The notes below the pieces were generated by a model, which had not been told where the DNA came from, made no database searches, and saw only the letters and a list, made by a program, of their open reading frames with translations. The translations under genes were made by a program, and so were the position numbers. Shown one piece after another: positions 1 through 40,184 of a stretch of DNA of 40,184 nucleotides (position 1 is its first letter; each line of letters opens with the position of its first letter). Source of the DNA: a virus; the IMG/VR virus record IMGVR_UViG_3300007609_000045, positions 1-40,184 of that record. One strand, written 5' to 3'.

Positions 1-339
1 CGTATTGCGTTTGCTCCGGAGTTTATCGCACGTGATCAGCACGAGGCAAGTCTTACAAAAACTATCCGTATTGAGTACCGTGACAGCCGTCACATTGAGC
101 CTGTTGGCGCAACTGTAGAAGGTGTAATTGAAATACTGGACAAGCGTTACAGCAGTCAGTGGGAGAGCTACAACTACGTAGGTGTAGTTGACGGCAACCT
201 AGTTAGCTTCATGAACAAGTACGAACACGCTGTAGGTGCTCGCAAGCGTCTTAAAGCTAAAGTAAAGTCGCATACAAAGAATCGTATGTTCAGCGCAGAC
301 GAAACACGTCTTAACTATGTAAAACTATACAAGGTATAA
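1..339 (+). CDS. C-terminal end of an unrecognised protein (5' partial)
   Basis: The frame is open from the first base of the window to a TAA, giving the last 112 residues of a protein whose start lies outside. The fragment is rich in basic residues towards its end (an Arg/Lys-rich stretch around residues 80-95) and has no visible membrane segment. I do not recognise the family. It is followed after 10 bases by the next gene, which has a good ribosome binding site (AAGGAG), so it probably belongs to the same operon as the small genes downstream. Confidence 0.75.
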   Translation, partial: RIAFAPEFIARDQHEASLTKTIRIEYRDSRHIEPVGATVEGVIEILDKRYSSQWESYNYVGVVDGNLVSFMNKYEHAVGARKRLKAKVKSHTKNRMFSADETRLNYVKLYKV

Positions 340-349
340 GGAGATTAAA

Positions 350-625
350 ATGCCTAGAGTATGGAAACACTTTCTTAAAAATCTTGCAGTCCCAGTAGGT
401 GTTGCTGTATACGTTTGGAGTGTAATAGCATTAGCAGTTTATATTGAAAAAAACGTTTATGAAGGCGGCGCTATTATTACAGCACTGATATTTATGATTC
501 TTCCTTTTTTTGCTTTTCTAATTCGCGACATGTGGCGTGATGCTAAACAGAAAGTCGAGCGGGAAAACCAAGAACTGATGCGTAACCTTAACGGCGACGA
601 TCGATCTGACTTATACGAAAATTAA
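350..625 (+). CDS. small two-helix membrane protein
   Basis: A 91-residue protein with two hydrophobic segments, at about residues 12-32 and 39-59, then a charged C-terminal tail of about 30 residues. This predicts an inner-membrane protein with a short turn between helices and a cytoplasmic tail. The start has AAGGAG a few bases upstream. No family is recognised. It sits in a run of closely spaced small genes leading to the ClpP gene and is probably co-transcribed with them. Confidence 0.7.
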   Translation: MPRVWKHFLKNLAVPVGVAVYVWSVIALAVYIEKNVYEGGAIITALIFMILPFFAFLIRDMWRDAKQKVERENQELMRNLNGDDRSDLYEN

Positions 626-636
626 GGAAACAACTA

Positions 637-828
637 ATGGAAATGTGGGTAAACGAATTTTGGATTTTTATTGCATATATTATTGGTACTGCGTTTGGCT
701 GGTACATTAAATCTACTAACGATGCTGGAGCTGTTATTGATGCATTGATTGAAAAAGGGTATCTTAAAACTCAAGGCAAAGGAAAAGATATGAAAATTCT
801 TAAATGGGACGAATCTGAAAATGATTAA
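637..828 (+). CDS. small membrane-anchored protein
   Basis: A 63-residue protein with one N-terminal hydrophobic segment (about residues 5-24) followed by a short soluble tail containing a lysine-rich patch. AAGGAA lies just upstream of the ATG. Its end overlaps the next gene by 8 bases, typical of translationally coupled phage genes. A reverse-strand frame spans the same region but lacks comparable start signals. Function unknown. Confidence 0.65.
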   Translation: MEMWVNEFWIFIAYIIGTAFGWYIKSTNDAGAVIDALIEKGYLKTQGKGKDMKILKWDESEND

Positions 829-1054
829 ACACGAAGACACGTGCAAATTAAAAAACGTAGACACTAATATAGAAGTCGACGCTGAAGTTATGAATTTTAG
901 AGTAGAAGACGGGTTGACAGTAAGCGTTGCTGGTAATAAAATTGTATTGAAGTATAACAATAAAACAGGTGAATACTTTGGTAAAGCACTAGGCATGGAA
1001 TTCGTTTCCGATGGCCCAAAATATTATGATGTAAAACAAGGGAGACAACGTTAA
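821..1054 (+). CDS. hypothetical protein
   Basis: A 77-residue soluble protein that starts inside the end of the previous gene and ends on the first base of the ClpP start codon (overlapping TAATG). The sequence alternates hydrophobic and polar residues, suggesting a small beta-rich fold, but I recognise no family. Its support is the tight packing on both sides. Confidence 0.6.
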
Positions 1055-1671
1055 TGGCACTAATTCCAATGGTGGTTGAAAAAGAAGCAAAAGGCGAACG
1101 AGCATACGACATTTATAGTCGGTTGCTAAAGGATCGTATTGTGATGTTAAACGGTCCAGTTGAAGATCACATGGCCAATGTAATTGTAGCACAGTTACTT
1201 TTTCTTGAATCACAAAATCCAGAGAAAACAATTAATCTGTATATTAATAGCCCAGGCGGTGCTGTAACAGCAGGACTTGCTATCTACGACACAATGCAGT
1301 ATATCAAATGCGATGTGCAAACTATTGTAATGGGCCAAGCATGTTCAATGGGTAGTTTCCTAGCACAAGCAGGTACAGCAGGCAAGCGTGTAGTGTTGCC
1401 AGAAAGCCGCACAATGATTCACCGTGTAAGTTCAGGTACACGTGGCACAAGCGGTAGCGTACATGTACAAGAACTTGAGTTTGAAGATGCAAAACGTGCA
1501 TTTGAAGAAAGTAAAAAGATTAACAAACGCCTAACCGAACTGTATGTAAAACACAACACAGCAGGCAAAGGCTACGAAGAGCTATTTGAAACAATGAAGT
1601 TTGATACATTCTTAACAGCAGAAGAAGCTGTAGAATATGGTCTTGCTGATAAAGTGGCAGAAGCACGTTAA
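1054..1671 (+). CDS. clpP: ATP-dependent Clp protease proteolytic subunit ClpP
   Basis: 205 residues, the usual length for mature bacterial ClpP. The serine-protease triad is visible: Ser98 in the GQACSMGSF motif, His123 in MIHR, and Asp184 in the [16 protein letters not shown] region. ClpP forms a barrel-shaped peptidase fed by an AAA+ unfoldase (ClpX or ClpA). No unfoldase gene is seen in this window, so the subunit may use the host's unfoldase, mix into host ClpP rings, or serve in capsid maturation; these are inferences. The start has GGGAG upstream. Its TAA overlaps the ATG of the next small gene (TAATG). Confidence 0.95.
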
Positions 1672-1826
1672 TGAGCGAATGGCACGGAGGTAAAGGTGAT
1701 GGAAAACGAAAAGGTGCAGACGATGCAAAGTACAGAGACAACTACGAACGAATCTTTGGTGAGCGAAACAGTAGCAAGTCTAAAAGGGATTCCGACCAAA
1801 GAGGATCTAGAAAAGATACTTCGTGA
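1671..1826 (+). CDS. small HGGKG-motif phage protein
   Basis: A 51-residue basic, hydrophilic protein. It starts with an ATG overlapping the ClpP stop, and its first residues are [10 protein letters not shown], followed by a D-N-Y-x-R-I-F-G segment. Short 'HGGKG ... YxxxWxxIFG' proteins are familiar small genes in tailed phages, usually of unknown function. The last 128 bases overlap the next gene in another frame. The two Gly codons of HGGKG also form that gene's Shine-Dalgarno sequence. Confidence 0.7.
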   Translation: MSEWHGGKGDGKRKGADDAKYRDNYERIFGERNSSKSKRDSDQRGSRKDTS

Positions 1827-2055
1827 AGAACTAGTTGAAGTTACTTTTCTAAAATTAGACGGCGACAAACGTGTAATGACATGCACATTAATGGATTCTA
1901 TTAAGCCTGTTGTAGAAAATAAAGAATCATCTAAAACTCGCAAGACGTCTGATAAAACATGCTCGGTTTGGGACATTAATGCCAAGGGATGGCGAAGCTT
2001 TCGATATGACCGAGTGCAGGAAGTAAAAATTAAATCACCAGAGGATGTGCAATAG
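1699..2055 (+). CDS. Sm/SH3-like small barrel protein (DUF2693-type)
   Basis: 118 residues from the ATG at 1699; a GTG three bases earlier is an alternative. GGAGG at 1686-1690 gives an 8-base spacing to the ATG and supports this start. The C-terminal half carries the pattern 'LDGDKRVMTCTL ... VWD ... GWRSFRYDRVQEV' seen in a family of small T4-like phage proteins with an Sm-like/SH3-like barrel (DUF2693/WYL_2). The first 40 residues are hydrophilic, longer than I expect for the family, and lie in the overlap with the HGGKG gene. Function unknown. Confidence 0.7.
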   Translation: MENEKVQTMQSTETTTNESLVSETVASLKGIPTKEDLEKILREELVEVTFLKLDGDKRVMTCTLMDSIKPVVENKESSKTRKTSDKTCSVWDINAKGWRSFRYDRVQEVKIKSPEDVQ

Positions 2056-2651
2056 TGTTAATGCACAATCTATTTCCTACTCTTGTAGCAGAGTTTGATC
2101 TTTCTGATCAAGTCGATAACGATGTGATTATGAAGAAAATTCAAATTAGCGGACTACAGATGCACGGAGTCTTAGAGAAAGGACTTAGCAGCTATATTGG
2201 AGGATATGATTGTGCTCTTACAAGGTTAGCGATGGCTGATTTACGACAATCAATTGATGCTTGTTTGCGTGTGTATTGCGATCAGGCAGGAATACAACAA
2301 AACACTATTGTAAACAGTTGGTGTAATGTTCTCAAAGAAGGCGGCAAAGTTAAAAGACATCGACATGAAAAGAGTGTATTAAGTGGAGCATACTATCCAA
2401 CTAGTGATCCAGATGATTGTGCGTTAATAATTGAAAATCCTACTACAGTTTTTAAGATGTCAGAAACCAAACAGCATGATACAGAATATAATATAGAAAA
2501 TGTTGCAATACCAACTAAAGCAGGAAAATTAATAATTTGGCCTAGTTATCTTTATCATGAGACTCAAAGAAACTCTAGTGACGAAAGATACACTATTAGT
2601 TTTAACACATTAGACCAATCATATATTGATGTTTCTACTTTAATGAGGTAG
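2055..2651 (+). CDS. putative 2-oxoglutarate/Fe(II)-dependent oxygenase
   Basis: 198 residues from a GTG that overlaps the previous stop codon; ATG at 2061 is an alternative start. The pattern fits the small 2OG-Fe(II) oxygenases common in marine T4-like phages. It has His102 and His104 in RHRHEKSVLSGAYYP, a second metal-ligand His168 in WPSYLYHET, and Arg178 in ERYTISFN to bind 2-oxoglutarate. Such enzymes hydroxylate an amino acid, protein or other substrate using O2 and 2-oxoglutarate; the substrate here cannot be told. The gene ends the first block, before the promoter of the tRNA cluster. Confidence 0.8.
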   Translation: MLMHNLFPTLVAEFDLSDQVDNDVIMKKIQISGLQMHGVLEKGLSSYIGGYDCALTRLAMADLRQSIDACLRVYCDQAGIQQNTIVNSWCNVLKEGGKVKRHRHEKSVLSGAYYPTSDPDDCALIIENPTTVFKMSETKQHDTEYNIENVAIPTKAGKLIIWPSYLYHETQRNSSDERYTISFNTLDQSYIDVSTLMR

Positions 2652-2671
2652 TTTTTAGAAAAAACTAAAAA
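2652..2671 (+). terminator. weak AT-rich hairpin after the oxygenase gene
   Basis: TTTTTAG (2652-2658) and CTAAAAA (2665-2671) can pair around a six-A loop right after the oxygenase stop codon. It has almost no G-C pairs and no separate T tract, so it is at best a weak terminator. Confidence 0.25.
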
Positions 2672-2677
2672 TAGTAG

Positions 2678-2706
2678 TTGACAAATACTAAATAAATTGC
2701 TATTAT
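2678..2706 (+). promoter_or_regulatory. host-type promoter of the tRNA cluster
   Basis: TTGACA (2678-2683), 17 bases, then TATTAT (2701-2706), overlapping TATAAT at 2704-2709. It lies 45 bases upstream of the first tRNA. The 17-bp spacer matches the other host-type promoters in the window. Confidence 0.75.
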
Positions 2707-2750
2707 AATTAAGTAAGCTAAAAAGTTTACAACGTTATTTAAAGGAACAT

Positions 2751-2841
2751 GGAGATGTGGCAGAGTGGTCGATCGCGCTCCCCTGCTAAGGGAGTATACG
2801 TTAATAGCGTATCGAGGGTTCGAATCCCTCCATCTCCGCCA
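2751..2841 (+). tRNA. tRNA-Ser(GCU)
   Basis: Seven-base acceptor stem GGAGATG/CATCTCC, anticodon GCT at 2785-2787, a long variable arm (class II, as expected for Ser), T-loop TTCGAAT and encoded CCA. First gene of the cluster. Confidence 0.95.
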
Positions 2842-2847
2842 TAAATA
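2840..2847 (+). promoter_or_regulatory. possible late promoter element between tRNA genes
   Basis: CATAAATA matches the NATAAATA late-promoter pattern and lies between tRNA-Ser and tRNA-Leu. It overlaps the tRNA CCA, so it may be a chance match. Confidence 0.3.
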
Positions 2848-2855
2848 TGATATTT

Positions 2856-2932
2856 GCCGCTGTAGCCCAATTGGCAGAGGCGTCTGGTTTAGGTCCAGAA
2901 GGTTGGGGGTTCGACTCCCTCCAGCGGCACCA
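2856..2932 (+). tRNA. tRNA-Leu(UAG) with short variable loop
   Basis: Acceptor GCCGCTG/CAGCGGC, anticodon stem TCTGG/CCAGA with loop TTTAGGT (anticodon TAG), T-loop TTCGACT and encoded CCA. The variable region is only about five bases, whereas bacterial tRNA-Leu normally has a long variable arm. The identity is therefore from the anticodon alone. Confidence 0.85.
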
Positions 2933-2961
2933 AATATGTAGATTCGGTACTACTATAAAAA

Positions 2962-3055
2962 GACCTAGACACAAGCTCCTTAGGGAGACGGCGATAAAGG
3001 CCTGAACCGCCTGAAAGTAGTGAAAGATAGACATAGTTTATCAAGTAGCTAGGTC
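2962..3055 (+). ncRNA. cloverleaf-like structured element, candidate small RNA
   Basis: A 94-base segment closed by a perfect 7-bp stem, GACCTAG (2962-2968) with CTAGGTC (3049-3055). Inside are three short hairpins: CTCC/GGAG (2976-2987), GGCG/CGCC (2990-3011) and GATA/TATC (3026-3042). The layout recalls a tRNA, but there is no T-loop sequence, anticodon loop or CCA. No convincing protein frame covers it. It follows tRNA-Leu and would be transcribed with the cluster. By analogy, phage T4 carries stable RNAs of unknown role among its tRNAs. Confidence 0.45.
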
Positions 3056-3084
3056 GATGCATTGGTTAACCACTCACTCTTTGC

Positions 3085-3190
3085 ATTGTGTAAAAATTTT
3101 TAAGGGTTTTGTTCCCCTTGTAAAACAATTGAGCAAATGGTGCCCAGGAAAGGTAAACCTGAGTAAGTTTTAAAACTACTCATTTGGAGA
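3085..3190 (+). promoter_or_regulatory. structured leader of the secreted-protein gene
   Basis: Two folded units precede the ATG at 3196. First, ATTGT/ACAAT (3085-3089, 3125-3129) encloses AAGGG/CCCTT (3102-3119). Second, a three-way junction has closing stem CAAATG (3134-3139)/CATTTG (3181-3186), with hairpin CAGG/CCTG (3145-3161) and hairpin AGTA-GTT/AAC-TACT (3162-3180). The Shine-Dalgarno GGAG (3187-3190) directly abuts the closing stem, so folding could affect ribosome access. I recognise no known riboswitch class. Confidence 0.45.
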
Positions 3191-3195
3191 GAAAA

Positions 3196-3504
3196 ATGAA
3201 ATACCTATTGGCGATGTTTTTGCTCATCGCCTCACCAGCAAAAGCAGAAGTATATGACGTTCCAGTTGATTGCGCTAAAACAGAGATAGTACTTGACTTT
3301 ATAAAACAAGAGTACAACGAAGAACTAATATTTCTAAGTGAAGGCATTGCTGAGGGAAATGACAGCTTACTGTATTCGTCACTGTGGATAAACACAGAAA
3401 CACAGTCTTGGAGCTTTATAGTTGTGAATAAAGATAATGACATAGCCTGTGTGTTTGCCGCTGGCAAGACATTTCAGTTTTATGAACCAGGACAGCGTAT
3501 TTAA
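3196..3504 (+). CDS. small secreted or periplasmic protein
   Basis: 102 residues starting at ATG 3196. A TTG at 3184 would add four residues but would place the start inside the Shine-Dalgarno region. Residues 1-17 form a classic signal peptide (hydrophobic core LLAMFLLIASP, cleavage expected after AKA), so the protein should be exported. The mature part is acidic with two cysteines. No family is recognised. It is an isolated protein gene between tRNA-Leu and tRNA-Gly, behind a strongly folded leader, and an exported product suggests a role at the cell envelope. Confidence 0.75.
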   Translation: MKYLLAMFLLIASPAKAEVYDVPVDCAKTEIVLDFIKQEYNEELIFLSEGIAEGNDSLLYSSLWINTETQSWSFIVVNKDNDIACVFAAGKTFQFYEPGQRI

Positions 3505-3511
3505 AAATATT

Positions 3512-3586
3512 GCGGGTATCGTATAATGGTTATTACAAAGCGTTGCCAACGCTTAGATGCGAGTTCGATTCTCGCTACCCGCTCCA
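3512..3586 (+). tRNA. tRNA-Gly(GCC)
   Basis: Acceptor GCGGGTA/TACCCGC, anticodon loop TTGCCAA (anticodon GCC), T-loop TTCGATT, encoded CCA. It begins seven bases after the secreted-protein gene. Confidence 0.95.
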
Positions 3587-3593
3587 GAAAAAA

Positions 3594-3601
3594 GATAAAT
3601 A
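3594..3601 (+). promoter_or_regulatory. possible late promoter element
   Basis: GATAAATA just after tRNA-Gly and before the host-type promoter at 3618. It matches the late pattern, but no gene start follows closely. Confidence 0.3.
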
Positions 3602-3617
3602 AAAAGGTAAAAAGAGG

Positions 3618-3646
3618 TTGACAAACAGAGTCAACGAGGTTAATAT
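3618..3646 (+). promoter_or_regulatory. host-type promoter of a candidate small RNA
   Basis: TTGACA (3618-3623), exactly 17 bases, TAATAT (3641-3646). Transcription should begin near 3653. Confidence 0.75.
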
Positions 3647-3652
3647 AACACT

Positions 3653-3809
3653 ATGATGAACAAAACGATGCATAAGAACACAACAGAGGTCCAGTCGAAT
3701 CCGGCGGGGATGTTCTGTGGTTGGATTTATGATCGTGGGAGTTCCGTATAGTTTAGTTAAGTTAACAGATTATACGGAACCCCGAAGTAGAAATACTCCG
3801 GGGTTTTTT
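3653..3809 (+). ncRNA. candidate independently transcribed small RNA (~157 nt)
   Basis: A self-contained unit with its own promoter and an intrinsic terminator. Within it, GTTCCGTATA (3741-3750) pairs perfectly with TATACGGAAC (3771-3780). A 5' segment can pair AGAACA with TGTTCT around a GC-rich loop. An ATG at about the expected start would open a 32-codon frame (3653-3751), but it has no Shine-Dalgarno and runs into the hairpin, so a non-coding role is favoured. No known RNA family is recognised. It lies between tRNA-Gly and the 19-bp-stem elements. Confidence 0.6.
3778..3809 (+). terminator. intrinsic terminator
   Basis: A G-C-rich stem (ACCCCG with CGGGGT, continuing AGTA/TACT) closes on a GAAA tetraloop at 3790-3793 and is followed by six Ts (3804-3809). 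This is the clearest Rho-independent terminator in the window. Its first bases overlap the end of the preceding 10-bp hairpin. Confidence 0.85.
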
Positions 3810-3893
3810 AATGCAAGTGCAAATGGTAACGCGAACCTACAAGCACTATAAAAAATAAATGGGCGGCGGCCTGGATGTTACAAGATAGGTCAA

Positions 3894-3910
3894 GCTGGGG
3901 ATAGCCCAGC
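3894..3910 (+). other. GC-rich hairpin before the tRNA-like element
   Basis: GCTGGG (3894-3899) pairs perfectly with CCCAGC (3905-3910) around a GATAG loop. There is no T tract, so it is not a typical terminator. In the flanking DNA, ATAGGT at 3885 and again at 3958 could each pair with GCCTAT at 3931, so alternative folds are possible. Confidence 0.4.
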
Positions 3911-3911
3911 A

Positions 3912-4011
3912 CTTATTATAAAGCACACTAGCCTATAGTAGCTACTAGGTCGTGGCGATAGGTGTTACAACACAAAAAACGGTTCGATTCCGTAGTGTGC
4001 TTTATAATAAG
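3912..4011 (+). ncRNA. tRNA-like element inside a 19-bp perfect inverted repeat
   Basis: A 19-base arm at 3912-3930 is perfectly complementary to 3993-4011. Within it lies a T-arm like those of the neighbouring tRNAs: ACGG, loop TTCGATT (3983-3989), CCGT. Set against this T-arm, AGCACAC/GTGTGCT (3922-3928, 3995-4001) occupies the acceptor-stem position. The 47 bases between do not form a normal D arm or anticodon arm, and no CCA follows, so this is not an ordinary tRNA. It may be a tRNA mimic, a decayed tRNA, or part of a larger RNA. Confidence 0.5.
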
Positions 4012-4012
4012 G

Positions 4013-4041
4013 TTGACAAAACAATAACACGACTTTATACT
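4013..4041 (+). promoter_or_regulatory. host-type promoter of the long-stem RNA
   Basis: TTGACA (4013-4018), 17 bases, TATACT (4036-4041). It begins two bases after the tRNA-like hairpin; transcription should start near 4048. Confidence 0.8.
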
Positions 4042-4047
4042 GTGTAT

Positions 4048-4230
4048 AACAGTTAGAGAAAATACATTAGAAAGTGTGCTTAGGGTTGAGTTCAGTGTGG
4101 TAACCCCAGCGTGAACTGTAAGTGTCCTAGCTCGTCGTAGAGGATTAGCTACCTTGTAGACGCATTAGACAGACCCTGCCAAATCCTAGGCTATCGGGCA
4201 ATAAAAATAAGCACACTTTCTAATGTGTTT
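4048..4230 (+). ncRNA. candidate small RNA closed by a 19-bp stem, with an internal pseudoknot
   Basis: 4064-4082 and 4208-4226 are perfectly complementary over 19 bases, and the stem extends further with one G-T pair. In the 125-base interior, GGGTT (4083-4087) pairs with AACCC (4102-4106), while AGTTCA (4089-4094) pairs with TGAACT (4112-4117). These two stems cross, as in an H-type pseudoknot. A further stem AGGATT/AATCCT is possible. The arms share the nine-base sequence AGTGTGCTT/AAGCACACT with the upstream tRNA-like element, in swapped order. No protein frame or known RNA family is recognised. Confidence 0.55.
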
Positions 4231-4416
4231 TAGTATAGGCATTAGGGTTTGCGCTCTTAGAGTTCCCCTATTGTGATGATCCTGAGTATGATTTTAAACT
4301 GCTTGTTCCTGCTCTGTTTAGGCATCAGGCTTGTAAGACCTAATGGCTTTTAACGATTAACAAATGCCGGCCGGCCACACCTGAGCAAGTGTGGATGAAA
4401 CTGCTCATTAGTTTAT
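4231..4416 (+). other. further structured non-coding stretch before tRNA-Asn
   Basis: No protein or tRNA gene is seen here. CATTAGG (4240-4246) can pair with CCTAATG (4339-4345), competing with TAGGG/CCCTA (4243-4270). A firm hairpin, CCACAC (4375-4380) with GTGTGG (4389-4394), follows a GGCCGGCC palindrome. It may be the tail of the long-stem RNA transcript or a separate RNA. Confidence 0.35.
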
Positions 4417-4492
4417 TGCCTGATAGCTCAGTTGGTAGAGCAGGAGACTGTTAATCTCTTGGTCGCAGGTTCGAGTCCTGCTCGGGCAGCCA
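4417..4492 (+). tRNA. tRNA-Asn(GUU)
   Basis: Acceptor TGCCTGA/TCGGGCA (one wobble), anticodon GTT in loop CTGTTAA, T-loop TTCGAGT, encoded CCA. Confidence 0.95.
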
Positions 4493-4493
4493 C

Positions 4494-4573
4494 TTTCGTG
4501 GGTTAAGTGTAGTGATCTGGACTGTGGGGTAACCCGGTCGACACGAAACGGTGGAGCGAGGCACCGTCTACAC
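4494..4573 (+). ncRNA. structured element with possible pseudoknot between tRNA genes
   Basis: TTTCGTG (4494-4500) pairs with CACGAAA (4542-4548) and encloses GGTT/AACC (4501-4504, 4531-4534). A second hairpin is CGGTG/CACCG (4549-4566). GTGTAG (4507-4512), in the loop of the first, can pair with CTACAC (4568-4573) beyond the second, forming a crossing stem. GGGTT followed by GTGNGGTAACCC is also present in the element at 4083-4106, suggesting related RNAs. It would be transcribed with the flanking tRNAs. Confidence 0.5.
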
Positions 4574-4590
4574 GCTGTCGCCAAATTTAC

Positions 4591-4666
4591 GCCACGGTGG
4601 CTCGAACAGTTAGGCAGAGGACTGCAAATCCTTACTATGCAGGTGCAACTCCTGTCCGTGGCTCCA
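4591..4666 (+). tRNA. tRNA-Cys(GCA)
   Basis: Acceptor GCCACGG/CCGTGGC, anticodon GCA in loop CTGCAAA, encoded CCA. The T-loop reads TGCAACT, with G in place of the usual second T. Confidence 0.92.
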
Positions 4667-4670
4667 ATAT

Positions 4671-4747
4671 CGGGGTTTAGCTCAGTCTGGTAGAGTGCAT
4701 GCTTTGGGAGCATGATGTCGTTGGTTCGAATCCAGCAATCCCGACCA
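4671..4747 (+). tRNA. tRNA-Pro(UGG)
   Basis: Acceptor CGGGGTT/AATCCCG, anticodon stem CATGC/GCATG with loop TTTGGGA (anticodon TGG), T-loop TTCGAAT, encoded CCA. Confidence 0.95.
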
Positions 4748-4753
4748 TTTTAT

Positions 4754-4830
4754 TCCGGATTAGCTCAGTTGGAAGAGCGGCGGTCTCCAAAACCGCGTCT
4801 GCGGGGGTTCGAGTCCCTCATCCGGAGCCA
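4754..4830 (+). tRNA. tRNA-Trp(CCA)
   Basis: Acceptor TCCGGAT/ATCCGGA, anticodon CCA in loop CTCCAAA, T-loop TTCGAGT, encoded CCA end. Confidence 0.95.
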
Positions 4831-4872
4831 TTTAAAGGAATGACTGCGCCTTAAAGACAGTCCCAAGTTTGC

Positions 4873-4956
4873 GGAGAGTTGGCTGAGTGGTCGAAAGCAC
4901 CTGACTGTAAATCAGGTCGTAACTGCGCGGTGGTTCGAATCCATCACTCTCCACCA
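4873..4956 (+). tRNA. tRNA-Tyr(GUA)
   Basis: Acceptor GGAGAGT/ACTCTCC, anticodon GTA in loop CTGTAAA, long variable arm as expected for bacterial Tyr, encoded CCA. Confidence 0.95.
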
Positions 4957-4960
4957 CTTT

Positions 4961-5035
4961 GGGGGATTAGTATAGTTGGGAAAACATTGCCCTTGCACGG
5001 CGAAGTCGGGAGTTCGACCCTCCCATCCTCCACCA
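4961..5035 (+). tRNA. tRNA-Ala(UGC)
   Basis: Acceptor GGGGGAT/ATCCTCC (one wobble), anticodon TGC in loop CTTGCAC, T-loop TTCGACC, encoded CCA. Confidence 0.93.
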
Positions 5036-5039
5036 TATT

Positions 5040-5115
<76 letters not shown>

Positions 5116-5120
5116 TTTTT

Positions 5121-5195
5121 GGTCTCTTAGTATATCGGTGAGTACACTTGCCTGTCACGCAGGAAGGACGGGTTCGATTCCCGTAGAGACCGCCA
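5121..5195 (+). tRNA. tRNA-Asp(GUC)
   Basis: Acceptor GGTCTCT/AGAGACC, anticodon GTC in loop CTGTCAC, T-loop TTCGATT, encoded CCA. Confidence 0.95.
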
Positions 5196-5202
5196 TTTTA
5201 AT

Positions 5203-5277
5203 GCTCGGTTCGTCTATCGGTTAGGACGCTTGCCTTTCACGCAGGAAAGAGGGGTTCGATTCCCCTACCGAGTACCA
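5203..5277 (+). tRNA. tRNA-Glu(UUC)
   Basis: Acceptor GCTCGGT/ACCGAGT with a G-T first pair, anticodon TTC in loop CTTTCAC, T-loop TTCGATT, encoded CCA. Confidence 0.94.
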
Positions 5278-5282
5278 TTTTA

Positions 5283-5374
5283 GGAGAGTTGGCAGAGTCT
5301 GGTTTAATGCACCGCACTTGAAATGCGACGAACGGTAAAACGTTCCGAAGGTTCGAATCCTTCACTCTCCGCCA
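5283..5374 (+). tRNA. tRNA-Ser(UGA)
   Basis: Acceptor GGAGAGT/ACTCTCC, anticodon TGA in loop CTTGAAA, long variable arm, T-loop TTCGAAT, encoded CCA. Second Ser tRNA of the cluster. Confidence 0.95.
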
Positions 5375-5380
5375 TTTTAC

Positions 5381-5453
5381 GCGGGATTCCTCCTGGGAGA
5401 GGATTTTGCCTTCCAAGCAAACAGAATCGGTTCGAATCCGGTATTCCGCTCCA
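5381..5453 (+). tRNA. tRNA-Gly(UCC)
   Basis: Acceptor GCGGGAT/ATTCCGC (one wobble), anticodon TCC in loop CTTCCAA, short D-loop, T-loop TTCGAAT, encoded CCA. Second Gly tRNA. Confidence 0.93.
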
Positions 5454-5457
5454 TATT

Positions 5458-5533
5458 GGCTTTGTAGCTCAGTTGGTAGAGCACCTGTCTGAAGAATAGG
5501 GTGTCAGTGGTTCGATTCCACTCGAAGCCACCA
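5458..5533 (+). tRNA. tRNA-Phe(GAA)
   Basis: Acceptor GGCTTTG/CGAAGCC, anticodon GAA in loop CTGAAGA, T-loop TTCGATT, encoded CCA. Confidence 0.94.
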
Positions 5534-5537
5534 TTTA

Positions 5538-5613
5538 GGGGATATAGCTCAGTTGGTAGAGCAGTAGGCTTTTAACTTATTGGTCCTCGGTTCGAGTCCG
5601 AGTGTCCCCACCA
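5538..5613 (+). tRNA. tRNA-Lys(UUU)
   Basis: Acceptor GGGGATA/TGTCCCC, anticodon TTT in loop CTTTTAA, T-loop TTCGAGT, encoded CCA. Confidence 0.95.
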
Positions 5614-5619
5614 TATTAT

Positions 5620-5695
5620 AGCACCATAGTATAACGGTTTATTACGGACGACTGATAATCGTTTGATCCAAGTTCGATTCTTGGTGGTGCTACCA
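5620..5695 (+). tRNA. tRNA-Ile(GAU)
   Basis: Acceptor AGCACCA/TGGTGCT, anticodon GAT in loop CTGATAA, T-loop TTCGATT, encoded CCA. Confidence 0.94.
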
Positions 5696-5700
5696 TATTA

Positions 5701-5777
5701 GGGTCTTTAACTCAGTTGGCTAGAGTGCAATCCTTACAAGATTGAAGTCGTTGGTTCGAGTCCAACAAGACCCACCA
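5701..5777 (+). tRNA. tRNA-Val(UAC)
   Basis: Acceptor GGGTCTT/AAGACCC, anticodon TAC in loop CTTACAA, T-loop TTCGAGT, encoded CCA. Confidence 0.95.
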
Positions 5778-5783
5778 TTTAGT

Positions 5784-5857
5784 TGGCCCGTGGTGTAATG
5801 GTAACACTACGCACTTTGACTGCGTCATTCTCCGTTCAAATCGGGGCGGGCCTGCCA
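5784..5857 (+). tRNA. tRNA-Gln(UUG)
   Basis: Acceptor TGGCCCG/CGGGCCT with a T-T mismatch at the first pair, anticodon TTG in loop CTTTGAC, T-loop TTCAAAT, encoded CCA. Confidence 0.92.
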
Positions 5858-5862
5858 CTTTA

Positions 5863-5870
5863 GATAAATA
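5863..5870 (+). promoter_or_regulatory. late promoter element 5 bases before the ATG
   Basis: GATAAATA followed by TTTTT and the ATG at 5876. If used as a T4-type late -10 element, transcription would start at or next to the start codon. Confidence 0.6.
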
Positions 5871-5875
5871 TTTTT

Positions 5876-6064
5876 ATGCCAGTTAAAAAATGTTCAAATG
5901 GAAAGTGGAGAATCGGTTCAGGCGATTGTATGTATCATACCAAAGAAGATGCTGAATCAGCTTATGCTGGTTACAGAGCTCAAAAGTATGGTGAAGAATA
6001 CACGCCAACAGAAGCCGAAGCCATCCGCGAACTCATCAATAAACTCATTAACAAACATCAATAA
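5876..6064 (+). CDS. small conserved phage protein (K-C-x-NGKWRIGSG)
   Basis: 62 residues, beginning MPVKKCSNGKWRIGSG and continuing C-M-Y-x-(T/S)-K-E-x-A-E-x-A-Y, a pattern found in short proteins of many T4-like phages; its role is unknown to me. The first 40 residues carry the motif and the rest is a charged helix. There is no Shine-Dalgarno before the ATG, but a GATAAATA late element ends five bases upstream, pointing to a leaderless late message. An overlapping frame at 5898-6080 is its shadow. It sits between tRNA-Gln and tRNA-Arg. Confidence 0.8.
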   Translation: MPVKKCSNGKWRIGSGDCMYHTKEDAESAYAGYRAQKYGEEYTPTEAEAIRELINKLINKHQ

Positions 6065-6070
6065 ATTTTT

Positions 6071-6148
6071 GCCCCTGTAGCTCAGTCTGGATAGAGTACT
6101 GGTCTTCGAAACCATGGGTCGGAGGTTCGAATCCTTCCGGGGGCGCCA
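6071..6148 (+). tRNA. tRNA-Arg(UCG)
   Basis: Acceptor GCCCCTG/CGGGGGC (one wobble), anticodon TCG in loop CTTCGAA, T-loop TTCGAAT, encoded CCA. Last tRNA of the cluster. Confidence 0.94.
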
Positions 6149-6150
6149 TT

Positions 6151-6158
6151 ATTAAATA
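6151..6158 (+). promoter_or_regulatory. variant late promoter element 4 bases before the ATG
   Basis: ATTAAATA, one change from NATAAATA, followed by CAGT and the ATG at 6163. No Shine-Dalgarno is present. Confidence 0.4.
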
Positions 6159-6162
6159 CAGT

Positions 6163-6408
6163 ATGGATTGGGAACAGGTAGGAATATTCACGTGGCGACA
6201 GGAAGTGTGTTCTCATGACACAGCATTTGATCCTCCAAGGCCGTTATGGACCGTGTATATAAAAGGGCCTGCAGGTAATGTGTGTGCTGATGATATTGTG
6301 TGGTGCACAGGCAGAGAAGATCTACTGGCTGTATATTATTGGGAAATGATTGCTGTGTTAGATGGACACTATCACTGTTGTTTTTCTGGAAAAACTTTTA
6401 CCTTTTGA
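6163..6408 (+). CDS. hypothetical protein
   Basis: An 81-residue protein rich in Trp, Cys and aromatic residues, without a signal peptide or clear membrane segment. I recognise no family. It starts 14 bases after tRNA-Arg without a Shine-Dalgarno but just behind a late-like ATTAAATA element. Its 3' end overlaps, tail to tail, a reverse-strand gene (6372-6596) by 37 bases. Confidence 0.6.
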   Translation: MDWEQVGIFTWRQEVCSHDTAFDPPRPLWTVYIKGPAGNVCADDIVWCTGREDLLAVYYWEMIAVLDGHYHCCFSGKTFTF

Positions 6409-6596
6409 TATCGTCTCTGTTGATACCACATCAACCAAGGTGATACGTGAGCAAGGCTCATCACAATCCACATCACGGGCATTTCCCAAGGCATACTTCC
6501 ACAAATATCAGTGCTGGGATTATTGATGCTGTAGAGGAATCCGATAAAGAACACAGGTGCCGGTGCAAGACTAAAGAACTGATTTATTTTTCTCAT
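6372..6596 (-). CDS. small two-helix membrane protein on the reverse strand
   Basis: 74 residues with two hydrophobic segments (about residues 7-24 and 39-57, the second containing P-V-M-W-I-V-M-S) and a basic C-terminus. It is preferred over the forward frame at 6447-6671 because it has a credible membrane-protein composition and a perfect TATAAATA late element (6601-6608) ending four bases before its ATG. No Shine-Dalgarno is visible. Function unknown. It is one of only two reverse-strand genes in the window. Confidence 0.6.
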   Translation of the reverse strand: MRKINQFFSLAPAPVFFIGFLYSINNPSTDICGSMPWEMPVMWIVMSLAHVSPWLMWYQQRRYQKVKVFPEKQQ

Positions 6597-6600
6597 ACTA

Positions 6601-6608
6601 TATTTATA
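6601..6608 (-). promoter_or_regulatory. late promoter element of the reverse-strand gene
   Basis: Read on the reverse strand, TATAAATA is followed by TAGT and the ATG at 6596. It is an exact match to the T4 late consensus. Confidence 0.65.
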
Positions 6609-6618
6609 CCATCTTTAC

Positions 6619-6647
6619 TTGACAGACTGTTTTTTTTAATATATAAT
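6619..6647 (+). promoter_or_regulatory. host-type promoter
   Basis: TTGACA (6619-6624), 17 bases, TATAAT (6642-6647), a perfect consensus upstream of the 6673 gene. It is divergent from the reverse-strand late element at 6601-6608. Confidence 0.85.
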
Positions 6648-6672
6648 TATATAAAATGTAAAAGGATGTGAC

Positions 6673-6885
6673 ATGTTTGGAAAGACAGATCAAGAATACG
6701 AACAAGAAGCACAAATAGTTGCAAGTAATACTACGGATGACCCTACCCTTCAAAAATACATCGAAGGCGAAGTTTTTCGTATTAAAAAAATGAGCGATAA
6801 ATTAGACCGATTGTATACAAATTTTTGGTTGATGGTGTTTATTATTTTTATTTTGCCTATCTTTTTTAGATTAGGCGCAAGCTAA
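6673..6885 (+). CDS. small tail-anchored membrane protein
   Basis: A 70-residue protein with a charged N-terminal region, a short coiled segment and one C-terminal hydrophobic helix (about residues 50-67), so probably anchored with its N-terminus in the cytoplasm. AAAGGAT precedes the ATG. It is the first gene behind a perfect consensus host-type promoter, so likely made early. Family unknown. Confidence 0.7.
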   Translation: MFGKTDQEYEQEAQIVASNTTDDPTLQKYIEGEVFRIKKMSDKLDRLYTNFWLMVFIIFILPIFFRLGAS

Positions 6886-6897
6886 AAGGAGCACATT

Positions 6898-7071
6898 ATG
6901 TGTGGTGGTATGTACGAAGAAGAACTTGCAGAAGAATTTGCTACTGATCAATTCAAGGACGATCGAACAAAAAAGCCAATGGGCGATATCAAGTTTATGA
7001 CTGCTGGCGACTTTATCGCTCAACAGCAAGATGATGACTACTATTATCCAGGTAGCGATGCCCAAATCTAA
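6898..7071 (+). CDS. small acidic protein
   Basis: A 57-residue acidic protein beginning MCGGMYEEEL and ending in a run of Asp and Tyr residues. A strong AGGAG lies seven bases before the ATG, and the gene fits exactly between its neighbours, so it is probably real despite its size. No family recognised. Confidence 0.65.
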   Translation: MCGGMYEEELAEEFATDQFKDDRTKKPMGDIKFMTAGDFIAQQQDDDYYYPGSDAQI

Positions 7072-7103
7072 ATTAGGATACTCGGACATAGAGGAAGATA
7101 AAG

Positions 7104-7352
7104 ATGAAAGAAACAAAAAATGACTTTTATGAATTCGCTCGACCGGTTCTGTTATGGACTGGGATCGTCACTGCATTCTCACTGGCAGGCACTGTGTTTG
7201 CAAATGAAACTGAACGCTCGCCTTACGGCTATACCTGGCAGGTGAAGTGTGAGCAGAGTGAAGACGGCCGTGAAGTAGTATGTTGGCGAGTAGAAGTGCC
7301 CAACAAACCAGTTGCGGGTATTGACATCCCGTTTCCCAAGGAGGACAAATAA
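7104..7352 (+). CDS. small membrane-anchored or exported protein
   Basis: 82 residues with one N-terminal hydrophobic segment at about residues 14-33 ending V-F-A. This could be an uncleaved anchor or a signal peptide. The short domain beyond it has two cysteines, as expected for a periplasmic piece. GAGGAAG precedes the ATG. Its TAA overlaps the next ATG (TAATG). Function unknown. Confidence 0.7.
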   Translation: MKETKNDFYEFARPVLLWTGIVTAFSLAGTVFANETERSPYGYTWQVKCEQSEDGREVVCWRVEVPNKPVAGIDIPFPKEDK

Positions 7353-7513
7353 TGTTCGGACTATTCAAGAAAGACCCAGTAAAGCAGGCAAAGAAAGACT
7401 ACAAGCACACACTGGAGTTGGCACAACAAGCACAGCGTTCAGGTGATATCAAACAGTATAGTTTTTTGATGGAAAAAGCTGAAGTATTTAAGAAGGATGC
7501 AGGTATAAATTAA
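7352..7513 (+). CDS. DUF6435-like small helical protein
   Basis: 53 residues starting MFGLFKKDPVKQ and continuing with a helical segment 'A-Q-R-S-G-D-I-K-Q-Y'. This resembles the short DUF6435-type proteins of gammaproteobacteria ('MFG.FK.DP ... AQRNGDI..Y'), whose function is unknown. GGAGG lies about nine bases upstream. The ATG overlaps the previous stop and the TAA overlaps the glyA start, so three genes are translationally linked. Confidence 0.7.
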   Translation: MFGLFKKDPVKQAKKDYKHTLELAQQAQRSGDIKQYSFLMEKAEVFKKDAGIN

Positions 7514-8652
7514 TGGATAAAAGAGTTAGAGAAATACTAAATGCTGAACAACGTAGACAATTTAAAACTGTTGAACTTATTGCCAGTGAAAACTTTGCAA
7601 GCCAAGCTGTTATGGATTTGGCAGGTTCAGTGTTTACCAACAAATATGCTGAAGGATATCCGGGCAAGCGTTACTACAACGGTTGTGAGCATATGGACGA
7701 GATTGAAACACTTGCTATCGAAGAACTAAAGAAACTATATAGATGCGAGTTTGCTAACGTTCAACCACACTGTGGTGCTAATGCTAACACAGCAGTATAT
7801 CAAGCATTCCTAAAACCCGGTGATAAGATAATGGGCATGGACCTAGCAAGTGGCGGACACTTATCGCATGGTTCTCCAGTAAACATCTCAGGTAAGGTCT
7901 ACAACGCAGTACACTATGGCGTAGATGAGAACGGATGGTTGGACTATGATGCTATTGAAGAACTGGCATACAGAGAAATGCCTGCTATGATTGTTGCTGG
8001 CGCTAGTGCGTATCCACGTGCTATCGACTTCAAACGCTTCCGTGAGATTGCTGACAAAATCAACGCATATCTATTGGTTGATATGGCACACTACTCAGGA
8101 CTAATCGCAGGAAGAATTTATCCAAGCCCTGTACAGTATGCTGACTTTGTTACAAGTACTACACACAAAACACTACGTGGACCTAGAGGCGGCATTATAC
8201 TTTGGAACAATCCTGACTACACAAAGAAGATCAACAGTGCTATCTTCCCTGGTACACAGGGCGGGCCGTTAATGAACATCGTAGCAGCCAAAGCACAAGC
8301 GTTTATAGAAGCCAACACACACGACTTTAAAGACTACGCAAAACAAGTTGTAGTCAACGCAAACGAAATGGCAAAAGTATTTGTAGAAAATGACTTCAAA
8401 CTCTTGACAGGAGGTACAGATAGTCATATACTATTACTAGACTTGAGCGAAAGTAAATATTCAGGTCGTGAAGCCGCAGACTTACTGGAGGAGAACGGCA
8501 TCACAGTAAACAAGAATGGCGTACCAAATGATCCACGTTCGTTTGTAGAAACAAGTGGTATCAGACTTGGCACAGCCGCAGAGACTACACGAGGCAGGGA
8601 TGCTGAATGGTTTAAACAATTAGCAGAAAGAATCGTGGAGATATTACGATGA
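7513..8652 (+). CDS. glyA: serine hydroxymethyltransferase
   Basis: 379 residues, somewhat shorter than the roughly 415-residue bacterial enzyme, mainly at the C-terminus. It has the family's landmarks: ELIASENF near residue 21, YAEGYPGKRYYNGCE at 45-59, the DMAHYSGLIA segment near 190, and the PLP-binding lysine (K219) in TSTTHKTLRGPRGG. The enzyme converts serine and tetrahydrofolate to glycine and 5,10-methylene-tetrahydrofolate, the one-carbon donor for dTMP and for hydroxymethylated pyrimidines. The phage may use it to feed nucleotide synthesis; no thymidylate synthase is in the window. Translational coupling (TAATG) links it to the gene before. Confidence 0.97.
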   Translation: MDKRVREILNAEQRRQFKTVELIASENFASQAVMDLAGSVFTNKYAEGYPGKRYYNGCEHMDEIETLAIEELKKLYRCEFANVQPHCGANANTAVYQAFLKPGDKIMGMDLASGGHLSHGSPVNISGKVYNAVHYGVDENGWLDYDAIEELAYREMPAMIVAGASAYPRAIDFKRFREIADKINAYLLVDMAHYSGLIAGRIYPSPVQYADFVTSTTHKTLRGPRGGIILWNNPDYTKKINSAIFPGTQGGPLMNIVAAKAQAFIEANTHDFKDYAKQVVVNANEMAKVFVENDFKLLTGGTDSHILLLDLSESKYSGREAADLLEENGITVNKNGVPNDPRSFVETSGIRLGTAAETTRGRDAEWFKQLAERIVEILR

Positions 8653-8948
8653 GAGGATACGCATATCTAGGCAAGTTTGCCTACGGACTACTAGACTCAG
8701 GAGCAAACGCACTGAAACATTCGCCAATGGAGTACAAGTTTCTAGTAAGCAACTTGCTGGCAGCAATGTGGTGTATTGGCTTTGGTGTATACACAGCAGA
8801 ACTGTTGTTCATTGGATACAATATTATTGGACACACTGTACTGATCTCTTGCGTGTTTATCACAGCAGGAGTATTTACAATGGCAAAAAAGCCCACACCC
8901 CCGGCACCGCCAAACAAGGTCGTCTGGGATACAAGCAAAGAAGGGTAA
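8649..8948 (+). CDS. two-helix membrane protein
   Basis: 99 residues starting on an ATGA overlap with the glyA stop. Two hydrophobic helices, about residues 32-53 and 55-77, are followed by a proline-rich tail (TPPAPP). Family unknown. The overlap suggests coupled translation with glyA, but nothing in the sequence links the functions. Confidence 0.7.
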   Translation: MRGYAYLGKFAYGLLDSGANALKHSPMEYKFLVSNLLAAMWCIGFGVYTAELLFIGYNIIGHTVLISCVFITAGVFTMAKKPTPPAPPNKVVWDTSKEG

Positions 8949-8972
8949 GTCATTGGGACGGAGACTATTGAC

Positions 8973-9176
8973 ATGACATTACCTTACGAAAGAAAAAATG
9001 CAGTTGATCGAACACGGGAATTTTTGTATGAACTCCTTGATCCTAAGAAAACACCTCGTGTTCCTAAACACATTAGACAACAAGCACATCGATGTTTGAA
9101 ACATTACCCTCTTGAGTTTGAAATGGAGAGAGCAGGTGAACAAGCACCAGATGTATTTGGGAAGACAGACCTATGA
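8973..9176 (+). CDS. hypothetical small helical protein
   Basis: 67 residues, basic, with a predicted helix carrying a REFLYELLDP segment and a K-H-I-R-Q-Q-A-H-R-C-L-K-H-Y-P stretch. Its stop overlaps the next start (ATGA). I have a sense of similar small proteins in marine T4-like phages but cannot name a family. Confidence 0.65.
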   Translation: MTLPYERKNAVDRTREFLYELLDPKKTPRVPKHIRQQAHRCLKHYPLEFEMERAGEQAPDVFGKTDL

Positions 9177-9562
9177 AAGTTGGATTAAGTTTAAGCCGTT
9201 GTATCCGTGACATCTACGAAGGCAAAGTAGATATAGACGATGTGCTGGTAGTAATTGCTCGCACAGATTTTGATCCCTACGACGAAAGTCATTGGCAAGG
9301 TATCTGGCAAGGATACTTGTATGGTGGGCTGAGCCATCCTGAATGGGCAGGATTAGATGATCACGAAGACGATGTGCGCAATGTGTGTCAAGTACTATAC
9401 GATCGAGGTAAACTACATCAGCCGCGACAGTTCAACGCACATCCGCCACGCATGCCCTACTACTGGTTAGACACATTTGCTCCGGAAGAGGAAATTGCTA
9501 CTAACCCTACAGTACAGAAAGCGTGGGACAAATATAAAATGTTAGCAGGACTGTCTGCGTGA
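9173..9562 (+). CDS. conserved phage hypothetical protein
   Basis: 129 residues with an N-terminal motif C-I-R-D-I-Y-E-G-K-V-D-I-D-D-V, then A-R-T-D-F-D-P, then a Trp-rich 'W-Q-G-I-W-Q-G-Y' segment. This resembles proteins seen in cyanophages and other T4-like phages, function unknown. No membrane segment. It overlaps its neighbours on both sides (ATGA; GTGA). Confidence 0.7.
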   Translation: MKVGLSLSRCIRDIYEGKVDIDDVLVVIARTDFDPYDESHWQGIWQGYLYGGLSHPEWAGLDDHEDDVRNVCQVLYDRGKLHQPRQFNAHPPRMPYYWLDTFAPEEEIATNPTVQKAWDKYKMLAGLSA

Positions 9563-9933
9563 TCTCTTACAGCACTAACTGGATGGGTCCCGTATCAATG
9601 GACTGGTTCCGTGAGCGGGGACTTACCAAGACTGTTCGTGAAGTCCTTGAAGAAGACCAAAAGTTTGGCAAACTCAAGAAAGGTGATGTGTGGGAGTATG
9701 AAGATATCACCACATACTACAGTGCAGGACGTATCGACATAAGAGATAGCACTAAAGAAGGGTATGACGGTTGGCACGAATACGGTGTTGCACCTATGCA
9801 CGGTGAAGATTGGAATGCGTTAAGTGACTTCCTTTGGGACTTCGAGAGTGAGGATCTAATTCCGTATGAAGAACTTATTGAACAGTTCGAGTCACACTAT
9901 GGTAAAAAGATTCGGTGGATGGAGAATGAGTGA
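9559..9933 (+). CDS. conserved phage hypothetical protein
   Basis: 124 residues from a GTG overlapping the previous stop (GTGA). The start region Y-S-T-N-W-M-G-P-V resembles a recurrent protein of T4-like phages whose function is unknown to me. It is acidic and rich in Trp and Tyr, likely a compact globular protein. Confidence 0.75.
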   Translation: MISYSTNWMGPVSMDWFRERGLTKTVREVLEEDQKFGKLKKGDVWEYEDITTYYSAGRIDIRDSTKEGYDGWHEYGVAPMHGEDWNALSDFLWDFESEDLIPYEELIEQFESHYGKKIRWMENE

Positions 9934-9970
9934 CATTTGGTAAACCATTAAGTATTTCTTAATAGTTGAG

Positions 9971-9978
9971 GATAAATA
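9971..9978 (+). promoter_or_regulatory. late promoter element 5 bases before the ATG
   Basis: GATAAATA followed by TTAGT and ATG 9984. A GAGG at 9968-9971 is 12 bases from the ATG, too far for a standard Shine-Dalgarno. Confidence 0.6.
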
Positions 9979-9983
9979 TTAGT

Positions 9984-10451
9984 ATGGACAGTATAGAGAT
10001 AAGAAAAATAATCAACCTGATGGAAAGTATCACAAACGAAGGCACCATTGGTGATTTTGCGGATAATTTGGTTAAAAAACTCAACCAAGACATTGGATTA
10101 ACCTACGATCATCCTCGCTGGGGAGAAATATCTGCTGATACTTTTGAAACAACTGTTCAGAGCGGTACAGGCAGCCGCAATCAAAAAAATCGAGGTGTGC
10201 TGATCAAATGGGGTGCCGCTAATGCCGCTCATCAAACAGGCAAAGATACTGTTGCTATCCGTAAACAAGCAAGAAAACTAATCGACGGCTTTCTTGCTAC
10301 CGGTGAAAAGATCGATGTAAAAAGCAAACTGTTTGGCGACCCTGATGCCGCTTATCGTTTTGGTAAGGTAATTGTATTAGACCAAGGCGAGTTCCTTGAA
10401 ATATTTACAACGTCAAAACTAAAAAACACCAACAACTATCAAAAAGGTTGA
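9984..10451 (+). CDS. hypothetical protein with predicted leaderless late message
   Basis: 155 residues from ATG 9984. The frame is open to a TTG at 9966, but the ATG gives the start M-D-S-I-E-I-R-K-I-I-N-L-M-E, like the amphipathic N-termini of some marine phage structural proteins. The middle is Gly- and Lys-rich with a helical C-terminal part. A GATAAATA late element ends five bases upstream. Its stop codon forms part of the -35 box of the next promoter. Function unknown; a late, possibly virion-related role is inferred from the promoter. Confidence 0.7.
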   Translation: MDSIEIRKIINLMESITNEGTIGDFADNLVKKLNQDIGLTYDHPRWGEISADTFETTVQSGTGSRNQKNRGVLIKWGAANAAHQTGKDTVAIRKQARKLIDGFLATGEKIDVKSKLFGDPDAAYRFGKVIVLDQGEFLEIFTTSKLKNTNNYQKG

Positions 10452-10476
10452 CACAGCCCGACTCTGACAATATACT
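10448..10476 (+). promoter_or_regulatory. host-type promoter embedding a stop codon
   Basis: TTGACA (10448-10453), 17 bases, TATACT (10471-10476). The TGA of the preceding gene (10449-10451) lies inside the -35 box. Confidence 0.8.
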
Positions 10477-10505
10477 GTAGATACAGTTAAGGTATAAGTT
10501 AGATA

Positions 10506-10670
10506 ATGAGTGACAAACTATCAGACGGAGAGATCAAAGAACTCCGTGTAAAGAAAAAACAAATCTATAATGAACTACACGATAAAGTATGGACTGCAAT
10601 GACTGAGCAGGAGATGTTTCAAGAACTTGCTCGCGAACATGCGGAGACTTGGAAAGTGGACGGAGATTGA
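10506..10670 (+). CDS. small charged helical protein
   Basis: 54 residues, strongly charged, predicted helical (GEIKELRVKKKQIYNELHDK). It is the first gene behind the promoter at 10448-10476 and ends three bases before the next start. The ribosome binding site is weak (AAGGT about 13 bases upstream). Function unknown. Confidence 0.6.
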   Translation: MSDKLSDGEIKELRVKKKQIYNELHDKVWTAMTEQEMFQELAREHAETWKVDGD

Positions 10671-10673
10671 ACA

Positions 10674-10877
10674 GTGAACGAGACTTACACGAGTAAGACA
10701 CAGATCGTTTTTATGGCAGTGAGTGTCATGATAGTATTGATGGGTTTTTCTTTCTTGGCAGGCGCATCAACGCAACATAGGATGAGCATACAACAAGGCG
10801 CAGAAATGCATTGGAAAGGTGAAATAGAGTGCGGTTATATAGGTAACACTGTATTTTGTGCAGAGACAGGAGATTAA
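10674..10877 (+). CDS. small membrane-anchored protein
   Basis: 67 residues from a GTG with GGAG upstream. A hydrophobic helix at about residues 10-31 is followed by a short C-terminal domain with two cysteines, possibly disulphide-bonded if periplasmic. No family recognised. Confidence 0.65.
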   Translation: MNETYTSKTQIVFMAVSVMIVLMGFSFLAGASTQHRMSIQQGAEMHWKGEIECGYIGNTVFCAETGD

Positions 10878-11075
10878 ATGATGAATGAAGAAGTATACAC
10901 ATATCACATTGAGCCAACAAACGCATTTCGGTTCTTCAATGAAGAAACTGAAGTTTTGCGATTAGATAAAGAAGGCTTTCATTACAAAGGCGAGACTATC
11001 AACGATGCAGGCGAGGCTTACGAGTTGTTTATAGAGTGGATGAAGAATAGCCAGTCACAAAACAATGAAGTGTAA
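10878..11075 (+). CDS. hypothetical acidic protein
   Basis: 65 residues, acidic, with AGGAG just before the two adjacent ATGs (10878 and 10881). The segment 'FFNEETEVLRLDKEGFHYKG' looks like a small beta structure. It overlaps the next gene by 11 bases. Family unknown. Confidence 0.65.
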   Translation: MMNEEVYTYHIEPTNAFRFFNEETEVLRLDKEGFHYKGETINDAGEAYELFIEWMKNSQSQNNEV

Positions 11076-11391
11076 AATCATTGACGACCAAGTCTATAAA
11101 AAGCAGATACTGTACCGCAGTCGTTCAATGCCTATGGAAATATTCCATGTGGGAGAAACTGAGGAAAACCGTGTTCGAATACAAAAGAATAATGAACGAC
11201 AAGTAGTAAACGAATTCTTTATCAGATATCCAGAACTGGCACAATTTGTAATAGATCATGCTCGCGATCTTGATTGGGCTATGATTAAAAACATGTCAGG
11301 CTATACTGTGAAATGGGTGCTGTCAGGATATATACGAGCACGAGACAAGACATTTATGACATTGAAATTTGGCTTTGAGATCAAAATATGA
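11065..11391 (+). CDS. hypothetical protein
   Basis: A 108-residue protein of balanced charge with no membrane segment or motif I recognise. It begins inside the end of the preceding gene and overlaps the next by four bases (ATGA). It belongs to the run of small, overlapping, probably early genes behind the promoter at 10448. Confidence 0.6.
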   Translation: MKCKIIDDQVYKKQILYRSRSMPMEIFHVGETEENRVRIQKNNERQVVNEFFIRYPELAQFVIDHARDLDWAMIKNMSGYTVKWVLSGYIRARDKTFMTLKFGFEIKI

Positions 11392-11660
11392 ACACGCAAC
11401 CCTTTATTAATAAAATGAAAATGACTCCTTTAGAAATTTCTGAATACAAACGAAAATGGAAACCAGAGTCATTTCAAGTTGACGTACACAGTGATCTGGA
11501 TGTACAATGTAAGTCATGGTGTAGAAGTAATCTAAACCGTTGGGAATGGAGTATGGATAGATACACATATGTTTATAGCCATACATTCTATTTTGAAGAA
11601 GAACAAGCCGCGGAAGAATTTAAACACAAGTTTCGCGATTGGGTAAACGTAGGCAAGTAA
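11388..11660 (+). CDS. conserved phage hypothetical protein
   Basis: 90 residues carrying C-K-S-W-C-R-S-N-L ... W-x-(W/F)-S and an 'S-H-T-F-Y-F-E' segment, a pattern I associate with small cyanophage-type proteins of unknown function. It overlaps the preceding stop (ATGA) and is followed after two bases by a 21-codon frame. Confidence 0.65.
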   Translation: MNTQPFINKMKMTPLEISEYKRKWKPESFQVDVHSDLDVQCKSWCRSNLNRWEWSMDRYTYVYSHTFYFEEEQAAEEFKHKFRDWVNVGK

Positions 11661-11662
11661 TA

Positions 11663-11728
11663 ATGGAAATAGTAAGTGCGTTAATAGTTTGTATACTACT
11701 AATATGGTGGATAGTTAAAGATGATTGA
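11663..11728 (+). CDS. candidate 21-residue membrane micropeptide
   Basis: A 21-codon frame encodes an almost entirely hydrophobic helix with a short charged end (K-D-D). It fills the gap exactly: its ATG is two bases after the previous stop, and its end overlaps the next ATG by eight bases. It has no clear Shine-Dalgarno and would depend on re-initiation. It could be a single-pass membrane peptide or chance. Confidence 0.4.
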   Translation: MEIVSALIVCILLIWWIVKDD

Positions 11729-12209
11729 TTTAAATGATATGGCAGATGAACATAAAAAGCGTGAGGACGCTCTAGATAAACTTGCAGAACTATCGCAAGT
11801 AATGGAAGAATCTAGCAAAAAATACCAACAAGAAAATGACACTTGGTGGAATGGTCTAACAGAGAAAGAGCGTGAAGATGCGTTCTATGCTGTGTGCAAG
11901 CGTATCTGGCAAGCAGATGGCATAGACAACGGCACATTTCGTTATGCGCTGTACGATGTGTTTGGTTTTGATATGGGCATGTATCGCCAAGGTATGGAGT
12001 GTGGGTACATGGCTATTCACAATGCTATCGCTGACGGTGAAGAATATCAAAAGATGCGACGTGTAAATCGTCTAGAAGTCATTGACGAAACAGGACGCGG
12101 TTATGTGAAGTATCTTGACAAACACGAATTCATCCAGTATGGTTTACAAGATGATGATCGAACACTGAAGATTTTTATCGAGAACACCGCCGGGAAGGAA
12201 AATTTGTGA
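11721..12209 (+). CDS. conserved phage hypothetical protein, possibly two fused parts
   Basis: 162 residues. The first part (about 1-115) has a coiled N-terminus and 'WWNGLTEKEREDAFYAVCKR ... MGMYRQGMECGYMAIHN', resembling a marine T4-like phage protein. The last 45 residues ('RLEVIDETGRGYV ... DDDRTLKIFIEN') look like a separate small phage protein, so this may be a fusion. Function unknown. Its TGA overlaps the GTG of the next gene. Confidence 0.65.
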   Translation: MIDLNDMADEHKKREDALDKLAELSQVMEESSKKYQQENDTWWNGLTEKEREDAFYAVCKRIWQADGIDNGTFRYALYDVFGFDMGMYRQGMECGYMAIHNAIADGEEYQKMRRVNRLEVIDETGRGYVKYLDKHEFIQYGLQDDDRTLKIFIENTAGKENL

Positions 12210-12637
12210 ACATTCAACACGAACCGCTGTTTGACACAGCAAAAGTAGAAGCAACTTATTCAGAGCGAGATGGTGTAGAAGTAAAGTATGTTTGCACAAC
12301 AGATCTACGTGCAAGTGATGTACCTGTGGATGTATTCTATCGTCCTACACCGCACCCAGAGTTTGGTAATCATTACTTTGGACTGTACTATGATCATGTG
12401 CGTGACTGTACTATGATTACAAATGCTGATGTTGTAGAGTCGCTCGAGTTCGGTATGATAGAAGTAGACGGAAAACATTACTACAGTCAGTCACATCACG
12501 ACTATAAAGTTGTAGAAGGCGCGATGATTGACGGTGGACGACAGTATATTAGAAGTAATGGTGGTACTACAGTTATGCGTGTTACCAACGGCAAATTCTA
12601 TGCTAAAAATGTTGAAGATTTAATTCAAATGTCTTGA
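12206..12637 (+). CDS. conserved phage hypothetical protein
   Basis: 143 residues from a GTG overlapping the previous stop, with GGAAGGA upstream. It has a characteristic 'FGNHYFGLYYD' segment and a later 'DGGRQY' motif, as in a cyanophage-type protein of unknown function. It is beta-rich and soluble. Its TGA stop lies in the -35 box of the next promoter. Confidence 0.7.
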   Translation: MNIQHEPLFDTAKVEATYSERDGVEVKYVCTTDLRASDVPVDVFYRPTPHPEFGNHYFGLYYDHVRDCTMITNADVVESLEFGMIEVDGKHYYSQSHHDYKVVEGAMIDGGRQYIRSNGGTTVMRVTNGKFYAKNVEDLIQMS

Positions 12638-12662
12638 CTTTTGTATATCTTTCCTATATAAT
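12634..12662 (+). promoter_or_regulatory. host-type promoter embedding a stop codon
   Basis: TTGACT (12634-12639), 17 bases, TATAAT (12657-12662). The upstream gene's TGA (12635-12637) is inside the -35 box. Confidence 0.85.
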
Positions 12663-12690
12663 TAAAAAAAATAGGAAAGAGGTTCCTGAC

Positions 12691-12993
12691 ATGAGAAAAG
12701 CAACACACGTCGATAATCGTAACTACGATCGCGAAGCATTTAATATGACTAAAGATCTTTCAGTTGAAGAACTGTACAAACTATATGAAATTGTTGTTCA
12801 ACAACAAAATAAACGAAACAGTCAAGAACGAGACAATGAGTTGTTTGCTGTAAGGAAAGCAATTGAAACTAGAAAAGGTATCGATTATACTCGTTTAAAG
12901 AAAACTACCCATGGGTACTCAAGTTCCATGGCAAACGATCTTAATCTAGGCGATATCAAAGCCAATCAAAAAAAGAACAAGAAGAAGTCCTAA
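12691..12993 (+). CDS. hypothetical basic protein
   Basis: 100 residues from ATG 12691, behind AAAGAGG and a consensus promoter. An extension upstream to 12634 would cover the promoter and is rejected. The protein is highly charged, with a helical centre ('LSVEELYKLYEIVVQQQNKR') and a lysine-rich C-terminus, suggesting nucleic-acid or protein binding. No family recognised. Confidence 0.7.
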   Translation: MRKATHVDNRNYDREAFNMTKDLSVEELYKLYEIVVQQQNKRNSQERDNELFAVRKAIETRKGIDYTRLKKTTHGYSSSMANDLNLGDIKANQKKNKKKS

Positions 12994-13002
12994 GGAAATA
13001 GA

Positions 13003-13518
13003 ATGGCGGATACATGGGTAATAAGTGATACACATTTTAACCACTCAGGTATCTTGACCTTTACAGACTACACAGGTAAGCCTGTTCGTCCGTTTGACAG
13101 TGTAGAGCAAATGAACGAGTGTATGCTGGACAACTGGAACGACACAGTTAAGCCAGGTGATACTGTGATACACTGTGGAGATGTGCTGTTTGGTACGGAT
13201 AAGGTTGAGTGGTTAGAAAAAAACTTCAAATGGTTACCTGGTAAGAAAAAACTTACACTAGGTAACCATGACAACATCAAACATCTTGCTGAGTTCTTTA
13301 ACGATATACAATATTGGTATAACAAAGACGGCATGGTGTTTACTCATATGCCTTTGCATCCGCAGACACTAGGCGAAAGACTTAGATGGGACAACGAGGA
13401 TATGATAAATGTTCACGGACACATACATACTAATCCGTCACCAGAAGGTCCTTACAAGTGCGTGTGTGTCGAGCAGATCAACTACATACCTATCAACATT
13501 GAGGAGTTGAAAATCTAA
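13003..13518 (+). CDS. calcineurin-like metallophosphoesterase
   Basis: 171 residues with the dinuclear-metal motifs in order: D9-x-H11 in ISDTHF, GD (D60) in HCGDVLF, GNHD at 87-90, H115 in FTHMP, and GHIH at 139-142. This predicts hydrolysis of a phosphodiester or phosphomonoester with Mn/Fe-type metals. Such small enzymes occur in several phages, but the substrate is not known. It is followed immediately by the DUF805-like gene (TAATG overlap) in a likely early operon begun at 12634. Confidence 0.9.
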   Translation: MADTWVISDTHFNHSGILTFTDYTGKPVRPFDSVEQMNECMLDNWNDTVKPGDTVIHCGDVLFGTDKVEWLEKNFKWLPGKKKLTLGNHDNIKHLAEFFNDIQYWYNKDGMVFTHMPLHPQTLGERLRWDNEDMINVHGHIHTNPSPEGPYKCVCVEQINYIPINIEELKI

Positions 13519-13841
13519 TGACACCAGGAACTTTAAAATATTTTAAATTTAGTGGAACTGCAAAACGCAGTGAATATTGGGCTGTATATATTATATTATT
13601 ACTTGTAATTTTTATTACATCGTTTGCTCACCAAGTGTCAAGTAATTTAGGTTCAGTTGTTTCTCTTGTAATCTTTTTACCTATGGTTTCGGTATTTGTT
13701 GCTACGGTTGTAAGAAGAGTCAGAGATGCTGGATTAAATCCTTGGTGGGCGGGAGCAATGATTATTCCAGCTGTTGGAACAATAGCATTCATCGTATTTG
13801 GCTGTATCAAAAGTGTAGAACAAGAAACAACTGATGATTGA
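13518..13841 (+). CDS. DUF805-like membrane protein
   Basis: 107 residues with the DUF805 pattern: an N-terminal 'FSGTAKRSEYW' motif, two hydrophobic helices (about 21-38 and 44-65), 'VRRVRDAGLNPWW', and a third helix ending 'IIPAVGTIAFIVFG'. DUF805 proteins are small bacterial inner-membrane proteins of unknown function and are not common in phages, so this may be acquired from a host. Coupled to the phosphoesterase before it and overlapping the next gene by eight bases. Confidence 0.85.
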   Translation: MTPGTLKYFKFSGTAKRSEYWAVYIILLLVIFITSFAHQVSSNLGSVVSLVIFLPMVSVFVATVVRRVRDAGLNPWWAGAMIIPAVGTIAFIVFGCIKSVEQETTDD

Positions 13842-14049
13842 GCATCGACTGTACAGCATCGAACGCTTTGCAGAACATCCGAGAGTAAAAACAGCAGGAC
13901 GAGTTGAAGGAAAGCTCTTGCTCTGTACGCCTAAAGATGCTACACTATATGCATTGCAAGGTTGGACTATATTTGACATTACTGAATCATTAGGATTGGA
14001 ACCACATTATTATGAGAACGCAACCAGATACGATTATTCGACAACTTGA
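13834..14049 (+). CDS. hypothetical protein overlapping the ligase start
   Basis: 71 residues with a central 'LLLCTPKDATLYALQGWTIFDITESLGL' segment. It overlaps the previous gene by eight bases and the DNA ligase by 38. Similar short proteins precede ligase-type genes in some phages, but I cannot name a family. Confidence 0.6.
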   Translation: MIEHRLYSIERFAEHPRVKTAGRVEGKLLLCTPKDATLYALQGWTIFDITESLGLEPHYYENATRYDYSTT

Positions 14050-15319
14050 AATCCACCCTAGTCGACTAAACAAAGAAGGAATTATCGAAGCGGCACACAA
14101 AGAACATCTTCCAGAGTTTTTTGAAGGTGTAAAAATGGCGCTCGATCCACTGGTAACATTTGGTGTAAAGCAAGTACCCGTGCGTGAAAATATGGAGCCT
14201 GGACAAGGACTAGCATGGGAAACATTTGTTGAACTTGCTATGCGCCTTGCTGGCAGGGATCTTACAGGGCATGCGGCTCGTGATGCTATTGAACTGGCAA
14301 TGAGTGTTGCTACTGACGAGCAATGGAATGATTGGTATCGTCGTATTCTTATCAAAGATCTTCGCTGTGGTGTAAGTGAAAAGACTGTTAACAAAGTAGT
14401 GCCAGGCACTGTACCTGTGTTTACTTGCGCACTTGCACATGACAGTGCCAAACATGAAAAGAAAATGAAAGGCAAGAAGCAGATTGAAATCAAGCTAGAC
14501 GGTGTACGTGTTATTACAATCATCCGTGGTAACAAAGTGGAGATGTTTAGTCGCAACGGAAAACAGTTTCACAACTTTGGACACATTATTGCAGAGCTTG
14601 AAGCAGTTGTTGCAGAATATCCTGTACCATATCCGCTTGTACTGGACGGTGAAGTAATGAGTTCAGACTTTCAAGACCTTATGAAGCAGGTACATCGCAA
14701 AGATAATGTAGAAGCGAATGACGCTGTACTGCACTTGTTTGATACTATTCCACTAGGTAACTTTTTAAATGGTAAGTGGGATAAGCCACAGAGCTTCCGC
14801 AGTCTTATTACCAAGCATTGGGTAGAAGAACACAAAGACGTCTTAGAGCACGTACAAGCACTTGATTGGGAAACAATTGACTTGGACACACCCGAAGGTG
14901 AAGAACGCTTTGTAGAGCTTAACAAGCAGGCTGTAGACGGTGGTTACGAAGGGGTTATGATTAAAGATGTTGATGCTCCATACGAATGTAAACGAACACA
15001 TGCTTGGCTAAAAGCAAAACCATTTATCGAAGTTACACTAGAGGTAGTAGACTATGAAGAAGGAACTGGACGTAATGAGGGAAGACTCGGTGCGATCATT
15101 TGTGAAGGAGTCGACGACGGAAACAGAATCCGAGTCAATGTGGGGAGTGGCTTTACTGACTCTAATCGTGATACCTATTGGGCTAGTCGCGATACTTTGG
15201 CAGGCAATCTTGTAGAAGTGCGGGCTGATGCTATTACACAAAATCAAGACGGAACATACAGTTTACGGTTCCCACGTTTCAAAACGTTCCGTGGATTTGA
15301 ATTAGGCGAGAAACTTTAA
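14012..15319 (+). CDS. lig: ATP-dependent DNA ligase
   Basis: 435 residues with the nucleotidyltransferase motifs: adenylated Lys161 in motif I (KLDGVR, 161-166), motif III FSRNGK (179-184), motif IV DGEV (212-215), motif V EGVMIK (313-318) and KAK (334-336). An OB-fold with 'EVRADAIT' follows. The first 140 residues form the helical DNA-binding region typical of T4 gp30-like ligases. It seals nicks in DNA using ATP. The neighbours are small early genes. Confidence 0.95.
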   Translation: MRTQPDTIIRQLEIHPSRLNKEGIIEAAHKEHLPEFFEGVKMALDPLVTFGVKQVPVRENMEPGQGLAWETFVELAMRLAGRDLTGHAARDAIELAMSVATDEQWNDWYRRILIKDLRCGVSEKTVNKVVPGTVPVFTCALAHDSAKHEKKMKGKKQIEIKLDGVRVITIIRGNKVEMFSRNGKQFHNFGHIIAELEAVVAEYPVPYPLVLDGEVMSSDFQDLMKQVHRKDNVEANDAVLHLFDTIPLGNFLNGKWDKPQSFRSLITKHWVEEHKDVLEHVQALDWETIDLDTPEGEERFVELNKQAVDGGYEGVMIKDVDAPYECKRTHAWLKAKPFIEVTLEVVDYEEGTGRNEGRLGAIICEGVDDGNRIRVNVGSGFTDSNRDTYWASRDTLAGNLVEVRADAITQNQDGTYSLRFPRFKTFRGFELGEKL

Positions 15320-15321
15320 TT

Positions 15322-16011
15322 ATGGATATAGAATTTATCTGCGGTGATCAACATGTGTTGAAGCATTTTCCTATCGTACCGGCAAAAACAGTTTTGCCAG
15401 ACTGGTATAGTAAACTTAGCGCATCCGAACCTAATATATCAAAATGTATGCCTGTTCGTGATATGATTACAGCAGGATATATTATTCCGAACGCTTACGA
15501 ACAAGCTATAGGATATCAGACCAATGTAGACACTAACGAAGAGGAAGTGGATAGGATATATCCGGTAGAGGAGATAGGTCAATTCTTTACTTCTCTTAAT
15601 GCATTGTCTGCGCCTACAACTATGCATACACATAGTCAATGTCCTGTAGAAATTGACGGTAAGAAAAAGTCTTATTTTAAAGTTAACCTGCCGTGGCAAA
15701 TTAAAACACCTAAAGGATACAGTTGTTTGTTCTTTCAACCTTTTTATCAGTTTCAAAATGATATCATAGTAATGCCTGGCATCATTGACACTGACGATTT
15801 TGATTTATCTCAGGTCAACTTTCCTTGTTATCTTAATAGTGAAGAGGCATTTTTAAACCCAGGAAGGCCCTTGGTGCAAATCGTTCCGTTTAAACGAGAT
15901 AATTGGCAACACAAGTTGACCTTCAAAAGTCCTACTACATCGAGCAAAATGAATTTCTTTTTACACAATATGTATAAGAGGGCGTTCCACAAGAAAAAGA
16001 AATTTAATTGA
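15322..16011 (+). CDS. DUF6065-like conserved protein
   Basis: 229 residues. Its landmarks are 'FPIVPAKTVLPDWY', 'K-C-M-P-V-R-D-M-I-T-A-G-Y', 'WQIKTPKGYSCLFFQP' and 'GRPLVQIVPFKRDNW', a pattern I associate with DUF6065-type proteins in marine phages and bacteria. The function is unknown; the fold looks beta-rich. It starts three bases after the ligase stop without a strong Shine-Dalgarno. Its TGA is part of the next promoter's -35 box. Confidence 0.75.
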   Translation: MDIEFICGDQHVLKHFPIVPAKTVLPDWYSKLSASEPNISKCMPVRDMITAGYIIPNAYEQAIGYQTNVDTNEEEVDRIYPVEEIGQFFTSLNALSAPTTMHTHSQCPVEIDGKKKSYFKVNLPWQIKTPKGYSCLFFQPFYQFQNDIIVMPGIIDTDDFDLSQVNFPCYLNSEEAFLNPGRPLVQIVPFKRDNWQHKLTFKSPTTSSKMNFFLHNMYKRAFHKKKKFN

Positions 16012-16036
16012 CTTTTCATCCTCTTGGCTATATACT
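16008..16036 (+). promoter_or_regulatory. host-type promoter embedding a stop codon
   Basis: TTGACT (16008-16013), 17 bases, TATACT (16031-16036). The TGA of the preceding gene (16009-16011) lies inside the -35 box. Confidence 0.8.
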
Positions 16037-16062
16037 ACTATTAAATTGTTAGGAGATATCTA

Positions 16063-17349
16063 ATGGCAATGCCAAAGACAAAGAAAAAAGCACCAAGAGC
16101 CGCACCTCGAGTCAAGCGTGGCAACAAAGTATCCTCGCCTACTTGGGACGGTTGGGAAAATTGGTCAGGTGAACAGATTCATCGACACAGAGATTTTTGC
16201 CGTAACTTTTACTACGAAAACTTCAAGGCTTCTGATTTGTATCAAGCTATTTTTAAATGGATGGCACAGTCGGGCGAGTACACAAAAGAACAGATTCGAC
16301 AGGCAAAGGCCGCTCCTAACACAGCACTTAGCGTAACAGCAGGGTGTCTTGCACACACACTTATGGACGGCGCTCCCGACTATGTAGAACGAGAAAATGA
16401 GTTTTGGGAGAGCTTGCCTGGTACACAAGGCAGCAAGCGTCCTCTCACAACTTTCCTCAAAGAACGCATTGAGATAGCCATTGCTGCTGGATCAAAAATT
16501 GTAGAAGTAAAACAAGAAGAAGAAAAAAAGAATGTGTATGTTCCTACCATCCAAGAACGTATTCGAGACCAATCCTATTTGCAAAGTGAAGCTATCGATG
16601 AATGGTTAGAAGGATTCATTACTGATCCAAATTCTTTTGATCCTAAAGGATTTGATTTCAAAGGCCACTTTGTTAAGGTAGGCACTACACAGGCTCACGC
16701 TCGAAAAATCCGTTCATTTTTTGAAAACGAACTAATCGACTTCAAAGAGCTAGAAAAAATGCCTTCGGCTGCTGAATTAAAGAAGATGGATGAGCTAGAA
16801 GCAGATCTTTGGGCACAGCTTAAAGAAGGATATGCACATATTAAAAAAGCACATATTAAGAAATATGAAATTGCAATTAACGAACTTCTTACAGCTCTAG
16901 ACTTTGTAATCGAGAGTGCAAAGGCAACTCGGGCGCCTCGCAAGGCTAAACCTAAGAGTGCTACTAAACTTGTAGAAAAATTAAAGTATTCTAAAACAGA
17001 CGATAAGTTTAAACTTGCTAGTATTAAACCTGAACAAATTATTGGAGCAAGTGAACTTTGGGTATTTAATACTAAAACACGCAAACTAGGAAAGTATGTT
17101 GCTGAAAATCCAGATCCGACCGGGCAAGGACGAGCAGGCAGTGGTTTGCAAGTAAAAGGTACAACTATTACTGGTTTTAAAGAAAGTGAAAGTGTACAAA
17201 AAACACTACGCAAACCAGAAGAAAAACTCAAAGAGTTTAAAGAAGCAGGCAAAGTTAAGTTGCGTAATTTCTTAAGTGACATCAATGCGGTAGATATTAA
17301 GCTCAACGGACGTATTAATATGGATACTATTTTACTTAAGGTATCTTGA
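16063..17349 (+). CDS. conserved phage protein of unknown function
   Basis: 428 residues. The N-terminus is very basic (MPKTKKKAPRAAPRVKR), which suits DNA or RNA binding. A Trp-rich segment and helical regions follow, then a C-terminal part containing 'ELWVFNTKTRKLGKY' and 'V-K-G-T-T-I-T-G-F'. I have the impression of related proteins in marine T4-like phages but can name no function. It has its own host-type promoter and GGAG before the ATG, so is likely made early. Confidence 0.75.
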   Translation: MAMPKTKKKAPRAAPRVKRGNKVSSPTWDGWENWSGEQIHRHRDFCRNFYYENFKASDLYQAIFKWMAQSGEYTKEQIRQAKAAPNTALSVTAGCLAHTLMDGAPDYVERENEFWESLPGTQGSKRPLTTFLKERIEIAIAAGSKIVEVKQEEEKKNVYVPTIQERIRDQSYLQSEAIDEWLEGFITDPNSFDPKGFDFKGHFVKVGTTQAHARKIRSFFENELIDFKELEKMPSAAELKKMDELEADLWAQLKEGYAHIKKAHIKKYEIAINELLTALDFVIESAKATRAPRKAKPKSATKLVEKLKYSKTDDKFKLASIKPEQIIGASELWVFNTKTRKLGKYVAENPDPTGQGRAGSGLQVKGTTITGFKESESVQKTLRKPEEKLKEFKEAGKVKLRNFLSDINAVDIKLNGRINMDTILLKVS

Positions 17350-17355
17350 TAAATA
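17348..17355 (+). promoter_or_regulatory. late promoter element 5 bases before the ATG
   Basis: GATAAATA overlaps the upstream stop codon and is followed by CTTGT and ATG 17361. No Shine-Dalgarno lies between. Confidence 0.65.
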
Positions 17356-17360
17356 CTTGT

Positions 17361-18428
17361 ATGAGCAAGTTAGATAAAATTCGTGAGGGCCTTGCAAATT
17401 TAGGATCAGCTATTGAGACTATTGCAACAACCCCTACACCAGCAACACCTGACGCCACTGTAAATAGCATCAGTGGCAATGCTGTCCACGGCGGCAAAGT
17501 TACTCTGTTTAGAAGTACTGGAATTAGAGATCTTGCAACTAGAAACAGTCTACTAGTTGAAGATGATTCTATTACCGTTGGAAATGCAGACATTGACAAT
17601 ATTATTGGCGATTTATCAGTTGGCGGTGATTTAACTGTAGCAGGAAATTTGACCGCTGATAATTTAAATGTTAAAGAACTAGTTGCTCAACAACGCTACA
17701 CACATACAATTGACTTTGAACCGCACAATGGTTCACTTAACATGCAAGGTGTGCAATGGAGACAAAAAGGCGAATCTACAAAACAAATTGTTTGGAAAGA
17801 TAATCGTTTCTATATAACCAATAGCATTGACCTGCATAGAAATGCAAACATTCAAATAGACAATATTCCAGTATTAAGTTCGAATGAATTAGGAGTCACT
17901 GTAACCCAAAGTAGTTTAGAAACAGTGGGCACCTTACAAAATTTAAGAACCATTGGCGATTTAACCATAGACGATTTTATTACATATGAAAGCGGTACTA
18001 TGCGATTTGCAATTGGTTCGGAGGCACCAAACGCTCAATTTAGTGTTTCTAGCAACGAAGCAGAATTTGTAGTCGATCCTGAATTTGACCATATACGTGT
18101 TGGTACTTGGACCACAAGTAAAATGAGTCTAATTACCGATAACAAAGAAAGAATTATTTTAAAAGAACAAGGCAATGTTGAAATCAAAGGCCGTTTAGGT
18201 ATTAATGTTCAATATCCAGGTGATGACGTTGATCTACAGGTTGCAGGACCAATTAGATTCCAAGACAAGAAAATTGGTGTTGCTAGTGAATTACCAGTAG
18301 CCGGTAATTATAACAAAGGCGATATCCTATACGACACAAATCCTATGCCAGGCGGTTGGTTAGGTTGGGTTTGTATTGAAAGTGGCGATCCTGGAAAATG
18401 GAAAGCCTTTGGAGCAATTCAGTCATGA
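17361..18428 (+). CDS. structural-type (fibre-like) protein
   Basis: 355 residues from ATG 17361. It has an N-terminal coiled segment (DKIREGLANLGSAIETIA), then repetitive beta-rich sequence with 'VGGDLTVAGNLTADNLNV', as in phage fibres and baseplate-attached proteins. The last 60 residues ('GDILYDTNPMPGGWLGWVCI ... GKWKAFGAI') match the end of the next gene, so the two are paralogues. A late element five bases upstream suggests late, leaderless expression. The exact role is unknown. Confidence 0.75.
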   Translation: MSKLDKIREGLANLGSAIETIATTPTPATPDATVNSISGNAVHGGKVTLFRSTGIRDLATRNSLLVEDDSITVGNADIDNIIGDLSVGGDLTVAGNLTADNLNVKELVAQQRYTHTIDFEPHNGSLNMQGVQWRQKGESTKQIVWKDNRFYITNSIDLHRNANIQIDNIPVLSSNELGVTVTQSSLETVGTLQNLRTIGDLTIDDFITYESGTMRFAIGSEAPNAQFSVSSNEAEFVVDPEFDHIRVGTWTTSKMSLITDNKERIILKEQGNVEIKGRLGINVQYPGDDVDLQVAGPIRFQDKKIGVASELPVAGNYNKGDILYDTNPMPGGWLGWVCIESGDPGKWKAFGAIQS

Positions 18429-18841
18429 CACAGTTACATAATATCAATGTTCAAACAATTGCTACAATTAGAGACGGGCTTAACAGTCTAAGCGAATCGC
18501 TGCTTACTTTAAACAGTATAGTCGGTGATAGTTCCAGCAGACTAGTAGTTGACGGCGACGGCAACCTAAAAGTACAATCTTCTGCAACTACTTTATTCGA
18601 AGGAAAAATTGGAGTAGGAGTTTCTAATGTGTCACAAGGTGTAGACATTGAAACTGCAAATTCTGTAAAATTCCAAGGTAAAAAGTTCGAAGTTGGTGAC
18701 GGTATTCCTACTATTGGTTTATATAATAGGGGCGATATTGTCTGGAACGATAGTCCAAAAGCTAATGGACATGTTGGGTGGATTTGTATTAGAACTGGAA
18801 CTCCGGGAGAATGGAGAGCATTTGGTGCTATCGGTGGATGA
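18425..18841 (+). CDS. structural-type protein, paralogue of the preceding gene
   Basis: 138 residues from an ATG overlapping the previous stop (ATGA); an earlier in-frame start at 18398 is rejected. It keeps the N-terminal coiled region and the C-terminal 'GDIVWND ... HVGWICIRTGTPGEWRAFGAI' domain of its larger neighbour but lacks the long middle. The shared end domain looks like a small tip or attachment unit of phage tail proteins. Confidence 0.75.
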   Translation: MTQLHNINVQTIATIRDGLNSLSESLLTLNSIVGDSSSRLVVDGDGNLKVQSSATTLFEGKIGVGVSNVSQGVDIETANSVKFQGKKFEVGDGIPTIGLYNRGDIVWNDSPKANGHVGWICIRTGTPGEWRAFGAIGG

Positions 18842-19173
18842 AACGCAAACAAATTCAAAAACAAATAAAACTGTGGTTTTGGGCAGGCAGAGTTGTTCCT
18901 CTAATCGCCCTAGCTATTCTATTACTTGAACTTGCATTTGATCTAAATACTTTCTTAGAATACACAATGGTTACTGTTGTAGTTGTATTTTCTGTGTTTG
19001 CGTTTACTTGGTGGTGGTGGGTACTTGATACCGTAAAAACCATCTTTGGATTACTAACTACAGCACAAGACAAATTTGAACAAGTTATACTAGAATTATC
19101 CGAAATAAAAACAGAAGTAAAAAATGCTGATAATAGGGAACGGTCTAAGTCGAAAGAAGATAAATCTCAATAA
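18838..19173 (+). CDS. membrane protein with cytoplasmic coiled coil
   Basis: 111 residues from an ATG overlapping the previous stop (ATGA). Two hydrophobic helices (about 15-34 and 42-62) end in an unusual run of Trp (W-W-W-W-V), followed by a charged, coiled C-terminal region. I associate this architecture with small membrane proteins of marine T4-like phages. It may act at the host inner membrane late in infection, but no function is shown. It overlaps the next gene by 50 bases. Confidence 0.7.
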   Translation: MKRKQIQKQIKLWFWAGRVVPLIALAILLLELAFDLNTFLEYTMVTVVVVFSVFAFTWWWWVLDTVKTIFGLLTTAQDKFEQVILELSEIKTEVKNADNRERSKSKEDKSQ

Positions 19174-19687
19174 GGTTCATCAACCTAAAATTGGATGTAA
19201 CGCAATATTTCGAGATTTATATGTAGATCATTTAGTGTGCTGTGACAAACGTATGGTCAAGCAAGCAATAAATTTCCATAACAATATTTACACACGAGAT
19301 AGATGGTTTAAAGACTTTACGTCTTCTAATGTTAAACCTCTTCCGGATTTAATCAAAGAAGGAAAGGACAGAAAGGACGACCCCTTTCACTGGGGTAGCG
19401 GCCCGTATGCAATTTTGTTAGGAGCAACTCTAAGTAACAATATAAACATTATTGGTTTTGATCTTTATGGGTCGCAAGGAAAAGTTAATAATGTATATGC
19501 TGGAACAGATGGATATGCATCTCCTGACAAGTCCGCTGTTGATTTTAGTTATTGGGAATATCAAATAGCAAAGGTATTCGAATGGTTTCCTGCAACTAGA
19601 TTTACAGTATACAATACACATGACTGGTTAATGCCTAATCGATGGAAAATGGCCAACGTTTCACTTGACATTATAGAGAATTTGTAA
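19124..19687 (+). CDS. conserved phage protein, Rossmann-like (DUF115-like?)
   Basis: 187 residues beginning M-L-I-I-G-N-G-L-S, a Rossmann-type nucleotide-binding start. It continues 'I-G-C-N-A-I-F-R-D', 'V-C-C-D-K-R-M-V', and later 'N-I-I-G-F-D-L-Y-G'. Similar phage and bacterial proteins resemble DUF115/MptE-type or glycan-related enzymes, but the substrate is unknown. The start is kept despite a 50-base overlap because the N-terminal motif begins right at the ATG. Confidence 0.7.
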   Translation: MLIIGNGLSRKKINLNKVHQPKIGCNAIFRDLYVDHLVCCDKRMVKQAINFHNNIYTRDRWFKDFTSSNVKPLPDLIKEGKDRKDDPFHWGSGPYAILLGATLSNNINIIGFDLYGSQGKVNNVYAGTDGYASPDKSAVDFSYWEYQIAKVFEWFPATRFTVYNTHDWLMPNRWKMANVSLDIIENL

Positions 19688-19728
19688 TACACTAAGTAAA
19701 CAGTAAGAGGACTAGGTGTTCGACCCTC

Positions 19729-19736
19729 TATAAATA
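19729..19736 (+). promoter_or_regulatory. late promoter element
   Basis: TATAAATA 33 bases before the pterin synthase ATG at 19770, giving a normal leader with AGGAG before the ATG. Confidence 0.65.
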
Positions 19737-19769
19737 TTCCGCGCACTCCATTAAACATAGGAGTATAAA

Positions 19770-20267
19770 ATGGCAAAATTTTATTCAACAAAGACATATG
19801 GCAACGATAGAGGCCTTAGCTGCACATTTAGACAGTGGAGAGCTAAACATTCGCATTGTAGTTTGTTACACGGCTATTCAATTGGCATTAAATTAATCTT
19901 TGAAAGCGAGACACTTGATGACCGCAATTGGGTTATGGACTTTGGTGGCTTGAAAGCATTTAAAACATGGGCTGAAGATACATTTGATCATACTACACTT
20001 GTTGCTCAAGATGATCCAGAGCTTGAGGTATTTAAAAAACTAAACAAAATGCAAGGCGGATACAACAATAAAGGTATTCTTGACTTGCGTGTTGTAGAAG
20101 GTGTAGGTTGTGAAATGTTTGCTAAGATTGCTTATGACAAGATGAAAGAAATTTTAGAAGAACTCAAACAAGAAAATATCGGCCGCTATCCAGTAGGACA
20201 AGGTGTTCGTCTAGTAAGTGTAGAAGTTTTTGAGCATCAAGCTAATAGTGCAATCTACGAGGGTTAA
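19770..20267 (+). CDS. 6-pyruvoyl-tetrahydropterin synthase / QueD-like protein
   Basis: 165 residues. The pterin synthase pattern is present: Cys30 four residues before His34 in C-S-L-L-H-G-Y, 'VMDFGGLK', the 'FDHTTLV' motif and a C-terminal 'VSVEVFEH'. The family makes pterins (PTPS) or 6-carboxy-tetrahydropterin for 7-deazaguanine synthesis (QueD) from dihydroneopterin triphosphate. The usual zinc-binding HGH reads H-G-Y here, as I recall in phage versions. Its product could serve folate-type cofactors or modified bases; which one is not shown. Confidence 0.85.
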   Translation: MAKFYSTKTYGNDRGLSCTFRQWRAKHSHCSLLHGYSIGIKLIFESETLDDRNWVMDFGGLKAFKTWAEDTFDHTTLVAQDDPELEVFKKLNKMQGGYNNKGILDLRVVEGVGCEMFAKIAYDKMKEILEELKQENIGRYPVGQGVRLVSVEVFEHQANSAIYEG

Positions 20268-20269
20268 CT

Positions 20270-21148
20270 TTGGCTAAGATTGATAAAAGTCAATATACTA
20301 AAGCACAGTGGAAAGTCATTCGAGAACAACGCCGACTAGAAAAGGAACAAAAGCGCAAAAGCAAAGAACAACAAAAACAACCTAAGGTTCAACAGACTGT
20401 TGAACCTTCTCCTATCATAGACACAAAACGTCAAACAGACACAAAAAACTATGTAGTGTGTCTCAAACACGGAACAAAGTATTCATCTCAATACGTGAAT
20501 AATTTAAATAATATGGTCAAAAGACACACTACTGTTCCTTATGAATTTGTATGTTTTACTGACGATGTTAGAGGCATTGATCCCGGAATACGTACAATGT
20601 CATTAAAAGAATTAGGAGTATATGGTTGGTGGTATAAAGTAATTTTCTTTGATAAAAACTTTCCGTTGCAAGGTAATCTTTTATATTTTGATCTAGATAT
20701 TGTGATACACAAAAATATAGATGGATTGTTTACATACTCTCCTGACCAATTTACTATATGTAGAGACTTCAATCGAAGCCTTCGTTTTGATTGGAATAAA
20801 ATGAATAGTAGTGTTTTTAGATTGAAGTCAGGGAGTATGGGCTATGTATATGACGAGTTTATTAAAGATTATTCAGCACATATGAGAAGATTTCACGGCG
20901 ACCAAGATTGGATTTATGCACAAGTCCAACCACGAAAAGGCGAATGGGCCTTTTGGCCAGATGAATGGATACAAAGTTATAAATGGGAAATGCGTGATCG
21001 CAAAGATTTACAACGTATCGATGGAGTTAGAAATTTTATCAATAAAGCAAAACCTAAAGTATTATCTAACTGTTCTATAGCTGTATTTCATGGTGAACCG
21101 CACCCGCACCAATGCAATGATCCTTGGGTGGTTGACAATTGGCGATAA
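20270..21148 (+). CDS. putative glycosyltransferase (GT-A type)
   Basis: 292 residues from a TTG with GAGGG seven bases upstream. The first 60 residues are Lys/Gln-rich and helical. The catalytic part has the metal-binding D141-L-D143 in 'NLLYFDLDIVIHKNI', then 'H-G-D-Q-D-W-I-Y' near 209-216 and 'F-H-G-E-P-H-P-H' near 273-280, as in GT8-like and phage glycosyltransferases. It should transfer a sugar from a nucleotide-sugar; the acceptor (DNA, protein or envelope glycan) is unknown. Coupled to the pterin synthase before it. Confidence 0.8.
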   Translation: MAKIDKSQYTKAQWKVIREQRRLEKEQKRKSKEQQKQPKVQQTVEPSPIIDTKRQTDTKNYVVCLKHGTKYSSQYVNNLNNMVKRHTTVPYEFVCFTDDVRGIDPGIRTMSLKELGVYGWWYKVIFFDKNFPLQGNLLYFDLDIVIHKNIDGLFTYSPDQFTICRDFNRSLRFDWNKMNSSVFRLKSGSMGYVYDEFIKDYSAHMRRFHGDQDWIYAQVQPRKGEWAFWPDEWIQSYKWEMRDRKDLQRIDGVRNFINKAKPKVLSNCSIAVFHGEPHPHQCNDPWVVDNWR

Positions 21149-21160
21149 TGCTAGTATAAT
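21132..21160 (+). promoter_or_regulatory. host-type promoter
   Basis: TTGACA (21132-21137), 17 bases, TATAAT (21155-21160). The -35 box lies in the last codons of the glycosyltransferase gene. Confidence 0.85.
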
Positions 21161-21193
21161 AATATTAATTAGGCAAACATAGAGGCATATACC

Positions 21194-22285
21194 TTGTTCG
21201 ATCAATCTATAGAACGTATCGGTTTTGCATGTAAGTACATGCATCCGGATCAATCGCAAAAGAAAAAAGCACTAGACGAAATTCAACGTCCGCTAAATAC
21301 TCGCAGCACAACAGTACAATGGCTTAACAGACAAACTCGCGAAGAAGCAGAGCAACGCCTGTGGGACATCATGGTGCATAACATTGAATCGTATAGGAAG
21401 TTAATTGAATATGTTGGCAGTTTACCACAAGGGTTGCGAATGGTTAGATTGGGTAGCGATGTTCTGCCTGTTTATACTCAGTCAGATTGGCGGTACTTCT
21501 GGCGACTACCGGACGTTAGAGAATATTGTGCAAAGCATCTTGCCACTGTGGGCGATACGGCTCGTAGGCTTGATGTGCGTTTGTCTATGCATCCTGGTCA
21601 GTTTACGGTACTTGCAAGCGACAACGACGATATTGTAGAGAGGAGCATAGAAGAATTTGAATATCACACCGATGTCATCCGCTGGATGGGATATGGCAGG
21701 TCCTTCCAGGACTTCAAGTGTAATGTCCACATATCGGGTAGAAAAGGTCCACAAGGCATTATCGATGCACTTAAACGACTCACGCCTGAAGCAAGAAACA
21801 CAATTACAATCGAGAACGACGAGAACAAGTGGGGGATCGAAAGTAGCCTCGAGCTTGTTGACCACTGCGCACTCGTTTTGGACGTACACCATCACTGGTG
21901 CCATAGTGGAACATACATACATCCCTCCGACGATCGATACAAGCGCATAGTAGATTCATGGCGTGGCGAGCGTCCTGCTATACACTACAGCTACAGTCGT
22001 GCAGAATGGGTTGATCATATCCCAGAAGACGTACAACCTGACTTTAACGCACTGCTAGAGCAAGGCTACAAGAAAGCTAAACTACGTGCGCACAGTGATT
22101 ACTATCCTAACCGTGCAAGTAACGACTGGGCATTGAGCTTCAATGAGACAGCAGATATTATGTGCGAAAGCAAGTGTAAAAACTTAGCAAGCATTGCACT
22201 GTATAAATACAAGACGGAGAGAAAAAATGAACTATCTAAACAAAATGTACGGACGTCAACAGAAGAACAGTTCTCAACCTTCTGA
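21194..22285 (+). CDS. uvsE: UV-damage endonuclease UvsE
   Basis: 363 residues from a TTG with AGAGG upstream. UvsE-family landmarks are 'IGFACKYM' at the start, 'R-L-G-S-D-V-L-P' near 85-92, 'LSMHPGQFTVLAS' (131-142), 'IENDENKWG' (206-214) and 'VHHHWCH' (231-237). The enzyme nicks DNA 5' to pyrimidine dimers and other lesions, useful to a phage in sunlit water. It has a consensus host-type promoter. Its last 59 bases overlap the next gene out of frame and carry that gene's late promoter. Confidence 0.92.
   Translation: MFDQSIERIGFACKYMHPDQSQKKKALDEIQRPLNTRSTTVQWLNRQTREEAEQRLWDIMVHNIESYRKLIEYVGSLPQGLRMVRLGSDVLPVYTQSDWRYFWRLPDVREYCAKHLATVGDTARRLDVRLSMHPGQFTVLASDNDDIVERSIEEFEYHTDVIRWMGYGRSFQDFKCNVHISGRKGPQGIIDALKRLTPEARNTITIENDENKWGIESSLELVDHCALVLDVHHHWCHSGTYIHPSDDRYKRIVDSWRGERPAIHYSYSRAEWVDHIPEDVQPDFNALLEQGYKKAKLRAHSDYYPNRASNDWALSFNETADIMCESKCKNLASIALYKYKTERKNELSKQNVRTSTEEQFSTF
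22202..22209 (+). promoter_or_regulatory. late promoter element inside uvsE
   Basis: TATAAATA 17 bases before ATG 22227, followed by CGGAGAG as ribosome binding site, so the next gene can be made late independently of uvsE. Confidence 0.65.
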
Positions 22286-22517
22286 AAAAAATCCTAATCG
22301 AGTTGCTGGCGGATTGCGAGCACAAGGTGTTGATACTTTTGAAATGCTAGGCGAAGACGGTAGTATACAGAAGATCCCTACACAGGCATATGTACAAAGT
22401 TTAGAAGAACAGATACGTAAACACAAAGGTGTGATAAACACACTTGAGCGTAAGTCAAGTAAATTAGAACAATCCCTTAGAGCTTTAGAAGTTACGGTTC
22501 ACAATCTTAGAAAGTAG
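22227..22517 (+). CDS. coiled-coil phage protein
   Basis: 96 residues from ATG 22227; an earlier frame start at 22194 is rejected. It begins M-N-Y-L-N-K-M-Y-G, has a 'G-G-L-R-A-Q-G' and 'L-G-E-D-G' middle, and ends in a coiled coil (about 55-96). This resembles small proteins of marine T4-like phages. With a late promoter it may be a structural or assembly protein; that is inference. Confidence 0.65.
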   Translation: MNYLNKMYGRQQKNSSQPSEKNPNRVAGGLRAQGVDTFEMLGEDGSIQKIPTQAYVQSLEEQIRKHKGVINTLERKSSKLEQSLRALEVTVHNLRK

Positions 22518-22523
22518 TACAAG

Positions 22524-22811
22524 TCAAAGTTCATCAATAGGGGTATCACTGTCAACAGGCAGATTTAGTCTATTACGCTGTTCAACTCCTTTTTTCTGGG
22601 CAAAACGTTTAGGATTACAATTACTACACACGTGAACATAAAAATCTTCTAAGCGTTTTGAATCTACCTTTCCTTTTTCTCTCTTAAATTCTTCGTGACA
22701 TTCGTCGCACTCAAATACCGCATAACTTCGTAATCGTTTATAGGTATGGCTTTTTCCGTTTTTGCTTTTCCGAACGTAAAATCTAACTTCTTTTTCAATT
22801 CTTTTAAACAT
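22524..22811 (-). CDS. zinc-ribbon protein on the reverse strand
   Basis: 95 residues starting at MFKR; the frame is open 21 codons further but the extension lacks start signals. Two Cys pairs, Cys35-x2-Cys38 and Cys62-x2-Cys65, form a zinc-ribbon-like unit within a very basic protein, so nucleic-acid binding is likely. No HNH catalytic histidines are evident. A reverse-strand AATAAATA ends four bases before the ATG, with no Shine-Dalgarno. It converges with the gene ending at 22517 and diverges from the giant tail gene. Confidence 0.7.
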   Translation of the reverse strand: MFKRIEKEVRFYVRKSKNGKSHTYKRLRSYAVFECDECHEEFKREKGKVDSKRLEDFYVHVCSNCNPKRFAQKKGVEQRNRLNLPVDSDTPIDEL

Positions 22812-22815
22812 ATTG

Positions 22816-22823
22816 TATTTATT
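22816..22823 (-). promoter_or_regulatory. late promoter element of the zinc-ribbon gene
   Basis: Reverse-strand AATAAATA followed by CAAT and ATG 22811. It lies only 23 bases from the forward-facing late element at 22847, forming a compact divergent late control region. Confidence 0.55.
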
Positions 22824-22846
22824 TACGTTTGGATTATAAAAAATTA

Positions 22847-22854
22847 CATAAATA
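22847..22854 (+). promoter_or_regulatory. late promoter element of the tail block
   Basis: CATAAATA 38 bases before ATG 22893, upstream of the long run of tail and fibre genes; AGGA precedes the ATG. Confidence 0.6.
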
Positions 22855-22892
22855 CTTTGTAGCTGTTGAAGCAAAAGTATAGGATTTAACTA

Positions 22893-25800
22893 ATGGCAAA
22901 ACAAGACATTTATTTAGGCGTTGAGGGCAATGACGGAACTGGAGACAGTATTCGAGAAGCCTTCCGCAAAGCAAACGAAAACTTTACAGAACTATATGCA
23001 GTTTTCGGCCAAGGTGGAACAATTAGTTTTACCGCGCTCAATGATACTCCGACTGGCATTACAGCAAACGGTGTATTGATTGGTAACTCTACAGGTACTG
23101 AATTAATACAAAAAACACTGTCGGCTGGTGATGGTATAAGCATCGACAATTCAGGCGAAACTAATATTACTATTACCAACACCGGTGCCAATATTAATGC
23201 TGATACGTCGCCTATTTTAGGTGGACCGTTGAGCGGTAACAGAGTTTACTCTATTGGACTTATTGCAACATCACCAGAAGCCATTAACGAATTCAATACT
23301 ACACATGGTAGTTCGATTACTATAGACGATCTTGTTACAGATAAAAAATTCCAAGATCAGTACTATGCTCCAAACGTTACTACAGAAGAAACAAAATCAG
23401 TATACGCAAGAACAGAACCTAGTAATGCAGGTGAATACACAAAATCAATCAGTGAGTACAGAAGCGGAAATGTCGTAATTAACGATCACGGATTTGATTG
23501 GAGTTCAAACGGAACTAAATGGAAATTTACCGCTACTGACACTTCTCCAACCGGACTAACTGATAACACAGATTATTATATTCGATTTGTTAATGAAGAT
23601 CAAATCAGTTTACATACTTCTAAAGAAGAAGCACAAAATAATAATGATACTACTAGACAAAAAATTAACATTGCACTAGGAAGCACAGTTACTCCTACAG
23701 GACAAGATCAAGTTAGAGACACTGCATACGACGATGCTTTATTTGGATTCTATAGAGACAATGAAGCACTTCCAAGAAAGTCTGCTGTCAGACGTCAAGG
23801 CGATGACATGGAAGGAGCATTATACTTACACGATCATCCAGGCGATTTAGCAGGTACAGACACTGGCGACATCAACGACAAACAAGCTGCTACGAAACTA
23901 TATGTTGACAATACGTCGTATGCATCGACAGAAGATTTATTTGTTACAAAGCAAGGCGACGACACGCAACTAAGAACTCCAGTTGGGTTAGAAGGGCGAG
24001 GACTTTCGTATGCATTTGGAAGTTTGAAAGCAGCATGTCAAAAAGCAGAAGAAATTATGGAGTCTGCACCTATTGAAGCAGGTGCATACAAACAGACAAT
24101 TACATTTGACGACGGCGACGGTATTTCCCTTGTAACTTCGGTAGGAGTCACAACAGCCAATGCTGCCGCTGAAAATGCAATTACATATCTAAGAGAAAAC
24201 AAAAAGTTCATTCAGAAAGCTGTAATTGATTATGTAAACGACACATTTCCTACTCTTGCGTATGAAGATACTAATGTAGTAAATCCTAATGCAGAAGCAA
24301 CACTGTTTAGAAATAAAGAGTTTATTCAAAACGAAGTTACTTCTTGGATTAACAATAATATTGGAAATGCTACTACAGGCAATACATGGTTTGAATTTAG
24401 TTACAGCCAGCCAAAGTGTTTTAGAGATACAGGATATATTGTTGATGCATGGATTAATGATCTATCAAAAGGCGGAAACTTAGAAACACGTAGAGTTGCA
24501 GCAAGTTATCAAGCAGGTAGACAAAACGCTGTTGACAATGCAGATATCGGAACTCCGGATCAAATTGATGAAACAAATCTAGCAATTGAATTTGCTAGAG
24601 ACTTAGTTAAGAATTATGTATTAACAAACACAACTTATACAAGTCAACAAGACAAGTTTGTAGTTGATGATACTGATTTAACAGTTAACCAGTTCAAAGT
24701 TTATATGGGAGCAGGTAGAGGTACGATCACATATAACAACGGTGGTACCGTAAATGGATCTTTACTAGTAAGCACATTTACTTACAATAACACAGACGGA
24801 TTCGCTACTATAGTCACAGCAACTAACCACGGACTAAGTGCCAGTGATGAAATTACACTTGCTAGCTTAAATGTAACTATTGACGGCGAAGCGGTTGTAT
24901 TTCCAGAAACATATGCACAAGTAGACACAGGATTAACTTGTGAATCGGGTTCCGGAGTTAGTGATGTTATCGGCAGAGCTGACACATTAACATCTGTTAT
25001 TACTGATGTTATTTCAAACGGTATTGACGCACTTGTAAACTATCCACCAGAAGGGCCGTCAGTGCCTAACAATACTTGCGAACGAGATGTTGGATTAATC
25101 ATTGATGGTATGATTCTTGATATCGGGAACGGAACCAATGCAAACTATCATGCTTTACAATCTGCAAAACGATATTTTAGTACACCTTCAGGTGCTAAAG
25201 CACGAGTCACACAACAAACAGAGACACTAGCAGCTATGGCTAGAGCCAAGTCAATTGTAAGAAATGTTGTATCTAACGTTGACTTATTGACTCAGTCAAA
25301 AAGATTTGCTGTTTTGGGTACAGGATTAACATCTACTTCATTCCAAGTAAACATCGGAGATGTTGATCTCATAGATTATATTAGCGGTGGAACAGTTGAC
25401 GGTACATTAAATATTACAAATTTCTTATATGATAGTGACACAGGAATCGCTACAATAACAGTAAGTACAGCACACGGACTAGGTGTTGGTAGTGTAGTAG
25501 TACTAGACGGAGCAGTCTTTACATGGACGGATAGAGAAGGAACTAAAGTGTTCCCAACAGACTACACTACTTTGATTCCGCAATGGTTAGACAGTGATAT
25601 TAATGATGTATCAAATACTGTTAAAAACGCATTAGATGCAAAATTTGATATTATTATTGATATCCTTACAAACGGATTTAGTGCGGTAAGAAACTATACG
25701 CTAGTTGAAGGCACTACATATACAGTTGATTTTAGCAACGGTGTTGGAAACGATAGTACGGATCAGGGCATTAACACCAATGTTGACATTTTACCTGGTA

Positions 25801-28800
25801 AAATTATTACTGGTAAAACTTCAGGTGCTAGAGGTAGAATTGTAAAATACACAAGCGGCGTCGATTTAGGAGGCGAAGCATTTGACAGAACTGAAGTAGT
25901 TCTAATTGAGCCTACTGAATTTAGAATTGGTGAAGAGTTAGAGTACGGAAATCCGACAGTTGAAAAACAAATTTGTATTCATGTAGAATCTGGAATTTAT
26001 TACGAAGATTATCCAATTAAAGTTCCTGCAAACGTATCGATTAAAGGTACTGATTTTAGACGCTGTCAAATTAGGCCTGCACCTAGAATATCACAATCTC
26101 CGTGGGTCGATACTTACTTTTACAGAGACAAGTTATTAGATAACTTAAAAATTACAGATTGGTACGGTCCTGATTTAGCAACACCTCAAGACATTAGCAT
26201 TACAGGAACTAACGAAGCCGGCGGAACAATTACTGTAACACCAGCTGATAACATTTCACCTATTAGTTGGGACGGACAATGGTTCTATACTGATAGTGGT
26301 GCTGTTGGTTTAATTAGTAATGCCGACGGTGCAAGCAGTTTTGAGGTTACACTAACTGTAGATGTATTACCAAACTTAAACAACATCAGTTCAGGCGAAT
26401 GGCATATTAAGTCCACAAGAAATTATGGATACCATTACCTAACTGATCCAAACGATCCAACTAGTACTCCTAAGCGGAATGATCAGTTAGATGTGTTTTT
26501 GATGAATGATGCAACACGACTTGCAAATATGACATTCCAGGGACATGGCGGATTTGCACAAGTACTAGATCCAGCAGGGCAAATTTTAATTAAATCACCC
26601 TACACACAAGTTTGTGGTAGTTTCTCCGGAAGTATTAACAAACAGGCGTTTAGGGGAGGTATGTTTATTGATGGATTTGCAGGAAACTTAGAAACCGTAA
26701 TTACTAGCAAAGACGATAACTATACACTGAATGTTCAGTCTGCTGCAGGAACAGGTTTAAGATTACGTAAACCACAAACACCTGCACCGTTCTTTATTAA
26801 CGGTGTTCGATATCAAGTCGATGCTATTGCAGAATATGATGGCGGCACTGGTACGGCTAAACTGTTAATTAATAAACTTTCGAACGAAGGTAATGGCTAT
26901 ACAGATACTACATTCCCGCAAGAAATCTTTGTTCAAACAGCTGGTAACAGAAGTATGCTAGCAAACGACTATACACAGGTTAACGATTTAGGATATGGTC
27001 TATTTGTTAACAATGCTGCATTGTCAGAGCAGGTTAGTACATTCTGTTATTACAACCATATTGCATTCTTTAGCAACAATGGTTCAGAAATTAGAGCTCT
27101 TAACTGTTCTAACGCAAACGGTAACTTTGGACTGGTTGCGGCGGGTTCAGACCCTAACGAAACATTAGATGTTGTTACGTCTTTGCGAAACATGCAACAA
27201 CCTGCTAAAGTTTATAATGACCCTACTGACACATTTGGGTTTGGTGAGTTTAACCACAACGCAGGTAACTTTAGTGTATTTGTTTATGATTGTGATTACC
27301 ATCCTTATGCTAACAGTTTAGTAGACGTGTATACTTCTACGGGTGTTCAAACTTACGAAGTTACGGCTGTTGCGGAAGTAAGTGTTCCGGTATCAAACAG
27401 TGGAGGATATTCGGGTGCTACTGGTCCAACAGGACGTCGTGGCACAAATCAAAAGATTTATAGATTAAGTATATCCGGCGATTCGGGATTAGAAGAAGCA
27501 ATCACAGGTTTACACAATATTAATTTAGCAAGTGACGACTCACCATATGTAACAATACGTATGAATAAGAATCATTTGTTTGATGATGTAGCAGGTGTTA
27601 CAAGCATTCGACCTTCAACAGCGGTTATCTTTGATGAAAATCCAGATCGAGTTTATAGAAGTATTAGTTTTAATAACCAAGACTCGGACAATTCGGCTCT
27701 TCCTGCAGATAGATTTCAAGTTGTATTCGATACAGGTTTTAATCATGTAAACCTAACTATGAGAAACACCGAAGCGGCATTAAACACATATGCAGGCGTT
27801 GGTACTACGATGGGTGCAACAGCAGGTGACGTTGTACTTGCTATTGAAAAACTTACAGACAAATTAATTGATCGTGTTAATAACAACGACATGATCTTTA
27901 CATATGCTGGTAAGACTCATACGGTGGCAAACTACACTGATAGAGGAAGTTACGCAACTGTAGAACTTAATGATTTAGCTGGCTCTAATATTAACAGTGA
28001 TGGCGGATTATTTAGTGCAGGCGGACTTGCTGATAGAATAACATTTACTGATGATTCTACTCGTACTGTTCCTCTTTCGTTACAAGATAATGAAAATGCA
28101 TCAATTACGGTTGGTATTTCAACTCTAAGAGCTAATGGACACGACTTTGATAAAATTGGTACTGGCGGATTTAATACTACAAACTATCCAAGTATTATTT
28201 ACGGTGAGCCAACTAAATCTGCAACACAAGCCAACGAGGTAAGCGAAAGAGGCAAGGGTCGTGTGTTCTTTGCTAGTACTGATCAGGACGGATTCTTCCG
28301 TGTAGGTAAGTTCTTTAGCGTAGATCAAGGAACAGGTACAGTTACATTTGCCGCTTCTATTGCAATTAGTAATCTTGACGGTCTTGGATTCAAACAAGGT
28401 GTACGAATTACTGAATTCTCAAATGATGACACAATGGCTGATGGGGATCCTGCTGCAGTTCCAACAGAGTTTGCCGCGGAAGGATTTCTATCTCGCAGAC
28501 TACATTTTGATAGAGGTGGCATTAAATTAACAGCTGGAACAATTGGTCCAGGTGCATTAGCACGAGACGGCACTACAGAAATGACCGGCAATCTTAATGC
28601 TGGCGGTTATAAAATTACTAATGCTGCAGACCCAACAAATCTACAGGATTTAACAACTAAGTCTTATGTCGACATTAGAACTCCGTTTGGAAACGAAGCT
28701 ATCGGAACAGCTACCGGTAACAAAGAAACTAACGACATATTAGTTTGGGACGGGTCTACTTACGATAATGCTACACCGGCCGGCGACATTGAAATTAGTG

Positions 28801-30062
28801 TATCAGGCAATGTTGCAACCTTTGCTATTACAGCTGATTCGATTGTAAATGCTGATGTAAATTCTAATGCTGCAATTGCGCAAAGCAAATTAGCAATGAC
28901 TCCTGCAAGCACTAGAGCAAGTGCAAGTGGTATTACACAAGCTGATTTAGGTCTTGCAAGTTTTGACAGTGATGACTTTGAAGTTACAAACGGTTGGGTA
29001 ACCCTTGCAGAAAATTCAGTAGATCTAACAGACTTGCCCGAGCTTGATCAATATGAAGCATATGGTAGACAGACAGCCAATACTGGCGATCCTGAAATTG
29101 TAACTTATGCAGACATTGTAGAGAACGGTGGTTCATTTACAACCGCAGGTGTTGCAGACAGGATTGTTAAGACTGGAACAGATGGTAGAATTGATGCACA
29201 AAGTTATTACTTGGATAACTTTAAGATATTAGATCAAACATCAAATACAATGACCATGACAACACCAGGTGGTTCTAAAGTATTTGACACAGTTGGTAGT
29301 ATTCCAAGTAATACTACTACAACATATCCAGGCACAATTCAAATTGGTAATACTAGTTCTACAGCATCGTTCTTCCAACAGAACAGTAGTTACGGTGATC
29401 CGGGTGATGCTACACAAAATTCACCAAGAATTTCTTCAGACTGGATGTATACTTCGTTTATTGAAGCACCAGGTGAAAAGGGTGCTTCAAGTACTGGTAT
29501 TGCTATTGGTGCTGGTACTGGATTTAGTAGTGCTGGACAAGTTGCTATTGTTGCTAATAACAACGTTGCTGCTATGATTTTTAAACAAACAGCAGTTACA
29601 CCAAGTACAAATGGTGGATACGATATTGGTACAAACAGTTTAAAGTTTGGTACATTCCACGGTACTGCTACATCAGCCCAATACGCTGATTTGGCGGAGA
29701 ACTATTTAGGAGATGCTAATTACGAACCAGGTACTGTATTAGTATTTGGCGGTAATGAAGAAGTTACTGTAACAAACACCAAAGGTGACCGAAGAGTTGC
29801 AGGTGTTGTATCAACGAATCCAGCGCACTTGATGAATGTTGATTTAGAAGGTGATCATGTCTTAGCATTAGGACTACAAGGAAGAGTTCCTTGTAATGTT
29901 ATAGGTCCAGTTGAGAAAGGCGATTTGCTAGTTACAAGTGCAATACCAGGATATGCAATTGTAGACAATAATCCTAAGATAGGCACAGTGATAGGTAAAT
30001 CAGTAAGCGTTAAAGACGACGGCGGCCGTGGCACAGTTGAAGTGGTTGTAGGGAGAGTATAA
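22893..30062 (+). CDS. giant tail-fibre/adhesin protein
   Basis: 2389 residues. The N-terminal module, residues 1-40 (V-E-G-N-D-G-T-G-D-S-I-R-E-A-F-R-K-A-N-E-N-F-T-E-L-Y), is shared with three other genes here. A unit of about 220 residues occurs twice (from about 503 and 725), each opening with 'C-x-R-D-x-G-x-I-x-D'. Around 1030-1500 the sequence looks like a right-handed beta-helix ('VPANVSIKGTDFRRCQIR'). A collagen-like 'GATGPTGRRG' follows near 1508. The C-terminus has 'YADLAENYLGDANYEPG' near 2262 and 'GRVPCNV', as in other marine phage fibres. It probably binds the host surface. Its TAA overlaps the next gene. Confidence 0.9.
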   Translation: MAKQDIYLGVEGNDGTGDSIREAFRKANENFTELYAVFGQGGTISFTALNDTPTGITANGVLIGNSTGTELIQKTLSAGDGISIDNSGETNITITNTGANINADTSPILGGPLSGNRVYSIGLIATSPEAINEFNTTHGSSITIDDLVTDKKFQDQYYAPNVTTEETKSVYARTEPSNAGEYTKSISEYRSGNVVINDHGFDWSSNGTKWKFTATDTSPTGLTDNTDYYIRFVNEDQISLHTSKEEAQNNNDTTRQKINIALGSTVTPTGQDQVRDTAYDDALFGFYRDNEALPRKSAVRRQGDDMEGALYLHDHPGDLAGTDTGDINDKQAATKLYVDNTSYASTEDLFVTKQGDDTQLRTPVGLEGRGLSYAFGSLKAACQKAEEIMESAPIEAGAYKQTITFDDGDGISLVTSVGVTTANAAAENAITYLRENKKFIQKAVIDYVNDTFPTLAYEDTNVVNPNAEATLFRNKEFIQNEVTSWINNNIGNATTGNTWFEFSYSQPKCFRDTGYIVDAWINDLSKGGNLETRRVAASYQAGRQNAVDNADIGTPDQIDETNLAIEFARDLVKNYVLTNTTYTSQQDKFVVDDTDLTVNQFKVYMGAGRGTITYNNGGTVNGSLLVSTFTYNNTDGFATIVTATNHGLSASDEITLASLNVTIDGEAVVFPETYAQVDTGLTCESGSGVSDVIGRADTLTSVITDVISNGIDALVNYPPEGPSVPNNTCERDVGLIIDGMILDIGNGTNANYHALQSAKRYFSTPSGAKARVTQQTETLAAMARAKSIVRNVVSNVDLLTQSKRFAVLGTGLTSTSFQVNIGDVDLIDYISGGTVDGTLNITNFLYDSDTGIATITVSTAHGLGVGSVVVLDGAVFTWTDREGTKVFPTDYTTLIPQWLDSDINDVSNTVKNALDAKFDIIIDILTNGFSAVRNYTLVEGTTYTVDFSNGVGNDSTDQGINTNVDILPGKIITGKTSGARGRIVKYTSGVDLGGEAFDRTEVVLIEPTEFRIGEELEYGNPTVEKQICIHVESGIYYEDYPIKVPANVSIKGTDFRRCQIRPAPRISQSPWVDTYFYRDKLLDNLKITDWYGPDLATPQDISITGTNEAGGTITVTPADNISPISWDGQWFYTDSGAVGLISNADGASSFEVTLTVDVLPNLNNISSGEWHIKSTRNYGYHYLTDPNDPTSTPKRNDQLDVFLMNDATRLANMTFQGHGGFAQVLDPAGQILIKSPYTQVCGSFSGSINKQAFRGGMFIDGFAGNLETVITSKDDNYTLNVQSAAGTGLRLRKPQTPAPFFINGVRYQVDAIAEYDGGTGTAKLLINKLSNEGNGYTDTTFPQEIFVQTAGNRSMLANDYTQVNDLGYGLFVNNAALSEQVSTFCYYNHIAFFSNNGSEIRALNCSNANGNFGLVAAGSDPNETLDVVTSLRNMQQPAKVYNDPTDTFGFGEFNHNAGNFSVFVYDCDYHPYANSLVDVYTSTGVQTYEVTAVAEVSVPVSNSGGYSGATGPTGRRGTNQKIYRLSISGDSGLEEAITGLHNINLASDDSPYVTIRMNKNHLFDDVAGVTSIRPSTAVIFDENPDRVYRSISFNNQDSDNSALPADRFQVVFDTGFNHVNLTMRNTEAALNTYAGVGTTMGATAGDVVLAIEKLTDKLIDRVNNNDMIFTYAGKTHTVANYTDRGSYATVELNDLAGSNINSDGGLFSAGGLADRITFTDDSTRTVPLSLQDNENASITVGISTLRANGHDFDKIGTGGFNTTNYPSIIYGEPTKSATQANEVSERGKGRVFFASTDQDGFFRVGKFFSVDQGTGTVTFAASIAISNLDGLGFKQGVRITEFSNDDTMADGDPAAVPTEFAAEGFLSRRLHFDRGGIKLTAGTIGPGALARDGTTEMTGNLNAGGYKITNAADPTNLQDLTTKSYVDIRTPFGNEAIGTATGNKETNDILVWDGSTYDNATPAGDIEISVSGNVATFAITADSIVNADVNSNAAIAQSKLAMTPASTRASASGITQADLGLASFDSDDFEVTNGWVTLAENSVDLTDLPELDQYEAYGRQTANTGDPEIVTYADIVENGGSFTTAGVADRIVKTGTDGRIDAQSYYLDNFKILDQTSNTMTMTTPGGSKVFDTVGSIPSNTTTTYPGTIQIGNTSSTASFFQQNSSYGDPGDATQNSPRISSDWMYTSFIEAPGEKGASSTGIAIGAGTGFSSAGQVAIVANNNVAAMIFKQTAVTPSTNGGYDIGTNSLKFGTFHGTATSAQYADLAENYLGDANYEPGTVLVFGGNEEVTVTNTKGDRRVAGVVSTNPAHLMNVDLEGDHVLALGLQGRVPCNVIGPVEKGDLLVTSAIPGYAIVDNNPKIGTVIGKSVSVKDDGGRGTVEVVVGRV

Positions 30063-30571
30063 TGGCACAACAAACTATAAACATTGGAACTAGTGCTAAC
30101 AAAGGAAACGGCGATCCTATTAGAACTGCGTTTAGTAAAACAAATGATAACTTTACAGAGCTTTATACTCGAGTACTAGCTGTTGAAAACGGTACAATTA
30201 ATGTTGTTGTATCAGACGTAAAAGGTAGTGTACATGCTGATGACAGTGCATTAATGATTGACGGTATATCTGCACAAATAGTTGGACCTGTAAATAACAC
30301 AAGTGTTACAACCACAACGCTTACAGCAACTAATATTATAGGTGATGTAACAGGAGATGTAACAGGAACAGTAACAGGATCACTTGTAGGTAATAGTACC
30401 GGTTATCATACAGGAGATATTACAGGTAGTGTGTTTGCAGATAATAGTACTTTACTAGTAGATGCAATAAATGGCGAAATACCAGGATATATAAGTTTAG
30501 CAACACTAAAAACAGAATTAGCAGCAAGCGTTGATTTTGCTGACTTCCAAACAAGAATTGCGGCATTATAA
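30062..30571 (+). CDS. small fibre-like protein
   Basis: 169 residues with the same N-terminal module as the giant protein ('GNGDPIRTAFSKTNDNFTELY'), then a Thr/Gly/Asp-rich repeat region ('GDVTGDVTGTVTG', 'GDITG'). A GGGAGAG ribosome site precedes the ATG, which overlaps the preceding stop. It is probably a partner or alternative fibre attached to the same site on the virion. Confidence 0.8.
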   Translation: MAQQTINIGTSANKGNGDPIRTAFSKTNDNFTELYTRVLAVENGTINVVVSDVKGSVHADDSALMIDGISAQIVGPVNNTSVTTTTLTATNIIGDVTGDVTGTVTGSLVGNSTGYHTGDITGSVFADNSTLLVDAINGEIPGYISLATLKTELAASVDFADFQTRIAAL

Positions 30572-30580
30572 GGATAAAAA

Positions 30581-32500
30581 ATGGCAAATAGAATTCCACT
30601 TATAGTTGATAGAGACGATCAAAACAGACTTAAAGAATTGCCTATAGGTGATAATCTTAATCTAACAGGAAGCGGTATTGTTGGTGCTGCTAATATTGAA
30701 GCAACCGGTCTTACTATTGCAGGAGTAAGTTATAATCCGTTTAGCGGAAGTTATAATGATTTAACTGACAAACCTGTTGTTGCTGCAGATACTGATGAAC
30801 TTGTAGAAGGTACTTCTAATCAATATTTTACTAATGAAAGAGTTGACGACCGTGTAGCTGCAATATTGAGAGAAGGAACAGGTATCGACATTACCTATGA
30901 TGATCTTAGTGCAACTATCACAATCACCGCAACAGGCGGAGGTAGTGGCGGTGGCGGAGACGGAATCACTACGAACTTAACTGGACTAGCAACTAATCAA
31001 GTTTTGAAATGGAGTGCAGCTGACGGAGCATGGGTAAACGGAAGTGTTGTTTGGTCTGAAATACAAAGCAAGCCAAACTTTGCAACTGTATCTATAACAG
31101 GCAGTTATAACGATTTAACTAACAAGCCTGAATTAGTTGACGACATAAGTGATCTAGCAGATGTTGATACAGCATCTAATCCTCCTATTACTGGACAGGT
31201 ATTAAAATGGGACGGTGCTAAGTGGGCACCAGCAGATGATATTACATCAGGTGGCGGCGGACTAGATGCTACAACACTTAGCGGCTTTGCTAGCTCATAT
31301 TATTTAGATTATAATAATTTTACCAACACACCTACACTGTTCGATAGCGAATTTAGCTCGTTGGTAGGAACCCCGACTACACTTAGTGGTTATGGTATTA
31401 CCGATGCTGTAAGTACCACTCAGAGTTACACTCAAAACGGATCCGTAGTCTTTAACAGCGATACTGGTATCATAGTAGGTACAAACGATAATATTAAAAT
31501 TCGTGTTGACGGTGATGCTATTTTTGAAACAACTGTTGACGAACAAGATTTAGATATTAATGTAAAGCCGATTGCTGGTGCAGTTACAGCAATTAAAATA
31601 GACACCGGAACACAGAGAGTAGGTATTTTTACAACAACGCCTGGAAGAAAATTAGATGTTGCAGGCGATGTTAATGCAACAGAGTACTACGGTAACGGTA
31701 GTAATTTGACAGGAATCACACTAGACAGAATAACTACACTAGGAAGTGAAACAAGTAATTCTGTAAGTTTTGGTGATGTAACACCATTCACAACTAACAC
31801 TTATAGCCTAGGTGCTAGTAATAATTATTTCCAAAATGCATATGCTAACAACTTTTATGGAAGTGGTGCTAATTTAACAAACATTCCTACAACAGCATTA
31901 ACTGGCAATATTGATTATACAGATAGTATAATCACAAACAAACCAACGATACCTACTAATAATAACGAACTTACTAACGGAGCGGGTTACCTTACAGGAA
32001 TAACTTCCGAAAGTATTAATAGTCTAGACGATGTTAATATTACTAGTGTAGCAAACGATGAGATTTTAAAATATGACAGTGCTACAGGTAAATGGATCAA
32101 CAGTGTAGGCGGGTCGACTGTAGGCAACTTTACATTTGCTAGCAGCAACATTGACACTGATGATTCTAGCGAAATTTCAGTCACACCGGCTGTAAGAATG
32201 AATAGTGATTTAACTGTTGAGAATGATTTAGTAGTTGACAATAATGTAACCGTAACCAAAATATTGTCTGTAGAACAAATTAATACTACTTCAACAGGTG
32301 CTCCTACTATTGAAAGTAACTCAAGCATTAATTTAAGTGCTGCCGATAGAGTAACTGTTAACCGAAGTCCATTAAATCTTGCTAGTTTCACAACAGCAGA
32401 ACGTAATGCTCTTTCAGCAACAAATGGTGATATGATTTACAATACTACTACTAATAAATTCCAAGGCTATGCAGATGGTTCTTGGGTAGATTTACACTAG
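30581..32500 (+). CDS. tail-fibre protein
   Basis: 639 residues. It has repeated 'S-Y-N-D-L-T-(D/N)-K-P' segments (near 56 and 172), 'Y-G-(N/S)-G-(S/A)-N-L-T' repeats and beta-rich sequence, all usual in phage tail fibres. A Gly-rich linker (GGGSGGGG) lies near residue 125. The C-terminal 'F-Q-G-Y-A-D-G-S-W-V-D-L' resembles fibre end domains. It lacks the N-terminal module of its neighbours, starting instead M-A-N-R-I-P-L-I-V-D. Confidence 0.85.
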   Translation: MANRIPLIVDRDDQNRLKELPIGDNLNLTGSGIVGAANIEATGLTIAGVSYNPFSGSYNDLTDKPVVAADTDELVEGTSNQYFTNERVDDRVAAILREGTGIDITYDDLSATITITATGGGSGGGGDGITTNLTGLATNQVLKWSAADGAWVNGSVVWSEIQSKPNFATVSITGSYNDLTNKPELVDDISDLADVDTASNPPITGQVLKWDGAKWAPADDITSGGGGLDATTLSGFASSYYLDYNNFTNTPTLFDSEFSSLVGTPTTLSGYGITDAVSTTQSYTQNGSVVFNSDTGIIVGTNDNIKIRVDGDAIFETTVDEQDLDINVKPIAGAVTAIKIDTGTQRVGIFTTTPGRKLDVAGDVNATEYYGNGSNLTGITLDRITTLGSETSNSVSFGDVTPFTTNTYSLGASNNYFQNAYANNFYGSGANLTNIPTTALTGNIDYTDSIITNKPTIPTNNNELTNGAGYLTGITSESINSLDDVNITSVANDEILKYDSATGKWINSVGGSTVGNFTFASSNIDTDDSSEISVTPAVRMNSDLTVENDLVVDNNVTVTKILSVEQINTTSTGAPTIESNSSINLSAADRVTVNRSPLNLASFTTAERNALSATNGDMIYNTTTNKFQGYADGSWVDLH

Positions 32501-32508
32501 GAGTTTAA

Positions 32509-34074
32509 ATGAGCGAAGTAGAATATGTAGTTACTCTAAAAAAAGATGTAAACTACGAAGAATTCAATCAAGAAATGATCGAAAATACAGGTGCTGGCAA
32601 CATTCCAAATAGAACAGTTGATGTAGCAAATGCAAGACCCGGCTCACAAAGAAATACGCATTATTCACTAACAGTAGAAGAAGCAGATGCATTAAAAAAT
32701 GATCCAAGAGTTTTAGATGTTGATCTTCCTCCGGATCAAAATCCTGATATCATACTTGAATTAAATTCAAGAGTTACAGGTCCTTTTTACAAAGGGACTT
32801 CTGAAAGTGGTCGATGGATTGACTGGGGCAAAAGACGTCATAGTATAACTACCGAAGATACAACATGGTCAACTTCGTTAGTAGGTAATCACGATTATAA
32901 TCTAGACGGAACAGGTGTTGATGTTGTAATACAAGATAGTGGACTACAAGTTGATCATCCAGAATTCCAAGATGCTAATGGCGTATCAAGAGTTCAACAG
33001 ATAAACTGGTATACTGAAAGTGGATTAAGTGGAACACAAAGTTCTAACCATTACAGAGATACAGACGGACATGGCACACACTGCGCAGGCACAGCAGCAG
33101 GACTTACATTTGGATGGGCTAAAAATGCAAGAGTATACAGTGTAAAGCTAAATGGCTTAGAAGGCACCGGCGATGCAGGCACAGGAATAAGCATTTCAGA
33201 TTGTTTTGATGTTATTAAGTTATGGCACAGAAATAAACCTATTGATCCGATAACTGGGCGTAAAAGACCTACCATAGTAAATATGAGCTGGGGTTACAGC
33301 ACAGGATACGGAACAGCAACTTCGATATTTTATAGAGGAACGTCGTATAGTTCTAGTAATGATGCTAGTTTTTCGAGTAGAACACATTTAAGAGATACAT
33401 ATGGCCTTTATCCATATTTTTCTAATGGAAATTATAGAGTTCCTGTCAGGATTACGTCAGTTGATACAGATGTACAAGAACTAATTGACGAAGGTGTACA
33501 TGTATGTATTGCCGCAGGAAATAATAGTTTTAAAGTAGACGTAGACGGAGGCGACGACTACGGTAATATTTTATTCTATACTAGCGGTAGCCGTTTCTAT
33601 CACAGAGGTAGTTCTCCTTATAGTACAGAGGCTTTTATGGTAGGCAGTTTACTCGCACAAAGTCCGACAGCAGATAATAAAGTTAGTTTTAGTACCTGCG
33701 GTCCAGGTGTAGACATTTATGCTGCAGGCAATAATATTGTTAGTTGTACAAGTAATACAAACAAATTTACTGATGCAACATACTGGAACGACAGTAACTT
33801 TAGACAGTGTAATATAAGTGGAACAAGTATGGCAAGCCCACAAATATGCGGTATTGGTGCATTATATTTACAAGCCAATCCAATGTTGACTCCAGCACAA
33901 CTAAAAACCATGATTCATAATGATAGTTCAGAAACACTACAAGCAGGATCATTGACCGGGTACGGCGACACAAACGATGCAATGGGCGGGCCAACAAGAG
34001 TTGCTGTAAGTAGATATAATAAACAAGTACCTTATACCAACACAGTATCAGGTAAATACAATATCAGGAGTTAA
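32509..34074 (+). CDS. subtilisin-like serine protease (S8 family)
   Basis: 521 residues. The catalytic triad is intact: Asp143 in QDSGLQVDHPEF, His188 in DGHGTHCAG, and Ser440 in GTSMASP, with the oxyanion Asn338 in IAAGNN. Residues 5-75 resemble an I9-type propeptide ('YVVTL ... LTVEEADALKNDPRVLDVD'), so self-cleavage is likely. There is no signal peptide. Placement inside the tail operon suggests a late, perhaps virion-attached protease that processes fibres or attacks host surface proteins. GGAG precedes the ATG; the next gene starts two bases after the stop. Confidence 0.93.
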   Translation: MSEVEYVVTLKKDVNYEEFNQEMIENTGAGNIPNRTVDVANARPGSQRNTHYSLTVEEADALKNDPRVLDVDLPPDQNPDIILELNSRVTGPFYKGTSESGRWIDWGKRRHSITTEDTTWSTSLVGNHDYNLDGTGVDVVIQDSGLQVDHPEFQDANGVSRVQQINWYTESGLSGTQSSNHYRDTDGHGTHCAGTAAGLTFGWAKNARVYSVKLNGLEGTGDAGTGISISDCFDVIKLWHRNKPIDPITGRKRPTIVNMSWGYSTGYGTATSIFYRGTSYSSSNDASFSSRTHLRDTYGLYPYFSNGNYRVPVRITSVDTDVQELIDEGVHVCIAAGNNSFKVDVDGGDDYGNILFYTSGSRFYHRGSSPYSTEAFMVGSLLAQSPTADNKVSFSTCGPGVDIYAAGNNIVSCTSNTNKFTDATYWNDSNFRQCNISGTSMASPQICGIGALYLQANPMLTPAQLKTMIHNDSSETLQAGSLTGYGDTNDAMGGPTRVAVSRYNKQVPYTNTVSGKYNIRS

Positions 34075-34076
34075 TA

Positions 34077-34769
34077 ATGGCAATTCAAACAGTAAATATC
34101 GGCACTATTGCAAACGACGGTACAGGTGACGATCTTCGAGAAGCATTTGTAAAAGTTAATAATAACTTTGCAGAGTTAGACAATAGGGACCCAGAAAAAA
34201 CTACTGGAGCAAATTTAGGTAGTAGTGGTGAAGGAGTCTTTGCACAATTAAGCGGTGCAGAAATGCAATTTAAAAAATTAGTTGCAGGATCAGCAGTCAC
34301 ACTTGCAAGTGACGGCAATGCTATTACTATAAACTCTACAGCGACCGGACTTCCGAGTTTACAGGTATTTGCTGACAATAATAACTTAACTCTAGATGCT
34401 AACAATAATGCGTTAACAATAGCAGGCGGAGGAACTACTACAACTAATCTTAGCGGTACTACTATTACCGTTTCTAGTTATACGTCTTTACAAACAGATA
34501 CTTCTCCTAAACTTACAGCAGATTTAGATGCGCAAACAAATAATATCTCTAATGTAGGCAACATGACCGGCCTTGTACATAATATTGACATTAGAGAAAT
34601 GGACGGTATTCAAGATTTTATTAACGGTATAGATCTAGGAGAAGTATTTCCAGAATCATTTGATAATATTTTGCAATATCTCGCACAAGACTTGTCCATA
34701 GACTTTGACGACGGTAGTGAAACATTTACTGGATCTACAGAGACGACCGCGGATATGGGAACCTTATAG
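34077..34769 (+). CDS. fibre-like protein with shared N-terminal module
   Basis: 230 residues opening with 'N-I-G-T-I-A-N-D-G-T-G-D-D-L-R-E-A-F-V-K-V-N-N-N-F-A-E-L', the same module as the genes at 22893 and 30062. The middle is Thr/Asn/Ser-rich and beta-like, and the C-terminus acidic. It lies immediately after the protease, with AGGAG before the ATG. Confidence 0.8.
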   Translation: MAIQTVNIGTIANDGTGDDLREAFVKVNNNFAELDNRDPEKTTGANLGSSGEGVFAQLSGAEMQFKKLVAGSAVTLASDGNAITINSTATGLPSLQVFADNNNLTLDANNNALTIAGGGTTTTNLSGTTITVSSYTSLQTDTSPKLTADLDAQTNNISNVGNMTGLVHNIDIREMDGIQDFINGIDLGEVFPESFDNILQYLAQDLSIDFDDGSETFTGSTETTADMGTL

Positions 34770-34779
34770 GAGCGTATAA

Positions 34780-37740
34780 ATGGCCAATACTCTTTGGACC
34801 GTAAACACTGGACATAGTTTAGGAACATTTCAAGAAAGTTTAACACAAACTATTTCGCTGCCTGTGGTTAATACTGTTGATAGTATTTCTTTAATTAGCG
34901 GACAATTGCCCGGCGGGTTAAGACTTACTGGAACAGATTTAGTAGGAACACCGTTTGAGGTTAATGCACTAACAACATTTACTTTTGTTTTAAGAGCAAA
35001 AAAAGGCAGAAAACAAGAAGATATAACATTGAACTTGACCATAGACGGTCAAGACGAACCGCAATGGGTCACAGCCGAAGGCGATCTTCCGTTAGGTCCT
35101 AATAATAGATTTTATATTTTAGATAGTAGTCCAGTAGACTTTCAATTACAAGTTATTGATCCTGATCTTCCAACTGGAGAATCATTAGAATATTATATCG
35201 AAGACGACGGAGGAGAGTTACCACCGGGCATTACACTTGATAGAACTACTGGAAGGCTTACAGGAATTGTAGAACCCTTATTAGCATTAGAAAAAAGAGC
35301 AAATGCAGGTTACTTCGATACAAATTTATACGGCTCGTTTCCTTTTGATTTCGGAGTAAGAAGTTTCAATGGATTTGAAAGTTTTTTTTACGATACAACT
35401 TTTTATGATTTTGCTATTCCTACTCAAAGTCCAAAAAAATTAAACCGGTTTTATCAATTTACTGTTAGTGTAAACGACGGCGTTACTATTGCCAAAAGAA
35501 AGTTTAAAATTTATCTAGTAGGCGATGATTTTTTACGAACAGATAACACTATTATGCAACTTGCTACAGGGTTGTTCACAGCTGATAATACTTTCCTCAG
35601 AGCACCAATTTGGTTAACTCCTGGCGATCTGGGAATTAGAAGAGCTAATAACTTTGTTACATTATTTTTAGATGTATACGACCCAACTAGCAATCAAGGT
35701 ATTATTAGCTTTACCGTTAAAAACTCAAATCCAGACGGAACAGTAAGTGAATTACCTCCAGGAATGAGTATAGATAGTACCAGCGGAGAAATCACCGGGC
35801 GTGTTCCATATCAACCAGCTGTTACAAAAGAGTATAGATTTACCGTAGAAGCATTAAGACAACTAGGCAGTTCTTCGTCAACGTCGACACAATATTATGC
35901 AAACAATATAGGAGTAAACGCTGACTGGTCAGGAGATACTAATGTTCCATTTTTTAATTTTGCAGAAAATTTGTTTAATAGCAAAAATAACGAAACAGGC
36001 TGGATTGTTTTTAATGAAACTCCAGTAACCGAAATAGACGCAAGCGATAACAAACAATACGTAGCGTTAGATATAATTGACAAAAATGTATGGGCTATCG
36101 AGCAAGGAAGAGTCGTTGCAACATCAACAGACAAAGCTATAACAAAAATTGAAAAAGGTACAACAGACTGGTTAAGAGGAACCTTTATTGGAACTATAGC
36201 AAACGTTCTTTTTAGAACATTTGACAATGAAGGTAATGTAACAGCAAATAAAGTTGTGACTATGTCATTTTACGACTATCAAAAACGAGTTACATCAGAA
36301 ATTAATCCAACTGTAGCTAAAGATAAAACATTTACAGTAAAATTATTAGGTGAAGTTGAGAGTGCTATAAACTGGAACACTGAAACTGATCTCGGAAACA
36401 TTAGAGCTAACTTTGTTTCTACTCTTAGTGTAAATGCAACTAGTAATGTTCCTAATGCCGTTGTTCTTTATTCTCTAGACAGTGGAAAACTTCCACCAGG
36501 TATTACATTATCAATTGACGGACAACTACAAGGAAAAGTTAGACAGTTTGGAGAACCGGGACTTCCTGGATTGACAACTATTGACAAATCTACAACTCCA
36601 ACTACATTTGACGGTGCTACTACTACAATTGACAGAAGTTATACATTTACCGTGAAAGCACAGGATCAATTCCAGTTTAGTGCAACTACAAGACAATTTA
36701 CAATTACAACAACAGATCCAGACGATACACTTTATAGTAATATTACAATGGTTCCTATGCTTAAAAAAGATCAAAGAAATACATTTAGAAACTTTATTTC
36801 TGATCCTACAGTGTTTACTCCTGCAAGCATATATCGTCCCAATGATCCTACATTTGGATTGCAGTCAGAAATTAAAATTTTAACCTATGCAGGTATCGAA
36901 ACCAAAGACATCAGAGATTTTGTAGCAGCTGTAGCTAAAAATCACAAACGAAAAAAATATAAATTAGGATCAATAAAAAAAGCTGTAGCAAAAAATGTTG
37001 GTAGTAATGATATTGTTTATGAAGTGATTTATGTTGATCTAATAGATCCAGCAGAACCTTCTCTAGGAAAAACAAACGAAAGTTTTATTACACCTACTAA
37101 AAACAAAGTCACTGTAGACAGCATACAGTATGCGGTTACAGATGATAATACCGGTGTTGGTACAGGAGAAGGATTTTTTGAAATTGGTTTAAGGGGTGGG
37201 AATGGATTATCGCCGGCATCAACAGGCACTGTTACTTTATACACTAGAACAGGCCCAGTGCTATACACGCCAGGCGGTGCAATTAGTTTATTTTTGCAAA
37301 ACGGACAAGAAATTGGTGTAGCTAATATCGATGATAGTATTAGTTCAGACTCGTATAGGCTAAGACCAATTACAAATACTATCAAAATAGATTCAGATGC
37401 TATCAAAGTTAGCGACGGAGATGATCAAAGAAAATATATAAGTAATATCACTAATATGAGAGATAGAATTAGAGCACTCGGTAAAAACTTAAGAGACTTT
37501 TATCCGTTATGGATGAGGACCGCACAAAATGCCGGCGAAGCAGAACTAGGATTTACGCTAGCTGTACCACTGTGTTATTGTAAACCAGGAGAGGCAGACA
37601 ATGTGATATTGAATATTAATAACAGCGGTTTTAATTTTAAACAATTAGATATCGAAATTGAAAGATATAATATTGATGCTACAAATGGCAACAGTAATGA
37701 GCAGTACATACCGTTCGCAAATTATCAATTCAACGTATAA
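34780..37740 (+). CDS. large tail protein with Ig/cadherin-like repeats
   Basis: 986 residues. At least three repeats carry the 'L-P-P-G-(I/M)-(T/S)-(L/I)-(D/S) ... G-x-(I/L)-x-G' signature of putative Ig-like (He_PIG) domains (near 148-165, 324-345 and 566-585), and 'YxFTVxAxDQF' strands match the same fold. Ig-like domains on phage tails usually bind carbohydrates or receptors. The last 200 residues are different, with a 'PLCYCKPGEADNVILNINNSGFNFKQLDIEIERY' end. AGGAG precedes the ATG. Confidence 0.82.
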   Translation: MANTLWTVNTGHSLGTFQESLTQTISLPVVNTVDSISLISGQLPGGLRLTGTDLVGTPFEVNALTTFTFVLRAKKGRKQEDITLNLTIDGQDEPQWVTAEGDLPLGPNNRFYILDSSPVDFQLQVIDPDLPTGESLEYYIEDDGGELPPGITLDRTTGRLTGIVEPLLALEKRANAGYFDTNLYGSFPFDFGVRSFNGFESFFYDTTFYDFAIPTQSPKKLNRFYQFTVSVNDGVTIAKRKFKIYLVGDDFLRTDNTIMQLATGLFTADNTFLRAPIWLTPGDLGIRRANNFVTLFLDVYDPTSNQGIISFTVKNSNPDGTVSELPPGMSIDSTSGEITGRVPYQPAVTKEYRFTVEALRQLGSSSSTSTQYYANNIGVNADWSGDTNVPFFNFAENLFNSKNNETGWIVFNETPVTEIDASDNKQYVALDIIDKNVWAIEQGRVVATSTDKAITKIEKGTTDWLRGTFIGTIANVLFRTFDNEGNVTANKVVTMSFYDYQKRVTSEINPTVAKDKTFTVKLLGEVESAINWNTETDLGNIRANFVSTLSVNATSNVPNAVVLYSLDSGKLPPGITLSIDGQLQGKVRQFGEPGLPGLTTIDKSTTPTTFDGATTTIDRSYTFTVKAQDQFQFSATTRQFTITTTDPDDTLYSNITMVPMLKKDQRNTFRNFISDPTVFTPASIYRPNDPTFGLQSEIKILTYAGIETKDIRDFVAAVAKNHKRKKYKLGSIKKAVAKNVGSNDIVYEVIYVDLIDPAEPSLGKTNESFITPTKNKVTVDSIQYAVTDDNTGVGTGEGFFEIGLRGGNGLSPASTGTVTLYTRTGPVLYTPGGAISLFLQNGQEIGVANIDDSISSDSYRLRPITNTIKIDSDAIKVSDGDDQRKYISNITNMRDRIRALGKNLRDFYPLWMRTAQNAGEAELGFTLAVPLCYCKPGEADNVILNINNSGFNFKQLDIEIERYNIDATNGNSNEQYIPFANYQFNV

Positions 37741-37744
37741 TACT

Positions 37745-37752
37745 GATAAATA
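37745..37752 (+). promoter_or_regulatory. late promoter element
   Basis: GATAAATA 22 bases before ATG 37775, giving a short leader with GAGAGGAAG as ribosome site. It could let the last tail gene be expressed separately. Confidence 0.6.
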
Positions 37753-37774
37753 AGATTACAAGAGAGGAAGCGTA

Positions 37775-38380
37775 ATGGCAAACAGAACAGAGAGTCAAAT
37801 TAACGAAACAGGAGTCAATAAAGATTATCCTGTAGCAGGACAAGATAACGATTCGCAAGGATTTAGAGATAATTTTAATATTATTAAAGATAACTTTGTA
37901 GCTGCAAAAACTGAAATAGAAGAACTACAAGATATTAGTGCTAAACTAAATGTTGCTAACAACTTCCTCGGTAACGATATTAGCGGTGCCAATCTTGTAA
38001 ACAATACTGAAGCACATCATCCAAGTGCCGGTACAGTTAGTACTAGTCAAAACGTCAACGTAAATAATGGTCCTTATCAAACTATTGTTGTAGGCGCCGA
38101 TGTTACATTAACTCTTTCTTCTTGGACTGACGTAAATGACAAAACAAACAAAGTTAGATTGTTTATTAGGTCAGCTGATGTTGATAGAACCGTAACCTTT
38201 GCTTCAAACGCAGGAGCCGGCGTACTCAAACGAAATTCAAATTGGCCAACTTCGGACAACACGGCTGTAATAGAATTTAAAGAAGAAGGTGGTGATCCTG
38301 ATAAATTTTATGTGTTTGATTTTGTTAGTTTTGACCAAGGTGCAACAGTTTGGGCCGATTACATAGGTGAGTACAACTAA
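37775..38380 (+). CDS. fibre-like protein with variant N-terminal module
   Basis: 201 residues. The N-terminus 'Y-P-V-A-G-Q-D-N-D-S-Q-G-F-R-D-N-F-N-I-I-K-D-N-F' is a variant of the module in the other fibre genes. The rest is beta-rich with 'V-R-L-F-I-R-S-A-D-V-D-R-T-V-T-F' and ends with an aromatic segment. It is the last of the tail block, and its TAA overlaps the next ATG. Confidence 0.8.
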   Translation: MANRTESQINETGVNKDYPVAGQDNDSQGFRDNFNIIKDNFVAAKTEIEELQDISAKLNVANNFLGNDISGANLVNNTEAHHPSAGTVSTSQNVNVNNGPYQTIVVGADVTLTLSSWTDVNDKTNKVRLFIRSADVDRTVTFASNAGAGVLKRNSNWPTSDNTAVIEFKEEGGDPDKFYVFDFVSFDQGATVWADYIGEYN

Positions 38381-38610
38381 TGATTCATCCATTTTCTGAA
38401 GACACTTCTGATTTAACAGTAGCGCAACTTCACGAAAAAATTAGTGAATTAACAGGTAAGTATTTTAGAACAAGCAATCCTCAGCTACAAGAACAAATAC
38501 AGACCTTTATAGATTTCTATAAACAAGAAGCTCTAATTAAAGAACAAAAACAACAATTAGAACAGCAAAATGGCGATTTAGATCTTGACAATCTCATCAA
38601 TGTAAGTTAA
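38380..38610 (+). CDS. conserved phage small helical protein
   Basis: 76 residues, mostly helical: 'L-T-V-A-Q-L-H-E-K-I-S-E-L-T-G-K-Y-F ... N-P-Q-L-Q-E-Q-I', then a Gln/Glu-rich coiled coil. Similar short proteins occur in T4-like phages, often near tail or nucleotide genes; the function is not known to me. The ATG overlaps the previous stop. Confidence 0.7.
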   Translation: MIHPFSEDTSDLTVAQLHEKISELTGKYFRTSNPQLQEQIQTFIDFYKQEALIKEQKQQLEQQNGDLDLDNLINVS

Positions 38611-38619
38611 ACTACATTA

Positions 38620-39141
38620 ATGCTTATGAAAACAGACGAACTAGGTATTCCACGATTCTCTAATCGCGATCTCATTGATATGATCTATTCAGGTCATGCG
38701 GATAAAGTACATGTAGTGCTTTGTGATGAGCACAACGATGTAGACAAATTCAATGCTGCCATGCAAGAGCAGGGTTTAGATCCACTACAAAAATATATTC
38801 CCTTAGATGTAGATCAAAAGACTTTTGACGGTGTATGTCAAAGTGAATGGTTTATGCCTGAAGAATATAAAACACTAAACGTACATAACTATATTTTAAC
38901 GAAATGTGAGACACAAGAAGAAACAGCAAGATGTGCCGAAGAACTTGGAGAGTTTGCAAGTCGTAATATGATGCCTTTGTTACAGTATATGATCTATCTT
39001 GTTGACTTTATGCGTGACAACAACATTGTATGGGGTGTAGGACGTGGATCAAGTGTAGCAAGTTATGTGCTATACTTGATAGGTGTACATAGAATCGACT
39101 CAATTCAGTTTGACCTAGACTGGCGTGAGTTCTTGAGATAA
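38620..39141 (+). CDS. DnaE-palm-like fragment (DNA polymerase III alpha-related)
   Basis: 173 residues; ATG 38626 is an alternative start. From about residue 100 it resembles part of the bacterial replicative polymerase DnaE. A helix 'YMIYLVDFMRDNNIVW' leads to G-V-G-R-G-S-S (139-145), matching the G-x-G-R-G-S-A motif, followed by 'VLYLIGVHRIDSIQFDLDWREFL'. The catalytic Asp motif that follows in DnaE is absent because the protein ends there, so it cannot be a polymerase alone. It may bind nucleotides or interact with the replisome. The first 100 residues are unrecognised. Confidence 0.75.
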   Translation: MLMKTDELGIPRFSNRDLIDMIYSGHADKVHVVLCDEHNDVDKFNAAMQEQGLDPLQKYIPLDVDQKTFDGVCQSEWFMPEEYKTLNVHNYILTKCETQEETARCAEELGEFASRNMMPLLQYMIYLVDFMRDNNIVWGVGRGSSVASYVLYLIGVHRIDSIQFDLDWREFLR

Positions 39142-39170
39142 GTAAGTATATAACATATTAGGAGAATATT

Positions 39171-39563
39171 ATGGCAGTAAAGCAAACAGGTCGTAAGCAA
39201 TACAAAACAATGCAGGGTAGAGCTGTAGATATGGACTTGCTTAGGCAACGTAATGAATTAACACCGGCGGTAGGTAATGTCAGAGTAAACGCTCGCGGCG
39301 ATGAACTTGGTGCAGGTGGAAAAATTGTGCGCAAGCGTGAAGAAGTATTGAGAGATTTTTATGACGATAATGTAGCACCTACAGAGTTTGAGCAATCGGT
39401 TAAACAATCGTCACCGGAAGAATCAGTAGAAACTCCGTCAGTTGAAATCGAACAACCTGTAAAAAGTGCAAAAACAAATCCTGGTCGAACTAAAGCAGAA
39501 TCTAAAGTTGACACCGAGTGGGTTGAAGACTCAGACGGAAATTTTGTTAAAAGAGGCGAATAA
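39171..39563 (+). CDS. conserved phage hypothetical protein, disordered C-terminus
   Basis: 130 residues. The N-terminus 'M-A-V-K-Q-T-G-R-K-Q-Y-K-T-M-Q-G' and 'R-N-E-L-T-P-A-V-G-N ... N-A-R-G-D-E-L-G' is a pattern I associate with marine T4-like phages. The C-terminal 60 residues are Glu/Ser/Pro-rich and probably unstructured. It has AGGAG upstream and overlaps the co-chaperonin start (TAATG). The function is unknown, though neighbouring genes are replication and folding genes. Confidence 0.7.
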   Translation: MAVKQTGRKQYKTMQGRAVDMDLLRQRNELTPAVGNVRVNARGDELGAGGKIVRKREEVLRDFYDDNVAPTEFEQSVKQSSPEESVETPSVEIEQPVKSAKTNPGRTKAESKVDTEWVEDSDGNFVKRGE

Positions 39564-39973
39564 TGGCAAATAATCTTAACGCAATTAAAGGACAATTAGT
39601 CCCAATTAAAAATCGTGTACTAGTTAAAGATATGCATTTTGGTGAACAAAAAACCGCAAGCGGTTTGATTATCAAAGATGATGACGGCACTACACGAGGA
39701 ATTTATCCTCGTTGGGGCAAAGTTTATGCAAAAGGCCCAGACAACAAAGATGACTATGCTGTAGGGGATTGGATCCTTGTTGAGCACGGTCGTTGGACTA
39801 GAGGAATCGCTCTTGACGACGGAGTAGAAGAAGTTGAAGTTCGAATGGTTGAAGCTGAAAGTATATTAGCAACATCTCAAGAAAAACCAGACGGTATTAC
39901 AATCGGCAACGAGTATTCAAGTGGCGAAGTAGATATTCGTCCTGAAGACTTTAGCGGCATGCCTAGCATCTAA
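39563..39973 (+). CDS. GroES-like co-chaperonin (gp31-type)
   Basis: 136 residues. A GroES-type barrel is indicated by 'P-I-K-N-R-V-L-V-K-D', a likely mobile loop region 'GEQKTASGLIIKDDDG', and 'W-G-K-V-Y-A-K-G-P ... V-G-D-W-I-L-V-E-H-G-R-W'. Phage co-chaperonins such as T4 gp31 replace host GroES on GroEL to fold the major capsid protein. It is longer than GroES (about 97) and T4 gp31 (111), with an acidic tail of about 40 residues. The start overlaps the preceding stop. Confidence 0.88.
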   Translation: MANNLNAIKGQLVPIKNRVLVKDMHFGEQKTASGLIIKDDDGTTRGIYPRWGKVYAKGPDNKDDYAVGDWILVEHGRWTRGIALDDGVEEVEVRMVEAESILATSQEKPDGITIGNEYSSGEVDIRPEDFSGMPSI

Positions 39974-39982
39974 GAGGAAATA

Positions 39983-40184
39983 ATGACAAACGTATTTAAA
40001 GACATTGACACATTTGCAACAGCGTGTGATCAACCACCTAGTGAAGCAAACTACAAAATGTACCTCAATCTTATTGACGAGGAAGTAGCAGAACTTGTAG
40101 AAGCCGTGGCGGCAGACGACAAGGTAGAACAACTAGACGCACTAGTAGACATTCTAGTTGTTACTATGGGTGCTATTAGAGCAG
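39983..40184 (+). CDS. MazG-like nucleotide pyrophosphohydrolase (3' partial)
   Basis: The first 67 residues, cut off by the window end. The metal-binding pattern of MazG/all-alpha NTP pyrophosphatases is visible: E33-E34-x-x-E37 in LIDEEVAELVEAV, then E49-x-x-D52 in EQLDALVDILV. Such enzymes hydrolyse (d)NTPs to monophosphates and pyrophosphate; in phages they may clear odd nucleotides or adjust nucleotide pools. GAGG precedes the ATG. Confidence 0.85.
   Translation, partial: MTNVFKDIDTFATACDQPPSEANYKMYLNLIDEEVAELVEAVAADDKVEQLDALVDILVVTMGAIRA

Follow-up and report, generated by a model that had tools for sequence, protein, structure and literature searches.

The window analysed here, i.e. 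the whole stretch of viral DNA examined, is a linear IMG/VR record of 40,184 bases from a virus that infects aquatic bacteria. It contains, within a tail-fibre operon, a gene for a subtilisin-like protease (subtilase) of 521 amino acids (aa). The features of this region are the following:

22893..30062, plus strand: 2389-aa tail fibre protein, the first large gene of the fibre operon (phrog_9851 tail fiber, E 3e-47)
30062..30571, plus strand: 169-aa protein with a gp9/10-like segment at its N-terminus (Pfam, PHROGs)
30581..32500, plus strand: fibre-like protein of 639 aa, directly 5' of the protease (PHROGs, homologue comparison)
32500..32503, plus strand: Shine-Dalgarno-like GGAG in the sequence, five bases 5' of the protease ATG and overlapping the stop codon of the upstream fibre gene
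32509..34074, plus strand: S8 subtilase gene, 521 aa, phrog_9158 / T4-GC 292, ATG start and stop at 34074 (Pfam, PHROGs)
32509..32724, plus strand: predicted inhibitory/chaperone prodomain, residues 1-72, I9-like topology (AlphaFold2 secondary structure)
32725..32766, plus strand: low-confidence linker, residues 73-86, presumed autoprocessing region (pLDDT minimum at 81-85)
32767..34017, plus strand: catalytic domain, residues 87-503, proteinase K-like fold (VIA-align Z 38.0, Foldseek E 5e-19)
32935..32937, plus strand: catalytic Asp143, invariant in 65/65 proteins
33070..33072, plus strand: catalytic His188, invariant in 65/65
33520..33522, plus strand: oxyanion-hole Asn338, invariant in 65/65
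33826..33828, plus strand: catalytic Ser440, in the motif GTSMASP, invariant in 65/65
34077..34769, plus strand: 230-aa protein with a T4_gp9_10_N domain, directly 3' of the protease (Pfam E 1.9e-5; phrog_677 tail)
34780..37740, plus strand: 986-aa Ig-like (He_PIG) protein of the same operon (Pfam E 3.4e-18)

The protease frame is open from ATG to stop, and its product matched Peptidase_S8 in Pfam with an E-value of 7.8e-34 (117.7 bits versus a curated cut-off of 21.8). This match, together with the fold and the invariant triad described below, rules out a chance ORF or a pseudogene and confirms the intact subtilisin-like protease that a preliminary description of this DNA had claimed. Its placement between fibre genes was correct as well, with the 639-aa fibre-like ORF stopping 8 nt ahead of the protease ORF on the 5' side and the T4_gp9_10_N and Ig-like proteins on the 3' side. 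The 986-aa Ig-like protein had no match among isolate phages, and the six loci found for its comparison were too few for a presence/absence test. Late expression, which had been regarded as probable, is only suggested by the sequence: an ATAAATA late-promoter-like motif lies at 22848-22854, 38 nt before the 2389-aa fibre gene. Another one lies at 37746-37752, 22 nt before a gene for a 201-aa protein. Since the motif was not enriched in the window, where it was no commoner than in shuffles, we dropped it as support for a late promoter.

The catalytic domain was assessed in an AlphaFold2 model of the window protein built with 37 sequences (mean pLDDT 86). In this model, residues 87-503 superimposed on ProteinT, keratinase, aqualysin I and proteinase K with Z-scores of 35-38 at an rmsd of about 2 Å, the best superposition on a proteinase K-type chain covering 275 residues at 2.0 Å. 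The affinity to proteinase K was judged by the ranking of both the closest sequences and the closest structures. Proteinase K/aqualysin-type S8 enzymes have the catalytic fold in common with the window protein, with about 31-34% identity over aligned residues, and the same triad order Asp-His-Ser, but these enzymes comprise 275-280 residues, and the catalytic region of the phage enzyme exceeds this by about 140.

For the conservation of the active site, we aligned 65 distinct proteins, comprising the window's own and those of 80 viral contigs and nine cyanophage records. The preliminary description had stated that all catalytic residues are present, and D143, H188, N338 and S440 were indeed found, with the serine numbered correctly, and are invariant throughout the alignment; the window protein thus has the triad order and the oxyanion Asn expected of the S8 family. 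An apparent loss of the triad in cyanophage relatives, whose tblastn matches began at residue 201, was rejected because the full ORFs align from residues 4-6 and have kept both Asp and His. Pairwise dN/dS values of the window gene versus four relatives were 0.10-0.18, and neighbouring structural genes fell in the same range. The invariant residues and these values argue against a chance ORF and indicate that the activity is under selection; judged from sequence and model, the window protein is thus probably a proteinase K-like S8 protease competent for catalysis. Reuse of enzyme folds is common in phage tails, so the protein could also be a dead protease fold in structural or receptor-binding use. 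As none of the 65 distinct homologues departs from Asp, His, Asn and Ser at these positions, we discarded such a dead-enzyme scaffold and regard this use of the fold as very improbable.

The propeptide-like N-terminus of the preliminary description is supported by the model. Residues 4-72 are predicted to fold in the order beta-alpha-beta-beta-alpha-beta (E4-10, H16-24, E39-41, E49-54, H56-62, E68-72), which is that of I9-type propeptides, ahead of a flexible linker in which the pLDDT drops below 50 at residues 81-85, and residue 1 of proteinase K pairs with window residue 87 in the structural alignment. From these three elements, the layout appears to be that of a zymogen, with the N-terminal domain as the I9-type prodomain of a self-cutting enzyme, an assignment that draws on predicted topology. 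Inhibitor_I9 was the commonest Pfam match of the N-terminal domains in the family, but a weak one (4/20 homologues, best E 0.025); the N-terminal domain of the window copy had no Inhibitor_I9 match in Pfam, and a profile of the N-terminal domain gave no relevant match, and no propeptide, among PDB sequences. Proteinase K/aqualysin-type enzymes are secreted with a signal peptide. The phage enzyme, in contrast, lacks one, as had been noted before: no hydrophobic leader was found, the maximum Kyte-Doolittle value of the first 60 windows of 19 residues being -0.26.

With regard to its relatives, the window protein matched phrog_9158 with an E-value of 9e-86 over residues 4-486, and the homologue PSSM2_297 (T4-GC 292) of phage P-SSM2 aligned by tblastn over window residues 6-474. 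The similarity to phrog_9158 / T4-GC 292 thus extends over the full length including the N-terminal domain, and, as in this family, the window gene lies in the tail region with another tail-type gene immediately before it. The cyanophage proteins of this family (P-SSM2 PSSM2_297, S-H38, S-CREM1, Sf-FR1, S-WAM2) have the same architecture of N-terminal domain plus S8 domain, which in the best matches extends over about 90% of the length, the same triad and the same location in the tail-fibre region, but are only 24-35% identical to the window protein. All relatives from isolates, again in this identity range, belong to cyanomyoviruses or to virus records from marine single cells; they are annotated as 'subtilisin-like serine protease', 'peptidase', 'hypothetical protein' or 'baseplate wedge subunit'. 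An S8 peptidase, T4-GC518, was also described for P-HM1 and P-HM2 by Sullivan et al. (PMC3037559). We found no functional study of any phage tail subtilase in the literature. The window protein adds a new and divergent member to a family of cyanophage tail proteases that is annotated but uncharacterised. Typical cyanophages carry psbA, whereas none was detected in 26 long records related to the window protein, most of which are fragments; six of these 26 records contained a T4-type major capsid gene. In one contig (L022, 6981-8996), a second S8-like protein of 671 aa, strongly diverged, lies in tandem directly upstream of the S8 homologue.

The protease gene was located in the tail-fibre or baseplate region in every annotated case examined, and in 64 of the 65 distinct homologues a same-strand ORF ends at most 60 nt 5' of the protease start. 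Such adjacency fits equally well with the main rival to a host-directed enzyme, namely a maturation protease that cuts the neighbouring fibre or baseplate protein(s) while the particle is assembled and might then remain in it as a by-product: nearly all homologues have a fibre-type gene immediately 5' of the protease, and cytoplasmic synthesis with a prodomain would suit a timed activation. The upstream partner ORFs, however, are mostly fibre-like proteins from several families without detectable similarity between lineages. One type is represented by the 639-aa protein of the window with the C-terminal motif NGDMIYNTTTNKFQGYANGAWVDLH, a second one is glycine-rich and ends in GAVRIIWPG, and a third and a fourth type occur in cyanophages. 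Since the partner types vary, the protease seems to be tied to the fibre locus rather than to a single fibre; and since they fall in several dissimilar families, no conserved substrate in cis is seen, which speaks against maturation.

Further evidence comes from the C-termini. Most homologues, and also the window protein, in which no binding domain was recognised, end shortly past the S8 domain. Six distinct homologues have more than 250 extra C-terminal residues: S-SCSM1 gp144 carries two Laminin_G_3 (ConA-like lectin) domains behind S8 according to Pfam, S-MbCM7 an esterase-like region and a cupredoxin-like domain with weak Pfam scores, contigs L042/L043 repeats and a domain resembling the cupredoxin one, and L037 and L077 a C-terminal domain common to both. 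In addition to these six, L085 has a cupredoxin-like insertion close to the C-terminus. Lectin, cupredoxin-like and esterase-like additions suit an exposed virion protein and would be unexpected in an assembly protease. The cupredoxin (plastocyanin-like) domain is another exchangeable module: in different phages it is found repeatedly, fused to S8 and also in tail proteins encoded nearby (L005, L042/L043 and L085; also L002:10788-14072, L034, L059, L063, L074, L079 and L083).

The presence of such a protease in virus particles can be addressed with S-SCSM1 gp144, a protein of 1411 aa that shares the N-terminal domain, the S8 domain and the tail operon with the window protein, but differs from it by its two lectin domains. 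It is annotated as baseplate wedge subunit and bears the note '(virion protein)' in NC_070962. By hand count over the whole genome, 47 CDS of this record are tagged in this way; NMNAT and a translational repressor are among them, whereas terminase and several hub proteins lack the tag. The published mass spectrometry of S-SCSM1 gives 45 virion proteins, one of which is likewise NMNAT (PMC9602691). Judging from these numbers and the contents of the tagged set, the tag most likely marks the mass-spectrometry set, and the S8 homologue gp144 is therefore probably present in purified S-SCSM1 virions. For S-CREM1, whose virion proteome comprises 14 proteins, the peptidase is not reported there in the main text (PMC9964418). 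Packaging on the tail, as proposed in the preliminary description, thus gains support from the conserved placement at fibre genes, the fusions to binding-type domains and the S-SCSM1 tag, the last of these through a probable match of tag and proteome. Since the S-SCSM1 prohead protease is likewise tagged as virion protein, presence in the particle is also compatible with a maturation role. The same observations bear on a protease acting inside the cell, which would degrade host or phage proteins or aid lysis and whose position in the tail operon would be incidental. Subtilases can be broad-specificity enzymes and the phage protein is made without a signal peptide, as such an effector would be, but the conserved tail-operon position, the virion tag of the homologue and the fusions to binding-type domains make this explanation improbable.

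Taken together, we propose a tail-mounted, autoprocessing protease that would cut host surface proteins at adsorption, a reading which we consider about evenly balanced between right and wrong. The protease, which has no signal peptide, would be synthesised in the cytoplasm, the I9-type prodomain would inhibit it and aid its folding, and self-clipping would occur in the linker around residues 75-86. The enzyme would be incorporated into the tail beside the product of the fibre or baseplate gene immediately 5' of its own and, in the released particle, could cut host surface proteins, e.g. surface-layer or outer-membrane proteins, during adsorption, much as tailspike depolymerases cut polysaccharides. 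For this phage, we infer catalytic activity, autoprocessing, presence in the particle and the host-surface target alike. A precedent is the virion peptidase of PhiNIT1, which is directed against a host surface polypeptide (PMC5380687); it acts on the poly-gamma-glutamate capsule and may be likened to the window protease by function only. The preliminary description had left fibre maturation and the cutting of host surface proteins side by side as possible functions; because the fibre partner changes and surface-type domains occur at the C-terminus, the sequences favour a host-surface target, and we consider maturation of fibres or baseplates rather unlikely.

Part of the family carries an additional module. 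In contigs L025, L086 and L087, a segment of about 315 aa interrupts the S8 protein behind residue 153, and the viral contigs L110-L189 carry the module as well. Two examples are:

L025, 8053-9000: module of about 310 aa
Syn33 NC_015285, 76262-77188: the same module in a baseplate-wedge protein, between gp9 and gp8

Used alone as query, the module had 184 relatives in viral contigs, the best 80 of which are 76-100% identical; 27 of the proteins carrying these best 80 are S8-related and the rest fibre-like or unassigned. S8-related carriers have it either after residue 153, in loops elsewhere or C-terminally, and its carriers are of several unrelated types, with baseplate proteins besides S8 proteases and fibre-like proteins; diverged S8-like proteins carrying it occur in L160, L168, L172, L177 and others. 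In isolate cyanophages, it is 80-90% identical and occupies a single place per record (85/85), and ten of 11 large module-bearing contigs have one copy, the remaining one showing a second, partial and more distant match. Since the DNA identity of modules reaches 92% between carriers of different similarity groups, the sequences point to recent movement of the module. An intein in L025, L086 and L087 was rejected, as the usual terminal residues were missing by eye and the same module is C-terminal in other S8 proteins and in fibres. The module had no match in Pfam, PHROG or NCBIfam and its fold no confident match in the PDB, the VIA rows being mostly zinc metallopeptidase chains with Z of at most 5.5 and an rmsd above 4; by tblastn, it is absent from the window. 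Carried by some members of the family, it offers a lead of its own on tail proteins built from exchangeable parts.

Known virion enzymes for cell entry mostly cut polysaccharide or peptidoglycan. As a tentative generalisation, which we hold possible, aquatic T4-like phages may have in common a widespread class of subtilases that are mounted on the tail, activate themselves and digest proteins of the host surface, as the proteolytic equivalent of tailspike depolymerases. In some members of this family, the S8 scaffold would also be one carrier among several alternative ones for the mobile module of about 310 aa, of which a genome usually has one copy. If this were true, a protein layer would be a barrier or receptor worth digesting for abundant aquatic phages. 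The cultured cyanophages S-H38, P-SSM2 and S-SCSM1 carry the same kind of protein and thus make direct testing possible.

Other genes were also noted in the window. A 173-aa protein of the tail region (38620-39141) matches no more than a fragment of bacterial DNA polymerase III alpha (Pfam DNA_pol3_alpha, E 1e-9; phrog_11127, E 4e-45) and is far too short for a polymerase. The gene at 7513-8652 encodes a serine hydroxymethyltransferase (NCBIfam NF000586, E 6e-170), labelled 'methyltransferase' in PHROGs, and 20 tRNA genes are clustered within 3.4 kb at 2751-6148.
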